Assembly: GCF_037975245.1 (NCBI RefSeq)
Contig: NC_092561.1
Location: forward strand, 6,188,001-6,252,000
DNA from: Apostichopus japonicus
Lineage: Eukaryota; Echinodermata; Holothuroidea; Aspidochirotida; Stichopodidae
DNA: 64,000 nt
Direction: 5' to 3'
Shown: positions 1 to 64,000 of the stretch, in pieces
Layout: each line of letters opens with the position of its first letter
How positions within the stretch are numbered: the first letter of the stretch is position 1
Notes under the pieces: generated by a model
What the model was told of the DNA's origin: nothing
The model's input: only the letters and a program-made list of their open reading frames with translations
Databases searched by the model: none
Position numbers and translations under genes: made by a program

Positions 1-1
1 C

Positions 2-1456
2 TGTTGGCTTAGACCTAGCCTAGCGAATTTCTTGCTGTTTGGAATACCTGCAGCTTTCTGTTTGTGTTGTAACTTTATTATGTATCTTGTGACGGTCCAT
101 GGCATACGAAAAGCAAAACAACATACTAAAATGGCGAAGAACATGTCAACATCTAACATTATGAAGGAACAACTTCTTCTATTCATCAAGGTGAGTTATA
201 TATTATACATTTTCATTCATTTCATGCATTGACTTGTACCATTTTTGTTTCTTCCCTTTCGGGGTTCAATAAAAAACAATGTAGGCACTTTATGTTACAT
301 TCTATAAACCGGTTCCAATTACTTTCTTTGGGGGGGGGGGGGGGGTGTGGGCAAGGTATGAGGCCTTTACCGTTATATCACCTCCTTACTTTCAAACCGT
401 TAGCTTCAATCTTACCACTAGTTGGTTGGAATGGTGTCATGCAGACATTCCCGACAATCCATAAACTTTGCCAATTCTTCTTTTGTTTTCAATAAGAATG
501 ATATTTCAAACTTATAAAAATGTATATATAAATCCACATGATACCGAAAAAAAAAAACATATCATATATATAAATATTTATGTATTACAATGCACTCTTG
601 TAACATAGACTTTACAATTGAGAGTCTATGTTACAGTCTACCCTAAATTTGGAAAATACTGCAATTATTTAAAATTGATTTAAGAAAACAACATGATCGC
701 CGTGGAGTCCATGAAAGTTTGATATGGTAACCAAGGGCGTAGGAACCGGGGGGGCTGGGGGGGCGCCAGCCCCACCCCAGTGAAAAATGTGGAGGGGCGG
801 AAGTATCATTCCGCCCCCCCCCCCCGGTTCGCAAGTCAGAAAACCCCTTTTTCATTTCCAAATGAGAATAAAATCTCATTTGGAGCACCAAATTGCATCT
901 AAGGCCAGGTGAAAATACAAAATTAAGTTCACAAAATGGAGAGGGTGTTGAAGTGTGCTATATTGCACCAAATTGCATCTGAGGCCACCTGGAAATGCAA
1001 AAAAATCCAAAGGGGAGGGGGACACCCCCTCCCCTTAGACCCCTCCCCCAGGCCGGCCATCAGTCTTCAGCCCCCCCCCACTCAAAAGTACCTTCCTACG
1101 CCACTGATGGTAACTGTAACAAGTAGTATGTTATTAATTTGATCACGTGAAAGGTTATAAGGGAAGATACATTATCATAATTTGGTTGTTGTTTTGTTTA
1201 TATATTCATCTTACAGATTTCTATTCTGATTGGTTTATCTTGGATCTGGGCGTTCCTAAATGGATTCTTTCCACACGTGACAGCATTCTTGTTCATCCAT
1301 TCCTTCGTGAATCCCTTACAGGGGGTATTTGTCTTCTTGGTGTACATATGTAACGGAAGAGTATTCTCAATGTGGAAGGCTAAATTCAAGAAAACCTATT
1401 CGCCGACTAGCGATAATTCTAAAAGAGCCCAGGGAACTGCTTCCACTTCCCTATGA
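2..1456 (+). CDS. Secretin/adhesion-type GPCR, 3' end (TM5-TM7), truncated by the window edge
   Basis: Two exons are visible: 2-190 (ends in phase 0 at GTGAGT) and 1217-1456 (after TTACAG, stop TGA at 1454-1456). The first encodes a hydrophobic segment (GIPAAFCLCCNFIMYLVTV) like TM5, then a basic third intracellular loop ending QLLLFIK. The second continues with ISILIGLSWIWAFL (TM6), a short extracellular loop, and NPLQGVFVFLVYICNGRV (TM7). The GLSW and N-x-LQG-x-F motifs in TM6/TM7 are typical of class B2 (adhesion) and related secretin-family receptors. About 27 cytoplasmic residues follow TM7, a short tail. The N-terminal ectodomain and TM1-TM4 lie upstream of the window, so ligand and subfamily cannot be told. 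The intron carries a hAT-type MITE. Family call is confident; subfamily is open. Confidence 0.85.
600..634. repeat. Perfect 12-bp inverted repeat
   Basis: GTAACATAGACT at 600-611 is repeated as its reverse complement at 623-634 with an 11-base loop. It lies in the GPCR intron. It may be a chance hairpin or the remnant of a small element; no target duplication is evident. Confidence 0.5.
732..1106 (+). mobile_element. Non-autonomous hAT-type MITE, family A, copy 1 (375 bp)
   Basis: The element starts CAAGGGCGTAGGAA and ends TTCCTACGCCACTG, so its ends are inverted repeats with the shared core GGCGTAGGAA. It is flanked by an exact 8-bp target-site duplication, ATGGTAAC, at 724-731 and 1107-1114. 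An 8-bp duplication with CA..TG termini is characteristic of hAT transposons. No transposase is encoded. The interior contains G/C-rich tracts and an internally repeated motif (ACCAAATTGCATCTRAGGCC). A close relative sits at 24081-24446. It is inserted in the GPCR intron. Confidence 0.88.
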
Positions 1457-1761
1457 GAAAGCGGTAATACCACAACAGACAGAGAGACTGAAAGTATCAT
1501 CTTGGAAGACAAGAACGCATTGCTGCCTGTATAGACCCAAACTATAGCACCCTATCAAGGAAACGCTTCTGGAGATTACGTAATTGACCTGCCTTGGTCG
1601 TAAAATGACCTCTATTTACCAATTAGTCTGCAAGGCCTGCCACATATTATTTCTTGTGGTTACAAAAAGAGCCATTGGTGTTAAGAAGCTATGCAGGCTA
1701 ATTGAGGTCGATTTACGTAATCACAAAATTTTTTAATCTATAGCGTGCTATCATTGGAGCT

Positions 1762-1767
1762 AATAAA
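1762..1767 (+). promoter_or_regulatory. Candidate polyadenylation signal for the GPCR gene
   Basis: This AATAAA lies about 305 bp after the GPCR stop codon on the same strand. Its position suits a 3' UTR end, but the hexamer is common by chance in AT-rich DNA. Confidence 0.3.
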
Positions 1768-1945
1768 GCAGATAAATTAATGACAACAACCCCTACGTAA
1801 GCACGATTGCAGTTCATGTTAAAAGGATGACCAACTATCACTGAGCCGGGGTTAGTTTGGTCATATTTGTCTCTATGTGGTATGATCCTAGTCATCTTAG
1901 AACTGGCGACACCAAATACAACGCTAGTCATCATTATGTTGTAAA

Positions 1946-2326
1946 CAGTGGCGGAGCTAGGGGTATTGGTCGGGGGGGGGGGGTGCGAGAATGGTCTGTA
2001 GGGGCGCTTTCGACACTAAGCGGAGCGCCACCACAGGTTGGCGCGGAGCGTAGAGTGTTTTTTGAGTATAGATACTCCTAGATCGCCGGAAATGACCCTT
2101 TTCGGGCCTTGCTAATTTGCAGATAAACGAAGAATAAATAGGTGTCATCGCCATTTGTGACAACTCGGTAGTTTATATGTCAGTAGGTAGATGAGAGCGC
2201 AATAAAAAAAGTTAATAATCGCGAATAAGTAAAAGTGGTAAAAAAGCTGAAAAGGGCGCCAGCAGTCCATGAGTCCGTCAGGGGGGGGGGGCATCCTCCC
2301 CTGACTGTATGGACGCTCCGCCACTG
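1946..2326. mobile_element. Non-autonomous hAT-type MITE, family B, copy 1 (381 bp)
   Basis: The ends are CAGTGGCGGAGC and GCTCCGCCACTG (inverted). The 8-bp target-site duplication GTTGTAAA is exact (1938-1945 and 2327-2334). The interior shares blocks with the elements at 38302-38576 and 22685-22939: an AGCGCCACC motif, a CAGATCG/TAGATCG block and GGCCTTG. No protein is encoded. It is intergenic, about 0.5 kb downstream of the GPCR stop. Confidence 0.88.
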
Positions 2327-2334
2327 GTTGTAAA

Positions 2335-4249
2335 CCAACAACTGAATCATATAATATAGTGTACTCCCATTCTCCAATTAGAAGAGCCAGTTTACGCCTG
2401 TTTAAATTTAATTACATCTCACACTAAAAGTTACAACTGCCAGCACAAATAAGCGTAATTATAGTGTAGGCTTACACATATTTGTGATGGCAGTTACAAG
2501 TTCAGTGTACGTCTATGTCTGGTATAACTTTCTGTGTCTGGTATACGAAACGTGTACGTGTGAACATGCGCAGTGTAAATATGAGTTCGTTGAATCAAAC
2601 ACTTATGTTCTCCATATGGGCAACGAAGGAACTCAAAGCAGGGATACAAAATATAAAATGTGAATAATATAAGAAAGTAACAACAGAAAGCAGACTGGTT
2701 AACTCAAGTGACAAATTTTAAGTTGCATCCGAAAAAAGTTAATATAGATATCTAAGGATTATAAAATGGAAAATTGATGCTTTCGTGTCCCGCAAATGCA
2801 ATGTAATGTTTTATTATCTCATTTGCAAATTAATTAAGTTAATTTTCTTGGATCCTGATTTTGATGTACTTAAAGTAAATATACAATTTGTTTTCATCCA
2901 TTTTATATTGCAGTTAAATGCTCAAGCATGTCACCAGCTCTTCTGGCAAATTAACACATGTGAGGAGGAGAAAAATGGGGGGGGGGGGGGTGGGATGGGT
3001 GGAGGTGATGGTGAGGACGACGTTTGATCATCTTAAAATGATACCTACAACATTTCATAGAAGTTATATACAGTCGGGTGGAATGGGGGGGGGGGGAATG
3101 CTTACACTATACTGTTTTATATAGTTGCATTATGCATGAATAGTGTGAGATAGCGATTCATCGTTCATTTCATATGTATATATATAAATATATAAATTGT
3201 TTTTGTTTTGTTTAAATGACTACTTTTTAACATTTTACATTCGCATCCAAAAGATGATTTATTGATTAAGCATTCATTTATTGTTTTAACAGTTTTCCGA
3301 GAAAGAAAAAAACTGGTGTGCTCATATATGACCCTTGTCGTATTAAACATCTTGTAGCACTATATATTTAAATACTCCCTTATATATTATGTCTACAATT
3401 AATTATTTAACAACGAAATGTTAAATTGATCAAAGTAAGAATTTCTAAGTTAGCAAAAAAACCTATTTATATACCTAGAATTGCAAACTTGAAATAAAAA
3501 CTGAGAAAATCAGAAATTTCATTAGAAAATGTTGCTTCCTAAATTAATCGACGCTTTTCTGTATTTTATTGAGACGCGGAATATATGTAGACAGTGAGCA
3601 GCTCAACATTTTGAGGAAAGTTGCTCATCAAATTAAAAAAAAGTGTATAGATATTTATATGGCACCATAACGTTTCATAAATATCATTTTTAAATTCACG
3701 GCTTCAAAATTATAAACTTCTCCGAGCTGAATAAATTGAAGTTTAGGCTCACTCTACCAATATCGATTATTGATACGTTAACTACTGTATCTATTGAGCC
3801 TTTTTATAAATAGGCAATTTGCATATATACTTGAATAAAGTGTATTTTTTCATATAGATGTAATGATACAAAATTTGAATAATTTTCAGAGACTGAATTT
3901 TCTCCGTCATTCATACACTTTACTAGATAAAAGAATTATTAGACCTGAATCGGCCAATTTGCATACAACGTTAAATGTACTGGTATTTAGAGCTAGCGTT
4001 ATACCTTCTGGAGCTAAATGCTTACCCCTCTGCTCAATCCCGCCCACCCCCCCCCCTCCCCTTCAACACCAAACTCATATATAGGCAACACTGAATCCTC
4101 TACATTTCGTGCCCCAAATTCTTTATGGAATAACAATTTTCGCTCTAGCCATGAAGGGCTCAATTAAATACAAAGAAATCGATCCATACAATGAAACATA
4201 TGAATTAAAGGAACGTTAGAAAATGAAATTGCTTGTCATGTAAGGTCAA
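2335..4249. other. Intergenic AT-rich stretch, no gene seen
   Basis: The short open frames here have no recognisable domain and are interrupted by poly-G runs (about 2978-2990 and 3085-3095) and a poly-C patch (about 4049-4062). No splice-linked coding pattern was found. Confidence 0.6.
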
Positions 4250-4949
4250 CTCCCCTATCTTGGAGTCGAACTTTCAAGTGACCTTATACTTGGTCAAAAC
4301 ACATCAACCAGTCGGTAAATAGTGCCAATAAAATCCTTGGTCTTATCAAACGAAATTTTTGGAATTGTGCATCATCGGCAAGAGAAACAGCTTATAAAGC
4401 TCTTGTTAGACCCAAACTGGAATATATGCCAGTGTAATCTGGGACCCTCATCAGCAAATCCACAAGGAATCCTTGGAAAAAGTTCAGCGACGTGCTGCCA
4501 GGTTCGTTAAAAATGACTATAGTCGCTTTAGTAGTGTCACAGACATGTTAAAATATCTCAATTGGGATACTCTCGAAAACAGAAGAATCAAAGCACGACT
4601 TGTTACCATATATAAAGAGACTCATGGCCTAATTCCTAGCAACATAAATAACCTTCTTGAAGACAAAGACAAACCAACTACACGTCAATCTCACAGTTTG
4701 AATTATAAAATTCCTCAAGCTCAAAAGAACTGTTATAAATATTCGCTTTATCCTCGCACTGCATTCCTCAGTGGAACGCATTCCCACCTGATCAGCACCA
4801 AACACCGCCTCCTTCAAGTTCATGCTGGGAAGTCAGCAGTACCATTAGCAAAACTCGAAGGACTGCACGCGTCAACAGCCACATCAAGGCGATCTGTGCA
4901 GTACCACACCAAGACCAAGACCACTTATAAATGCCCTTCTGTAGGATAG
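4250..4949 (+). pseudogene. Decayed non-LTR retrotransposon (LINE) reverse-transcriptase C-terminal region
   Basis: Reading across at least two frameshifts recovers the typical end of a Jockey/CR1-like reverse transcriptase. The order is YLGVEL, TWSKHINQSV, an NKILGLIKRNF helix, ARETAYKALVRPKLEY, a WDPH motif, then LEKVQRRAARFV, TDMLKYLNWDTLENRR and ARLVTIYKETHGLI. One frameshift falls near 4289 (before TWSKHI) and one near 4430 (between KLEY and WDP). The last 158 codons, 4473-4949, stay open to a TAG. No upstream endonuclease or palm catalytic motif was seen, as expected of a 5'-truncated dead copy. The clade is uncertain without comparison. Confidence 0.82.
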
Positions 4950-5623
4950 GCGGCTAAGCCTAACACACACCTCGGGTCAAGCGTCAATGCATAGACACTG
5001 TAGACACTTGTATCGTGGTTTTGTCGTAATTGTTCTTGGAGGGGCATGGAGTGAGTGAGGCGACGTTTACTTAAATTTCAACAGGCTGCACCTATACATA
5101 ATTCCTTTTTTTCAGGCTGACAGTGGTGACGTGGGAAGGGTCACGTATCATGAATGATCACCGGTGGACTCGAGAGTAACCAGGGATATTCCTTAGCCTA
5201 GGGTGTCATATGGGAGTGAAGTGATATCCGGAGCCAGTATCGAAGTAACCCATATCTTGAAGTGACAGTCAACTATGCGACGTCACTTGCCAGTCATAAG
5301 GGGAATGGAACTATGTTGTAATGGGGGAACGGTATACATCTCACGGGGTTTTGCTGGTCACATACTACTATAGCACGTATAATTATTTCAGATTATAAAA
5401 GAAACAAAGGCGCCCTAAGAGTAAAACTACAGAAAATGAAAAGGTAAAATTCCTGGTTAAATAAGAATTTTAACTATATCGGTTGAACGTTATGAACTGG
5501 CATGTGATCAAACCAGCATATATGTTTATTTGAGCTTGGCCGAATTTCTTTAATTTTTCGACAAGGAACGGAAAAACGGCGTTCATTGGCAAAATCGCTA
5601 ACGGTGATAAAACACGTATCAAG
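4950..5623. other. Spacer upstream of the acid phosphatase gene
   Basis: No coding pattern is recognised. This stretch should contain the 5' UTR and promoter of the downstream gene, but I see no clear TATA box or initiator at a convincing distance. Confidence 0.45.
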
Positions 5624-8600
5624 ATGGCGCCGTCCATGAGATCACGGAAGTTCGTGATATCTCTTCTGCAAGCAGCTATTATTCTTAGCCTATTTGCAGT
5701 GCAACCTACCAACGGAGAGAGAAAGTTGAGGCAGGCTCATATAGTAAGCGCACTTGGTTGTCTGTATGTTACCCTCCCCTTAACGTTAGTCATAACGTAG
5801 TTAGGCTAAGCCTGAATACTGTAGGCTAGGCCTAGGTCAAGGCCTAACGTAACTTGCAGTATCTTAAATATATGCCTAAACCTAGGCAAACTAGGGTCAG
5901 TCAATGCAAACGTGCGTGTGCCTACTCCCATCGCTTCGGCAAGCCTTAAAGCTAAAACTTATCTTAAGTCTGCATATCCCACAGACGTTTCCAACGTTTT
6001 CCAGTACAAAATAAATTTGTTTCATATTTTCTAGTATGAGCTTTATGGTCCTAGGCCTATGGTACAGTACCAGCTATAGCCTAGGTATATTTGATGGGAG
6101 CTATTCACCCATCATACGTTCAATAAGGATGGCTCTCTTGCTTAATTACCTGATAACTCCTTCAAAGAGCATTACTCTGTTGGTTAATTACCCCATGTTG
6201 GTCCAATAATTATGGTGCTCTTTCTTATTTATAGGATAGTCATCTGAATTTAGCAAAATCATGATGCTTATATACCCGATTTTTGGTTAAGCTAGGTAGG
6301 GGGTACCTATTAACCGATCTAATAACCTGATGTAACACTTATATAGCTGACCATTCGGACATAGCAGATCCAGGGTATAGGGTGTACATGTACCCTTCCC
6401 TTTTTTAACCCCCTCCCCTAACAAGAAACAATAATTTAAAGTTGTTATTAATATAACCTTGTGTGTACATAAACTAAGCATAATAAAACTAGTGTTAATT
6501 AATTTATAGCCTAAATATAACTTAGAATGCACCTTTTCACATGCAAGTGTTTATTGGGAGGACCCCATAGTATAGAGACTATAGTCGGCTTCAAGGGCTT
6601 ACGACCAGTGGTGTGTGCAAAGGAGGGCCATTGGTCCTCACCTCCGATCATCAGTAAGGGGGCAAATGGTTCAGTCAGGGAATTTTTTCATTTAGCCAGG
6701 TAAGAATTTAGAAAACTACTCCTGTGGACACTCCCCTCCCCATTTTTTCAACCTCACAGAAAGTACTAAAACTTATAAACTTAAACAAATTCTAGGGTTT
6801 ATCCGGCAACATATATGTAGACCTAATTTAAAGTCATAATAAGCCCCAGAAAGCACCAATTGTCATCTAGTTTTTTCTGGGGGAGGAGCCCCTAAATCTA
6901 TCCACACTGGACACAGATTCAATGACCCCAGTGCAGTCCCCATCTTGTATAACATCATTCGGTGCAATCCTCGGTAGGGTCTGGGGGAAGAATTCCATGG
7001 ATGCTCTTTTAAGCACTTTCATAAGACATTTTCTGGCCTTTCTGGGACCCAAATACCAATATCATATGGTACAGTCAGTAAACTTTTAGCTCAAAGTCTG
7101 TAGAGGAAAGACACTTCCTGCCACCCTCAATGGAAGGGCACATTTTGCCTCCATGCCATGAACTCCATTGAAGGGTGGGGGCTGGGGGGGGGGAATTGCC
7201 CTGTGCTGTGAGAGTCTTGATTGTTACTAGTCAATTTTGACTCTCGCTGTGCAAAAGACAGATTCGTCTTTGTCAAGGAAGACTTGGGCATTCAGGAGTC
7301 GATCAGAGACCAAGAGTAGGTCTGCCGTAACTGAAGTCGTTCCTTTGCCTTTTATAATAAAGCTTTCCCATGAAATATGATCTACAGTGTGACTAAAAAT
7401 AAGACCTAAAATCTTCACGCTGGTGATTTTCCAATTACATCTGCAGAGCGGTAGTAAAATAATTAGGTCAACTGCCAGTAATAATTTACTCAGATGTTAC
7501 CCGAAACTGGTGTGCTCATTCATATACTGCAAACCGTTCACATCAACCGACAGCATCACTTGCAATGTATTATCAGTTCAATGCCTTTCATTTCCTTATA
7601 TTTCCAGATATTTCGGCACGGTTACCGCTCGCCGATTGACGGTTATCCTAGTGACGAGATTAAGGAAGATCAATGGCCACAAGGGTTTGGTCAACTCACA
7701 GCGGTAAGTCACATGTTTAAAATTAAATATTTCCTACAGCTTTTTATACTACTTGGTACTAAAGCAATCCGTATGGTCACCCTGTGATTTCACTGTTGCT
7801 ACCGATGGAGCTCTAAGTGATTTTTATTTATTTTTGATTTTTTTAATTTCAGCCATGAAAATAACTTTTTCATGCTATTAAACAGGTTTAAGTGTTTTTT
7901 TTTTTGATGAAACTGTTCTTTATAGCCTCATTAATTACGGTCCAAAGTTGTTGGTTACCACATACTCTGTATTTAAAGTTTAAATTTAAGATATCCACCG
8001 CCTTTTAGGGGGAGTTGAAATTTAAGCACCAGTGTGTAGTTTAAGCCCTTGTCTCGACAATAAAACTTATTTCGAAAAATTTTGGTAATATTCTATTTCC
8101 TGTCATAAATTGATTTAGAGAGGCATGGAACAACATCACAAGCTTGGGCTGTGGTTGCATGAACGTTACATGGTCAACAACGCCCTCTTGAACGAAACTT
8201 ACAAGAAGTCCGAGATTTGGATCCGTAGCTCAGCCTACGACAGGACTATAATGTCTGCGCAGAGCTGCCTATCGGGTCTCTATATGCTGAAGGAGAAGAA
8301 CATAATGGAACTCTTGTGGACACCCATACCTGTGTGGACAGAGAAAATGCAATCAGATTATGTGAGTGTTTGCTCCATATTATCCATATTAAAAGAGTTA
8401 AAAATGATTTTGATGTCCTACAGGAGATTCCTTTTTAAAATCAATTCATGTATCGGTTCTGCAGTTTCATACATTTTGAAGTTTCAATTTTTTATTTTAT
8501 TTGAGTCAGTAAAGTAAACATGATAAGGATAGTTGAATAAAGAATAAAGTTTTACTGCCAATACAGGAAAAACAGACGAAACATCTTTAAAAAAGAGTGC

Positions 8601-11600
8601 GTCGAATTGGCAATTTGATGGTCAAGTATTGACCAAACTCATTTCAGGAAATTAGACATTTTGGGTATTTTAAACTTTCTGTCATCAATCTGAAATTTGT
8701 ATTGAAACTTTCCCTTGTCAAATACAATGAAACTTCAAGATCCTAACGGTTGAAGGGAAAGTGTTGATTCTACTCAAAAATTACAAATTGACAACAACAA
8801 AAAAGTGCTTATTCAAAGGAGTCATTCACATTACACATACACTAGAAACTTTTTTTCATTTTTAAAATTGAATTTTTCTTTGTTTTTTGCTATAATTGAT
8901 TAAGTCAACTCATTGAACGTCCGTACGGTACAGTGTCTCTCTTGATTTTTATTCTTCTTTCTTTTCAGTTAATGTCACCTTGGCATTGTCCTTGTCCCAG
9001 GTTTACAACTCTGCAAAAAGACAGAATGAAGAACCCCAAAATTAAAGAATACATGGAAAATAACAAGGTGAAAACCAAAAAAAGGGCCAACAGTTTTAAA
9101 GGCATTGAAGACTCGCCCCAAACCGCGCGCCATGCTCTGAAAAAGTTAACTTTCCGTTTCTTGCAAGTGAAGTTTTCTGCTTGTCGCTATAAAATGCAGA
9201 CAGTAATGAAAGGTGATACCCTGTTATCTTTAGCTGGACCTGAGATGTCCATCGCTGTATCGTTTGTACTGTGCTGTGGGTATTGACCGCAGCTGTATGT
9301 ATTGACTGTACACTAGTGTCTAATTACCGAAGGTAGCAAGCTGTGTGCGTATTTTCTGGGATCGATGGTGGTGTCTAGCACTTCTGTTACACCTCATTCG
9401 AAACTAGGTCAGATTACCGGCATTAGACGTTTCTTTTTGCGCGAGTCTTCACACCCTTTAACTTTATACTAAACAAGATTACCCAGAAATGATTTTTTAA
9501 TAACGTTTGTACTTTCTTTGAAAAGGACAAGCAATTGCAACCAATTTTATACCAAACCCAACCACCATCTTTACCAGCTCATATGACTGAGACCTTTGTC
9601 ATGAAGAACCTCCCAAAATATCACATTTGGGAGGTACCGTAGGAGGTTTTCAAATTTGTCATCGTAAACCGATGTTATCTGAAAACTGTGTGGTACATAA
9701 ATGAAACAAAACAATGAAGGTTTGGTCTTTGTAATCAAGTGGAATGTATTAACCGCCTTGCACGTGCAATTATTCAACATTGTTTTGTTTTTTTTCTCTG
9801 GGTGTGGGGGGAGTGAGGGGGAGTATTGACTTTTTCTGTACATTTAATGTTTGCTGTTTCCTCTGGTATAGGAGTTTTTTAACTTCCTGCAAGAAAAATC
9901 AGGATTATCAGAAAACAGCACCTTTTGGAATTATACACGACTGGCTGATACCATTGTAATGGAGGTAAGTCGCTTCGCTCTCTCTCTAACTTAGATTTCT
10001 TCTCTCAAGATCTTACTCTGCACATATCAGTAGCATTACAATTCTGCTCCAGTTTGTTCCATTATTTCATCTGTTTGCTACAAGTTCACACAGTTGTAAC
10101 AAAGCCCCCCCCCCCCCCCCTATCATAGTCAATTGCAGGCAACATTGTTTGTAGGAAATGAATGTAAATTCTCGCAAGGATGCATGGCAAGAAACATTAA
10201 TATCGAAGCTTCTCGTGGACTTTTCAGCAAGTTCACTCAGTGCAAAATGGGCATGCCAGTCAGTAAATTTTAGACATATCCTCTGATCTTCAGCTTGACG
10301 ACAATAGAACTGTCAATCAGTGGGCTCAGAACGAGACCGTTCAACTGAAGCTAAAGACGTTGCTGGATATCGGCTCGGGTTTTAATTTTGCGAACGCAAC
10401 CGCAGAGGAGACCAGCATCGTCTCAGGTTTGAAATCTCCGATGACATTTTCGTGCAGATATTAATAGAATATGTATTTTAGCTTTGTAGTACAGTAATAG
10501 GAGTGAGGATACCACTGGAGTAGTTCCCCATCGTTATCAGTACAAGTATAATTAGTATCCTCTGTTTAAATTACCAGTATAAGTGTGTGTAGCTAATGCT
10601 GTAGTAAAGCAACTACGTGACAATATATCAAGAATGCTTATTAGAGTAGAAGTCAAAATATCATGAGGATGTTTTATAGAACTGTGTCCCCTTTAAGACT
10701 GTCTAAGTGTAAACTCTCAAATTATCCAAACTACTTCACTCTGTGGGAAAGTTCATGGTAGGTTGCAATGTAGTGTTGAAAGTGTGCAATGATGAGTTCA
10801 ACCAGTTTTCTATCTATAAGCAAACCTTTTTTGTTATTTTTACATTAATTAGCATTTTGTAATTCCTTTTAGTTTTGTTGTTTTGGCCTGTTTTTTTTTT
10901 AGTCCGTATTGCCATTGTGATCAGTTGTTATTCTGTCGGTTCAATCGATTCTACACATCACTTGATAACAACATCGGGGATTGTGGGTGTGAACTCTCAT
11001 GTCAAAAATAGGATGCTGAGGGGGCTGCAGCCTCCCTGCAGCCAGGCTGTACGACATGGGTCATAATCTGTTGTGGTCTGCAGTGTAACGTTTACAGAAC
11101 TGCTCGGTGCTAGCATGCATGAACGATCTCTTTCGTTCGATATCGATTCAGCCTAGCTGCAGGGATGTTCGATATTGATTCAGCCTAGCTGCAGGGGATG
11201 TTTGATATTGATTCAGCCTAGCTGCAGGGGATGTTTGATACTGATTCAGCCTAGCTGCAGGGGATGTTTGATATTGATTCAGCCTAGCTGCAGGGGATGT
11301 TCGATATTGATTCAGCCTAGCTGCAGGGGATGTTCGATATTGATTCAGCCTAGCTGCAGGGGATGTTCGATATTGATTCAGCCTAGCTGCAGGGGATGTT
11401 TGATATTGATTCAGCCTAGCTGCAGGGATGTTACGATATTGATTCAGCCTAGTTGCAGGGGATGTTTGATATTGATTCAGCCTAGCTGCAGGGGATGTTT
11501 GATATTGATTCAGCCTAGCTGCAGGGGATGTTTGATATTGATTCAGCCTAGCTGCAGGGGATGTTTGATATTGATTCAGCCTAGCTGCAGGGGATGTTTG

Positions 11601-14600
11601 ATATTGATTCAGCCTAGCTGCAGGGATGTTTGATATTGATTCAGCCTAGCTGCAGGGATGTTTGATATTGATTCAGCCTAGCTGCAGGGGATGTTGCAGC
11701 TGCTGCTGCTTTTCTGTGTGACAATGTGCTTAATTTTCTTGTTTTGCTATTGAGTTAATATGCGCTGTCATTTATCGATCCTTTTTGAAGTTTTGTCTTC
11801 TCTTTTGACAGGTCTAATTCTTAAAGAAATAAGTCACAGTTTTAACGATATAGTTACCAACAGCATGCATCATCAAGCACATATATTTTCTGGGGTAAGT
11901 AAAGATGACACATAATAACCTTAAATTCTCATTGTTGGTGCAAGCTGAATGGGGGCTACATAGTAATAGGTGTTTATAGTGTTAATGTGTAGAATGGAAG
12001 CTGTATAGTGCTATGTCCATATAGTGTTATCTGTATAATGGGAGCTGCATTACGATTCATTGTACAATCTTTGTAATAGGATCCGCGTAGTATTACTATG
12101 TATTATAGAGCTATCTGAAGAGGGCATCAGGGCTGCACTGCATTTATCTAGGACATTGTAGATAATCATCAAGAGAATGGGAACTGCACAGACCTTTCAT
12201 TCCATTGGACGGTTAGTGTTAACTTTATGGCTTCAATATATTCAAATATGGGACTGCATAGTACTATAACGCATAGTGTTATGTGCATCGTAGGTGACGT
12301 TTATTCATAATCTGGATAACATTATGTGAAGAATGTGAGCAGTAAATGTTGCGCTGGCATTTATCAACAGAGAGGCACCTAAATAGATCTTCATTGCACT
12401 AGTGTACAGTATGTTGAAGGTGAGTACAGTACAGTAGTGCTTTTATTTTGATTGTTTTTAGTTATTATTATCATTATTGTTGTTATTGTTGTAATTATTA
12501 GTATTGTTATTATTGTTATTATAATTATAATTGTTATTATTATTGTTTATAATGTTATTGTTAGTTTTGTTGTTGTTGTTATTATTATTATTATTTTATT
12601 TCCAGCATGATACTACTCTAGCCCCTCTATTAGCTGCCCTCAGTGCTAAAGAAATTGATCACAAACCAACGCCAGCATCTTGCATCTTGCTAGAGCTTTA
12701 TCAGGATGACAAAACGTGAGTATCATTTAACAGAGTCTATCATCTAATGTACTAAGTATCAATTGTTTTTTGTCACAACGGTAATGAGTTTGGAGTTGTG
12801 GTTAACTTCAAATTAGTTTTAAGTACCATGTACTTGGGTTTGCTGCGCATTAGTTCAAAGTACTGTATACGTGGTTGATTGCACATTAGTTCAGAGAACC
12901 GTGTATGTGGTTTACTGCACATTAGTTTAAAGTACCGTATACTGTACATGGTTTACTGCACATTAGTTTAAAGTACCTTATTCAAGGTTTACTGCACATT
13001 AGTTCAAAGTACCTTATACGTGGTTTGCTGCACATTAGTTCAAAGAGCAGTGTATGTGGTTTACTACACATTAGTTTAAAGAACCGTATACATTGTTTTC
13101 TGCACATAAGTTCAAAGAACCATTTACATGGTTTACTGCACATTAGTTTAAAGTACCGTATACGTGGTTTATTGCACATTACTTCAGAGAACCGTGTATG
13201 TGGTTGACTACACATAAGTTTAAAGAACCGTATGCATGGTTTACAGCACATACGTTCAAAGTACCGTATAAGTGGTTTACAGCACATTAGTGCAGAGAAC
13301 CGTGTATGTGGTTTACTAAACATTAGTTTAAAGAACCGTTTGCATGGTTTATTGCACATTAGTTTAAAGAACCGTATAAGTGGTTAACTACACATTAGTT
13401 TAAAGAACCGTATAAGTGGTTTACTGCACATTAGTTTAAAGTACCGTATAAGTGGTTAACTGCACATTAGTTTAAAGTACCGTATACATGGTTTACTGCG
13501 AATTAGTTTAAAGACAGGGTTTCTGCAAAGTAGTTTAAAGAACCGTATATATGGTTTACTGCACGTTAGTTTAAAGAACCATGTACGTGGTTTACTGCAC
13601 ATTAGTGCAAAGAACCATGTACATGGTTCCACTGTTCTTTAGGTGAATTTTAAACACATACATGTGTTGATAGTCAACTGCTGGGATGAATATTTTGTGA
13701 GTGGATGGGAATCATATTTCAAACGTTGCACCCCTGGGAAGTAAGTCTGAAAATCCTAATAACAAAATGCTAAATCTTTTATAAATCTCAAGTTCTTGTA
13801 ATAACAAGCATTAGGCCTATTTCTGAAAAGTCCAAATCATTTAGAGGCACTATCTCCTCTTTTTGTTATCAGAGCCTCACCTTCGTATCGGAATTTTCAT
13901 TACACTTTCTGTGTTTTATTCTTAAGGAGTATATTAAGCGAACATCAAAAGGAATTTAACAGTGTGTTCAACCCAACTGTCTTGCCTTCTGCCTGTTCTA
14001 CCGTACTGTAAAGCAAAACAAAGCAAAGCAACATGCATTTGATATAGAAATGTTTGAGTGACTTTGTCACTTAAACAGCAACAATCATAAAAATTGTAAA
14101 TGAACTTTTCTTTGTCCAATGGTTTTTCACCCAGTTTCACTGTGGAGATGCATTACCGTAATGGCACAGATGAAAAAGTAACAAAGATATCGATAAAATC
14201 CTGCAGCGCCCCATCATGTCCACTTGAAGAGTTCCAGAAGTTTGTTTCACCTTTCATTCCAGAAGATATTAAAAAGACGTGCCATTATATACCTGAAGGC
14301 AGCTCACCATCAGGTAAGGCACTCATTCATGTATTCATTCATACACTCATTCATTCATTCACTCACTTATGCATTCATTCATCCATTTATGTAATCACAT
14401 GTAGGGTACAAAGAATATGTATTCACTCATTCTTTCACTTATTCATCCACTCATTCACTCACTCATTCATTCATTCATCCATTTAATGCAATCACATGTA
14501 AATTATAAAGAATATGTATTCACTCATTCTTTCACTTATTCATCCACTCATTCATTCATTCACTCACTTATTCATCCATTTATGTAATCACATATAGGGT

Positions 14601-15436
14601 ACAAAGAATATGTATTCACACATTCTTTCACTTATTCATCCACTCATTCATTCATTCACTCACTCATTCATTCATTGATCCATTTATATGATCACATGGT
14701 AAGTGCAAAGAATATGTATTCACTCATTCTTTCACTTATTCATCCACTCATTCATTCACTCACTCATTCATTCATTGATCCAATTATGTAATCACATGTA
14801 AAGTTCAAAGAATATGTATTCGATCATTATTTCACTTATTCATCCACTCATTCATTGATCAATTTTTGTGATCACTTGTAAAGTACAAAGAATTTGTATT
14901 CACTCATTTCATTCATTCACTCATTCATTCACCCATTCATTCATCCATTAATGTAATCACATGTATATAGAGTACAAAGTAGCAGAATTTATATGGAAAA
15001 CCTGTCGTGATATTAAATTTCAAAGAAAATACAAAGTAAAAACAATTCAGCAATATTTTCGGTGTCGGATGGAAAGGTGTGTGTCCGGAGAGAACACTAT
15101 GGAGACATGAACCGCCTGCTTTAGATGCTAAATACTGTTAATTACTTCATAAAAACAAATATTTCTTAGAATTTTAAAGCTAGGTCAACCTTTTGAGCTC
15201 ATTTTGTAATTATCTTCCCGTTTGTCTTCTCTTCAGGTAACTTTATTTTAGCTGTCCTCGTCATCAGTATTTTGGTCGTATTCCTTGCCATCATAATCTG
15301 CCTCTTCAAGGGTTGCAAAGGACGTGCTCATCTCTTTAAGAAGCAGAGTAGATTCGAACCAATCAATTTTCAACTCTTGGGAAATCCAGGGAGCGATTCC
15401 GAAGACGCCGAAGTGTTTGATGTTAAAAGTCAGTGA
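5624..15436 (+). CDS. ACP2: Histidine acid phosphatase, lysosomal/prostatic type, complete, ten exons, 451 aa
   Basis: This is a branch-2 histidine phosphatase that hydrolyses phosphomonoesters at acid pH, probably in lysosomes or at the cell surface. Exons: 5624-5743, 7608-7703, 8119-8361, 8969-9067, 9872-9964, 10294-10426, 11812-11894, 12606-12715, 14135-14313, 15237-15436. All introns are GT-AG and the frame is continuous (452 codons with stop). Residues about 10-33 form a signal peptide. FRHGYRSP at residues 42-49 holds the RHGxRxP motif with nucleophile His44. The catalytic HD pair is His290-Asp291 (FSGHDTT). C-terminal cysteines in KSCSAPSCPLEEF match the family. Residues about 388-408 are a transmembrane helix followed by a cytoplasmic tail of about 43 residues, as in lysosomal acid phosphatase. 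Length is close to the vertebrate enzyme (about 423). Vertebrate ACP2, ACP3 and ACP4 are paralogues, so ACP2 is the best label and not a proven orthology. Confidence 0.93.
6811..6900. repeat. Degenerate dispersed repeat, weak copy
   Basis: A block with CAGAAAGCACCA, preceded by AGACCTAATTTAAAGTC, resembles blocks at about 29370-29415 and 29845-29890. All three are short and diverged. It lies in intron 1 of the acid phosphatase. Confidence 0.3.
9095..9465. mobile_element. TTAA-flanked MITE, copy 1 (about 370 bp)
   Basis: The ends form an imperfect inverted repeat, TTAAAGG-N4-GAAGACTCG on the left and CGAGTCTTC-N4-CCTTTAA on the right. TTAA lies at each outer edge, compatible with a TTAA target duplication of piggyBac type. 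Because TTAA overlaps the A/T-rich terminus this assignment is tentative. It begins about 28 bp after the acid phosphatase exon 4 donor at 9068, so it is intronic; the open frame running into it from exon 4 is not coding past 9067. Relatives are at 25016-25384 and 60836-61145. Confidence 0.75.
11132..11697 (+). repeat. 33-bp minisatellite, about 17 units, in acid phosphatase intron 6
   Basis: The unit contains GATTCAGCCTAGCTGCAGGG followed by GATGTTTGATATT. Variants differ at a T/C in GTTYGATA and by one G in the poly-G run, and a few units are a base shorter. Because 33 is divisible by three the array stays open as a 152-codon repetitive frame, but it lies wholly between exons 6 and 7 and is not a protein gene. 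Confidence 0.92.
12440..12600 (+). repeat. T-rich TTA/TTG trinucleotide tract
   Basis: An irregular TTATTG/TTATTA tract runs up to the polypyrimidine-AG acceptor of acid phosphatase exon 8 (12606). It may serve as an extended pyrimidine-rich stretch at that acceptor. Confidence 0.7.
12820..13630. repeat. 36-bp minisatellite, about 22 units, in acid phosphatase intron 8
   Basis: The diverged unit reads roughly GTTTACTGCACATTAG then TTTAAAGWACCGTATACGTG. Unit length is about 36 bp, and both strands stay partly open because this is a multiple of three. The 125-codon frame on the minus strand is an artefact of the array. Confidence 0.9.
14318..14965 (+). repeat. CATT-rich microsatellite with a higher-order unit of about 100 bp, acid phosphatase intron 9
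   Basis: Blocks of CATTCATTCA/CACTCATT alternate with a conserved spacer (AATCACATGTAAAGTACAAAGAATATGTATT-like). Spacers occur near 14410, 14508, 14602, 14707, 14809 and 14887, so the higher-order period is roughly 80-105 bp. It starts just after the exon 9 donor at 14314. Confidence 0.88.
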
Positions 15437-16540
15437 TACACACGTCTGCGATATATATTTTCTACGTTGTGCTGCACATTTGGAATTGGGGAAGGGTGCG
15501 TGTGTTTGCAAAAGTGTATTGCGCTGCTAGCCTAATGCAGGGGGTTGTCAATAGGTGATCCATGGTCCAAGTCCGGCCCACAAAATATTTTAATCCAGCA
15601 TATTAATCCATTGGTCAAAAATCTTGCCCTAATTTATGGGTACGAGGACCATGAAGGCTTAAGTCTTAGTTTTGAAAAAGATTTTTATTTCCATGTTGTT
15701 GGTTTGAAAAACTGATTATGAAAAATAATAATTGATGAAAAACCTTGACAAAGGGATGGTCATCATTCTAGAACATATTTACAGTCAGTTAATATGTTTG
15801 TCAAGCTGAGCTTTCCAAGATCATAGATCTGTTTAAAATATCTGCTTATGATGGCATGACATCTGTTTCAGCAAGGTATCTGTTCATCACATTCATCACT
15901 CGTTACTGTTTGTCCATAGTACGACTTCCTTTTCCGTAGATGTCATGTGATGCACCTCGTATGAATATTCCATATAAATATTCTAGGGATTAATTCTCAT
16001 TTTCTTGTGGTTTCAGGGGCTTTACAAACGTAATATCTGTAATAACGTTAATACCTGTAATACCAGTAATACCTGTTATACCTTTAATACCTGTATACCT
16101 GCTTAAAGGGGGGGGGGGGACTTTGGTATGTGTTTAACAGGTGTTACTAAAATTATTTTTCACAGAGACATATAAAACCACTTAACTGATGTTTCACCAA
16201 CAATGGAGAATCTATTTTGCTTGTAAGTAGGAAGAAGTGGGTGATTACTACAAGTATGGAATAAAAAAACCACATTAAAACCATTCACATGCGAGAAAAC
16301 AACACCTTTTGTCCTATGGACTGGTTTAATATCGAGGTATTGGAATGAATGCCCATAACAAAGTTTAATACCCAGAAGGTCAAAGTTCTCCCAGTTTTGG
16401 GGTAGTTTATCAGGTACATATAACATTCTGCACATAGCTGATAGTTTCCTCAAATAATGAGAAACATAAAAATTATGTCATTGATGATGAATGCTGACAA
16501 AATTGAAGGTAAAACTTGACTGTGATGTTGTAGGGTTGTA
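15437..16540. other. Downstream flank / 3' UTR of the acid phosphatase gene
   Basis: No further coding exon is seen. The first AATAAA after the stop that I noticed is at 16260-16265. Around 16030-16100 a short TAATACCTG repeat occurs, followed by a poly-G run. The 3' UTR end cannot be fixed from sequence alone. Confidence 0.45.
15538..15605. mobile_element. hAT-like element end fragment (low confidence)
   Basis: CAGGGGGTTGTCAATAGGTG followed by CCAAGTCCGGCCC resembles the terminal sequence of a widespread class of hAT elements (CAGGGG, then a GGCCC-rich block). No matching 8-bp duplication was found, so this is at most a partial end. Confidence 0.35.
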
Positions 16541-17895
16541 ACATGGAACTTTCAATGATCAATTCCAATGTATGCATGCTCTACTCCTTAAAAAGTATTG
16601 GTACTGATGTAGTATTAGCAGTCACACAACTTTCTGTTATGCTTTCTGCAACAGAGAGCATAAGTGTGATGCTGTGCCAATAAAGTCCAGTGTATTTATA
16701 CTCTACTGATTAGAAAGCATTGGGAGTGATGTAGTGTGAGCAGTTGCACAGCTATCTGTTATGCTTACTTTAACACAGAACATTATAGTGTGACGCTCCC
16801 TCAAAAGAGTTCAATGCTTTCATACTCTGCTCATTGGAAAGGATTGTGAGTGGTGTATTAGCAGTCACTAAACTTCCTGTTATGCTTACTGTATCAGGGA
16901 GCATTAAGTGTGATGCTGTCTCAATAAAGTCCAGTGTATTTATACTCAACTCATTAGAAAGCAGTGGGAGTGATGTAGTATTAGCAGTCACACAACCTTC
17001 AGTTATGCTTTCTGCATCAGGGAGCATGAAGTGTGATGCTGTCTCAATAAAGTCCAATGTAATCATACTCTACTCATTAGAAAGCATTGGGAGTGATATA
17101 GTGTCAGCAGTTGCACAACTTTCTGTTATGCTTTCTGTATCAGGGAGCATAAAGTGTGATGCTGTCTCAATAAAGTCCAATGTAATCATACTCTACTGAT
17201 GAGAAAGCATTGGGAGTGATATAGTGTCAGCAGTTGCACAACTTTCTGTTATGCTTTCTGTATCAGGGAGCATAAAGTGTGATGCTGTCTCAATAAAGTC
17301 CAATGAAACATACTCTACTCATTAGAAAGCATTGGGAGTGATATAGTGTCAGCAGTTGCACAACTTTCTGTTTCGCTTGCTGTATCAGGGAGCATAAAGT
17401 GTAATGCTGTCTCAATAAAGTCCAATGTAATCATACTCTACTGATGAGAAAGCATTGAGAGTGATGTAGTGTCAGCAGTCACACAACTTTCTGTTATGCT
17501 TTCTGCATCAGAGAGCATAAAATGTGATGCTGTCTCAATAAGGTCCAATGTAATCATACTCTACTGATTAGAAAGCATTGGGAGTGATGTAGTGTCAGCA
17601 GTCACACAACTTTCTGTTATGCTTTCTGCATCAGAGAGCATAAAATGTGATGCTGTCTCAATAAGGTCCAGTGTAATCATACTCTACTGATTAGAAAGCA
17701 TTGGGAGTGATGTAGTGTCAGCAGCCGCACATCTGTCTGTTATGTTTTCTTTAACACAGAACATTTAGTGTGACGCTCCCTGAATAAAGTCCAATGCTTT
17801 CATACTCTGCTCATTGGAAAGGATTGTGAGTGGTGTATTGACAGTAGCCACACATCTATCAGTTATGCTTTCGTTATTACAGATCATTGGGTATG
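16540..17895 (+). repeat. 123-bp tandem satellite, about 11 units, with AATAAA in most units
   Basis: Adjacent units are spaced 123 bp (for example GTGATGTAGTGTCAGCAGTC at 17461 and again at 17584). Each unit contains AACTTTCTGTTATGCTTTCT, GGGAGCATAAAGTGTGATGC, TCAATAAAGTCC and a TACTCTACTNATTAGAAAGC block. AATAAA occurs at 16679, 16923, 17046, 17169, 17292, 17414 and 17773; two units have AATAAG. The outer units are more diverged. Open frames of about 100-120 codons inside are artefacts of a period divisible by three. Confidence 0.93.
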
Positions 17896-20800
17896 GTGCT
17901 AAATATTTCCTTCTTAGCAAAGCGTGGAGTATATAGTTGCAGGCACTTCATCTTCTGTTATATGCTCTCCTTACCCCAAAGCATTAATGAATTGATTAAA
18001 AAATGAGACCACGATTTATCGTCAACTCCCATTGCCATCGGTGAAATGTGGTATGCCAACCGTCTTCTCGAAAAGTAAGAGCTGACCATATTTCTATGCG
18101 CCAGTAATACTGGATGAAATTGCTATACTTGAATGTGTTGAAAAACACAGTTTACAGTCTGTGTGTGAAAGATATTGATATTGATTTTGCATTTCTTCAC
18201 CGGTCTTTATTTTATCCATCTACTTATTTTTCGCTTTGTTTGTTTTCTTAATATTTGTATTGTTTGATTTTGTTTGTATTTTTAATTTATTTTGGACCCC
18301 ACAGTATCCCTGCTTCAAACACATTCTCACAATTTGATTTTTTGAAGTCGTGACTCTGTTTGGAAACTATTTTCAATTACATTTACCAGCTCCAGATTAA
18401 CACCTTCTTTGAACTTTTAAAGCAAACTGTTTCTAAGTGACAATTGTCAATCCATTTGTTAAATTTGATGTCTTTCATATGTATATATAATATAGTATAT
18501 ACGTACACACTGTCTTATCCTATTGTAAAGTACTTTTACACGTCGGTGTCAACTTTTTTTCTTTCAACTTTTACTTTTAAGGTCAACAAATACTTGAGAT
18601 GGGAATTTCTTCTCAAGGTTTACAATGGTATCAGAAATGTACTTTTTGTGTAGAAATATTCCTCCATTTTATGTGCAAAATTCTCTTTCCCTTTTTTGTT
18701 TATCGATGAGGAAAAATGTAAGAGAGTTTTTCATTTTGCTACAATCATAATTGACTAATATTTTCTGGTTTGTATTGTTCTATTTGTTCTTGTTCTTCAC
18801 TAAGGAAAGGGAGATGGGGTTAGTTTCCCCTATCCCAACCCCTTCTCCCCCTCCCCATCCCCCTAGGTTAAGCTAGCCGATTCCCAGTGGTCATGTGGAA
18901 CATAGCTATTTGACTGTTCATTCTTTTTTTGACAATTAATCTTTAAAACAAGAAATTCAATTTTCTCTGGTATTTCTTGGAAATTGTTCAACTATGATCA
19001 TTTCATCAGCATTATTGATGTCATTGAGGAAGAAAGTATCCTCTTGAATTGACCTTAGGAAAAAATGTGTTGTGTTTTAATTTATGGACAATTCATCAAT
19101 TATTTGAATTATCTGAAACTATCGTTTCATATATCATTGGTATATTGTTATAATATTAATTGTAATGTTTTTCCTTTGTTTTCTGTTTGTAAGAGAGTCC
19201 ATTAGTGAACAAAAATTTAACAGGAAACTTTTTTTTTGTGATTAAATCTGTTACAGAATAACTAGGTAGTTGGTATGTGTCATCGTGACCAGTGTATTCT
19301 AAAAAATTGTGACACAAGGGTGTGACAGTTTGGTTTGTCCACTTTAAGACACTTCAAGTTGTGACAGTCCAGTCCTATTTGGTGACATCCAGTGGCCGGG
19401 GACAGTCCAATGTGTTATGTTTTTTTATGTTATGTCCAATTTAATTGTTACCACTCAGAGTTGTCTACACTTATCACCAATACCATATATAATTTTTTGC
19501 TGTATTAAATTTTGTGTTTGTCAAAATCATTTACCTTATGCTTATGTAAAACAGTTTTATATTTTTCACAATTTATTCCTCCAAATAAAAAAAATACCCA
19601 GATGGTTCAAAACATTTCTTGGTATATTTTTTTTATTTAATCTGTACTCTGTTTATGTCTCTTTTTTGGTTTCAATGTTTTCCCTTAATGAACAGTACTT
19701 TTGTGTCATAACATATCTCATTTTTTCTTGTGAAAATCTATGCTTTTTTGTGGGATTTTGCAACCAATTTTCAAAGCATTGAGTGAATTTCATGATGTAA
19801 ATTATGGATATTCCCATGTATAGTCAAATATCTTGGGTTTTAATTTTGTTTTTTCTTCTAAATTCTCAGTTTTGACAGTCTTATTTTTGCAGATCTCTAT
19901 CAGGAAGGGATCAGTTGGCTGAATGTGGTATTTGCAACCCACCCCTCCCCCACCCCTTCCCCACCCCTCCCCCTCTGTTCTCAACTCCACACACGAAGTT
20001 TAAAGTAGTAATTTACCATAACATTTTGAGTAGAGCTACTTATAGCCAGACTTTATAGCCACAATATGCTCCAGACTGCTCTATTCCTAAGGTTGGACGT
20101 AGTGGGTGTATCAACTATGTGAGGGAGTACTGATATTTGTATGTTCTTGTGCCAAAAAGATCTTAATTGCCTGTTTCACAATAGTATCAGGCCATTAACA
20201 AGGAAATGCTGAAGTCACTTCAGACTAAATTCAGAGTATGTATTAACCAGACTGCATATTCTGATTATGTTCTACTCAGATATCTGAGACAACCACCCCA
20301 CCCCACCCCACCCCTCGCTCTTTTCTACCTCACCTCCTGTCCATCAAGTGTTTTATATATCTTCATACTTGTAACCTGATTCTGTTTCCAGTTTGTTTGC
20401 TAAATTCGATTAATCTGGTTTATACAAACTGGCAGACGACTGTTTTCGGTAACAATATATTATGTAATTCATCAGTCATATGTTTGTTTGTATATATACA
20501 TATATGTATATACATATATGTATTATTCTGAACTGCCGTAGAGAGACTTGAAAGCATTTCAACATTTCAACATTTCACTCTGACCTTGCAACATTTTTCA
20601 ATATGTATATTAAGAGGTAGTTTATGTATCTAAACACATCATAGGCTCATTTTGCAGTCGTTTTGGTGATTGAAAGAAAGATCGTTGCGCCTTTTTCTAA
20701 AGGCGCAACGATAATAAATTACCTTTTAGATCGCTGGACTGGTGTCTCTATCACATCATGTTATATTTTATGGTATAGAAGACTATATTTATGTTCTACC

Positions 20801-21600
20801 CGGTACGCAGGGTTACTGCTATCTGTACAGTTTTGATACTACCAAAAAAAGCTGTTAATTATTGTACTTTACTTGTTTGGGTAAAATTATTGATATTTTC
20901 TTTATCATGACATTCCGTCAATTTCCAACTTTTTAAAACAATGATTGTTGCTTTCATACATAGGTCTATCAAAATGGAAGTGCTAACTTCAGGACAAATT
21001 TTCACTGAAAAAGCGATGCTACCTTAATATGTGTATTTCAAGAAACAAAGACTGTGTAGTAACTTCTGTGTACTTCTCATGTGTGATTTGGTAACATAAT
21101 ATGTAGACACTATTTAAATATTGCTTTGGCAAATAACTGGTCTATTTTTTCGAGTTATTAGTATAGTACTTTTTAATGTGAGTAAAATTAAAACTGTTAA
21201 TGGTTTCATATCCTGGAGACACTGACCATTCAACTGTATTTTTTTCTACAGTTACTGAGGTTTGCTGAAATATTGAGAAATATAAATTGATAAATATTAA
21301 TATATCTATGAGTTACGTGTTAAATGTTTGGGGTTTTAACGTGAGTGACGGTTATAATATCTTATATAAGTTTGTGTCAAGATTTTTTTTTGAGGGGGGG
21401 GGGCAAGATTCTGAAGGGATCTTTTAAAGGTAAAATGTTAAACATGAGTCTAAGAATCCAAATAGTCACAGTGCCAGTGTCATATTAGTGATATTGTCTG
21501 GAACCTTTCAGGAGGGGGGAACAAAAAGTCATCTTGTTTGATGTATTTTATGAAATAGAAGACAATATAAAACAAATAGTCTCATGATGTTGGCTCCTTC
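17896..21600. other. AT-rich intergenic stretch, no gene seen
   Basis: No recognisable coding domain or splice-linked exon set was found. It contains T-rich tracts, a C-rich patch (19938-19975), a CCCCA repeat (20292-20313) and a TATATACATATA palindrome (20490-20522). The open frames are low complexity and TF/LY-rich from AT bias. Confidence 0.55.
20681..20712. repeat. Perfect 14-bp stem hairpin with 4-base loop
   Basis: ATCGTTGCGCCTTT, then TTCT, then AAAGGCGCAACGAT. The stem is exact and GC-richer than its AT-rich surroundings. It lies in a gene-free stretch; no adjacent gene suggests a terminator or histone-type role. Confidence 0.7.
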
Positions 21601-22189
21601 TTTTATTTTATGTTTGTGTTAATTGAAATTAATTCTTGCTCAGGGCCGCACTCCCCCCTCTCCAACCACAAGGTTCTCCTATGCTTACAAGGCACCTCCC
21701 CCCATTATTACTTTACTCTGGGCCAAATTGATAAAGTCTCGTATCCTGGCGAGCCAGACCAACATTAAAACAGGTTTTTTTTTCAATGTACAACACCCAA
21801 CCCCTCCCCCCCCCCTCCCTCCACCCCTCAAATATAACAGTGAAATTTCAGTTATCAAATTAATTAATAAAATCAAAAGGGAAATACAATTCGTTAGAAA
21901 TTCAAATTAGTGAAAGTCTGATGCTGCACATTGCTGGCAAGCGTGTGCAAATCCGGCTGAAAGCTACTTGAAGCTACGCGCAACTTCATTGCCTCCTATG
22001 TGCTCAGACGTTAGATTTGTGTAAAGTTTGTTCTTGATTAACTTCATTTTTTGAGCAGAGCTGCTCGCAAATAAAAGTGCTTCCGGCGAAGGCTGTGATT
22101 ACCGTTTTTTTGCATGGGCTTGCAAACCAAGAAAGGCACAACAGTGCTCTCTGTATTTTTTCCCCCTCAAAATTCCAGAATGTCCCCGG

Positions 22190-22255
22190 CCAGTAAAAAG
22201 CTACACGCGGGCTGGATTTGGTCCGCGGGCCACAGATTATTCGCCCCTAGTTTAG
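22190..22255. mobile_element. hAT-like element end fragment
   Basis: The block GGCTGGATTTGGTCCGCGGG followed by CCACAGATTATTCGCCCCTA looks like the right terminal region of the same hAT class as 15538-15605, in the opposite sense. No transposase and no matching 8-bp flanks were found, so it is a remnant. Confidence 0.4.
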
Positions 22256-22684
22256 ATATCAAAGTTTCCCTCATTTTGATTTATTCTTTTATACGTGTGA
22301 TATCTGGAAGAATTTTTAGAGAAACTGAACCATATAAAATTGGAGATTTTATCTACGGATAACCATAGTAACCATTTTAAACACTATGTGACTCAAGAGC
22401 CACGTTCGGAACACGGAAATAATTAGGGTATGTCTCCAGGCTCTTTTGCTAAATCTGTCTTTTCCCCTTAGTAGGCATATAATGTTGAAAATAGGAATGC
22501 ATTATTCATTCTACTATATTTCTAGGGCCATCCCTATTGACAGAGACCCCAGTCATGTTCCCCTTCCATGACCCCTACCCCCCCCCACCCTTAGCTTTTC
22601 GTAACATTCATATTAACCAGTCTTACAGCGTCGGTGGTTGTCTTGAAGGAGATACTGTTTGTAAGAGATTTCAACTGATCCACT

Positions 22685-22939
22685 CAGGCGTGTGGCCATG
22701 GGGGGGGGGCGAAGGGGGCAGCCGCCCCCCCCCTTGAGCATATTTTTTAAAATTTTTTTTAATGTTTTTATGATATTGCTAGTATTTTCAAAAGAGAAAA
22801 TGCTAAGATGCAACTTACAAGGCCTGGGAAGTGCCATTTCCAGCGATCTGGGAGGCATTTTCAGCCAAAATTTAGATAGTTTGCAGTGCCGAATCTACAG
22901 TTTCGCCCCTCCCTTGGCAAATTCCTGGCTACGCGCCTG
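22685..22939. mobile_element. Non-autonomous hAT-type MITE, family B, copy 2 (255 bp, inverted relative to copy 3)
   Basis: The ends are CAGGCGTGTGGCC and GGCTACGCGCCTG. The exact 8-bp duplication GATCCACT flanks both sides (22677-22684 and 22940-22947). Internally it holds ACTTACAAGGCCTGGGAAGT, CCAGCGATCTGGGAGGCATT and TAGATAGTTTGCAGTGCCG, the reverse complement of blocks in the element at 38302-38576. Confidence 0.9.
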
Positions 22940-22947
22940 GATCCACT

Positions 22948-23411
22948 TAGCAATGGTCAAAGGCTCCTACCCATCTTCATCCTCCAGAGGTTGGAGGAAT
23001 GAGCTCTGGTTGAAAATGGGAACAGGTTCCTTGCATCATTGGCTTATGCTAGTCGACTTATTGGATGAGTCGTTCCAGGCGGGAGATAGGGAGAGTTCTC
23101 TCTCGATGATACCCAGCTTAACGGGAATTCAACCGAAATCCTGGCCTTAGCAGAGAAAGCGAGGGAGCACTTTATCTGGTCATCTGTTCTATTCTTCTAT
23201 TGCTGCAGAGGCCCTGTTGCTCCATGCTATAGACCACTAATTCACATTCCGTCGAGATTATAGGCTGTATCGTGTTCAGTTCCAGGGTCGATGTGCGATA
23301 TTTCGCACAGGTGGTTGGTTTGAGAGGTGTTGGGGGGGGGGGGGTGGGTGGCAGTTTTTGAAGGTGATGGCGAAACAGTTGAACATATTTTGTAAACCAA
23401 ACTTTACTACT
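22948..23411. other. Downstream flank of the minus-strand receptor gene
   Basis: Non-coding as far as I can see; a poly-G run lies at 23332-23344. No TTTATT (AATAAA on the minus strand) was noticed just downstream of the receptor stop, so its polyadenylation site is not identified. Confidence 0.45.
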
Positions 23412-26400
23412 TCATATGTACAGACCCTGTTGGGCACATTCACCCTTTACTACTCCCTGTTGAACACCTTGGAAGCAGATGACGGTAACAATCACTAGCA
23501 CTATGAACGTCGTGAATATAACACTCATGCCCATACGGTCCAGTACCACAGACAGCGTGCGACATTCCAGTTTAATCTGTAAAGAAAAGGATATTACGTA
23601 AGTATATCATCATCAAGTGTATACAACTTGTAGTTAGTATGGAACGCCAAACACAGGAAAACTGTATAATTTCTATATTTGGACTGATAACAAGGGGAAC
23701 AGTATACAATGGAAGCATCGAATGTAAACCTAGCATAAATTCAATTCTTAAGACGATATGTGTAGTATATGCTCTTTTTTCTTCAAAGAAAAGTGTAAGG
23801 CTATGTTGCACTAGAAATTACATCCTTGTCATGATCACATGGGCACCATCCCTTTGTTACCTCCCTCTTATTGGTAACTTAATTATTAGTCTCACTTGTG
23901 TAAGTCACCCACATATAATTAATCAGCAACTACCGATCACGTTGAAATATCATGTTAGGGCTTTGGGGTATATTATGTACAAATGCATAACATTAGGTTC
24001 TGCTCTCGCGTGTGTTCTGTATAGGTAGTAGACAACGGCACTGAGAACGCCCATTATTGCAAGAAATCGTTAATCGGTGGCAAGGGCGTAGGAACCGGGG
24101 GGCTGGGGGGCGCCAGCCCCCCAGTGAAAAGTGTGGAGGGGCGGAAGTATCATTCCGCCCCCCCCCCCGGTTCGCAAGTCAGAAAACCCCTTTTTCATTT
24201 CCAAATGAGAAAAAAAATCTCATTTGGAGCACCAAATTGCATCTAAGGCCAGGTGAAAATACAAAATTAAGTTTACAAAATGGAGTGGGTGTTGAAGTGT
24301 GCTATATTGCACCAAATTGCATCTGAGGCCACCTGGAAATGCAAAAATTCCAAAGGGGAGAGGGACACCCCCTCCCCTTAGACCCCTCCCCCAGGCTGGC
24401 CATCAGTCTTCAGCCCCCCACTCAAAAGTACCTTCCTACGCCACTGATCGGTGGCGTTTAAGAGACAAACTAGAGACTACAGTCAGTATGGTTTACCTAA
24501 CGTTCCGACAAATTGCTCAATGGTTGATCCCTGCCAAGTGGTGGTTTCTTATTCATTACTATTATATGGGAGTGTTAGCTCAGTGGTTTACGCTGGTGCA
24601 TTTCAATCATAAGGTTCCGAGTTCGAGTCACTCCAAGATTAATGTATGTCGTCCAGTTACAGAGTTGTTGAAAATTGACAATTCATAATCATGGACGTTA
24701 AATATGGATGTAAGAGACTGACTTCAGTCAGCTTGCGGCTTTGATAAGCCAATGCATGAGGCTTCTTCGCGAGTTCCTGCTTGCAGGAGGATCTAAAATA
24801 CATACAATACATACACACACACAGGCACACATACATAATGTTACATCTGCACCATTATACATTGATCTTTGACCTGGTATCTCGTACAGACTCTGAACGA
24901 CTCCATCTCTTTCAGGACGATTTAGTATAAGGTGATTACTCCAAAGTACATGAACATAAGCGACCGATATTGACCTGTCTAGCATATTTATGGCCAATAT
25001 TCTGATGACTTAAAGGCATTGAAGACTCGCCCCAAACCGCGTGCCGCCTGTGAAAAAGTTAACTTTCCGTTGCTTGCAAGTGAAGTTTTTCTCTTGTCGC
25101 TACAAAGTGCAGACGGTAATGAAACGTGATACCTTGTTATCTTTAGCTGGACCTGAGATGTCCGACCATCGCTGTATCGTTTGTACACTGTGATGTGGGT
25201 ATATTGACCGCAGCTGTATGTATTGACTGTACACTCGTGTCTAAATTACCGACGGTAGCAAGCTGTGTGTGTATTTTCTGGGATCGATGGTGTTGTCTAA
25301 CACTTCTGTTACACCTCATTCGAAACTAGGTCAGATTACCGGCATTAGACGTTTCTTTTTGGACGAGTCTTCACACCCTTTAATACAGTACGAAATATGA
25401 ATTTTAAGAATTTTCTTTGTTACCTTCTCTGTGTTGCTTAGTGTTTCGTGTTCCTCTTCCAACGGTGTCATGACGGGTGGTGGTGCTTCCGGCAAGGGTA
25501 AAACTTTGTTCTTGGACGACCGAGAAGCCGATAGGACCGTTGTTATCGTCAACGTGCTCCCATTATCGTCACTCCATTTCCGTACTGGTGTAATGATCTC
25601 TTCCAGCCCTCCTCTCAACCTCTGACTGTAACTTCGAACGCAGAAGACACGAGGCAAAATTTCTAGGAATAACTCTCTCATTTTCCCGCGTCTTATTATG
25701 GCCGGTCGGTTCTCCCTGGAAACCAGGTTAATACTCAACAGAGAGAAAGGCACAGCGAGACAAGCCAAGATGAAATTGATCGTCAGGTAGTTATTCAGGA
25801 CGGGGAACTCCTTGCTGGCCGTCGGTAGAGAATCAGCTACTAAAATCTGGAAGACGGTCAGACCCAGGACCAAGGACACACCAAGGGAGATCCTCTCGCC
25901 ACTATCGGGGGGTGTTATAAACGTCAAAATCGCCATCAGGTTCAGGATTGTGGAGGGCACTATGAGGTTTGTGATGTAATAGGCGGGATTGCGTCGTAGG
26001 TACATGCAAATCAGAGTAACAGGGAATGTACTGGCGGGTCTATTTGGAAGATACCCGACGAATGGCATACCGAAAGAGGAATTTTTGACAGCTATGAGAT
26101 CCCATTCTGAACTTTCGATCATTGACGGGTTTACCGACTGAACCGAGTGCAAGTTGACGTGTTCCATGACTTGGTTTTCTGGCGCAAACATGAATACACA
26201 AGCTTGCGTATCGAATGGGAAGTACTGGATGCTATGAAAAGGAATTAGAAGAAAAAAAAAACATGAAGACATGTTTTTGGCATTTTTGGTCAGTATTTTT
26301 TTATGTCTTTTATATATATTATACTATACCCGTAAATACGCTAAACAGCTCGATAAATAACAACAATCATTCGATGACTGTCATATATATATATATTTAT

Positions 26401-29400
26401 ATATATATGTGTGTGTGTTGTGAGTGTGTGCCACGTGTGTGCTGAACAATTCTGCTAAGATTGTTTAAATATATTGTAAATTTGATCGTACTTCTTAATC
26501 GTCTGAATGTAAAGTTTCTCATATAAAAGCTTGATTCTGGCAATTCTATGATACAGTGCAAAACTGTGCCGATTTGGCATTTGGGAAGGTATTTCCCCTG
26601 CAGTCCCAGCAACCGCACCCTCACCACCTGTCGCCGTTCCTCCCGCCCCCCCCCCCTCCGCACCCCTTAGTTTTGGCGCTGTTTAGCTGTTTCGAACATG
26701 GTTTTAACGCAACCGTCACAACATGGACGATATTTTAACTAATTTATAGTTATAGTTATTAGAGAGTATTTAACAGGAACTTGATATATACTCACTATAA
26801 TGGACACTGTGTTGTCACGACTAGCGGAGCTCCAAGCACGGCGACACCATCTGACGTCAGTAAAATTCCTCCTCGCTTTGAGGAAACCACACTAGTAGTG
26901 GACGAGAAGCTGTTTGAAAACAGAAAACAATAGTTTATTTACATGAGATAGCTTTGGGAGATAAAAAGGGATCATTATCTATTTGCCTAAGACGGACTAG
27001 TGTTCTGTTTTGGTTTCCTTTAAAGGGACAATTATGACGTCACTTCTGATTGCAAAATAATTGTGAGCGGGACCGCGGATTGCAAAGCCGGCAATGACTA
27101 TAACGCGCATCGCGAAGCCGGTAATTACAATTACGGATAGATTTGTTCAACACGGCAGCATACAGAAACGTTGTACTGAAAGCCGAAGCAAGGGTGAATT
27201 AATCTGGTCACACAGCCGGAGTCTATGCATGCTAAGTTCTTCAATACCGCCTTCATTTATTTCGGGGGAAACATTTCATACTGTATTTTTGATTGATATT
27301 GTTGTCGTTTATATATATATACGCTTCTTAGGATTATCCTCAACTCTTGACAAACTATAGTCTTGCATTCTTAATATAGCATACTCCTATTATAGAGTCG
27401 ATATCAATCCGCCCGAGTGTTCTCCCTCTGGAAAAGTGCCGAAAAGCAGCAGGTGACACTAATTGACAATATGTTATCATACAGACTGGATCTGTTTTCA
27501 TTTTTGTGGCCCGGATGTAAGAGTTCACACATTGAAGTATATGTAGTGCAAGATTTTGGTCAATTTTGACAATTTTAGACCACTTTAGACCTGCCATGAG
27601 CAGTGTACGTATTTTATTTTTTTACTATACTGACTAAAGAGTTTTGTTTACATGTCACGAAAACATCGGGTTCTCATAACTAAAAACAAATGACATGATG
27701 ATGATACGGAAAATTAAAGTTGCCATGTATGGCTACTGTGTAAGCTAAGTGATGGGTAGGGTCTAGCTAATGAGAACTTTAAGGACATATAGAACACCAA
27801 ACTTTGTCGATTTAGTGTGTAAGTCAATATGGGCGGGTGGGGGGGGGGGCAATTCATTGGGTACACTACCTTAAAGGGGGGGTACGGTAATCCTAACTTA
27901 TTGGTATTAAGTCCTTTTACGACATGGACAACTTTAGTCCTTTACAAGATATAAAAAAACAGTTTTCATCTGCGATTTATGAAAGTACTGAATAATTATG
28001 GTACGTTCTCTTTTTTTAACCTGCATGCGATGGCGATGTCCTTAAATTAATTGATAAAGGAATTGTCAATTTCTTACGAATTTGCTAGAAATACTCTCGG
28101 AGTCCATATTTCGTCAATGTACATCACTACCAGGTCGACACCATCAAACTCGGAGGGATCCCACGTCAACCTTGGGTCCGTCCATTTCTGGAAATCAAAA
28201 ACACAGTATGAATATTCATTATCTCTTTATTTCATCTCTCCCCAAGCCACACCCAGTTGATCAGTTTGACCGCCAGTCTGGTCCCTCCCAAAGTCGCAAA
28301 TTTCACATCTCATTTTAGAACTTATTTTCCGTTGTTTTATCTGAAAAATTTGATTTATTTCATCTCAACATTTCCACTATATTCCATCCAAACGATAGGA
28401 TGGGGTGGGAAGGGGTGGGTTAGGGTAGGGTAGGAGGGGCAAGGGATTGAAAATTTGGCAACTGTTTGAATCTTCCATTGGATGTTGCTAATAAGTGCCT
28501 TTCTTTGAATTCACCCCCCCCCCCCCACTCCCCCACTTGTGAATTCTTAAACAAAAGGCCCTGATATATGTATATCTAACTAATAGTTACGCGCAGCCAC
28601 TAATACCGCTGATACCACTGTATACTGTCGTCTCATATCATGCTTCAAAGCACTTGTACTAACAGTATAAACAGTTCATAACCTTTTATCTGATACTCAT
28701 ACTGCTCATACTTCTCATACTCATATTCATACTGCTCATACTGTCAGTACGTGTGCTTTGAAGCGGGACACGAAAGTACAGTACAGAAAAACTATCCCAA
28801 CTGGACGATTTCCCACGTAAATAATTCAATCACATGATCACACTATTGTTGCAGCTACAAGTTACTCTTTGACGTCACAATGCAAATATGGGGTCGAAGG
28901 AGGACTGGTAATTAAACATAAGACCGGTACATATTATATGAGTATACAAAGTATAGTCTATCTAACACGAACACAGAAAAACGTTAACTTACTATTGTCA
29001 TCCACGATGCGGTTGTTATTGTTTGGTCTCGCTCATGCTGGTGGAAGAAGCAAAAACAAACATAGAAATTGATCCCACTATAGTTGGTTGTGTATTGTCA
29101 TTTATTAAAAATCGTGACATATATTTGCAAGTTAATAATTCCATCCCAGCTGAATCAGTTCAACTTACATTTAATTTTTTTTTTTTTTTGAAGAATTCGT
29201 TTTTTGTAAATTTTATATTATGGTTGGGGTTGCACATGGATGGTGGAGGTTTATGATATGGACGAATAAAGATAGGCGCGGATCCAAGCAATGGGGCGCA
29301 CTAAACCTTCCCTCTTTTCCCTCAAACGTACACAAAAAAATCAAAAATAAGTTCTGTTCACACTTTGCGTTTAGACCTAATAGTCTAAATATGTTTCAGA

Positions 29401-31431
29401 ATGCACCATATTGACGTCTGGGAAAGGGATGCCCAGACTAACCCACCCCACACAACAGATTCGGCTTCAACCAACTCACAACAGCACCCCCTCCTTAAGA
29501 AATTCTGAATCTACCCTATGCATATGGAAGTAAAAGTCGAAGGGTCCTCTGTTAAACTTCCATGCAAGATATGCACACAAACTGGAAAGGGGTGGGTGGA
29601 GAGAGGGCCAACCATATGGTGCCTTGTAGCTCCAGTGAAAGTTTATCTGGCTTTGCATACGGATAACATTTCACATGCACTTCTATTATATATACCAAAG
29701 AAATATGTGATCCGGGTAAAAAAATTGTCGAGAACTTCGTTCATTAGTCGTTGTAAAACCATATCTTCGAGAGGCTGGCTGACAGGGGTATAAGGTGGAC
29801 GCCCCTTTTTAATTTTTAATCTCCCACAATACTTATGGCCCATATGTATAGTCTAAATATGCATCAGAAAGCACCATTTGACATCAACCGAACCCATGGC
29901 CCCCACCCCCTCCCTTTATGAAATGCTGGAACGGCGTTCGTATCATTATCGAATTTAATTACATACTGGTCGTTGGCAGAAGGCAAAATAATTGGGAGGG
30001 AGTGGAGGAAGGGACGGGACGGGACGGGACGGGAGGAAGAGGGAAGTGACGGGAGAGATGGGGAGAGGGGGAGGGGAAGAAGGGTTCAATGGGTAAGGAG
30101 GGGTAATTGTATCATGTTCATGTTTCTGACATGACATTAGCGATGCTGTCGTCAACAACAAACAAAACAAGGTTTACAAGCTTCCTGTTTATTGCTTAAT
30201 TTCGAAAAGAGAATTACTCCAGCCCTGTCCCATGTTTACTTTCACCTCCGCACCCCATCCATCCATCCATCCATCCATCCACCCCCCCCCCCCCACGCTC
30301 CACTATTCTCCAATAATCATGAGGGTAAATAATGATACAGCCGTTTCCATTTCAGTATATACAACGTTGAAACAAAGCAAAAACCTTGTCCAAAACTCAC
30401 CAGATCTAACATGGCGTAAAACTGCAAGCTTATGGACAGGTCCACGACGTCGTCTGAATCGAAAACGGGGTAGTCTCCAGCTGTGTAATTTTCATGGCCG
30501 AGTATGTACTCCCTGACTCGTGCTTCTGCATGTTTGGAATATCTTCCACTTACGGCGTAATCTAAAAAAATATTTACAGAACAAGTAAATGAACTGACTG
30601 GCCTTCAAAAAGATTGGTGGGGGGGTGCCACAGGGGTACAAGGGCCCGGCTACAAGTTGTATATACATCAGGGCCTCGATATCGGAAGGGCGGCCATCTA
30701 CCACCCAAACTAATTTCAGAGTTTTTTTTGCGAGGCAGCATACGTTATACACTGGCGTTACGTTACGTTATACACGTCATACGTTATACGTTACGATATA
30801 CTTTACGTTATACACTGGCGCCATGTCGTTTCGTTCAAACATTAGCGTGACTCCAGCCACCTCCAGTCTCAAACCGGGGACCCTTTACACACTGTTACGT
30901 TTTTTTAGACAAAAAAATACATAATAATAACGACGACGACGATGATGGTGACGATGACGACGACGACGTTGCCGGTGACGGTGACGGTGACGATGACGAC
31001 GACGACGACGATGACGGTGACGGTGACGATGACGGTGACGATGATGATGATGATGATAAACCTGACTGAATTCATCATTCCATTCGAATTATGAGATGTA
31101 GGCATAAACCCTCACTAGTAACGTTTGTCGTAGCAAGATATATTCGATACACGGAGAAAAACTAATTATGTAATTTACTTGTGTTCCGTTCTAAAAAAAA
31201 ATCTCTTTTACCCTAAAACTGGACTTATAGCACACGTTACGTAACCACGACGTTAGTTGCATATTGGCCCACATTTCTGAACTTTGTGTAAAGTATTGTA
31301 TGACTACAATAATAAACGTAAGGCAGGAATGGCCTAAATAATAATAATCATAAAAATAATAGCGAAAAGTTTCACATACCTGACAAGATGACCAGCAGAC
31401 AAAGAAACCTCGTAATTATCATGATATTCAT
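23412..31431 (-). CDS. Nicotinic acetylcholine receptor-like subunit (non-alpha), complete, seven exons, 484 aa
   Basis: A pentameric ligand-gated cation channel subunit. Minus-strand exons in order: 31431-31380, 30561-30401, 29037-28993, 28187-28078, 26909-26796, 26231-25424, 23576-23412, all GT-AG and in frame to TGA. The 45-bp exon 3 is the classic nicotinic receptor exon. Residues 1-17 form a signal peptide (MNIMIITRFLCLLVILS). Loop D Trp precedes KWTD. The Cys-loop is Cys158-Cys172 with 13 residues between (CPLYIQYFPFDTQAC). M1 spans about 245-266. M2 is about 273-295 (GERISLGVSLVLGLTVFQIL) with Glu at -1', Leu at 9' and Gln289 at 15', which predicts cation selectivity. M3 is about 307-330 and M4 is in the last exon. 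No vicinal Cys pair occurs before M1 and the loop B Trp is absent, so this is a non-alpha subunit. Its tail after M4 is long (about 20 residues). Ligand and partners are not deducible. Confidence 0.95.
24081..24446 (+). mobile_element. Non-autonomous hAT-type MITE, family A, copy 2 (366 bp)
   Basis: Nearly identical to the copy at 732-1106 in the same orientation, differing mainly in G/C run length and a few substitutions. The 8-bp duplication ATCGGTGG flanks it exactly (24073-24080 and 24447-24454). It sits in the last intron of the minus-strand receptor gene. The high similarity to copy 1 suggests recent activity. Confidence 0.9.
24568..24836 (+). mobile_element. tRNA-derived SINE, copy 1
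   Basis: The head resembles a tRNA gene: GGGAGTGTTAGCTCAGTGG (A box) and GAGTTCGAGTC (B box, 24619-24629). A body follows containing GTCCAGTTACAGAGTTGTTG, ATCATGGACGTTAAATATG, AGAGACTGACTTC, a GCGGCTTTGATAAGCCAATG block and CGCGAGTTCCTGCTTGCAG. The 3' end is a simple ATACATACA/ACACAC tail. A second copy at 35623-35869 has the same order, which defines the family. It lies in a receptor intron. Confidence 0.83.
25016..25384. mobile_element. TTAA-flanked MITE, copy 2 (about 369 bp)
   Basis: Closely similar to 9095-9465 over its whole length, including AACTTTCCGTTGCTTGCAAG and AGGTCAGATTACCGGCATTA blocks. It begins TTAAAGGCATTGAAGACTCG and ends CGAGTCTTCACACCCTTTAA. It sits in the intron before the last exon of the minus-strand receptor gene, about 40 bp past the 25424 donor. 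Confidence 0.78.
26380..26425. repeat. TA/TG dinucleotide microsatellite
   Basis: TATATATATATATTTATATATATATG followed by GTGTGTGTTG. It is in the intron between exons 5 and 6 of the minus-strand receptor gene. Confidence 0.85.
27085..27310 (+). repeat. Dispersed repeat C, copy 1 (about 225 bp)
   Basis: Shares CAATGACTATAACGCG, AGCATACAGAAACGTTGTAC, AAAGCCGAAGC, GCTAAGTTCTT and GAAACATTTCATACT, in order, with 34830-35055. The elements have the same orientation and no evident terminal repeats. One copy is inside a receptor gene and the other is between the two receptor genes. Confidence 0.7.
29370..29890. repeat. Two short diverged copies of one dispersed motif
   Basis: TAGTCTAAATATGTTTCAGA with GCACCATATTGACGTC (near 29382-29416) matches TAGTCTAAATATGCATCAGA with GCACCATTTGACATC (near 29850-29886). 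Both are intronic in the minus-strand receptor gene (between exons 2 and 3). The element boundaries are not visible. Confidence 0.45.
30013..30290. repeat. Simple-repeat cluster (GGGAC, CATC and poly-C)
   Basis: (GGGAC)n at about 30013-30035, a G/A-rich strand to about 30085, (ATCC)n at about 30256-30280, and a poly-C run. All lie in receptor intron 2. Confidence 0.85.
30925..31062. repeat. GAC/GAT/GGT trinucleotide repeat tract
   Basis: Interrupted GACGAC, GATGAT and GGTGAC hexamers run for about 135 bp in intron 1 of the minus-strand receptor. The valine/isoleucine-rich frame on the minus strand is an artefact of this repeat. Confidence 0.9.
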
Positions 31432-33216
31432 ATTTTCGAAATTCAACTTATTTCCTCTAACTCTGTTCTGTGAGTGTGAGAGATTACGATTGGGCGGAGA
31501 CTTGTGGGCTTATGGGCGTAGAATGACTCGGCACTTTATACGCTAAAATCGACCGACCGCAATCCGTTCATCGATTTTAGGTGATAAAAGTTTATAATTG
31601 ACAGAGTGGAGGAAAAGTTGTAACAGTGGCCGTTTCCATGTGAATATAGATGGAGCGAATTTGCCCCCAAGGCGTCTCATTCTTGATTTAGCTTTCTGGT
31701 CCGTCAAGAGGTTATTAGAATAATCACGTGGGTACATGAGTTATCGACTCGCATAACTTAACCCCCTGTCCCCCGCTTTTCTTCCGATTTTCCTTATCCT
31801 TGTCCTTTGAGATTATCTTTATCTACAAGGTCGGCCAGTCGAGTTTGGTTTCTCTTCTTCATCTCAAAACAGGTATTTGTTGTTGTTTTTTCTATAAAAA
31901 ATAAAAAGATTTTTTCTTCGATTGATTGTTTGGTGTGATCGAGTTATTTGTGAGCGAATTTGAGATCAATATTACATTAAATGCATAACATATAGAAAGC
32001 AAACCATTGTAGCCTATATGTAATGGTTATATATACTAGTCACGCGGAGACCACGACCCGATCATCTAATGCACATGCGCGGAGGACGAGGTTGCGAAGA
32101 GTTCGATATCGTGGCGGTCCAAACTGGAAGAAAACTGAATGAAGTGTCACAAATTATTGCTTTTCGGGCGAAATTTCACACTTACTTATTTTGTGAAAAC
32201 TTGTCTGACTATATTTTCCGAAATTCAAATAATTTTTTTTTTATAATGATTAAAATTGAGAACAGATATATGCTCCAATTCATTTCAAGGGCGTACTTGA
32301 CATTATTTTGTTTAAAGAATGATCTGCCCACTAAGAGATTCATGGAATTTTCGATAATAGTTTACGCTGAAAATTAACCACTTTACACGTTCCACCCTCA
32401 GCTCCTCCCCCCCCCCCCCTCACTCTCATCCCGTTTCAATCCTAGGTACCGTACTCATCCCCTCTCCTAGTATGGTACCCTTATCTAACAATTGCAGTCA
32501 CGTGACGATGAAGACGTTACGACTGGGGCTCTGTTACAATATTGAAAATACTATACGGATTGAGTAGCACACAAGTATTATCTCAACTGATAGCATGTTA
32601 TGTTGAAGAGGAAGACCACTGTTCCAACGTTATCTAACGAAAAACTTGTAAACAAAATCAATCAGTGCCTCTCCTCTCTAAGCTCAAATCAATGCAATGT
32701 GGGTTATTTTCAGTCCCCACCCGATAACTGTGATCGGTAAACTGCCTGAAAGAATATCGACTTTGGTTTTTGTTGTACGGGAATAACAATAAATGAAGAC
32801 ATGTACACAAGGTGTTTACTCTCGTACCCCTTTCATTGGACAATAGACTACAAAACGATAAGCGAGGCCTCCTTTGACGTGATTTTCTCAGAAAGAAATC
32901 ACAGGAGGGTCAATAAAGTTTGTCAGTGTAACATTTAAATAGCGGCATTTTGACACTTGACTGGTAATGACTGGTTAAACATGGGTATGGGATTTAGATT
33001 TTATAAGCAACATCTAAGACACTGATCTAAGACACTGGGAACCAGTGCCTATATAGCGCGAGCTATACCAGACTACTAAGCGAAATGCACAGTGCTATAT
33101 ATATATGATAGCGGAAATAAAGGCCATAGCATATTATTCCACAAAATTCTAAACAATGGGACATACAAGCTAGTTTTCTTTTTGTTAGGACACGTGTAGC
33201 TTTCAATTCACACGAG
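31432..33216. other. Divergent intergenic region, proximal part (upstream of the minus-strand receptor)
   Basis: No coding exon found. The minus-strand receptor promoter should lie just above 31431. I see no convincing TATA box or paired motif. A (TA)n run is at 33094-33104. Confidence 0.45.
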
Positions 33217-33784
33217 TATGGTAGGCCATACGGGAAATAATTGCTGATTTAATGTCCGTACGAATTAAAATTATTACCGGTATTAATTAAAATAGCAAGG
33301 TACAACATATAACGCAATGGCAAGCATGACAGACAAAGAACAATTTTTGCATGATTTTCGTCGAGAAGCTAACGATACTTGTAGGTTATTGACAAATGTT
33401 GACCCTCAATCCCAGTCCGATGTTTTATCAGTTCGCAATGAGCCGTTTTGTTATTCTTCGAAGAACGTAAGTTGTAGGTTGGCGCGGCGATCAGATCAGA
33501 TGAACAAGTGAGAATCCTGCTGATGTGATTGGTCTATTTAATGCCCTTATTAATTCTATTTAATACCCGTATTAATTCTATTTAATGCCCGTATTAATTC
33601 TATTTAATGTCCGTATTAATTATATTTAATGCCCGTATTAATTATATTTAATACCGGCATATGAAGCTGCATGGTGATTGCATGGCTGAGAATTAATGCC
33701 GGTATTAAATAGAATTAATACCGGTAATAATTTTAATTCGTACGGACATTAAATCAGCAATTATTTCCCGTATGGCCTACCATA
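33217..33784. mobile_element. Foldback-type MITE with 72-bp terminal inverted repeats and internal 22-bp tandem repeat
   Basis: The left arm 33217-33288 (starting TATGGTAGGCCATACGGG) is the reverse complement of 33713-33784. CACGAG directly flanks both sides (33211-33216, 33785-33790), indicating a 6-bp target duplication. The tip TATGGTAGGCCATA is itself nearly palindromic. Inside is an array of about six 22-bp units (TATTTAATGCCCGTATTAAT-like) at 33530-33655. A 64-codon open frame at 33317-33511 has no recognised domain. The element sits between the two receptor genes. Confidence 0.88.
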
Positions 33785-33790
33785 CACGAG

Positions 33791-35622
33791 AGAGCTTCTG
33801 TTTATTTGTTCTACATCATGTACTAAACTCGCCAGAGTGTGGTGTTTATCCAGCCTATGTTCCTGTTTGATTTTACTTACAAAACTGTCGTGTAGCCATA
33901 GGGCCTGCAATCTAGAAGAAACCCGTCCTGTAGTAAAATGAGTATTTAAACATCAAAACTTTCAATTGCGCTGATTTACTTTTCTCGGAGAGACAGTGGT
34001 TCTCATTTTCATGCATTCTCATTCTCATTCTCATGCATAGATATATAGACAGACTGACAGAAAAGGTAGACAAACACACAGATACACAAATAGTCCGGTA
34101 GCTATGGTAACGGGTAGAAAGTCCATTGTGTGGACAAACTGATTGGAGTGATCTTCATTGTAAAGCAGCTTGTAATATAGTGGCTCGAACCTTCCTGATT
34201 AATTGTTATTAGTTTGAAGCTAGCTCACAACGTGCCGGTACCACACTTGTAGACCAGGATCCGGAACTGTGTGGGAAGGGGAGGGGGGTTGGAGGATGGG
34301 GGGGGGGGTTGTAATATCCAAGTTTTCCACCCACACCGAAGCACAATGTTTCATTTAAAGCTTAACAATAAACCTAATTTATGGTAACATATGAAATGTG
34401 CATGAGACTGCCTTTTCTGTTTGACGTCTAGATTCTTTCTCTTATTTAGTTGAGGGGTCGAACCCCCGTACATGGGACTCGACTGCAACAAACCCATGGC
34501 CACACACATTCTTTTATAATATCCTGTATCGCCCCTGATTTGCTCTTGAAGTGAACTTTGTGATTTGTTGTGGTTTTTCATAGGGTTGGGCGGAGGAGGC
34601 CATGTGAGGCGTGTAGGTATTCTGCAATACTAACTTATTTAATGTATGGCAGGCTTCTTTGCCATACAGTCACTTTCTGATTGGGAGAATCTCCGATGTT
34701 AAAAGAATGTGTTTTCAAAATTGCAACTCCACTATTTGTTATTGGTTATGTTTGGTTACCCGAAAGGGAAAGCTACGAGGTCACTCTTGCCAACCTTGCA
34801 AAATTATGACTAAGACCACGGACTTGTAAACTCAACAATGACTATAACGCGAATCGCTAAGTCGGTACTCGGTAGTTACTGTTACGATTAGATTCGTCCA
34901 ACACGACAGCATACAGAAACGTTGTACTCAAAGCCGAAGCCAAAAATCAAATTAACCAGGTCACACATCCGGATTCTATGCAAGCTAAGTTCTTTAATAC
35001 CGCCCTTATTACCTTTCGGAGAAACATTTCATACTATATTTTTTTATTATGTTGATAGGAAACTCAGTGCAATAAGAATATCAGCTTTTCCATAGAACAA
35101 TTTCTTCGCAAGTCGAATGATGGACTATATAGCCTATGTAATTTGAGTTTTTTTCAATGGTTTGCTTCGTAACTATAATAAAACTGGGACACATATTTCG
35201 AAGTAAAACAAACACAATTTTGGTAATTTAATATTTCAGTCTTTATTTTGGAATGAAATTAAATAAAAAAAGTACAGGCGAATGTTCATAATTCAATTAT
35301 AGAAATCGTGAGATAGGGCAAAATTACTTTCATGAAAATATTTTTGCTTTTATTAGTTATTGTGTATGAACAAAAAATGTTTCTCCAAATTATATCTCAA
35401 TAAAGTTACACACGCTACATGCATGTACTATTGTTTGATATAACTTGGTTGTCTGTTTATTTTTTTGAGGTGGGGAGGGGGGGGGTGTTGCTTATCATTC
35501 ATTCATATGTCGTCACTCCTGTGCATATATTTATAGCACGATGAATTAAAAATCAATTATGTACAACAGAGCAGAATGTTAGAGTGCTGCACTCTGTTTG
35601 TACCAAAGCAAAACATCACATT
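33791..35622. other. Intergenic stretch between receptor genes
   Basis: No gene recognised. It includes a second copy of dispersed repeat C (34830-35055), CATTCT repeats near 34010-34035 and poly-G runs near 34280-34310. Confidence 0.5.
34830..35055 (+). repeat. Dispersed repeat C, copy 2
   Basis: Colinear with 27085-27310 (CAATGACTATAACGCGAATC, then AGCATACAGAAACGTTGTAC and GAAACATTTCATACTATA). The two copies have the same orientation and are visibly diverged, so they are an old family. Confidence 0.68.
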
Positions 35623-35869
35623 GGAGTGTCGGTTCAGTTGTTAACGCCGGTGCCTTCCAATCATAAGGTCCCCGGTTCGCGTCACTCCAAGATTAATGTA
35701 TATGTCGTCCAGTTACAGAGTTGTTGACAATTGACAATTCATAATCATGGACGTTAAATATGAATGTAAGAGACTGACTTCGGCCAGCTTGCGGCTTTGA
35801 TAAGCCAATGATGGCTTCTTCGCGAGTTCCTGCTTGCAGAAGGATCTAAAATACATACACACATACATA
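35623..35869 (+). mobile_element. tRNA-derived SINE, copy 2
   Basis: GGAGTGTCGGTTCAGTTG (A-box region) and GGTTCGCGTC (B box, 35674-35683) are followed by the same body as 24568-24836 and an ATACATACACACATACATA tail. The B box is close to the consensus GGTTCGANTC. It is intergenic, about 1.8 kb upstream of the plus-strand receptor start. Confidence 0.85.
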
Positions 35870-37685
35870 TTGTGCAAGAGATTGTGTAAAAGCAAGAGCC
35901 ATCAGAATATCAATGAAATTGAACTTCAATATCATTTCATTTTACAGGTAAATTATGATTTCATGTATTCGTGGTCAACGATAGTACATATACAAAACAA
36001 ACAGTCAGGTAGAAATGTTGTAACCAGAATGTAGTGTGATTAATTTTCTTTCTCTTCCTATTGCCTGATTGTTTTTTTAATTTCCTGTTCGATTTACTGC
36101 AGCCATGACCTAGTTACTTGTAGCCGAATTAAAAACGACAACGAATAATGGAAGATATTCAAAAATGAAAAAGAAAATGTAAAAAGAAGGCGCAGGGATA
36201 TTTCGTATATATGGAACTATATGTGGTATGAAAAAAAGTTAGGACAATTTTTAGAAAATTTTAGAGTACATTTTCCTATCTTGAAAGCAGCGTAACACAA
36301 ATGCTTTTCTTGAAGAACACAGAGTTACAGATATGGAGATCAATATTTTCTTAACATGCTCATTATAATGTAAAAAATCCATTGCCACATATAACATTAA
36401 AATGTGTAGTGTTGTCTCATCATGCAGTAGAAAATAAAGAAATTGCATTCTTGGTCTAATTATTTTCTAGCATTTTTTAAATACTTTTTTTGCTTGTGTG
36501 GTATATTTGTTTACACTGTGTTATACAGTAAGCGTACGGTGCGCCTAGCGTGCGGGCCACATACGTCTAGACAAATACCAATTTAATTCGACGTATGTCT
36601 TTTGCCAAGTTTCTTCCAATTAGAACCCTATAATCTGAATGAGCCATTTAGAACACGAGAAAGGGTTCTTTGTAATGAGGAATTCGTCACATATCGATTT
36701 CTCGTACATATGACGAGTTTGTCCGACCTTCGAGAGCATTAATTCGACATAATGTCGATTTCAGGACTTTTGGCTCGTTATGCGTGCCGTATAGGATTGG
36801 CGTACTACAGACAAGCCTATACAAAGGTGTTTTAGATCTCTTCCTTTCGCAATTAATTCATACATCCTTGCATATTTATTGATATATACTTTGTTTCCGC
36901 ATGTAATCAAAACAAATAAATGAAATGCAATAACATAATATATGACTCTTTTCTGCAGCTCGTTCTGCGTCCGGTGGTTGTTCACATCACGTATTAAGTC
37001 GATGTAAGATATCAGGCAATGTGAGTATTAGTTTTCATTGTATTCTCCCAGTGGCCCCCACCAGCCTACCCTCCCCCCCCCCATCTCCTCTCTCTCTATA
37101 CTCTCCCTGCCTCCTATAATACCCTTTGCTCCATCCCAATGTTTCTGTTTTCTCTGGACCTCACAGAACCTCAATTGAAAACCCTTGTAAAACAAGTACA
37201 ATAAGCATGTCATATCCCAGATCTGTGGATACAATCTCCCTGTGCTAAAATTCTTTGTATAGCCTACAATACCACATCGTTTATACAAATCAAACATTTC
37301 CATCGAATAAAGTGTTAATAATAATTATTAACACCATTTTCAAATTTAACTCAATCACCGCCCGACAAATAATATAATCACGATGAACGAAAAAGAAAAG
37401 AAAAAAAGAGAAAAATGAAAGATAAAAAGAAAGAGAGATTGAGACAAAATGATGAGCTAAGCGCACATACACTTAACAATACAGTTAAATTAATGTATAT
37501 GGTAAAGATGCGCGTGTATATGCCATGGGACGCATGCGCATCATTTTAAGTTGTTCTTATTCTATTTGCGTTACCTAGGATACCGATGATAGTCACTCAT
37601 AGGCAGTTATCTTTTGATTCGGATAAACTCGGCTTGATTTTTAAACTGTTTAACAGGAGGAAAAAGGAAAGACCTAAGTTTGAAA
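35870..37685. other. Upstream region of the plus-strand receptor gene
   Basis: No coding exon seen. It has A-rich tracts (37388-37445), a CT-rich patch (37060-37110) and a short sequence just before the ATG at 37686. Promoter elements were not recognised. Confidence 0.45.
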
Positions 37686-40600
37686 ATGGATGTTGTTTTT
37701 CCTGCGCTCGCCTTCATAGCAGCCATCTTCCCATTCACGGGTGAGTATATATATCTTTGCTCTTTGTTCGTAAATTTGTCTCTTTAACAGTAAATCAATA
37801 AAATGGTAATTCGTCCATAAAGTGTAAAATTCGCTTTTAGAACACATTATTCAATCTTGATAGATGAAAATTGATGTAACCGTATAGATTGTTGCCATCA
37901 TGACATTAAAAGCAGTTGTTGTAAATTTGAACAGTATTAGTCAAATTAAAAGATGACGTATAATTTCCAGGGTAGTGAAGCTGATCTAAGGGTGTGGTTC
38001 GAGGAGGGGGGGGGGGTCCCTCCGCATTATATTATCACGTTAACTTGTGCCTTATTATATGTCTAATTTAAAAAAAAAATAGTTGTGAGAGAGGAGGAGG
38101 TGGAGGGGGTGTGGTTGGGAATGGTGTGGAATTGCGTTTGCCTTTCTTCGTTCAAACGATGTGTGCCCGACGGGGAGGGGATGGGGTTTAGGATGAGGAC
38201 CGGGGTTTGGAGTATCACTCTATCAAATATACTTATTGGCTATTTCACTTTCTTGACTCAATCATTGTCTCCAAATGTTACATTTGACTATGATGACCGG
38301 ACAGGCGCGTAGCCAGGAATTTGCCAAGGGAGGGGCGAAACTGTAGATTCGGCATTGCAAACTATCTAAGCGTAGCGCCACCATAATTGGCGCGAAGCGT
38401 ACAAGAACATTTTGGCTGAATATGCCTCCCAGATCGTTGGAATGATGGCACTTCCCAGGCCTTGTAAGTTGCATCTAAGCATTTTCTCTTTGAAAATGCT
38501 AGCGATATCATAAAAACATATGCTTAAGGGGGGCGGCTTCCCCCTTCGCGCCCCCCTCCCCTTGGCTACGCGCCTATGACCGGAGTTCCGAGTGCTAGAT
38601 AGTTCAAATCATTTTCGGTAGCAAAATGTTCCTTCTATGCAGATCTATACAATAAAGTAACCAGAACATTATGACAGTATAGTATTATGGGAGGGGTGCT
38701 GAAAGAGTGACGGGCAGGGGGAGGGGTGGGGAAGATGACGGGAACCTAGTCCACATCAGATATATAGGGAAGACGCTTTTAGAAAGAACACCGTGTCTGT
38801 TTACTCCAACAGGCTGGAGTCAAATAATCATCAACGCGGTCTTGTTTGTTTGATTTATTCGCACTCAGATTGTTCAAGATACAAAAACAAAAAAAAATTA
38901 CAAAGATATAATAGACAAATTGGACGGAATTGAAAAGTACAAAAAGAGTAACAGGAGCTAAACCCATTAGGCTGACAGAATGTCGGCCCATTTCCAATGG
39001 GGCCCTATATCCATCCTCACCATGGCTACCCCAGTCTGAGATATTCTCTGTTCTGTTGTTGTTCTTTATATATTGACCTGTTTGATTTTTTACCATAGAG
39101 AGTGGTTCATACAAGCCGAATGCTGAACGAATGATTCGAGACCATATCTTACATGACCGGAATTATTCTTCACGTGAGAGACCAGTTCTCAATGCTAGTG
39201 ATACGCTAGAGGTGACCTTGTGTGTATTCCTAAATGCTATGCTGCACTTGGTAGGTTTATTTGCCAGTTATATCTCGTTAGATAGGCGTATGAGTAGCCT
39301 TACTTTCATTACGAACTAGATATGTTACGGAGGGCCAAACTTTCCATAAATTTCGAAAACTATAAAATAAGATGGCATTTGTTGTACCGGCATTTCGATA
39401 TCAGCTTGTTACAGTATGCTATTACTATGACGTGTTACATATATGAGCGTGTCATTCTTGGATATTGGCATGGTGAAGACACACACGAAAAACACTAACC
39501 GACAATGCAGGCTAAATCCCGCCTTAGAGTTTTGAACAATAAGGCGCCTCTATCGTCTGCAAACATTACATGCAGACTTACACGCCATTTGTTTCATAAA
39601 TACCGAAACACGTTTCAATATGTCAAAGGTGATTTAAAGGACTGGTTCAGTTGCCATACATGTTTATGTAATATGAAAGGGAACAATAAAAGAATCACAC
39701 TGGTGAAAAAACTGTTCAAATATCTTTTTCGGTTAAAGAGATATTCAAGTGTAAAGTTTTATCAGATTGTGTAGAAACTGCTGAAATCTGACTAGCTGTG
39801 ATGTCACATCCTCACATTCCTGAAAAGTCTTTGTTTTTTTCTAAATATTTTGTGAGATTTCATGACTTTCAACCAAAAGATATGTCAGGAGATCTCATAT
39901 TTGTCAAAGGAAGTATTTGAGATCAAACATCTTATATCTGAAGAATTATTGATTATATGATTTTCAAATGTGTTAAAAAATGTAAATACTTTTTAAAGAA
40001 ATATTCACACATGTTAAAGAAGTGAGGATGTGATATCACACCCTCACATTTAGTCTTTCTACACCAGTCATTTTTTTCTTCAAAGTGTCATATCTCCTTA
40101 ACAGAGAATGCTATCATGGTAGTTTCTTCACTGTTCTTTTTGTCTTTTTGTGTTCTTTCATACAAAATAGACATGTCAAACACCTGAACCAATTCTTTAA
40201 GAGTGTCCGAATTAGAATCAACATAGCCTACTGCAAGATGACTAATTTGCGCTTTCCCTAATTTTGATCTGTACATGTCCTTAGCCAAACTTAGGCCGGG
40301 TTGATTGAAAAAAATATGAAAATAGCGTTCCAAGACACGCCTTTTAACACTTAAATATCTCCTAAATGGAACTTTATTTTTCTTAGCTGTTTTGGGGGAG
40401 TTTGTTCTTTTTACAATGATCTCTGTCTTTTAGTCCAAACATGACGGATATATGGGTTTGTGTTCCTTATCTTAAATCGCGATATACCGTTAAGTGCATA
40501 TTTCCCATTTACGCTGTCTATCTGGGCATTATGAATGGAGGTTCTCGCGCAGAGAAATATTTGATTAGTAATCAAATCTATACAGTGACCAATTTTTGTT

Positions 40601-43600
40601 CTTTTTAATGCTGTCATCTTTTGCCACTTTTTCGTTTTGCAGAATCAAAAGGACCAGACCATCAAAACAGCTACGTGGGTAGCTTTTGTAAGTACTAGGA
40701 ATGTTAAAATTGAGAGGGCGCTGGTAACTTATTGTCACTCCTCAGATAAAATCTACTCTGAGATTCAACACACTTGTTTCATGAAAGATATGTATATAAA
40801 AAAAACTAAGGGGAAAAGGCAATAACTTGTTACGTTGGAACGATATTTGTTGTCAAATAGAAACCTTAATTGGAATCATTATGAAGGACAAAATTTGCAG
40901 GTTCTCTTCTTGCATGCATAGTTACCAGTGGAGTCAATTGTGTAGCTATGGTGATATGGAACGATTTGTACAGTTTTGCGAAAACTCGAACCTCAAAAGT
41001 ACCCGTTTTAATTTATTAATTTAATTTAGATAAAAACATGAAGCTCCTTTCTTGAGAAATTTGCAGCAAAGAAGTACATGCACTTTTCTTGAAGAATTAC
41101 AAAAAAAAAGTGTAAACATTAAGTTTCGTATTGTTGAAATAAATTTATAAAATTAAACTACTGGAATTTGTGGTACAGAGTGCATTTTCGTCAGGAAGTT
41201 TGGAGGTGATTTTGTGAAATGATGGTCCCACAAAACAATGTCACACTGCCCCTTTAAGATTGTGCATACCCCTCCCCCCCCCCCTCTTCCTGTATAGTAC
41301 ACATATCTCAAACTTGCTAGACGTGACACTTGACTGGCGTCAATGAATGGATACGAGGGACTGAATACAATGCTTTGCTTCCATCCAAACCAACAGAAAT
41401 GGACCGATCCTCGACTTACTTGGGACCCGAAAGATTTCGATGGTCAGGACTTAATTGTTCTTCACCATGATGAAGTTTGGTTACCTGTCGTTCACCTAGG
41501 AAATGGGTAAGAAGAAATAAGTTTAGAAAAGAAATTTAAGCGGTCACATTTTTGTTTTAAACAGAAAGATGAAGGTTTTGTTTTTGATCTGCATATACGG
41601 TCTTATGACTTTCTTCTCGGATACCGATTCCATTACTCCCACCCCACCCCACCCCCACCTCCCTTCCACCGTTTTCAACCTCTCACAAAAATTCAAAAGT
41701 AGTTATTTGCACAACCTTGCGTTTAGACATGGGGAGGATGCTCATTAGACCCCCCCCCCTCCCTACCTATATTGATAGTTTGCTTCAACAACCCTAAGGA
41801 CACACCCTCTCCTTTGAGAAATCCTGATCCACCCTGACATTTTAATATTTCTGTAATTCATTCCTTATCTTATGGTGTATCGTTTACGTTTTTGTTTCTT
41901 TTTGTCCTCAAAGGTTAGAAACAGTAACTGTTATTAATCCCAGTCATGGTCGGGTCGTACTTGCATCAACAGGTGAAATCTATCTCGGATCTGCTTTTAT
42001 CCAATCGTCGTACTGTCCAATAAGGTAAGACTTTCAGGGCATGCGCACTTTTTGATCTTGATTAAGTAGATTATTAAACAGTGGCAAACTCCCCCCCCCC
42101 CCTCCCCAAAAAATAAATAAATTAAAAAATTGCTGCTGACGGATTTCTTTAGTCCATGAAAGTAAAGAGGAGTAGGGGACGGGGGGGGGGAGGGGTTGGA
42201 AAACGGAAGAGGGAGACACAGAAGGTTGCAGGGATAAGATGAAAAAATAATTGTTTAGTAAAAACCAATAAACAATTAATCATGTATATTTTGCACAAGC
42301 TTGATAAGTTCCTTCAACAGTACAAAATATCGTTAACTTTTTGGGGGCGAGGTAGAGAAGGGTGGGGTGGGTGGGAGTTCGTCACCCGAAGAATTAAATT
42401 TTTTTAAATGCTACGGTGAGTCATTTCGACTATTTTATGGCTAAAGATTGACATTATTGGTGTCGCCAAAATATTTTGGAGTCTCTGAAAAAAAATCGTT
42501 GAAAAGCAAATGGGGAAATCTTGACTATAATTAATTCAAAAAGTAAAATAAAATATAACACCATTTTGAAATTAAACACTTATAATCATACAACAAAGTC
42601 TCAAATAGGCAGGTGGTAAACACCCCCCCCCCCCCGTAGACCCCTTTGTCAGATCATGACATCCTTTACTGGAGGGTCTCCAAGATGATGGAGGTGAAAA
42701 TTTGGGTCACCATGAAAGAGTTCGAAGACACCATTTTCACTTTGTGAATAAAACAACTAATAAATCCCCTATTAAGCGATGCTAAATGATCGTACCGCAT
42801 ACATCTCGTAGCTATATGGAAGGGGGTATGGAGAGGGTGGGATGGGATGGGCGGAGCTTGTCCAGTAAAGTTTAAACATTTAATTTCTTGGTCAGAATGG
42901 TGCCAATGTTACAACCCATCGCAATATGAAGTTTATATATAGTCTTCTGGACAGAACCCTCTCCACCCCTCTCCCGCTCTCTCCACCTCTCTTTATTTCT
43001 GTTTCTTTCATTCTTTCTTTCCCTATTTCCTTTTAATAGGATCAAGTACTTTCCTTTCGATAGCCAAGTTTGTCAGTTGAAGTTCAACTCGGGGAATATT
43101 CCAGCTGAAAAGCTGCTTCTTAAAGCCGGTGTGGCCATTATGAGTCCGGCTCTCTCTTCTTCAGAATGGCAAGTATTGGCGATGAACGGAACAGAACGGA
43201 TCTTCTACGAAGATGACGTCATAAGCAACAGACCCATGTTGCCATATTCTCAAGTCCGTTTCTGTCTATACTTGAAACGCCATCCAAGGCACTATATCCT
43301 ACTGTTAATTATTCCGTCCACCATTTTGAATTTGATGACCATAATGACATTCCTCTCTCCAGCCGATAGCGGAGAGAGAATGTCTTTAAGTGTCTCCATG
43401 ATTTTAGGATTAACCGTCTTTCACTTACTGGTAGCCGACATGCTCCCTGTAACAGAGGGACGCGACAACCCCATCCTGAGTAATTATTTAACTGGCAATT
43501 TTGTACTCTCTGTTCTGGCCATACCATGTTCACTCTATAGTGTTAATGTTATGTGCAGTTATGATAATAATGTTAAGACCAATCAAATCCTAGCTGGTAT

Positions 43601-44241
43601 CATGTACTTCATGCGGTTCTTTGGCATCTTGAAGAAACCTAAGAAAATGTCTGCAAAAGTGACCGTCGACGAATTTTTAAGACAGGATTCGTTACCATGT
43701 GATGACGTCATCAACGGACGACCAGACGAGCGAAAGGATATAACTGAAAACCGACAAGTGCATCGTGGGCTGTCGGATGGACAACTGCATATGCATAAAA
43801 AGGTACACATAGGTTGATTTCATAATTAGTAATATCTCATTGAATATAGTTTATAAACTCTCCAGACCGGCACAACTTGGCTCCTTTCTTCAGATAAAAT
43901 ATATTAACGCTAGATATAAGCGGGGTTTTTATTTTAGTCTGACGTATGATTTCAGTATGCGCATGTGTAGAAGAATCATTACATGGCTCAACATTTTGAA
44001 ATGTTTTACCTCTCACCAGTACTTTTATTCTTATCTCTTCATTTATTTTTCTTCCTCTCATTTTTCTTCTTCTTCTGTAAATTTTCTTCGACAGAATATA
44101 GATGAAGCTCGTTTGGTAGCCAACGCGTTGGATCGAATATTTTTCGTGATATTCCTTATGGCTATTATTGGTATGTTTGTCCTCATGGTGATCAAGTTCC
44201 GGTTTGCTGCAAATAGTCATATCACGGGAGGGTGCTATTGA
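37686..44241 (+). CDS. Nicotinic acetylcholine receptor-like subunit (non-alpha), complete, seven exons, 460 aa
   Basis: Exons 37686-37740, 39099-39250, 40643-40687, 41397-41506, 41914-42024, 43040-43802, 44095-44241, all GT-AG and in frame to TGA. Exon phases and order match the minus-strand gene exactly, including the 45-bp exon 3, so the two are paralogues. Residues 1-18 are a signal peptide (MDVVFPALAFIAAIFPFT). Loop D carries a Trp before KWTD. The Cys-loop is Cys155-Cys169 (CPIRIKYFPFDSQVC). M1 begins near residue 242; M2 is about 270-292 (GERMSLSVSMILGLTVFHLL) with Glu at -1', Leu280 at 9' and His286 at 15'; M3 follows; M4 is in exon 7 (ALDRIFFVIFLMAIIGMF). No vicinal Cys pair, so non-alpha. 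Exons 4-7 lie in the tandem duplication. An in-frame Met early in exon 6 is internal, not a start. Confidence 0.95.
38302..38576. mobile_element. Non-autonomous hAT-type MITE, family B, copy 3 (275 bp)
   Basis: The ends are CAGGCGCGTAGCCAGG and CCTTGGCTACGCGCCTA, inverted. The exact 8-bp duplication TGACCGGA is at 38294-38301 and 38577-38584. It lies in intron 1 of the plus-strand receptor and is the inverted relative of 22685-22939. Confidence 0.92.
39799..40039. repeat. Inverted repeat pair in receptor intron 2
   Basis: GTGATGTCACATCCTCAC (39799-39816) is mirrored by GTGAGGATGTGATATCAC (40022-40039) with one mismatch, 205 bp apart. This could be the terminal repeat of a small element, but no target duplication is clear. 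Confidence 0.5.
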
Positions 44242-47200
44242 AAACACATGAAGAGGATGATGCTATATCGACGGTATAATTAATGAGAGAAAACATAATA
44301 TAATCAAACGCACAAAGTGGTAATGAAATATAAATGTACTGTAGAAAAGGACACATGAAAAAATGTTAACACCTTTTTTTCCCTGTAGTCTGTCTACTCT
44401 TCACAATTCAATCAATGGAAGAATCTTTACCATGATGACGTCACCATTGCTGACATTACGTCATCCATTGCCAAAACCACTCATCATATATGGAAGTGTT
44501 ATATGTGGAACGCGAAAAGGGAAAACATTATACCGAGCTTTACCACGCGACGACTTCTTTACTTATGGTAGCATATATAGCCTGTGCAACTTCCCATTGA
44601 TTTACGTACTACGGGATATGTACGCACTGTGCACATGGTTAACCTGCTCTGACCTCCACAGTCATAAAATAACACCAATTAGATCAATTTGTGATTAGAA
44701 TGTTCTTCATATAATGTACTGTAAACATCCAGGTGACATTCACAAACCTAATCCCGTGGGGTATCTTAAAGCTGCTCAAGTGTCTCTTTTCGGTTCTTTG
44801 AGAATTATTACCGGTACCAACGTATACGCTACTGCATGTCCAGCTGATTTACAGTTGTCATGATATTTTGCCCTTTTCGACGTTCCAAACGGCTATGTAT
44901 TTGTATGATCATGAACGTCTAGTGTACTATTTAAGCTCTAAAAAAGCGGAAGACAAAAAAACAAAAAAAAAATAGAAGAAGGCAAAAAACACTGTAATTT
45001 TTGTTATTGTGTGCTGTAGAAATAATGTAGTGATATAAAGTAGGACGCATGTTATCACTTTATGTTTATCTCTGACAAGCAACAAATGTATACAAACTGG
45101 CAAGAAATCCAAAGAAAAATAAAAGTAAATGTTTATGAGTAAATTCTTTGTCTCTTTTCTTTATTCCTGTTTTTCCAAAGTTGCGACCTGTAGATATGTT
45201 TACAGGGCCGTAGCCAATACCTGAAAGTGTAACTTTGCCTGGCGTATGTAAGCATAGCATAGGCCTAAGTTAACCCTATATGTTACACACTAATGAATGT
45301 ATTAACTGTTAGTATAGCAGTTAGGCCCTAACTTTTAAGCCTAGTACGTATTTCTGACGGTGCCATAGAAATTGAACTATATAGGAAAAATGCTGACACA
45401 GTGTATCGCCGTGTGTTTAAGTAGTAAAGCCTTGAAAATAGTGAGGGCGCTTTGCGTTGTAAGGCAAAAAGCCAGATCATTTGTACGTCTTCATACATAC
45501 ATTGTACAATCGACTTTGAAACTGAATTCAATGTTACCCGTTTTTTTGTTGTTGAAAGAGTAGGTGCCTATAAGGCCTTGCCCTCAATTCACGGTAGTTT
45601 TTCCGAGTCAAATCCCAGCACGGTCATACAACTTCCTTCCGAATTTGCTGCTTACTTTTGCTACTCCTTCAGCTATAGTAGGCTTGATGCCCTTTGAAAA
45701 TCTGTCCTTTTCAAACTTCGGGCAAACTCTACACGAACATAGCTATTAAGCCATGAAAGGTGTGTACGCGAAAACCATAGCTAAACCTTACAAAAGTTCA
45801 ACTAATTCAAACTCAAACCCAATCACCATATCCCCCCTCCCACACCCCCACACACTTATCTACCCTACCCGACAACATTACGAGTCCCACTCATGGCTGG
45901 GTACCGCAGATGAAACAAGTTATTGAAATAAATAAAAACCAAATCAATCCATTTATTTTGCCACTATGTGTTTTATATATCATGTTTTGTTCTCACATAT
46001 CTCACAAGATATTCGAAGAATAATTAAGATCCCAGACAATATTTCTTGGACTTTTCCTGACCGCGATATTGGTCATGTTAATTTTGATGGTTCTCCATCC
46101 TAGACATCCCAGACCAGCATGTCAGCGGAGTGGATTGTGAGATATTTGAAAACAACAGGACGGTTGACTTCTCATGAGATTGTTGCCGGTTCTAAGATGG
46201 ATTTATACGGGTTCGGGTCGGAGGTAGGGAGAAGATGATACGCCGGACAGGGAGGAAGCGAAGTGCGTAAGAGGGACAGCCACCCCCTCCTCCGCCCCCC
46301 CCCCCCAAAAATATTAATAATAATAAAAGCAGAACCTCCAACCTTCCATTTTAGAACCTTTAAAGTTTATCCGGGCTGGTCTGACATTGCAAGGAAGGAG
46401 TCAAAATATGTCATCCATTTTCAAAGTTTTCAACAAACATTTTAACCAAGCAACTTACCTCAGCCATTCGATTGTGTAACTTTGTAAAGATCTTCGAATA
46501 ATTTGTACGGTTAGAGTTTTGACAACTTTTCAATCAATATTATCATTTTGAACATTTTTGGGGCCAAGGCTTATGATCGTTTGGAACTTATGCAGTTGAA
46601 CTGGACGAACCGGAATCCAATTTATGATAATTAGAAAGAGGATTTTCTTATGAATTTTTGTATATCTCCTCTGAATTACGACAGAGAGATATAAACAGTA
46701 GGAAGGCGATGGGCAGTACGATGAAAAAAAGGTACAGGCGTTCAGTAGGTAAAACTTTGCTTACTCAATTAAATCACTTAGCAATAATGAATCTCATTAA
46801 CAAAGTTTAAATATTGGTTTGTCTCTGAAAAGACATAATTTATTCTACACAGATCGAATCGTGTGAACATCTATTCAAGGGGATTAATTTCATAATGCCA
46901 TGCAAAATAGATAGCACCGTTTCTAGCTCTCTAATAAATTGATTTAATTCAAACACATTTCGACCAATCACAATAATCTTTCTCTTTTTAAAATTAATAC
47001 AGGCCATAACCAACTCTATCTCTTGGCTGCCATTACATGCGCAAAACAATAACCCTTAATCTGATTGATACCAATCACAAAATTTGGCTTTATTCTATTA
47101 AAAATGTATTTATGTCTTCCCTCATCTTTTTTATCATCTTTTATAGATAACCCACTCTTAGATAGTCACCAGTGGGTGCTCATTGCCTACTATATTACTA

Positions 47201-48310
47201 GACCACGTTTCTTCCTCACCACCAACCCCTCACCCACCTCCCCCCCCCCAATCCCCAACCATATAATTCAAAGGACTTGTATTGACAACATCAGAATGAT
47301 AAAAACCCAGTTTCTATTTAATAAAGTTGCTAATATTGTCAATACAAATGCTCTGAAGCATAACCTGAATGTACAATGTTTACTACTGGTGGTACTAGTA
47401 CTACATACACTGGCAAAATATTATTTTCCATTAATTGTGAAAACACTCTCATGATTTATATTGCTTATCCAACAAAACTGGCAGCATCCAAACCATTTTA
47501 GCTCTGAATTTCTTAACAAGATTTCCAACATGCTGCGCTACCATGGGTTTTGACATATATCATACTTGTGTCTAACTATTGAGACCACGGTACGTAGCCT
47601 ATCTCTCTTACCAAAAAATCTCAAATTTTAAACATTGAAAATTCTAACCTGAGAGCTGGCACGTACAAATGCTAACAAAATGTACCTTCAGGACTTAAGA
47701 TTGAAATGGAGTAAAAAATATAAACAAATCATATTTTCGCGATGGACAAAGATGAAAATCATTGATTATTCATTTTTTAAGATTCAATCGATAAAATACT
47801 TGCGACTGGTGTTAACTTTCGCCTAAGGCACAATTTGGCAGCAAAAAAACAAACAGAAAAGACTTCTGTATAGATCTCAAACTTACCCACTTAAAATCTT
47901 GTTACAGAAAAAAAAAAAAACAGAAATTGGGTTAAAGAAAGAGAGAAAAGAAGAGAGATGTTCATGTCAAAGAACATCACAACTTTGTTGTCAGATTTTG
48001 GTATTTTCAGTATCTTTTCCATTTGGTCTAATTTGCATTTATCGAGGTAAAGATGCAAAACGTACATTATTATTACAAAAAACACATTCACCCAAGAAAA
48101 GTTATAATTTCTTCAGTACTGTAGGGAACAAAACTAATTCTCAATTTGTTCTCTCCTTCTGCATTTTTGTCTCATTTGAAGGAGGCTGTGTTGAGAGCAT
48201 AAAGAATGCACAACAATAATGTTGAGTACAAGCACAGGTACTAAGTCATGCACTGGTGTGTACTTAAATACTTGAGTACAACAGCAGGAGTTTGTGTACA
48301 AGTAGAATGA
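41216..48310 (+). repeat. Tandem segmental duplication, copy 1 (about 7.1 kb)
   Basis: Copy 1 starts at GAAATGATGGTCCC and runs to AGTAGAATG at 48310. The same sequence recurs at 48318-55413 at an offset of 7101-7104 bp, which varies through homopolymer length. I noticed four substitutions (43424 C/A, 45317 G/A, 46671 C/T, 47413 G/A), one 3-bp indel near 47768, and poly-C/G length differences. It contains receptor exons 4-7 and 4 kb of downstream sequence. The 7 bases 48311-48317 (AAATGAT) at the junction match the start of the unit. Confidence 0.97.
44242..48217. other. Non-coding downstream flank of receptor gene, copy 1
   Basis: No recognised exon. Candidate polyadenylation hexamers include AATAAA at 45116-45121. 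Open frames here (44363-44698, 47065-47454) have no domain I know and recur unchanged in the second copy only because the whole block is duplicated. Confidence 0.5.
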
Positions 48311-48500
48311 AATGATGAAATGATGGTCCCACAAAACAATGTCACACTGCCCCTTTAAGATTGTGCATACCCCTCCCCCCCCCCCCCCTCTTCCTGTATA
48401 GTACACATATCTCAAACTTGCTAGACGTGACACTTGACTGGCGTCAATGAATGGATACGAGGGACTGAATACAATGCTTTGCTTCCATCCAAACCAACAG

Positions 48501-51344
48501 AAATGGACCGATCCTCGACTTACTTGGGACCCGAAAGATTTCGATGGTCAGGACTTAATTGTTCTTCACCATGATGAAGTTTGGTTACCTGTCGTTCACC
48601 TAGGAAATGGGTAAGAAGAAATAAGTTTAGAAAAGAAATTTAAGCGGTCACATTTTTGTTTTAAACAGAAAGATGAAGGTTTTGTTTTTGATCTGCATAT
48701 ACGGTCTTATGACTTTCTTCTCGGATACCGATTCCATTACTCCCACCCCACCCCACCCCCACCTCCCTTCCACCGTTTTCAACCTCTCACAAAAATTCAA
48801 AAGTAGTTATTTGCACAACCTTGCGTTTAGACATGGGGAGGATGCTCATTAGACCCCCCCCCCCTCCCTACCTATATTGATAGTTTGCTTCAACAACCCT
48901 AAGGACACACCCTCTCCTTTGAGAAATCCTGATCCACCCTGACATTTTAATATTTCTGTAATTCATTCCTTATCTTATGGTGTATCGTTTACGTTTTTGT
49001 TTCTTTTTGTCCTCAAAGGTTAGAAACAGTAACTGTTATTAATCCCAGTCATGGTCGGGTCGTACTTGCATCAACAGGTGAAATCTATCTCGGATCTGCT
49101 TTTATCCAATCGTCGTACTGTCCAATAAGGTAAGACTTTCAGGGCATGCGCACTTTTTGATCTTGATTAAGTAGATTATTAAACAGTGGCAAACTCCCCC
49201 CCCCCCCCTCCCCAAAAAATAAATAAATTAAAAAATTGCTGCTGACGGATTTCTTTAGTCCATGAAAGTAAAGAGGAGTAGGGGACGGGGGGGGGAGGGG
49301 TTGGAAAACGGAAGAGGGAGACACAGAAGGTTGCAGGGATAAGATGAAAAAATAATTGTTTAGTAAAAACCAATAAACAATTAATCATGTATATTTTGCA
49401 CAAGCTTGATAAGTTCCTTCAACAGTACAAAATATCGTTAACTTTTTGGGGGCGAGGTAGAGAAGGGTGGGGTGGGTGGGAGTTCGTCACCCGAAGAATT
49501 AAATTTTTTTAAATGCTACGGTGAGTCATTTCGACTATTTTATGGCTAAAGATTGACATTATTGGTGTCGCCAAAATATTTTGGAGTCTCTGAAAAAAAA
49601 TCGTTGAAAAGCAAATGGGGAAATCTTGACTATAATTAATTCAAAAAGTAAAATAAAATATAACACCATTTTGAAATTAAACACTTATAATCATACAACA
49701 AAGTCTCAAATAGGCAGGTGGTAAACACCCCCCCCCCCGTAGACCCCTTTGTCAGATCATGACATCCTTTACTGGAGGGTCTCCAAGATGATGGAGGTGA
49801 AAATTTGGGTCACCATGAAAGAGTTCGAAGACACCATTTTCACTTTGTGAATAAAACAACTAATAAATCCCCTATTAAGCGATGCTAAATGATCGTACCG
49901 CATACATCTCGTAGCTATATGGAAGGGGGTATGGAGAGGGTGGGATGGGATGGGCGGAGCTTGTCCAGTAAAGTTTAAACATTTAATTTCTTGGTCAGAA
50001 TGGTGCCAATGTTACAACCCATCGCAATATGAAGTTTATATATAGTCTTCTGGACAGAACCCTCTCCACCCCTCTCCCGCTCTCTCCACCTCTCTTTATT
50101 TCTGTTTCTTTCATTCTTTCTTTCCCTATTTCCTTTTAATAGGATCAAGTACTTTCCTTTCGATAGCCAAGTTTGTCAGTTGAAGTTCAACTCGGGGAAT
50201 ATTCCAGCTGAAAAGCTGCTTCTTAAAGCCGGTGTGGCCATTATGAGTCCGGCTCTCTCTTCTTCAGAATGGCAAGTATTGGCGATGAACGGAACAGAAC
50301 GGATCTTCTACGAAGATGACGTCATAAGCAACAGACCCATGTTGCCATATTCTCAAGTCCGTTTCTGTCTATACTTGAAACGCCATCCAAGGCACTATAT
50401 CCTACTGTTAATTATTCCGTCCACCATTTTGAATTTGATGACCATAATGACATTCCTCTCTCCAGCCGATAGCGGAGAGAGAATGTCTTTAAGTGTCTCC
50501 ATGATTTTAGGATTAACCGTCTTTCAATTACTGGTAGCCGACATGCTCCCTGTAACAGAGGGACGCGACAACCCCATCCTGAGTAATTATTTAACTGGCA
50601 ATTTTGTACTCTCTGTTCTGGCCATACCATGTTCACTCTATAGTGTTAATGTTATGTGCAGTTATGATAATAATGTTAAGACCAATCAAATCCTAGCTGG
50701 TATCATGTACTTCATGCGGTTCTTTGGCATCTTGAAGAAACCTAAGAAAATGTCTGCAAAAGTGACCGTCGACGAATTTTTAAGACAGGATTCGTTACCA
50801 TGTGATGACGTCATCAACGGACGACCAGACGAGCGAAAGGATATAACTGAAAACCGACAAGTGCATCGTGGGCTGTCGGATGGACAACTGCATATGCATA
50901 AAAAGGTACACATAGGTTGATTTCATAATTAGTAATATCTCATTGAATATAGTTTATAAACTCTCCAGACCGGCACAACTTGGCTCCTTTCTTCAGATAA
51001 AATATATTAACGCTAGATATAAGCGGGGTTTTTATTTTAGTCTGACGTATGATTTCAGTATGCGCATGTGTAGAAGAATCATTACATGGCTCAACATTTT
51101 GAAATGTTTTACCTCTCACCAGTACTTTTATTCTTATCTCTTCATTTATTTTTCTTCCTCTCATTTTTCTTCTTCTTCTGTAAATTTTCTTCGACAGAAT
51201 ATAGATGAAGCTCGTTTGGTAGCCAACGCGTTGGATCGAATATTTTTCGTGATATTCCTTATGGCTATTATTGGTATGTTTGTCCTCATGGTGATCAAGT
51301 TCCGGTTTGCTGCAAATAGTCATATCACGGGAGGGTGCTATTGA
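48501..51344 (+). CDS. Duplicated receptor exons 4'-7' (no signal-peptide exons; alternative 3' cassette or partial pseudogene)
   Basis: Exons 48501-48610, 49019-49129, 50143-50905 and 51198-51344 correspond to exons 4-7 of the plus-strand receptor and are all intact, with the same GT-AG sites and stop. The Cys-loop, M1-M4 and intracellular loop are complete. Exons 1-3 have no copy, so there is no signal peptide or start of its own. Exon 3 (40643-40687) ends in phase 0 and exon 4' starts in phase 0, so exon 3 could splice to 4' by skipping about 7.8 kb. The only coding change I found is at M2 15': CAA (Gln, 50525-50527) here, CAC (His) in copy 1. It could be expressed by alternative splicing, be silent, or reflect an assembly duplication. 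Confidence 0.8.
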
Positions 51345-54300
51345 AAACACATGAAGAGGATGATGCTATATCGACGGTATAATTAATGAGAGAAAACATA
51401 ATATAATCAAACGCACAAAGTGGTAATGAAATATAAATGTACTGTAGAAAAGGACACATGAAAAAATGTTAACACCTTTTTTTCCCTGTAGTCTGTCTAC
51501 TCTTCACAATTCAATCAATGGAAGAATCTTTACCATGATGACGTCACCATTGCTGACATTACGTCATCCATTGCCAAAACCACTCATCATATATGGAAGT
51601 GTTATATGTGGAACGCGAAAAGGGAAAACATTATACCGAGCTTTACCACGCGACGACTTCTTTACTTATGGTAGCATATATAGCCTGTGCAACTTCCCAT
51701 TGATTTACGTACTACGGGATATGTACGCACTGTGCACATGGTTAACCTGCTCTGACCTCCACAGTCATAAAATAACACCAATTAGATCAATTTGTGATTA
51801 GAATGTTCTTCATATAATGTACTGTAAACATCCAGGTGACATTCACAAACCTAATCCCGTGGGGTATCTTAAAGCTGCTCAAGTGTCTCTTTTCGGTTCT
51901 TTGAGAATTATTACCGGTACCAACGTATACGCTACTGCATGTCCAGCTGATTTACAGTTGTCATGATATTTTGCCCTTTTCGACGTTCCAAACGGCTATG
52001 TATTTGTATGATCATGAACGTCTAGTGTACTATTTAAGCTCTAAAAAAGCGGAAGACAAAAAAACAAAAAAAAAATAGAAGAAGGCAAAAAACACTGTAA
52101 TTTTTGTTATTGTGTGCTGTAGAAATAATGTAGTGATATAAAGTAGGACGCATGTTATCACTTTATGTTTATCTCTGACAAGCAACAAATGTATACAAAC
52201 TGGCAAGAAATCCAAAGAAAAATAAAAGTAAATGTTTATGAGTAAATTCTTTGTCTCTTTTCTTTATTCCTGTTTTTCCAAAGTTGCGACCTGTAGATAT
52301 GTTTACAGGGCCGTAGCCAATACCTGAAAGTGTAACTTTGCCTGGCGTATGTAAGCATAGCATAGGCCTAAGTTAACCCTATATGTTACACACTAATGAA
52401 TGTATTAACTGTTAGTATAACAGTTAGGCCCTAACTTTTAAGCCTAGTACGTATTTCTGACGGTGCCATAGAAATTGAACTATATAGGAAAAATGCTGAC
52501 ACAGTGTATCGCCGTGTGTTTAAGTAGTAAAGCCTTGAAAATAGTGAGGGCGCTTTGCGTTGTAAGGCAAAAAGCCAGATCATTTGTACGTCTTCATACA
52601 TACATTGTACAATCGACTTTGAAACTGAATTCAATGTTACCCGTTTTTTTGTTGTTGAAAGAGTAGGTGCCTATAAGGCCTTGCCCTCAATTCACGGTAG
52701 TTTTTCCGAGTCAAATCCCAGCACGGTCATACAACTTCCTTCCGAATTTGCTGCTTACTTTTGCTACTCCTTCAGCTATAGTAGGCTTGATGCCCTTTGA
52801 AAATCTGTCCTTTTCAAACTTCGGGCAAACTCTACACGAACATAGCTATTAAGCCATGAAAGGTGTGTACGCGAAAACCATAGCTAAACCTTACAAAAGT
52901 TCAACTAATTCAAACTCAAACCCAATCACCATATCCCCCCTCCCACACCCCCACACACTTATCTACCCTACCCGACAACATTACGAGTCCCACTCATGGC
53001 TGGGTACCGCAGATGAAACAAGTTATTGAAATAAATAAAAACCAAATCAATCCATTTATTTTGCCACTATGTGTTTTATATATCATGTTTTGTTCTCACA
53101 TATCTCACAAGATATTCGAAGAATAATTAAGATCCCAGACAATATTTCTTGGACTTTTCCTGACCGCGATATTGGTCATGTTAATTTTGATGGTTCTCCA
53201 TCCTAGACATCCCAGACCAGCATGTCAGCGGAGTGGATTGTGAGATATTTGAAAACAACAGGACGGTTGACTTCTCATGAGATTGTTGCCGGTTCTAAGA
53301 TGGATTTATACGGGTTCGGGTCGGAGGTAGGGAGAAGATGATACGCCGGACAGGGAGGAAGCGAAGTGCGTAAGAGGGACAGCCACCCCCTCCTCCGCCC
53401 CCCCCCCAAAAATATTAATAATAATAAAAGCAGAACCTCCAACCTTCCATTTTAGAACCTTTAAAGTTTATCCGGGCTGGTCTGACATTGCAAGGAAGGA
53501 GTCAAAATATGTCATCCATTTTCAAAGTTTTCAACAAACATTTTAACCAAGCAACTTACCTCAGCCATTCGATTGTGTAACTTTGTAAAGATCTTCGAAT
53601 AATTTGTACGGTTAGAGTTTTGACAACTTTTCAATCAATATTATCATTTTGAACATTTTTGGGGCCAAGGCTTATGATCGTTTGGAACTTATGCAGTTGA
53701 ACTGGACGAACCGGAATCCAATTTATGATAATTAGAAAGAGGATTTTCTTATGAATTTTTGTATATCTCCTTTGAATTACGACAGAGAGATATAAACAGT
53801 AGGAAGGCGATGGGCAGTACGATGAAAAAAAGGTACAGGCGTTCAGTAGGTAAAACTTTGCTTACTCAATTAAATCACTTAGCAATAATGAATCTCATTA
53901 ACAAAGTTTAAATATTGGTTTGTCTCTGAAAAGACATAATTTATTCTACACAGATCGAATCGTGTGAACATCTATTCAAGGGGATTAATTTCATAATGCC
54001 ATGCAAAATAGATAGCACCGTTTCTAGCTCTCTAATAAATTGATTTAATTCAAACACATTTCGACCAATCACAATAATCTTTCTCTTTTTAAAATTAATA
54101 CAGGCCATAACCAACTCTATCTCTTGGCTGCCATTACATGCGCAAAACAATAACCCTTAATCTGATTGATACCAATCACAAAATTTGGCTTTATTCTATT
54201 AAAAATGTATTTATGTCTTCCCTCATCTTTTTTATCATCTTTTATAGATAACCCACTCTTAGATAGTCACCAGTGGGTGCTCATTGCCTACTATATTACT

Positions 54301-55327
54301 AGACCACGTTTCTTCCTCACCACCAACCCCTCACCCACCTCCCCCCCCCCAATCCCCAACCATATAATTCAAAGGACTTGTATTGACAACATCAGAATGA
54401 TAAAAACCCAGTTTCTATTTAATAAAGTTGCTAATATTGTCAATACAAATGCTCTGAAGCATAACCTGAATGTACAATGTTTACTACTGGTGGTACTAGT
54501 ACTACATACACTGACAAAATATTATTTTCCATTAATTGTGAAAACACTCTCATGATTTATATTGCTTATCCAACAAAACTGGCAGCATCCAAACCATTTT
54601 AGCTCTGAATTTCTTAACAAGATTTCCAACATGCTGCGCTACCATGGGTTTTGACATATATCATACTTGTGTCTAACTATTGAGACCACGGTACGTAGCC
54701 TATCTCTCTTACCAAAAAATCTCAAATTTTAAACATTGAAAATTCTAACCTGAGAGCTGGCACGTACAAATGCTAACAAAATGTACCTTCAGGACTTAAG
54801 ATTGAAATGGAGTAAAAAATATAAACAAATCATATTTTCGCGATGGACAAAGATGAAAATCATTGATTATTTATCATTTTTTAAGATTCAATCGATAAAA
54901 TACTTGCGACTGGTGTTAACTTTCGCCTAAGGCACAATTTGGCAGCAAAAAAACAAACAGAAAAGACTTCTGTATAGATCTCAAACTTACCCACTTAAAA
55001 TCTTGTTACAGAAAAAAAAAAAAACAGAAATTGGGTTAAAGAAAGAGAGAAAAGAAGAGAGATGTTCATGTCAAAGAACATCACAACTTTGTTGTCAGAT
55101 TTTGGTATTTTCAGTATCTTTTCCATTTGGTCTAATTTGCATTTATCGAGGTAAAGATGCAAAACGTACATTATTATTACAAAAAACACATTCACCCAAG
55201 AAAAGTTATAATTTCTTCAGTACTGTAGGGAACAAAACTAATTCTCAATTTGTTCTCTCCTTCTGCATTTTTGTCTCATTTGAAGGAGGCTGTGTTGAGA
55301 GCATAAAGAATGCACAACAATAATGTT
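51345..55327. other. Non-coding downstream flank, copy 2
   Basis: A copy of 44242-48217 with the differences listed under the duplication. No gene recognised. Confidence 0.5.
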
Positions 55328-55820
55328 GAGTACAAGCACAGGTACTAAGTCATGCACTGGTGTGTACTTAAATACTTGAGTACAACAGCAGGAGTTTGTG
55401 TACAAGTAGAATGCCCTTTGTTATGAATGCGAGTACAAGCATGGGTACTTAATCTGGCACTAATGTGTACTAGAATACTTGAGTACAACAGCAGGAGTAC
55501 CTGTACAAGTAGAATTCCCTTTGTTATAAATACGAGTATAAAGCACAGGTACTAAATCTTACACTAGTGTGTACTAGAATACTTGGGTACAAGTACAACA
55601 GCAGGAGTACGTTTACAAGTAGAATTCCCTTTATTATGAATACAAGTATAAGCACGGGTACTTAATCTTGTACTAATGTGTACTAGAATACTGGTAGAAT
55701 TCCCTTTGTTATGAATAAGAGTACAAGCACAGGTACTTGGTCTTGCACTAGTGTGTACTAGAATACTTGAGTACAAATACGAGTACCAATCCATGAGTGC
55801 GAGTACTAGTACCGGCAACT
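55328..55820. repeat. Minisatellite of about 103-bp units, about five copies
   Basis: GAGTACAAGCACAGGTACTA-like starts recur near 55328, 55430, 55532, 55646 and 55719. Shared blocks are TGTGTACTAGAATACTTGAG, AACAGCAGGAG and AGTAGAATNCCCTTTGTTAT. The later units are shortened. The duplication breakpoint lies in the first unit. Confidence 0.88.
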
Positions 55821-56330
55821 ATGCCAGAATATGAGTACAAATATGGACTCGATGCAAGAATGAGGTGAATAACATTTAAATATAGTAAAATCTCAATTAT
55901 GGAGACAAGAAGTTGTTCAAGTATGGAATATAATCCATAGCGAATCCATATTCTCACACAACAGTGTACTTTGCTATGATAGAACAATCTTTTATGTATA
56001 CCAACCAACTGCCACAAGGTATATGAATAACTTTCTCTTTGGTAAGGGGGAGAGAAATTCATTACCTGAGGTCACAACCGAACAAAAAAACTTCATACTA
56101 GTTCAGTGCAGAAGTTTGACAATTTCATCATCGGTAAATTAAATGTCCAACCTCTCAAGACAGATTACATATTCCATCTCGATGTCTTATCGTAATAAAT
56201 AAATTTTTATACATTTCCCTTTTAATAGTTTCACCCGTTTTAAAATGCGGTATTTATGAATAAACACGGGGATACATATCGTTTTGTTTTCGTTAAATTA
56301 AAACAATCTCATACCAGCCCGTACGGCAAA
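55821..56330. other. 3' flank of the DERA gene
   Basis: AT-rich and with no recognised coding pattern. I did not find a clear minus-strand AATAAA just below the DERA stop. Confidence 0.45.
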
Positions 56331-59300
56331 TTACGCCATGGCTAATTCATTGTGGGCTGCGTACCTGCCGGTGACGTTGTGGAATATCTGTCTCTCGATG
56401 TCTCCCATGAGGGAGCTGGCGCCAATCCGGAACAGCTTCGGAGTCAGCCAATCGTTGCCGAGTTCTTCCTTCATCAGAGCTAACCACGTGCAGGAATCCT
56501 TGGCGGTCCGTATACCACCGGCCGGTTTAAACCCAATCTGAAGAGAGGAATGAAAACAGAGACTGGATCGGTACTCTCAAATTTCTAGAATATATCTGTT
56601 GTTTTTCAGTGGTCGAGATTAACATTGGTTGACGATTGGACGATACCTTTTTCGATGCTTTATCGAACCTCCATGTGTCCTACTCGGTTTTGAAAAAACT
56701 TTTACAATCTAATCTGTGTGTCATCCATCTTATGGAAGTAACATAAATCCGTACTTTGTAGAAATTGAATAGTAGTTGGAGGCCTTTCACGTAGCAGCGT
56801 GAAATATATATGTCGTTTTCAGTGGTCGAGATTAACACTGGTACCGATTGGACGATACCTCTTTTGATGCTTTATTGAACCTCCATGTGTCCTGCTCAGT
56901 TTTAATCAAACTTTTACAACCTACTCCAAAGGGGACACAACCCTACTTTTGCAGGGATTTTGTATGCAACGAAATTGATTCCTGCCTGTCCCTTCTTCTT
57001 GATAAAATAATTTCAAACTATACTCATGTCGGTGGCAATTTTCCATACCTTTATAAGCTGTCATAGGTTTGGAGTCGTTTTTTTACACCATTCTGACCGA
57101 GCGATGGACTATTTAACAATTAACGGACATCTTGGAAATTTAACTAATTTAACGAGATGGTCCCAACCATTAAGCTGCTCTAAATAGGCTCATATGCTCA
57201 ACAACAGCCAGTTCAAGGGATTGAAATTTCGTGAATTTTATGACACGTTTTAATTTTTCATAAATCTACAGAATATTTCGACTTTACGGGTAAAAAGCTT
57301 ATCATTCCTGCGAAGACTTTGGTTGACTGTAATCACTGATTATTTTCTCTATGTACATTACTTTAAAAGTTCCTATCATGGTGAAGCATAAATATCACCA
57401 GATTTTGACACAAATACTAAACAAACTTGTCGCTTCAATGCCCATGTTTTATCCTCACCTTGTTTCCGGTCCTCTTGTAGTAATCCCTAATGGCTCGAAC
57501 CATCACCAGTCCGACAGGTAGGATGGCATTGACTCCTTCCTTTCCGGTGGACGTCTTGATAAAATCAGCACCTGCAAGTTCAAAGTACAGGAAATTATTT
57601 CCGCATTACAATCTTCCCTGCCTATAGCTCATACTCCAGTCACCTGTTTTTGGCCAAAACACAGGGGAGATTGAAATATCTACCCGAGTTGGTAATGCTA
57701 GCCATACTGAACACTCCTCTGCACAAATTCATCACTAAAACACACAGCATACCATTTCAGTGGTCAAGCCAAATTTGTCTCTAAACAGGAAAGTAGTGCT
57801 GGCCATTAGAGCACTTGCGTTTACAATCATACGGTGGCTGGTCAATTAATAAGGTGCACCTCAAGGATGAATCTTAATGGCAGTACCTTGGGTAGTTTAT
57901 ACTATCATATAACAAATCATCACTGCTTGAGTGAACTTAAGGAATGTTTTTCTGTAGGCAGGTCTGACCACAAGAGGACCGCAGCAAAGCCGAGGCCGTC
58001 AATAAACACTTGGAAATGACGGCCAACAAGTCCCAAGTACTGTAGGTCTTGAGTGGATGGATGATTGTTACTGGAAAGACGAATCAGTGAAAGGGTTGTG
58101 GAAAAGGAGAAGGGGCGGGGAGAAGAATAGGGAGGGAAACAAAGGAGGTGATGATAATGATATATATGCTTATACTTGCAAATGCTGCAGTTTCACATCA
58201 CACCTAACTGCTACCCAACCCCTTTTGAAAGTGGCAAGATGAAACCCAAGTCAGTTAGACAATATTCATTTACTTAAAGCATGATGGCAACCACGTTGAT
58301 TCGATTACTCCGTGTTGGTTTATTTGAACACTGCTCACCTCCATCAAGTTAGGGAAATGGTAGCAATTTCATTTTGAACATTTCTTCTAGTATTATATGA
58401 CAATGGCATACAAAGGAGAAGCCTAAGTGAGACCGTTTCCTTCACATCTGTCTTCTGAGCACCAAATGTGAAATCTGATTCGATAAAAGCACGGTTTCAC
58501 ATACTGTATTACTCACAAACCAAGATAAAAGCATCACAGCCATGAAAATGTTTTCAGCTGTGAGACCACGTAGCATGACATCCTGATTCTATCAATGGGT
58601 TCTACTGGGATAAATTAATGTATGACTTGCAAGGAACGTTGGTAGACTACAAAACTGGAAAACGTATTTCAAAACCATTTTTGGGTATAAATTCAAATGA
58701 AACAGCCTCTAATATTATCTTTAAAAAGTTTTTAAATTCAAGGTGAGGGGAAGAAGAACTTACCAGCCATCATAGCCACCATACTAGCCTTGTAAACAGT
58801 AGTCAAGGAACCAAGCTCACCGGTGGCCAGAATGACCTTCAGGTGGGCGTTGCCACAAGCAGCCCGGAACTGTTTGACCTCATCGTAGACGCCTGTCAGA
58901 CAAAGGGATCAAAGTAACATTACTGCCCTACAGCAGCATCTAACATGGGATGGTGGGGGTGGGAGGAAAGGGGTGGTCTCCATCACTGCCCCCTTAATTG
59001 GAAAAACTATACATGGGTACATATATATGGCACCCTTTTGGTACATTTTGGCCATTGATAATAACCAGCTAGGAAAATAATTCTATGACAACAATGATGA
59101 TGACAAAGATGAATGTATTTCTATGACGATCACAAAAACGTTTTGTCTATCTAAATTAATTTTCCTTAGACGTTTGTACGACCCTTACGAATCAGCCCTT
59201 TCCTCTTGATGCATGTTGCCTTTGACATGATGCAATTGATTCCAGCAGAGACAGTTGGAACCTCTTCCTGCTCTAAAAGATATATAAATTATATAAAACA

Positions 59301-59627
59301 TCTGCTCTACGTACCTTCCCAATTTCCAGCCAGAGCGTATGCCCTGTTGATGACCACGTCGATCTCACCGGCTCCATCGTCCACGGCTTGACTGATTTCC
59401 ACTAGCCTGTGCTTCAGGTGGGTTTGACCGGCAGGAAATCCAGTCGCAACTGGAAAACAAAAAGTATGAAGGATAGTTGCAGAAAGGTTGCCTTAAATGA
59501 CACCTGTAAAAGTTTCTCTTTTCGGAGGGTTTAACAGACCTTCCATATCGACAAGGAGGGATACAAGAATTATGTGGTAGAGAGGATAATGAATATATAA
59601 ATATATCTATATATATATCTAATTATC

Positions 59628-59660
<33 letters not shown>

Positions 59661-62600
59661 ATATATAACTATGTATATATATATATATACATATATACCT
59701 GACGCAACGTACCTGACGCAACTGGAATGTGAGGAGCACCTGCCTGTTTTAAGGCCTTCACAGCGTCTTCAACTCTGGCAGGATAAACACAAACAGCACC
59801 CACAGTGAGACCTGAAAGATAGTCAAGTGTGATTAATAGTAAGGTCAGACCTGTTTATTGAGTTAAGTTGAAAGTGAGAACTGTAAAAGCAAGATGTGTG
59901 AAGTGTAAACTGTAAATTGAGACCGGTCAATTGATGTAAAACATGCAAATATGCAAAGTAAGAAAACATGTGAGGTTAGAATATGACAGTAGTCTTGATA
60001 AAGAGAGCTCTAAAGCCTCAGTGAATAAGTTCCCAGTGAATAAGTTCCCATTCTATCGTTTTGTCAGTCTTTGTCTAGTTTTGTTTTTTTGTTGGGGGGA
60101 GGGGATGGGGAACTTTGACCATGCCCCCCTTTTTCAAATGCTACTGTTCAATAACAGGGAAAGTTTTCTGAAATTTGGTTTAATTGCTAAACAGATTAAA
60201 AGGTGTATTATTATCACTGCTCAGTTTTTGTGAGTTACACACACAACTCCTGTAGAGCAACAAATTTATTCAATAACAAATCTGCCTAACATCCAAATTA
60301 TTCATCTCCCTAACATCCAAAAGATTCCATACATGGAAGCATCAAGATATGAGCTCTTCATCCTCTTCATGTAATATATATACAGGATTCAAACCAGGAA
60401 AGGATTAAATCGCTACACAGATTACAAGGTATATCCTCACTGTTCAGTTTGTGTGAGTTACACACACAACTACTGTAGAGCACTACTCTTATTCAATAAG
60501 AAATCTGCCTAACATCCAAATGATTCCATTTACATGGAAGCACCAAGATATGAGCTCTTCCACTTTTTCAGGTACTATATATACAGGATTCAAACCAGGA
60601 AAAGGTTACACTACCTCTGTCCTCCATTCCAACTGCCTTCAGAAGATCAACCCTGATTGGATGCTTTGCTTTGTAGCATAACCGCTGCACGTTTGTGAAT
60701 GTATCGTCGCCAGAGAGAGTGGTTAAGTCGATGCAAGTTGCGGCTTTGAGTAACCAGGCAACCTGAGCATAATGAGAGAAAAAAAAATAAACTGAAATTA
60801 TTAGCTTACTACTACTACTGCTACTACTACTACAACTGACGTTTTGTTCGTGTCGCTACAAAATGCAGACAGTGCAATAATGAAACGTGATACCTTGTTA
60901 TCTTTAGCTGGACCTGAGATGTCCATCGCTGTATTGTTTGTACTGTACACTGTGCTGTGGATAGTGACTGCAACTGCATGTACTGACTGTACACTAGTGT
61001 CTAATTACCGATGGTAGCAAGCTGTGTGTGTGTATTTTCTGGGATCGATGCTGGTGTCTAACACCTTTGTAACACTTCATTCGAAAGTAGGTCAGATTAC
61101 CGGCATTAGACGTTTCTTTTTGCGCGAGTCTTCACACCCTTTAAATTTGTTACACTTGTAAAATTACACTTGTAAAATTTCATACTTCTTTAACTGATTA
61201 TATGCAACTGTCAGGTTAAATTACTCCAGTTAGAAGACACAAACTAGACAATGTTCCAGAACCATCTTCCAATGAGCTAATTCATGTCACTGATTGGGGG
61301 AAACCTGTAGTGACCCAAACCATTCACTGTGCTTACTGTGTCTAGCATTTTTTAGACACATCTGGACTTTGGTACTATGGTCCATGCTACTTTGGTATGG
61401 TTCACACTAATTTGGTATGGTCCATGCTAATTAGGTTGACCTTACAGTGACCTAGTATATAAGTTGATGCTACTGGTAGCAATCTCTCTCTCTCTCATAC
61501 CTGTTGCCATACAGATAAGACCAAGTGCTATGCTATATTGCCCTATGCTGGAACTTTACAGTAATGCATGCAGCTTGTGCTTTTAAGTTAGCCTAGCTAA
61601 GTAGCTGTTTGTCAAGAGATGGTGCACCATTAGTATACCTATTGATACTCTGCCTCTTATATTGCTACATGTAAATTTAGGACATTGCAACAGCTTGAAA
61701 GGTGTTGCTTACTGGTCTGACCTAGGACTGTAGGAGTTTTAGTGTGACAAGTGCACAGTATTAGCCAGTATTTCATATATTTGGCAATATTGGGAGGCAA
61801 GTTCTGATTGTAGATGGGATGACTGGAACACCAGATGATTACTGAATTATACTTGTTGAGGTTCAGTCGTTCCTGAAAGCAATCTTCAACCTACGCATGA
61901 AATACCAAGTATTTTGTCATTATGGCCTCTTAGAGGCCTAGCCTAAAGCTACTTGAGAGAAAGCCAAACCTGGTAGTTCTTCTTCACTCCCCTTCGAGTC
62001 TTTAACTCATTAGCCCGCTTGAAGGTGGCTGGCTTGTTGACTTTGTAATCGAAAAACCATGATGGATCTGATGAAACAATTACATGACAACAGAAGTGTC
62101 AACTCCATGCATGGGTAGAGGGATACTAAAGTCCAATTCAATTCAAATTTATTTCTCATAGTATCTTTCAGAAAAAATAACACACAGTACAGTAGAAAAA
62201 TATGTTAATAATAGGCCTAATAGTTACTGTTAGGCCTATGATTGAAAGATACTAGAATACATAACATAGGCTAGGCTAGGCCCAGATAAGTAGCCAATAG
62301 ATGTTAACAAGGCTCACAGTCACAGTGGTTAGTGACCATAGCTTGCATTAACCAGGGGTCTGTGCTTGGCCATAAAAATACAGTATTCCAGCTAAGTAGT
62401 GGGATTGGCCTGGGCTATGTCTTAAATGACATGATAAGAACGTTAATGCTTACCTACACTATAGTACAAGGCTTAGCCAAGGCATTAGTTAACAATAGGC
62501 CTTGGAATGGATGTAACATTGTAAGCATAGAGAGCTTAAGTACTTAGTTACAGTACTTATGCCTAACATTACTCGTTAGCATGGCCTTTGCTAGGTCTAT

Positions 62601-62717
62601 TCTGAGCTGAACAGTTACGGGTCAAGTGACTTCTCGGATGTTTGTACACCGGACCAACGCAAAAAGACCTTGAACGTAATACAAACCATATTCAACACCA
62701 GGATTTCTTGCGGACAT
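56331..62717 (-). CDS. DERA: Deoxyribose-phosphate aldolase, complete, eight exons, 319 aa
   Basis: Cleaves 2-deoxy-D-ribose 5-phosphate to glyceraldehyde 3-phosphate and acetaldehyde in cytosolic deoxynucleoside breakdown. Minus-strand exons: 62717-62687, 62067-61970, 60762-60615, 59811-59713, 59449-59315, 58892-58764, 57571-57459, 56537-56331. All junctions are GT-AG and in frame (320 codons with stop). The Schiff-base lysine is Lys219 in ADFIKTSTGK, the second active-site lysine is Lys255 in GFKPAGG, and the catalytic Asp156 is in EIDVVIN. Other family blocks are WLLKAA, DLTTLSGDD, VCVYPARV, PVASVATGFPAGQTHLK, HLKVILATGELG, and the C-terminal LFRIGASSLMGDIERQI. Length matches the animal enzyme (318 in human). 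The first exon has only 31 coding bases; its start (MSARNPGVEY) is supported by the in-frame junction with exon 2, with donor GTTTGT, so it is the least certain exon. Confidence 0.96.
56600..56920. repeat. Two direct copies of a block of about 95 bp in the last DERA intron
   Basis: TTTCAGTGGTCGAGATTAAC followed by GATTGGACGATACC, CGAACCTCCATGTGTCCT and ACTTTTACAA occurs at about 56606-56711 and again at about 56817-56923. The two differ by several substitutions, so this is an old local duplication. Confidence 0.75.
59585..59700. repeat. TA dinucleotide microsatellite in a DERA intron
   Basis: Interrupted (TA)n runs reach to within about 15 bp of the donor side of the exon at 59713-59811. The sequence CTGACGCAAC is also repeated at 59700 and 59714, straddling the splice donor. 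Confidence 0.85.
60185..60610. repeat. Tandem duplication of about 205 bp in a DERA intron
   Basis: GTGAGTTACACACACAACT, AATCTGCCTAACATCCAAAT, AGATATGAGCTCTTC and TATACAGGATTCAAACCAGG occur in the same order at about 60190-60405 and 60415-60605. They are diverged by a few percent plus a short insertion in the first copy. The second copy ends within about 15 bp of the donor of the exon at 60615-60762. Confidence 0.8.
60836..61145. mobile_element. TTAA-type MITE, copy 3, 5'-truncated
   Basis: Matches the right four-fifths of the 9095-9465 and 25016-25384 elements (CGTGATACCTTGTTATCTTT, AGGTCAGATTACCGGCATTA) and ends CGAGTCTTCACACCCTTTAA. The left inverted end is missing. It lies in a DERA intron. 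Confidence 0.78.
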
Positions 62718-64000
62718 CTTGAATGACTACTAACACACACCTCATGTAAAGCGTCAAAGCACTGCTATCTCGAAACTTTACTGGGGTATATTACAAACAT
62801 CAATATCGCTAAATCGGTACCTCAGTTGTTGGCATGATTTATATTTTATAGAACGCCAAATGGGAAATAATTTAACTGTGTAGTTGAAGAGCCCATGTGA
62901 TTCCCGCCTGAACTTTAATTGTATTTAATTTAACGAAGATGTTTGTCAGGCATTAGGGTTATTAATATGATGACCAACTTTGGGCATAAAAGTTGGGCAA
63001 GTACTTCCCCTGTTATCTTTTGACATGTATTAGTAAGTAAACACGTGCATGAAAATAAATTTGAACTATTTATTTTGTTTTTAACTTTAAGATTTTCATT
63101 TCTTCAGTTTTGAAATTAGAAAGGAACTCTGCAAAGCCAACCTAAAAAAAAAGAAGAAGATTGTTATGAAAGTAGAAAAAAAAAAATTCCAATAGAACTG
63201 CTTTTCCCCATTGAGGAAACAACTTGAACACGATGATTGATATACCGTGTGTGAGCGTACAGTGAGAAAATATAGTTAAATTGACAAATAGTGTTAAAAG
63301 TTCAACAAGTAATATAAGGAAGGAGAATTTTGATATCAAGGATCTACAAATTCGGTTAACAGCAAACGAAATATATACTAGTATTATAATATGCTATATT
63401 GCATATTATCAATACTATTTTAGAACTTGGATTACTAAATACAGATTGTATAACATTTCTATACAGTCACACTCAAATAACTAACAATTTTGAATTTCGA
63501 AATTTATGAAGCATATATCCGCATATATAAAAGCGTCTTACTCGAGAAACTTTGATTACTCCTCCAGCAATAAAAAACGTCAAATCGTCCATAATTGTAG
63601 TCCATATATTAAGTATAGCTCTAAACTGAGATTGTACTAATAAATAATAATAAATTCAAAATTTTATTTTTGCAAATTAAATCAAGATATTAGATATATA
63701 CCAGGAACAAAGAATAAAAGTTTCAGTATAGCCTGTGAATTGGCTTCTTCCATCTGCAAATAGGCTGAACAAAATATCGTCAATCATGGTCAAATTTCGT
63801 TTTACATCCGAGGCTGTCCTCGCTCTGTCTCGGCGAGTCTTGCTCTTAAGTTTCCTCTGTGAAGAGATAATGCCTATTTCGTCAACGAGTTACCGACTGT
63901 TCGGCGGTGTCGTATCTCTTCGACAAGCGGCCGGTTTCTTGTTCCACGCGATATTCTGCAAACTGTTTTAGAAATCGAACAGATAGTGACACTGAATGTG
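62718..64000. other. Upstream flank of DERA, no gene recognised
   Basis: AT-rich. A 79-codon frame at 63735-63971 (+) has a hydrophobic, Leu-rich start but no domain I recognise, and the opposite strand is similarly open. It could be an exon of a gene continuing beyond the window, but this is not supported enough to call. Confidence 0.4.

Follow-up and report, generated by a model that had tools for sequence, protein, structure and literature searches.

A likely real and very recent head-to-tail duplication of 3' exons in a nicotinic-type receptor gene of the sea cucumber Apostichopus japonicus

By the time a partial duplication of a receptor gene is noticed, the event usually lies far in the past. 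A locus of the sea cucumber Apostichopus japonicus raises the question whether such a duplication can be met while very young, and whether the copied part is used. The window analyzed here comprises 64,000 nucleotides (NC_092561.1, 6,188,001 to 6,252,000, forward strand), in which a receptor gene with exons 1-7 is followed by a second set of exons 4-7, termed 4'-7'. The duplication is young enough to still list its breakpoints, the filler and the later changes, and the case could serve to ask whether, early on, a new second 3' half is put to use, is ignored or does harm. The features are collected in Table 1.

Table 1. Features of the receptor gene and the duplicated unit (window positions)
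Feature	Position	Strand	Basis or remark
Putative exon 1, encodes signal peptide MDVVFPALAFIAAIFPFT, donor GTGAGT in phase 1	37686..37740	+	Scripted search; open joined frame
Exon 2, N-terminal part of ligand-binding domain	39099..39250	+	Splice sites, frame; single genomic match
Exon 3, ends in phase 0	40643..40687	+	Splice sites, frame; exact 30-mer once genome-wide
Unit copy 1	41215..48309	+	Self-BLAST, local alignment
Exon 4	41397..41506	+	Splice sites, frame
Exon 5, first Cys of Cys-loop	41914..42024	+	Splice sites, frame
Exon 6, remaining Cys-loop, M1-M3, M3-M4 loop	43040..43802	+	Splice sites, frame
His codon CAC, exon 6	43422-43424	+	
Exon 7, M4 and stop	44095..44241	+	Splice sites, frame
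AATAAA, probable poly(A) signal	45118..45123	+	First AATAAA/ATTAAA 3' of exon 7 stop, T-rich behind
Short interspersed repeat within unit	45363..45566	+	At least 39 other genomic places, 82-89% identical (39 of 501 candidates scored)
Duplication junction, AAATGATG twice in tandem after 2-bp microhomology (TG)	48310..48325	+	Occurs once genome-wide
Unit copy 2	48316..55413	+	Self-BLAST, local alignment
Exon 4'	48501..48610	+	Splice sites, frame
Exon 5'	49019..49129	+	Splice sites, frame
Exon 6'	50143..50905	+	Splice sites, frame
Gln codon CAA, exon 6'	50525-50527	+	
Exon 7', M4 and stop	51198..51344	+	Splice sites, frame
103-bp minisatellite, 3.5 units	55328..55692	+	Right breakpoint inside first unit

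Exon 1 was sought upstream of exon 2 with a script that asked for an ATG, a hydrophobic stretch and a phase-1 donor. A sole candidate passed, and it serves as the predicted exon 1. Another candidate near 38200 was dropped; no donor with the phase that exon 2 needs was seen there, and it was not among the results of the script. Including the predicted exon 1, the gene model has 7 exons and 460 amino acids. The introns from exon 2 through exon 7 are all of the GT-AG type. The exon borders of the original prediction hold (exon 3 end at 40687, exon 4 start at 41397, exon 4' start at 48501).

The product matched the Pfam profiles Neur_chan_LBD with 127.2 bits (cut-off 26) and Neur_chan_memb with 55.0 bits (cut-off 28.1), the latter over profile positions 1-73 of 233 only. 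The alignment with the solved chain 4aq5_A spans residues 39-438, including M4. Among the 60 of 87 matches to solved chains that were listed, beta-2 was best (6.8e-45), with alpha-7 at 1.3e-40 and 5-HT3A at 4e-32; nicotinic subunits are thus the nearest solved relatives. In the joined frame the Cys-loop reads C-PIRIKYFPFDSQV-C, with 13 residues between the two cysteines and the motif FPFD among them. Alpha-type nicotinic subunits are recognized by a vicinal Cys pair in loop C. This pair is absent here, as the loop C region of the joined frame, TERIFYEDDVISNRPMLPYSQ, contains no Cys. By its sequence, the predicted product is a nicotinic acetylcholine receptor-type Cys-loop subunit of the non-alpha kind.

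Both sets of exons 4-7 are intact. Their joined frames bear out the earlier claim that each carries the Cys-loop, four membrane segments and a stop, and no disabling change is present in copy 2. The two sets agree in every splice site. A check of splice sites and frame placed the exon 3/4 and exon 3/4' borders both in phase 0, as had also been claimed; their acceptors are identical. The gene probably uses the AATAAA at 45118, between the two exon sets, as its poly(A) signal. The second copy of this hexamer is found at 52221, and each block has its own putative poly(A) signal.

Self-BLAST and local alignment of the window revealed two direct head-to-tail copies of a unit that starts 182 bp 5' of exon 4 and ends approximately 4.1 kb 3' of the stop codon. 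Over 7090 aligned sites the copies differ by 4 substitutions and 7 small gaps. The count of about four substitutions in 7.1 kb given by the original prediction was thus right, but the gaps have to be added. Six of the seven gaps lie in poly-C/G runs and one is a single TTA unit. The first minisatellite unit is present in copy 1 only in truncated form, as the right breakpoint cuts it.

Copy number was judged by protein and exact-pattern searches. When the complete unit served as DNA query, the short interspersed repeat swamped the result to the point that the unit itself was not listed, and this search was set aside. Exact patterns, run over the accessible sequence of 35 contigs, found exon 4 twice and a 30-mer of exon 3 once. 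In the protein searches, exon 2 had a single full-identity match across the genome, and exon 6 had two copies, the next match being 47% identical. Since exons 2 and 3 are each present once, a second complete gene was ruled out. Alignment and exon counts together confirm that the 3' exon set is duplicated in the assembly.

A filler of 6 bases (48310-48315) separates the copies. The junction sequence gave one match when used as an exact pattern over the same sequence of the 35 contigs. Of 63,800 positions in the window, 29 are the start of a perfect 8-bp tandem repeat that uses more than two letters. Comparison of the breakpoint regions (40215-41714 and 54414-56413) yielded no useful homology. 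The best match was 18 bases long and inverted (E = 0.11), the best direct match 14 bases (E = 1.3). With no useful breakpoint homology, unequal crossing-over between repeats was ruled out. From its sequence, the junction looks like an end-joining scar rather than an assembler overlap. The 7.1 kb would have been copied by homology-free break repair, for which the 2-bp microhomology and the 8-bp repeated filler give a pattern of the polymerase-theta end-joining type.

An assembler could also have placed two haplotypes or a mis-resolved repeat in tandem, and the near-identity of the copies as well as the six gaps in homopolymers would fit such an error. However, the window contains zero N, hence no N gap between the copies, and the junction unites non-homologous ends with a filler. 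Heterozygosity, given for another individual in an excerpt of PMC5638244, is 1.59%, or 0.73% by mapping. Over 7090 sites this predicts about 113 or 52 differences between haplotypes, by a simple Poisson estimate that ignores local variation in diversity, and only 4 were seen. The earlier claim that divergence is below the allelic level is therefore correct. A haplotypic false duplication was rejected on its divergence far under heterozygosity, on the junction and on the lack of an N gap. The assembly was built with hifiasm from HiFi reads (64x, mean length 14.7 kb; PMC10344927, in part), whose length suffices to link one 7.1-kb copy to unique flank and junction. We consider an assembly artefact of either kind extremely unlikely.

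The four differences are scattered throughout the unit, and tandem copies readily undergo conversion. Both points would suit an older duplication kept similar by gene conversion. Patchy conversion should nevertheless leave diverged stretches, and the local alignment showed none in 7.1 kb, up to the breakpoints. This reading is improbable. The original prediction had left a recent event, gene conversion and an assembly artefact side by side; a recent real event is now favoured, while junction scar, lack of a gap and low divergence speak against a duplication made by the assembly. The locus is thus likely to hold a real, very recent head-to-tail partial duplication, in which a promoterless exon 4-7 block, normally unused, stands behind a complete subunit gene (exons 1-7).

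In such an arrangement, transcription would begin 5' of exon 1, exon 3 would splice to the nearer exon 4, and the transcript would end at the first poly(A) signal. The second block would normally be absent from mature mRNA and free to decay. Because the two sets are separated by a likely poly(A) signal, copy 2, which appears to have no promoter, signal peptide or early exons, is probably unused. Its intactness is uninformative on function, since only 4 substitutions have occurred in 7.1 kb.

The only coding difference between the sets is found at position 15' of M2 (residue 286 of the gene model), which is His in copy 1 and Gln in copy 2. Exons 4-7 (1131 bp) thus show 1 coding difference against 0.64 expected at the unit-wide divergence, and the copies are very young. 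In a protein search with exon 6, Gln stood at 15' in 28 of the 28 closest paralog matches. Judged by these paralogs, copy 1 therefore carries the derived residue, and Gln is ancestral. His at 15' is not unique within the family as a whole, since a remote member at C8:25183982 (31% identical) has it too. Gln is retained by copy 2 and not by the promoter-linked copy 1, the reverse of what decay of a loose copy predicts; this is, however, a single substitution. The residue aligns with M253 of human alpha7, where a change from Met to Leu alters allosteric modulation (excerpt of PMC5767682). The His/Gln site is a built-in marker that separates the two blocks in any RNA data set.

Read-through beyond the first poly(A) site could let exon 3 (or 5) join block 2, which would yield two subunits, with His or Gln, from a switchable 3' cassette as the original prediction proposed. 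Phase 0 holds at the end of exon 3 and at the start of both exon 4 and exon 4', the copied unit includes 182 bp of the intron that precedes exon 4, with all splice sites identical, and each block brings its own poly(A) signal. Moreover, the sole amino-acid difference falls on the residue aligned with human alpha7 M253, whose change to Leu alters allosteric modulation (PMC5767682, in part), and mutually exclusive duplicated exons are known from insect nAChR alpha6 (PMC1919356, in part). Yet the nearer exon 4 offers the same acceptor, a poly(A) signal intervenes before block 2, and the blocks are practically identical, whereas cassettes retained over long times, insect alpha6 exon 8 among them, are diverged. 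With the probable poly(A) signal after the first exon 7, and intactness being uninformative, the cassette is not supported, and we regard it as very unlikely. It is likewise highly doubtful that one mutational step gave one front half and two pore modules in use, a nascent 3' isoform switch. If true, ancestral Gln-15' and derived His-15' forms of one subunit would exist, perhaps still segregating in the population.

A promoter newly formed within the 4.1 kb that separate the stop codon from the junction might instead have made block 2 a new truncated gene resembling human CHRFAM7A. Its putative product would lack the first part of the ligand-binding domain and could be dominant negative. The human precedent (PMC8998457, in part), an in-frame ATG 9 codons 5' of exon 4', and the duplication of 3' exons without 5' exons (exons 4 and 6 have two copies, exons 2 and 3 one) agree with this. 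But copy 1 has the same ATG and spacer, the product would have no signal peptide, and no exon was recognized in the spacer from the list of open reading frames. Such a gene is very improbable, and the preferred reading is still that of a normally unused block.

Relatives of the gene are numerous: a protein search gave at least 28 further matches to the membrane exon within the subfamily on the same chromosome. The organismal weight of one more copy-number event in this subfamily is modest. A tandem cluster of the same subfamily lies at C1:17.85-18.16 Mb (38-58% identical to exon 6 among the best 25 matches there). Behind each of its genes at 17.98 and 18.04 Mb lies an M1-M3 fragment of 275 bp that shares 91-93% identity with the exon 6 of that gene. 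No M4 match was found behind either fragment in the stretch examined. Like the 7.1-kb unit, these much shorter fragments copy part of a 3' region and sit behind a complete gene. By analogy, such truncated copies behind two related genes suggest that decay may be the usual fate of such blocks. The two fragments illustrate partial copying more than decay, since no stop codon was found in their matched part.

By analogy, the closest known case is human CHRFAM7A, where nicotinic 3' exons were also partly duplicated, with the membrane domains in the copy, the 5' exons uncopied and the event recent. According to an excerpt of PMC8998457, exons 5-10 of CHRNA7 were duplicated about 3.5 million years ago, the copy has been joined to new 5' exons that derive from ULK4 and GOLGA8B-like sequence and is expressed, and its product lowered alpha7 currents when co-expressed, but not in Neuro2a cells. 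That copy lies 1.6 Mb away in inverted orientation (PMC8998457, same excerpt), whereas the sea cucumber copy is a direct tandem in which no new 5' exons were seen. Exons 3 and 8 of insect nAChR alpha6 are likewise duplicated, phase-compatible exons of a nicotinic subunit gene. In the part of PMC1919356 that describes them, they are single internal exons, mutually exclusive and diverged, with an age of about 300 My and with demonstration in cDNA. In contrast, the candidate cassette of the sea cucumber comprises an entire 3'-terminal block, including the stop codon and a poly(A) signal, and differs by 4 substitutions.

Comparison of the window with itself revealed 41215-48309 and 48316-55413 as the sole direct repeat longer than 1.3 kb. 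Full alignment of these two copies gave exactly 4 substitutions, in agreement with the original prediction of about four in 7.1 kb, and in addition 7 gaps, six in runs of C or G and one a TTA unit. The two intact 3' exon sets that had been proposed were also recovered. Both have GT-AG introns and open frames, and their products are distinguished by one residue.

Positions of the exons, of the differences between the two copies, and of truncated exon 6 fragments in paralog stretches
Feature	Position	Strand	Remark
Putative exon 1	37686-37740	+	one candidate from scripted search
Exon 2	39099-39250	+	
Exon 3	40643-40687	+	
Exon 4	41397-41506	+	
Exon 5	41914-42024	+	
Exon 6	43040-43802	+	
Exon 7	44095-44241	+	
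Exon 4'	48501-48610	+	
Exon 5'	49019-49129	+	
Exon 6'	50143-50905	+	
Exon 7'	51198-51344	+	
Substitutions, copy 1/copy 2	43424/50527, 45317/52420, 46671/53772, 47413/54514		full alignment
Truncated exon 6 M1-M3 fragments behind complete genes	L021:2189-2463; L022:1529-1803		

The predicted exon 1 together with exons 2-7 gives a 460-residue protein model, in which Neur_chan_LBD and the initial part of Neur_chan_memb were recognised. Its best solved-structure matches were nicotinic subunits (beta-2, 6.8e-45). A Cys pair in loop C is the criterion for an alpha-type nicotinic subunit. Loop C of the model is without this pair, which makes the gene product a predicted non-alpha nicotinic-type subunit. 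A second nicotinic-type gene lies head-to-head to it on the minus strand (25334-30604; exons near 30.5, 28.1 and 25.3-26.3 kb), with 46% identity in exon 6. Elsewhere in the window, self-BLAST detected three long minisatellite arrays (11135-11695, repeating about every 33 bp, 12797-13628 and 16558-17888), whose repeats are crossed by open frames. A plus-strand open frame of 179 residues (4410-4946) presumably resembles the C-terminal region of a reverse-transcriptase protein of the LINE type.

Copy number was examined across the assembly (671,581,487 bases, 35 contigs). The exon 2 protein matched only itself. Exact patterns were found once for exon 3, once for the junction and twice for exon 4 in the 35 contigs, apart from withheld stretches that read as N. 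The exon 6 protein matched 67 genomic places, with the two copies at E <1e-167; the next match had 47% identity (E 1.3e-43) and the rest were weaker. This assembly thus has one copy of exons 2-3 and two of exons 4-7. The 2023 A. japonicus assembly is described as 671.60 Mb in 34 scaffolds with 23 chromosomes, built by hifiasm from 64x HiFi reads with a mean of 14.7 kb (PMC10344927). Since two copies (14.2 kb) come near the mean read length, further copies of the unit may be hidden. Besides the mitochondrial contig C35, five COX1 matches were found in contig C29 (14745-31219), which reflect either insertion into the nuclear genome or mis-assembly of a mitochondrial contig. The C35 COX1 aligned over all 447 residues and was stop-free under the echinoderm mitochondrial code. 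Compared with mammalian COX1, AAA stood at Asn (9/9), TGA at Trp (11/11), AGA at Ser (4/5) and ATA at Ile (12/22) or Met (2/22). These codon assignments match the echinoderm code, as required.

The left breakpoint lies inside intron 3; on the right, the break falls within unit 1 of a 103-bp minisatellite. Sequence comparison of the two breakpoint regions found no useful homology. The join consists of a 2-bp microhomology, then AAATGATG as a direct tandem pair; of the 63,800 window positions, 29 are the start of a perfect 8-bp tandem repeat made of more than two letters. Polymerase-theta end joining usually leaves microhomology and templated filler behind. An assembler error is disfavoured most strongly by the junction scar, and also by a window sequence containing no N. 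Two haplotypes were rejected as well. Heterozygosity of a different A. japonicus individual is given as 1.59% from k-mers and 0.73% from mapping (PMC5638244), which predicts about 113 or 52 differences in 7090 aligned sites, against 4 observed. The divergence is thus under the allelic level, as had been anticipated. It amounts to 0.056% (Poisson range 0.015-0.14%), and age is stated as divergence alone, since dating in years would require a mutation rate.

At residue 286 of the model, copy 1 encodes His (CAC) and copy 2 Gln (CAA). By the printed residue numbers of the alignment, this residue aligns with human alpha7 Met 253, which we take to be position 15' of M2 in primed numbering. M253L in alpha7 is described to alter allosteric modulator action (PMC5767682). 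For a survey of this site, 61 of the 65 non-self exon 6 matches were fetched (all but C8:19160748, C1:17911685, C13:6442250 and C5:17910711). Two fetched stretches, L037 and L050, had no alignment over the site, leaving 59 places; two of the 61 alignment rows (L012/L021, L014/L022) repeated places already counted. The site held Gln in 42, Leu in 13, Met in 2, Thr in 1 and His in 1. Because Gln occurs in all 28 best-scoring non-self matches, all on contig C1, which carries the window, promoter-linked copy 1 has the derived residue, His, and the loose copy has kept the old Gln. This polarity, a single change, runs slightly against simple decay of copy 2. The difference also provides a marker separating the two blocks in RNA work.

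A regulated 3' cassette, as in the original prediction, would use the second block by alternative joining to exon 3, and an independent CHRFAM7A-like transcript would use it separately. Compatible phase, intact splice sites and its own poly(A) signal would permit use of this block, but the identical acceptor of exon 4 is closer, and an AATAAA (45118, the first one past the stop, with T-rich sequence behind it) precedes the junction. At the divergence of the unit, 0.64 substitutions are expected in the 1131 bp of exons 4-7, so an intact copy 2 is no evidence of use. Weighing these points from DNA, we regard the cassette as very improbable and give the independent transcript an equally slim chance.

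The cluster at C1:17.85-18.16 Mb (17847000-18157000) holds 25 of the 28 nearest exon 6 matches, in both orientations. Two related genes there, in the fetched stretches L021 and L022, each have a 275-bp M1-M3 fragment behind them, with 91% and 93% identity to exon 6 of the respective gene. Since the gene stretches are 96.4% identical over at least 8.9 kb of the fetched part, an internal duplication of the cluster, both fragments may descend from one event. The fragments are without the Cys-loop part and have in-frame stops about 34 codons upstream; the matched 275 bp are stop-free, and the matches listed for the fetched stretch include no M4 downstream of the fragments. Such truncated fragments behind complete genes are signs that partial 3' copies arose earlier in the subfamily; in the case seen, only truncated pieces survive. 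An apparently rearranged copy is present at L023:3592-4009, where an exon-2-like stretch is immediately followed by an M1-M3 stretch and the middle of the ligand-binding domain is absent.

Among the listed literature on sea-cucumber or echinoderm nicotinic expansion, no title or abstract start indicated a paper on this gene, and neither nicotinic nor acetylcholine was found by term search of the main text of two earlier genome papers on A. japonicus. As a partial tandem gene duplication, the case belongs to a kind already known, of which it is a new and very young member. The nearest precedent is human CHRFAM7A, which likewise arose by duplication of the 3' exon block of a nicotinic gene. Exons 5-10 of CHRNA7 are described as duplicated there, the copy having new 5' exons, and its product reduced alpha7 currents when co-expressed (PMC8998457). 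Regulated duplicated exons are described for insect alpha6 (PMC1919356); these are old and single, whereas the sea-cucumber block is very young and comprises exons 4-7.
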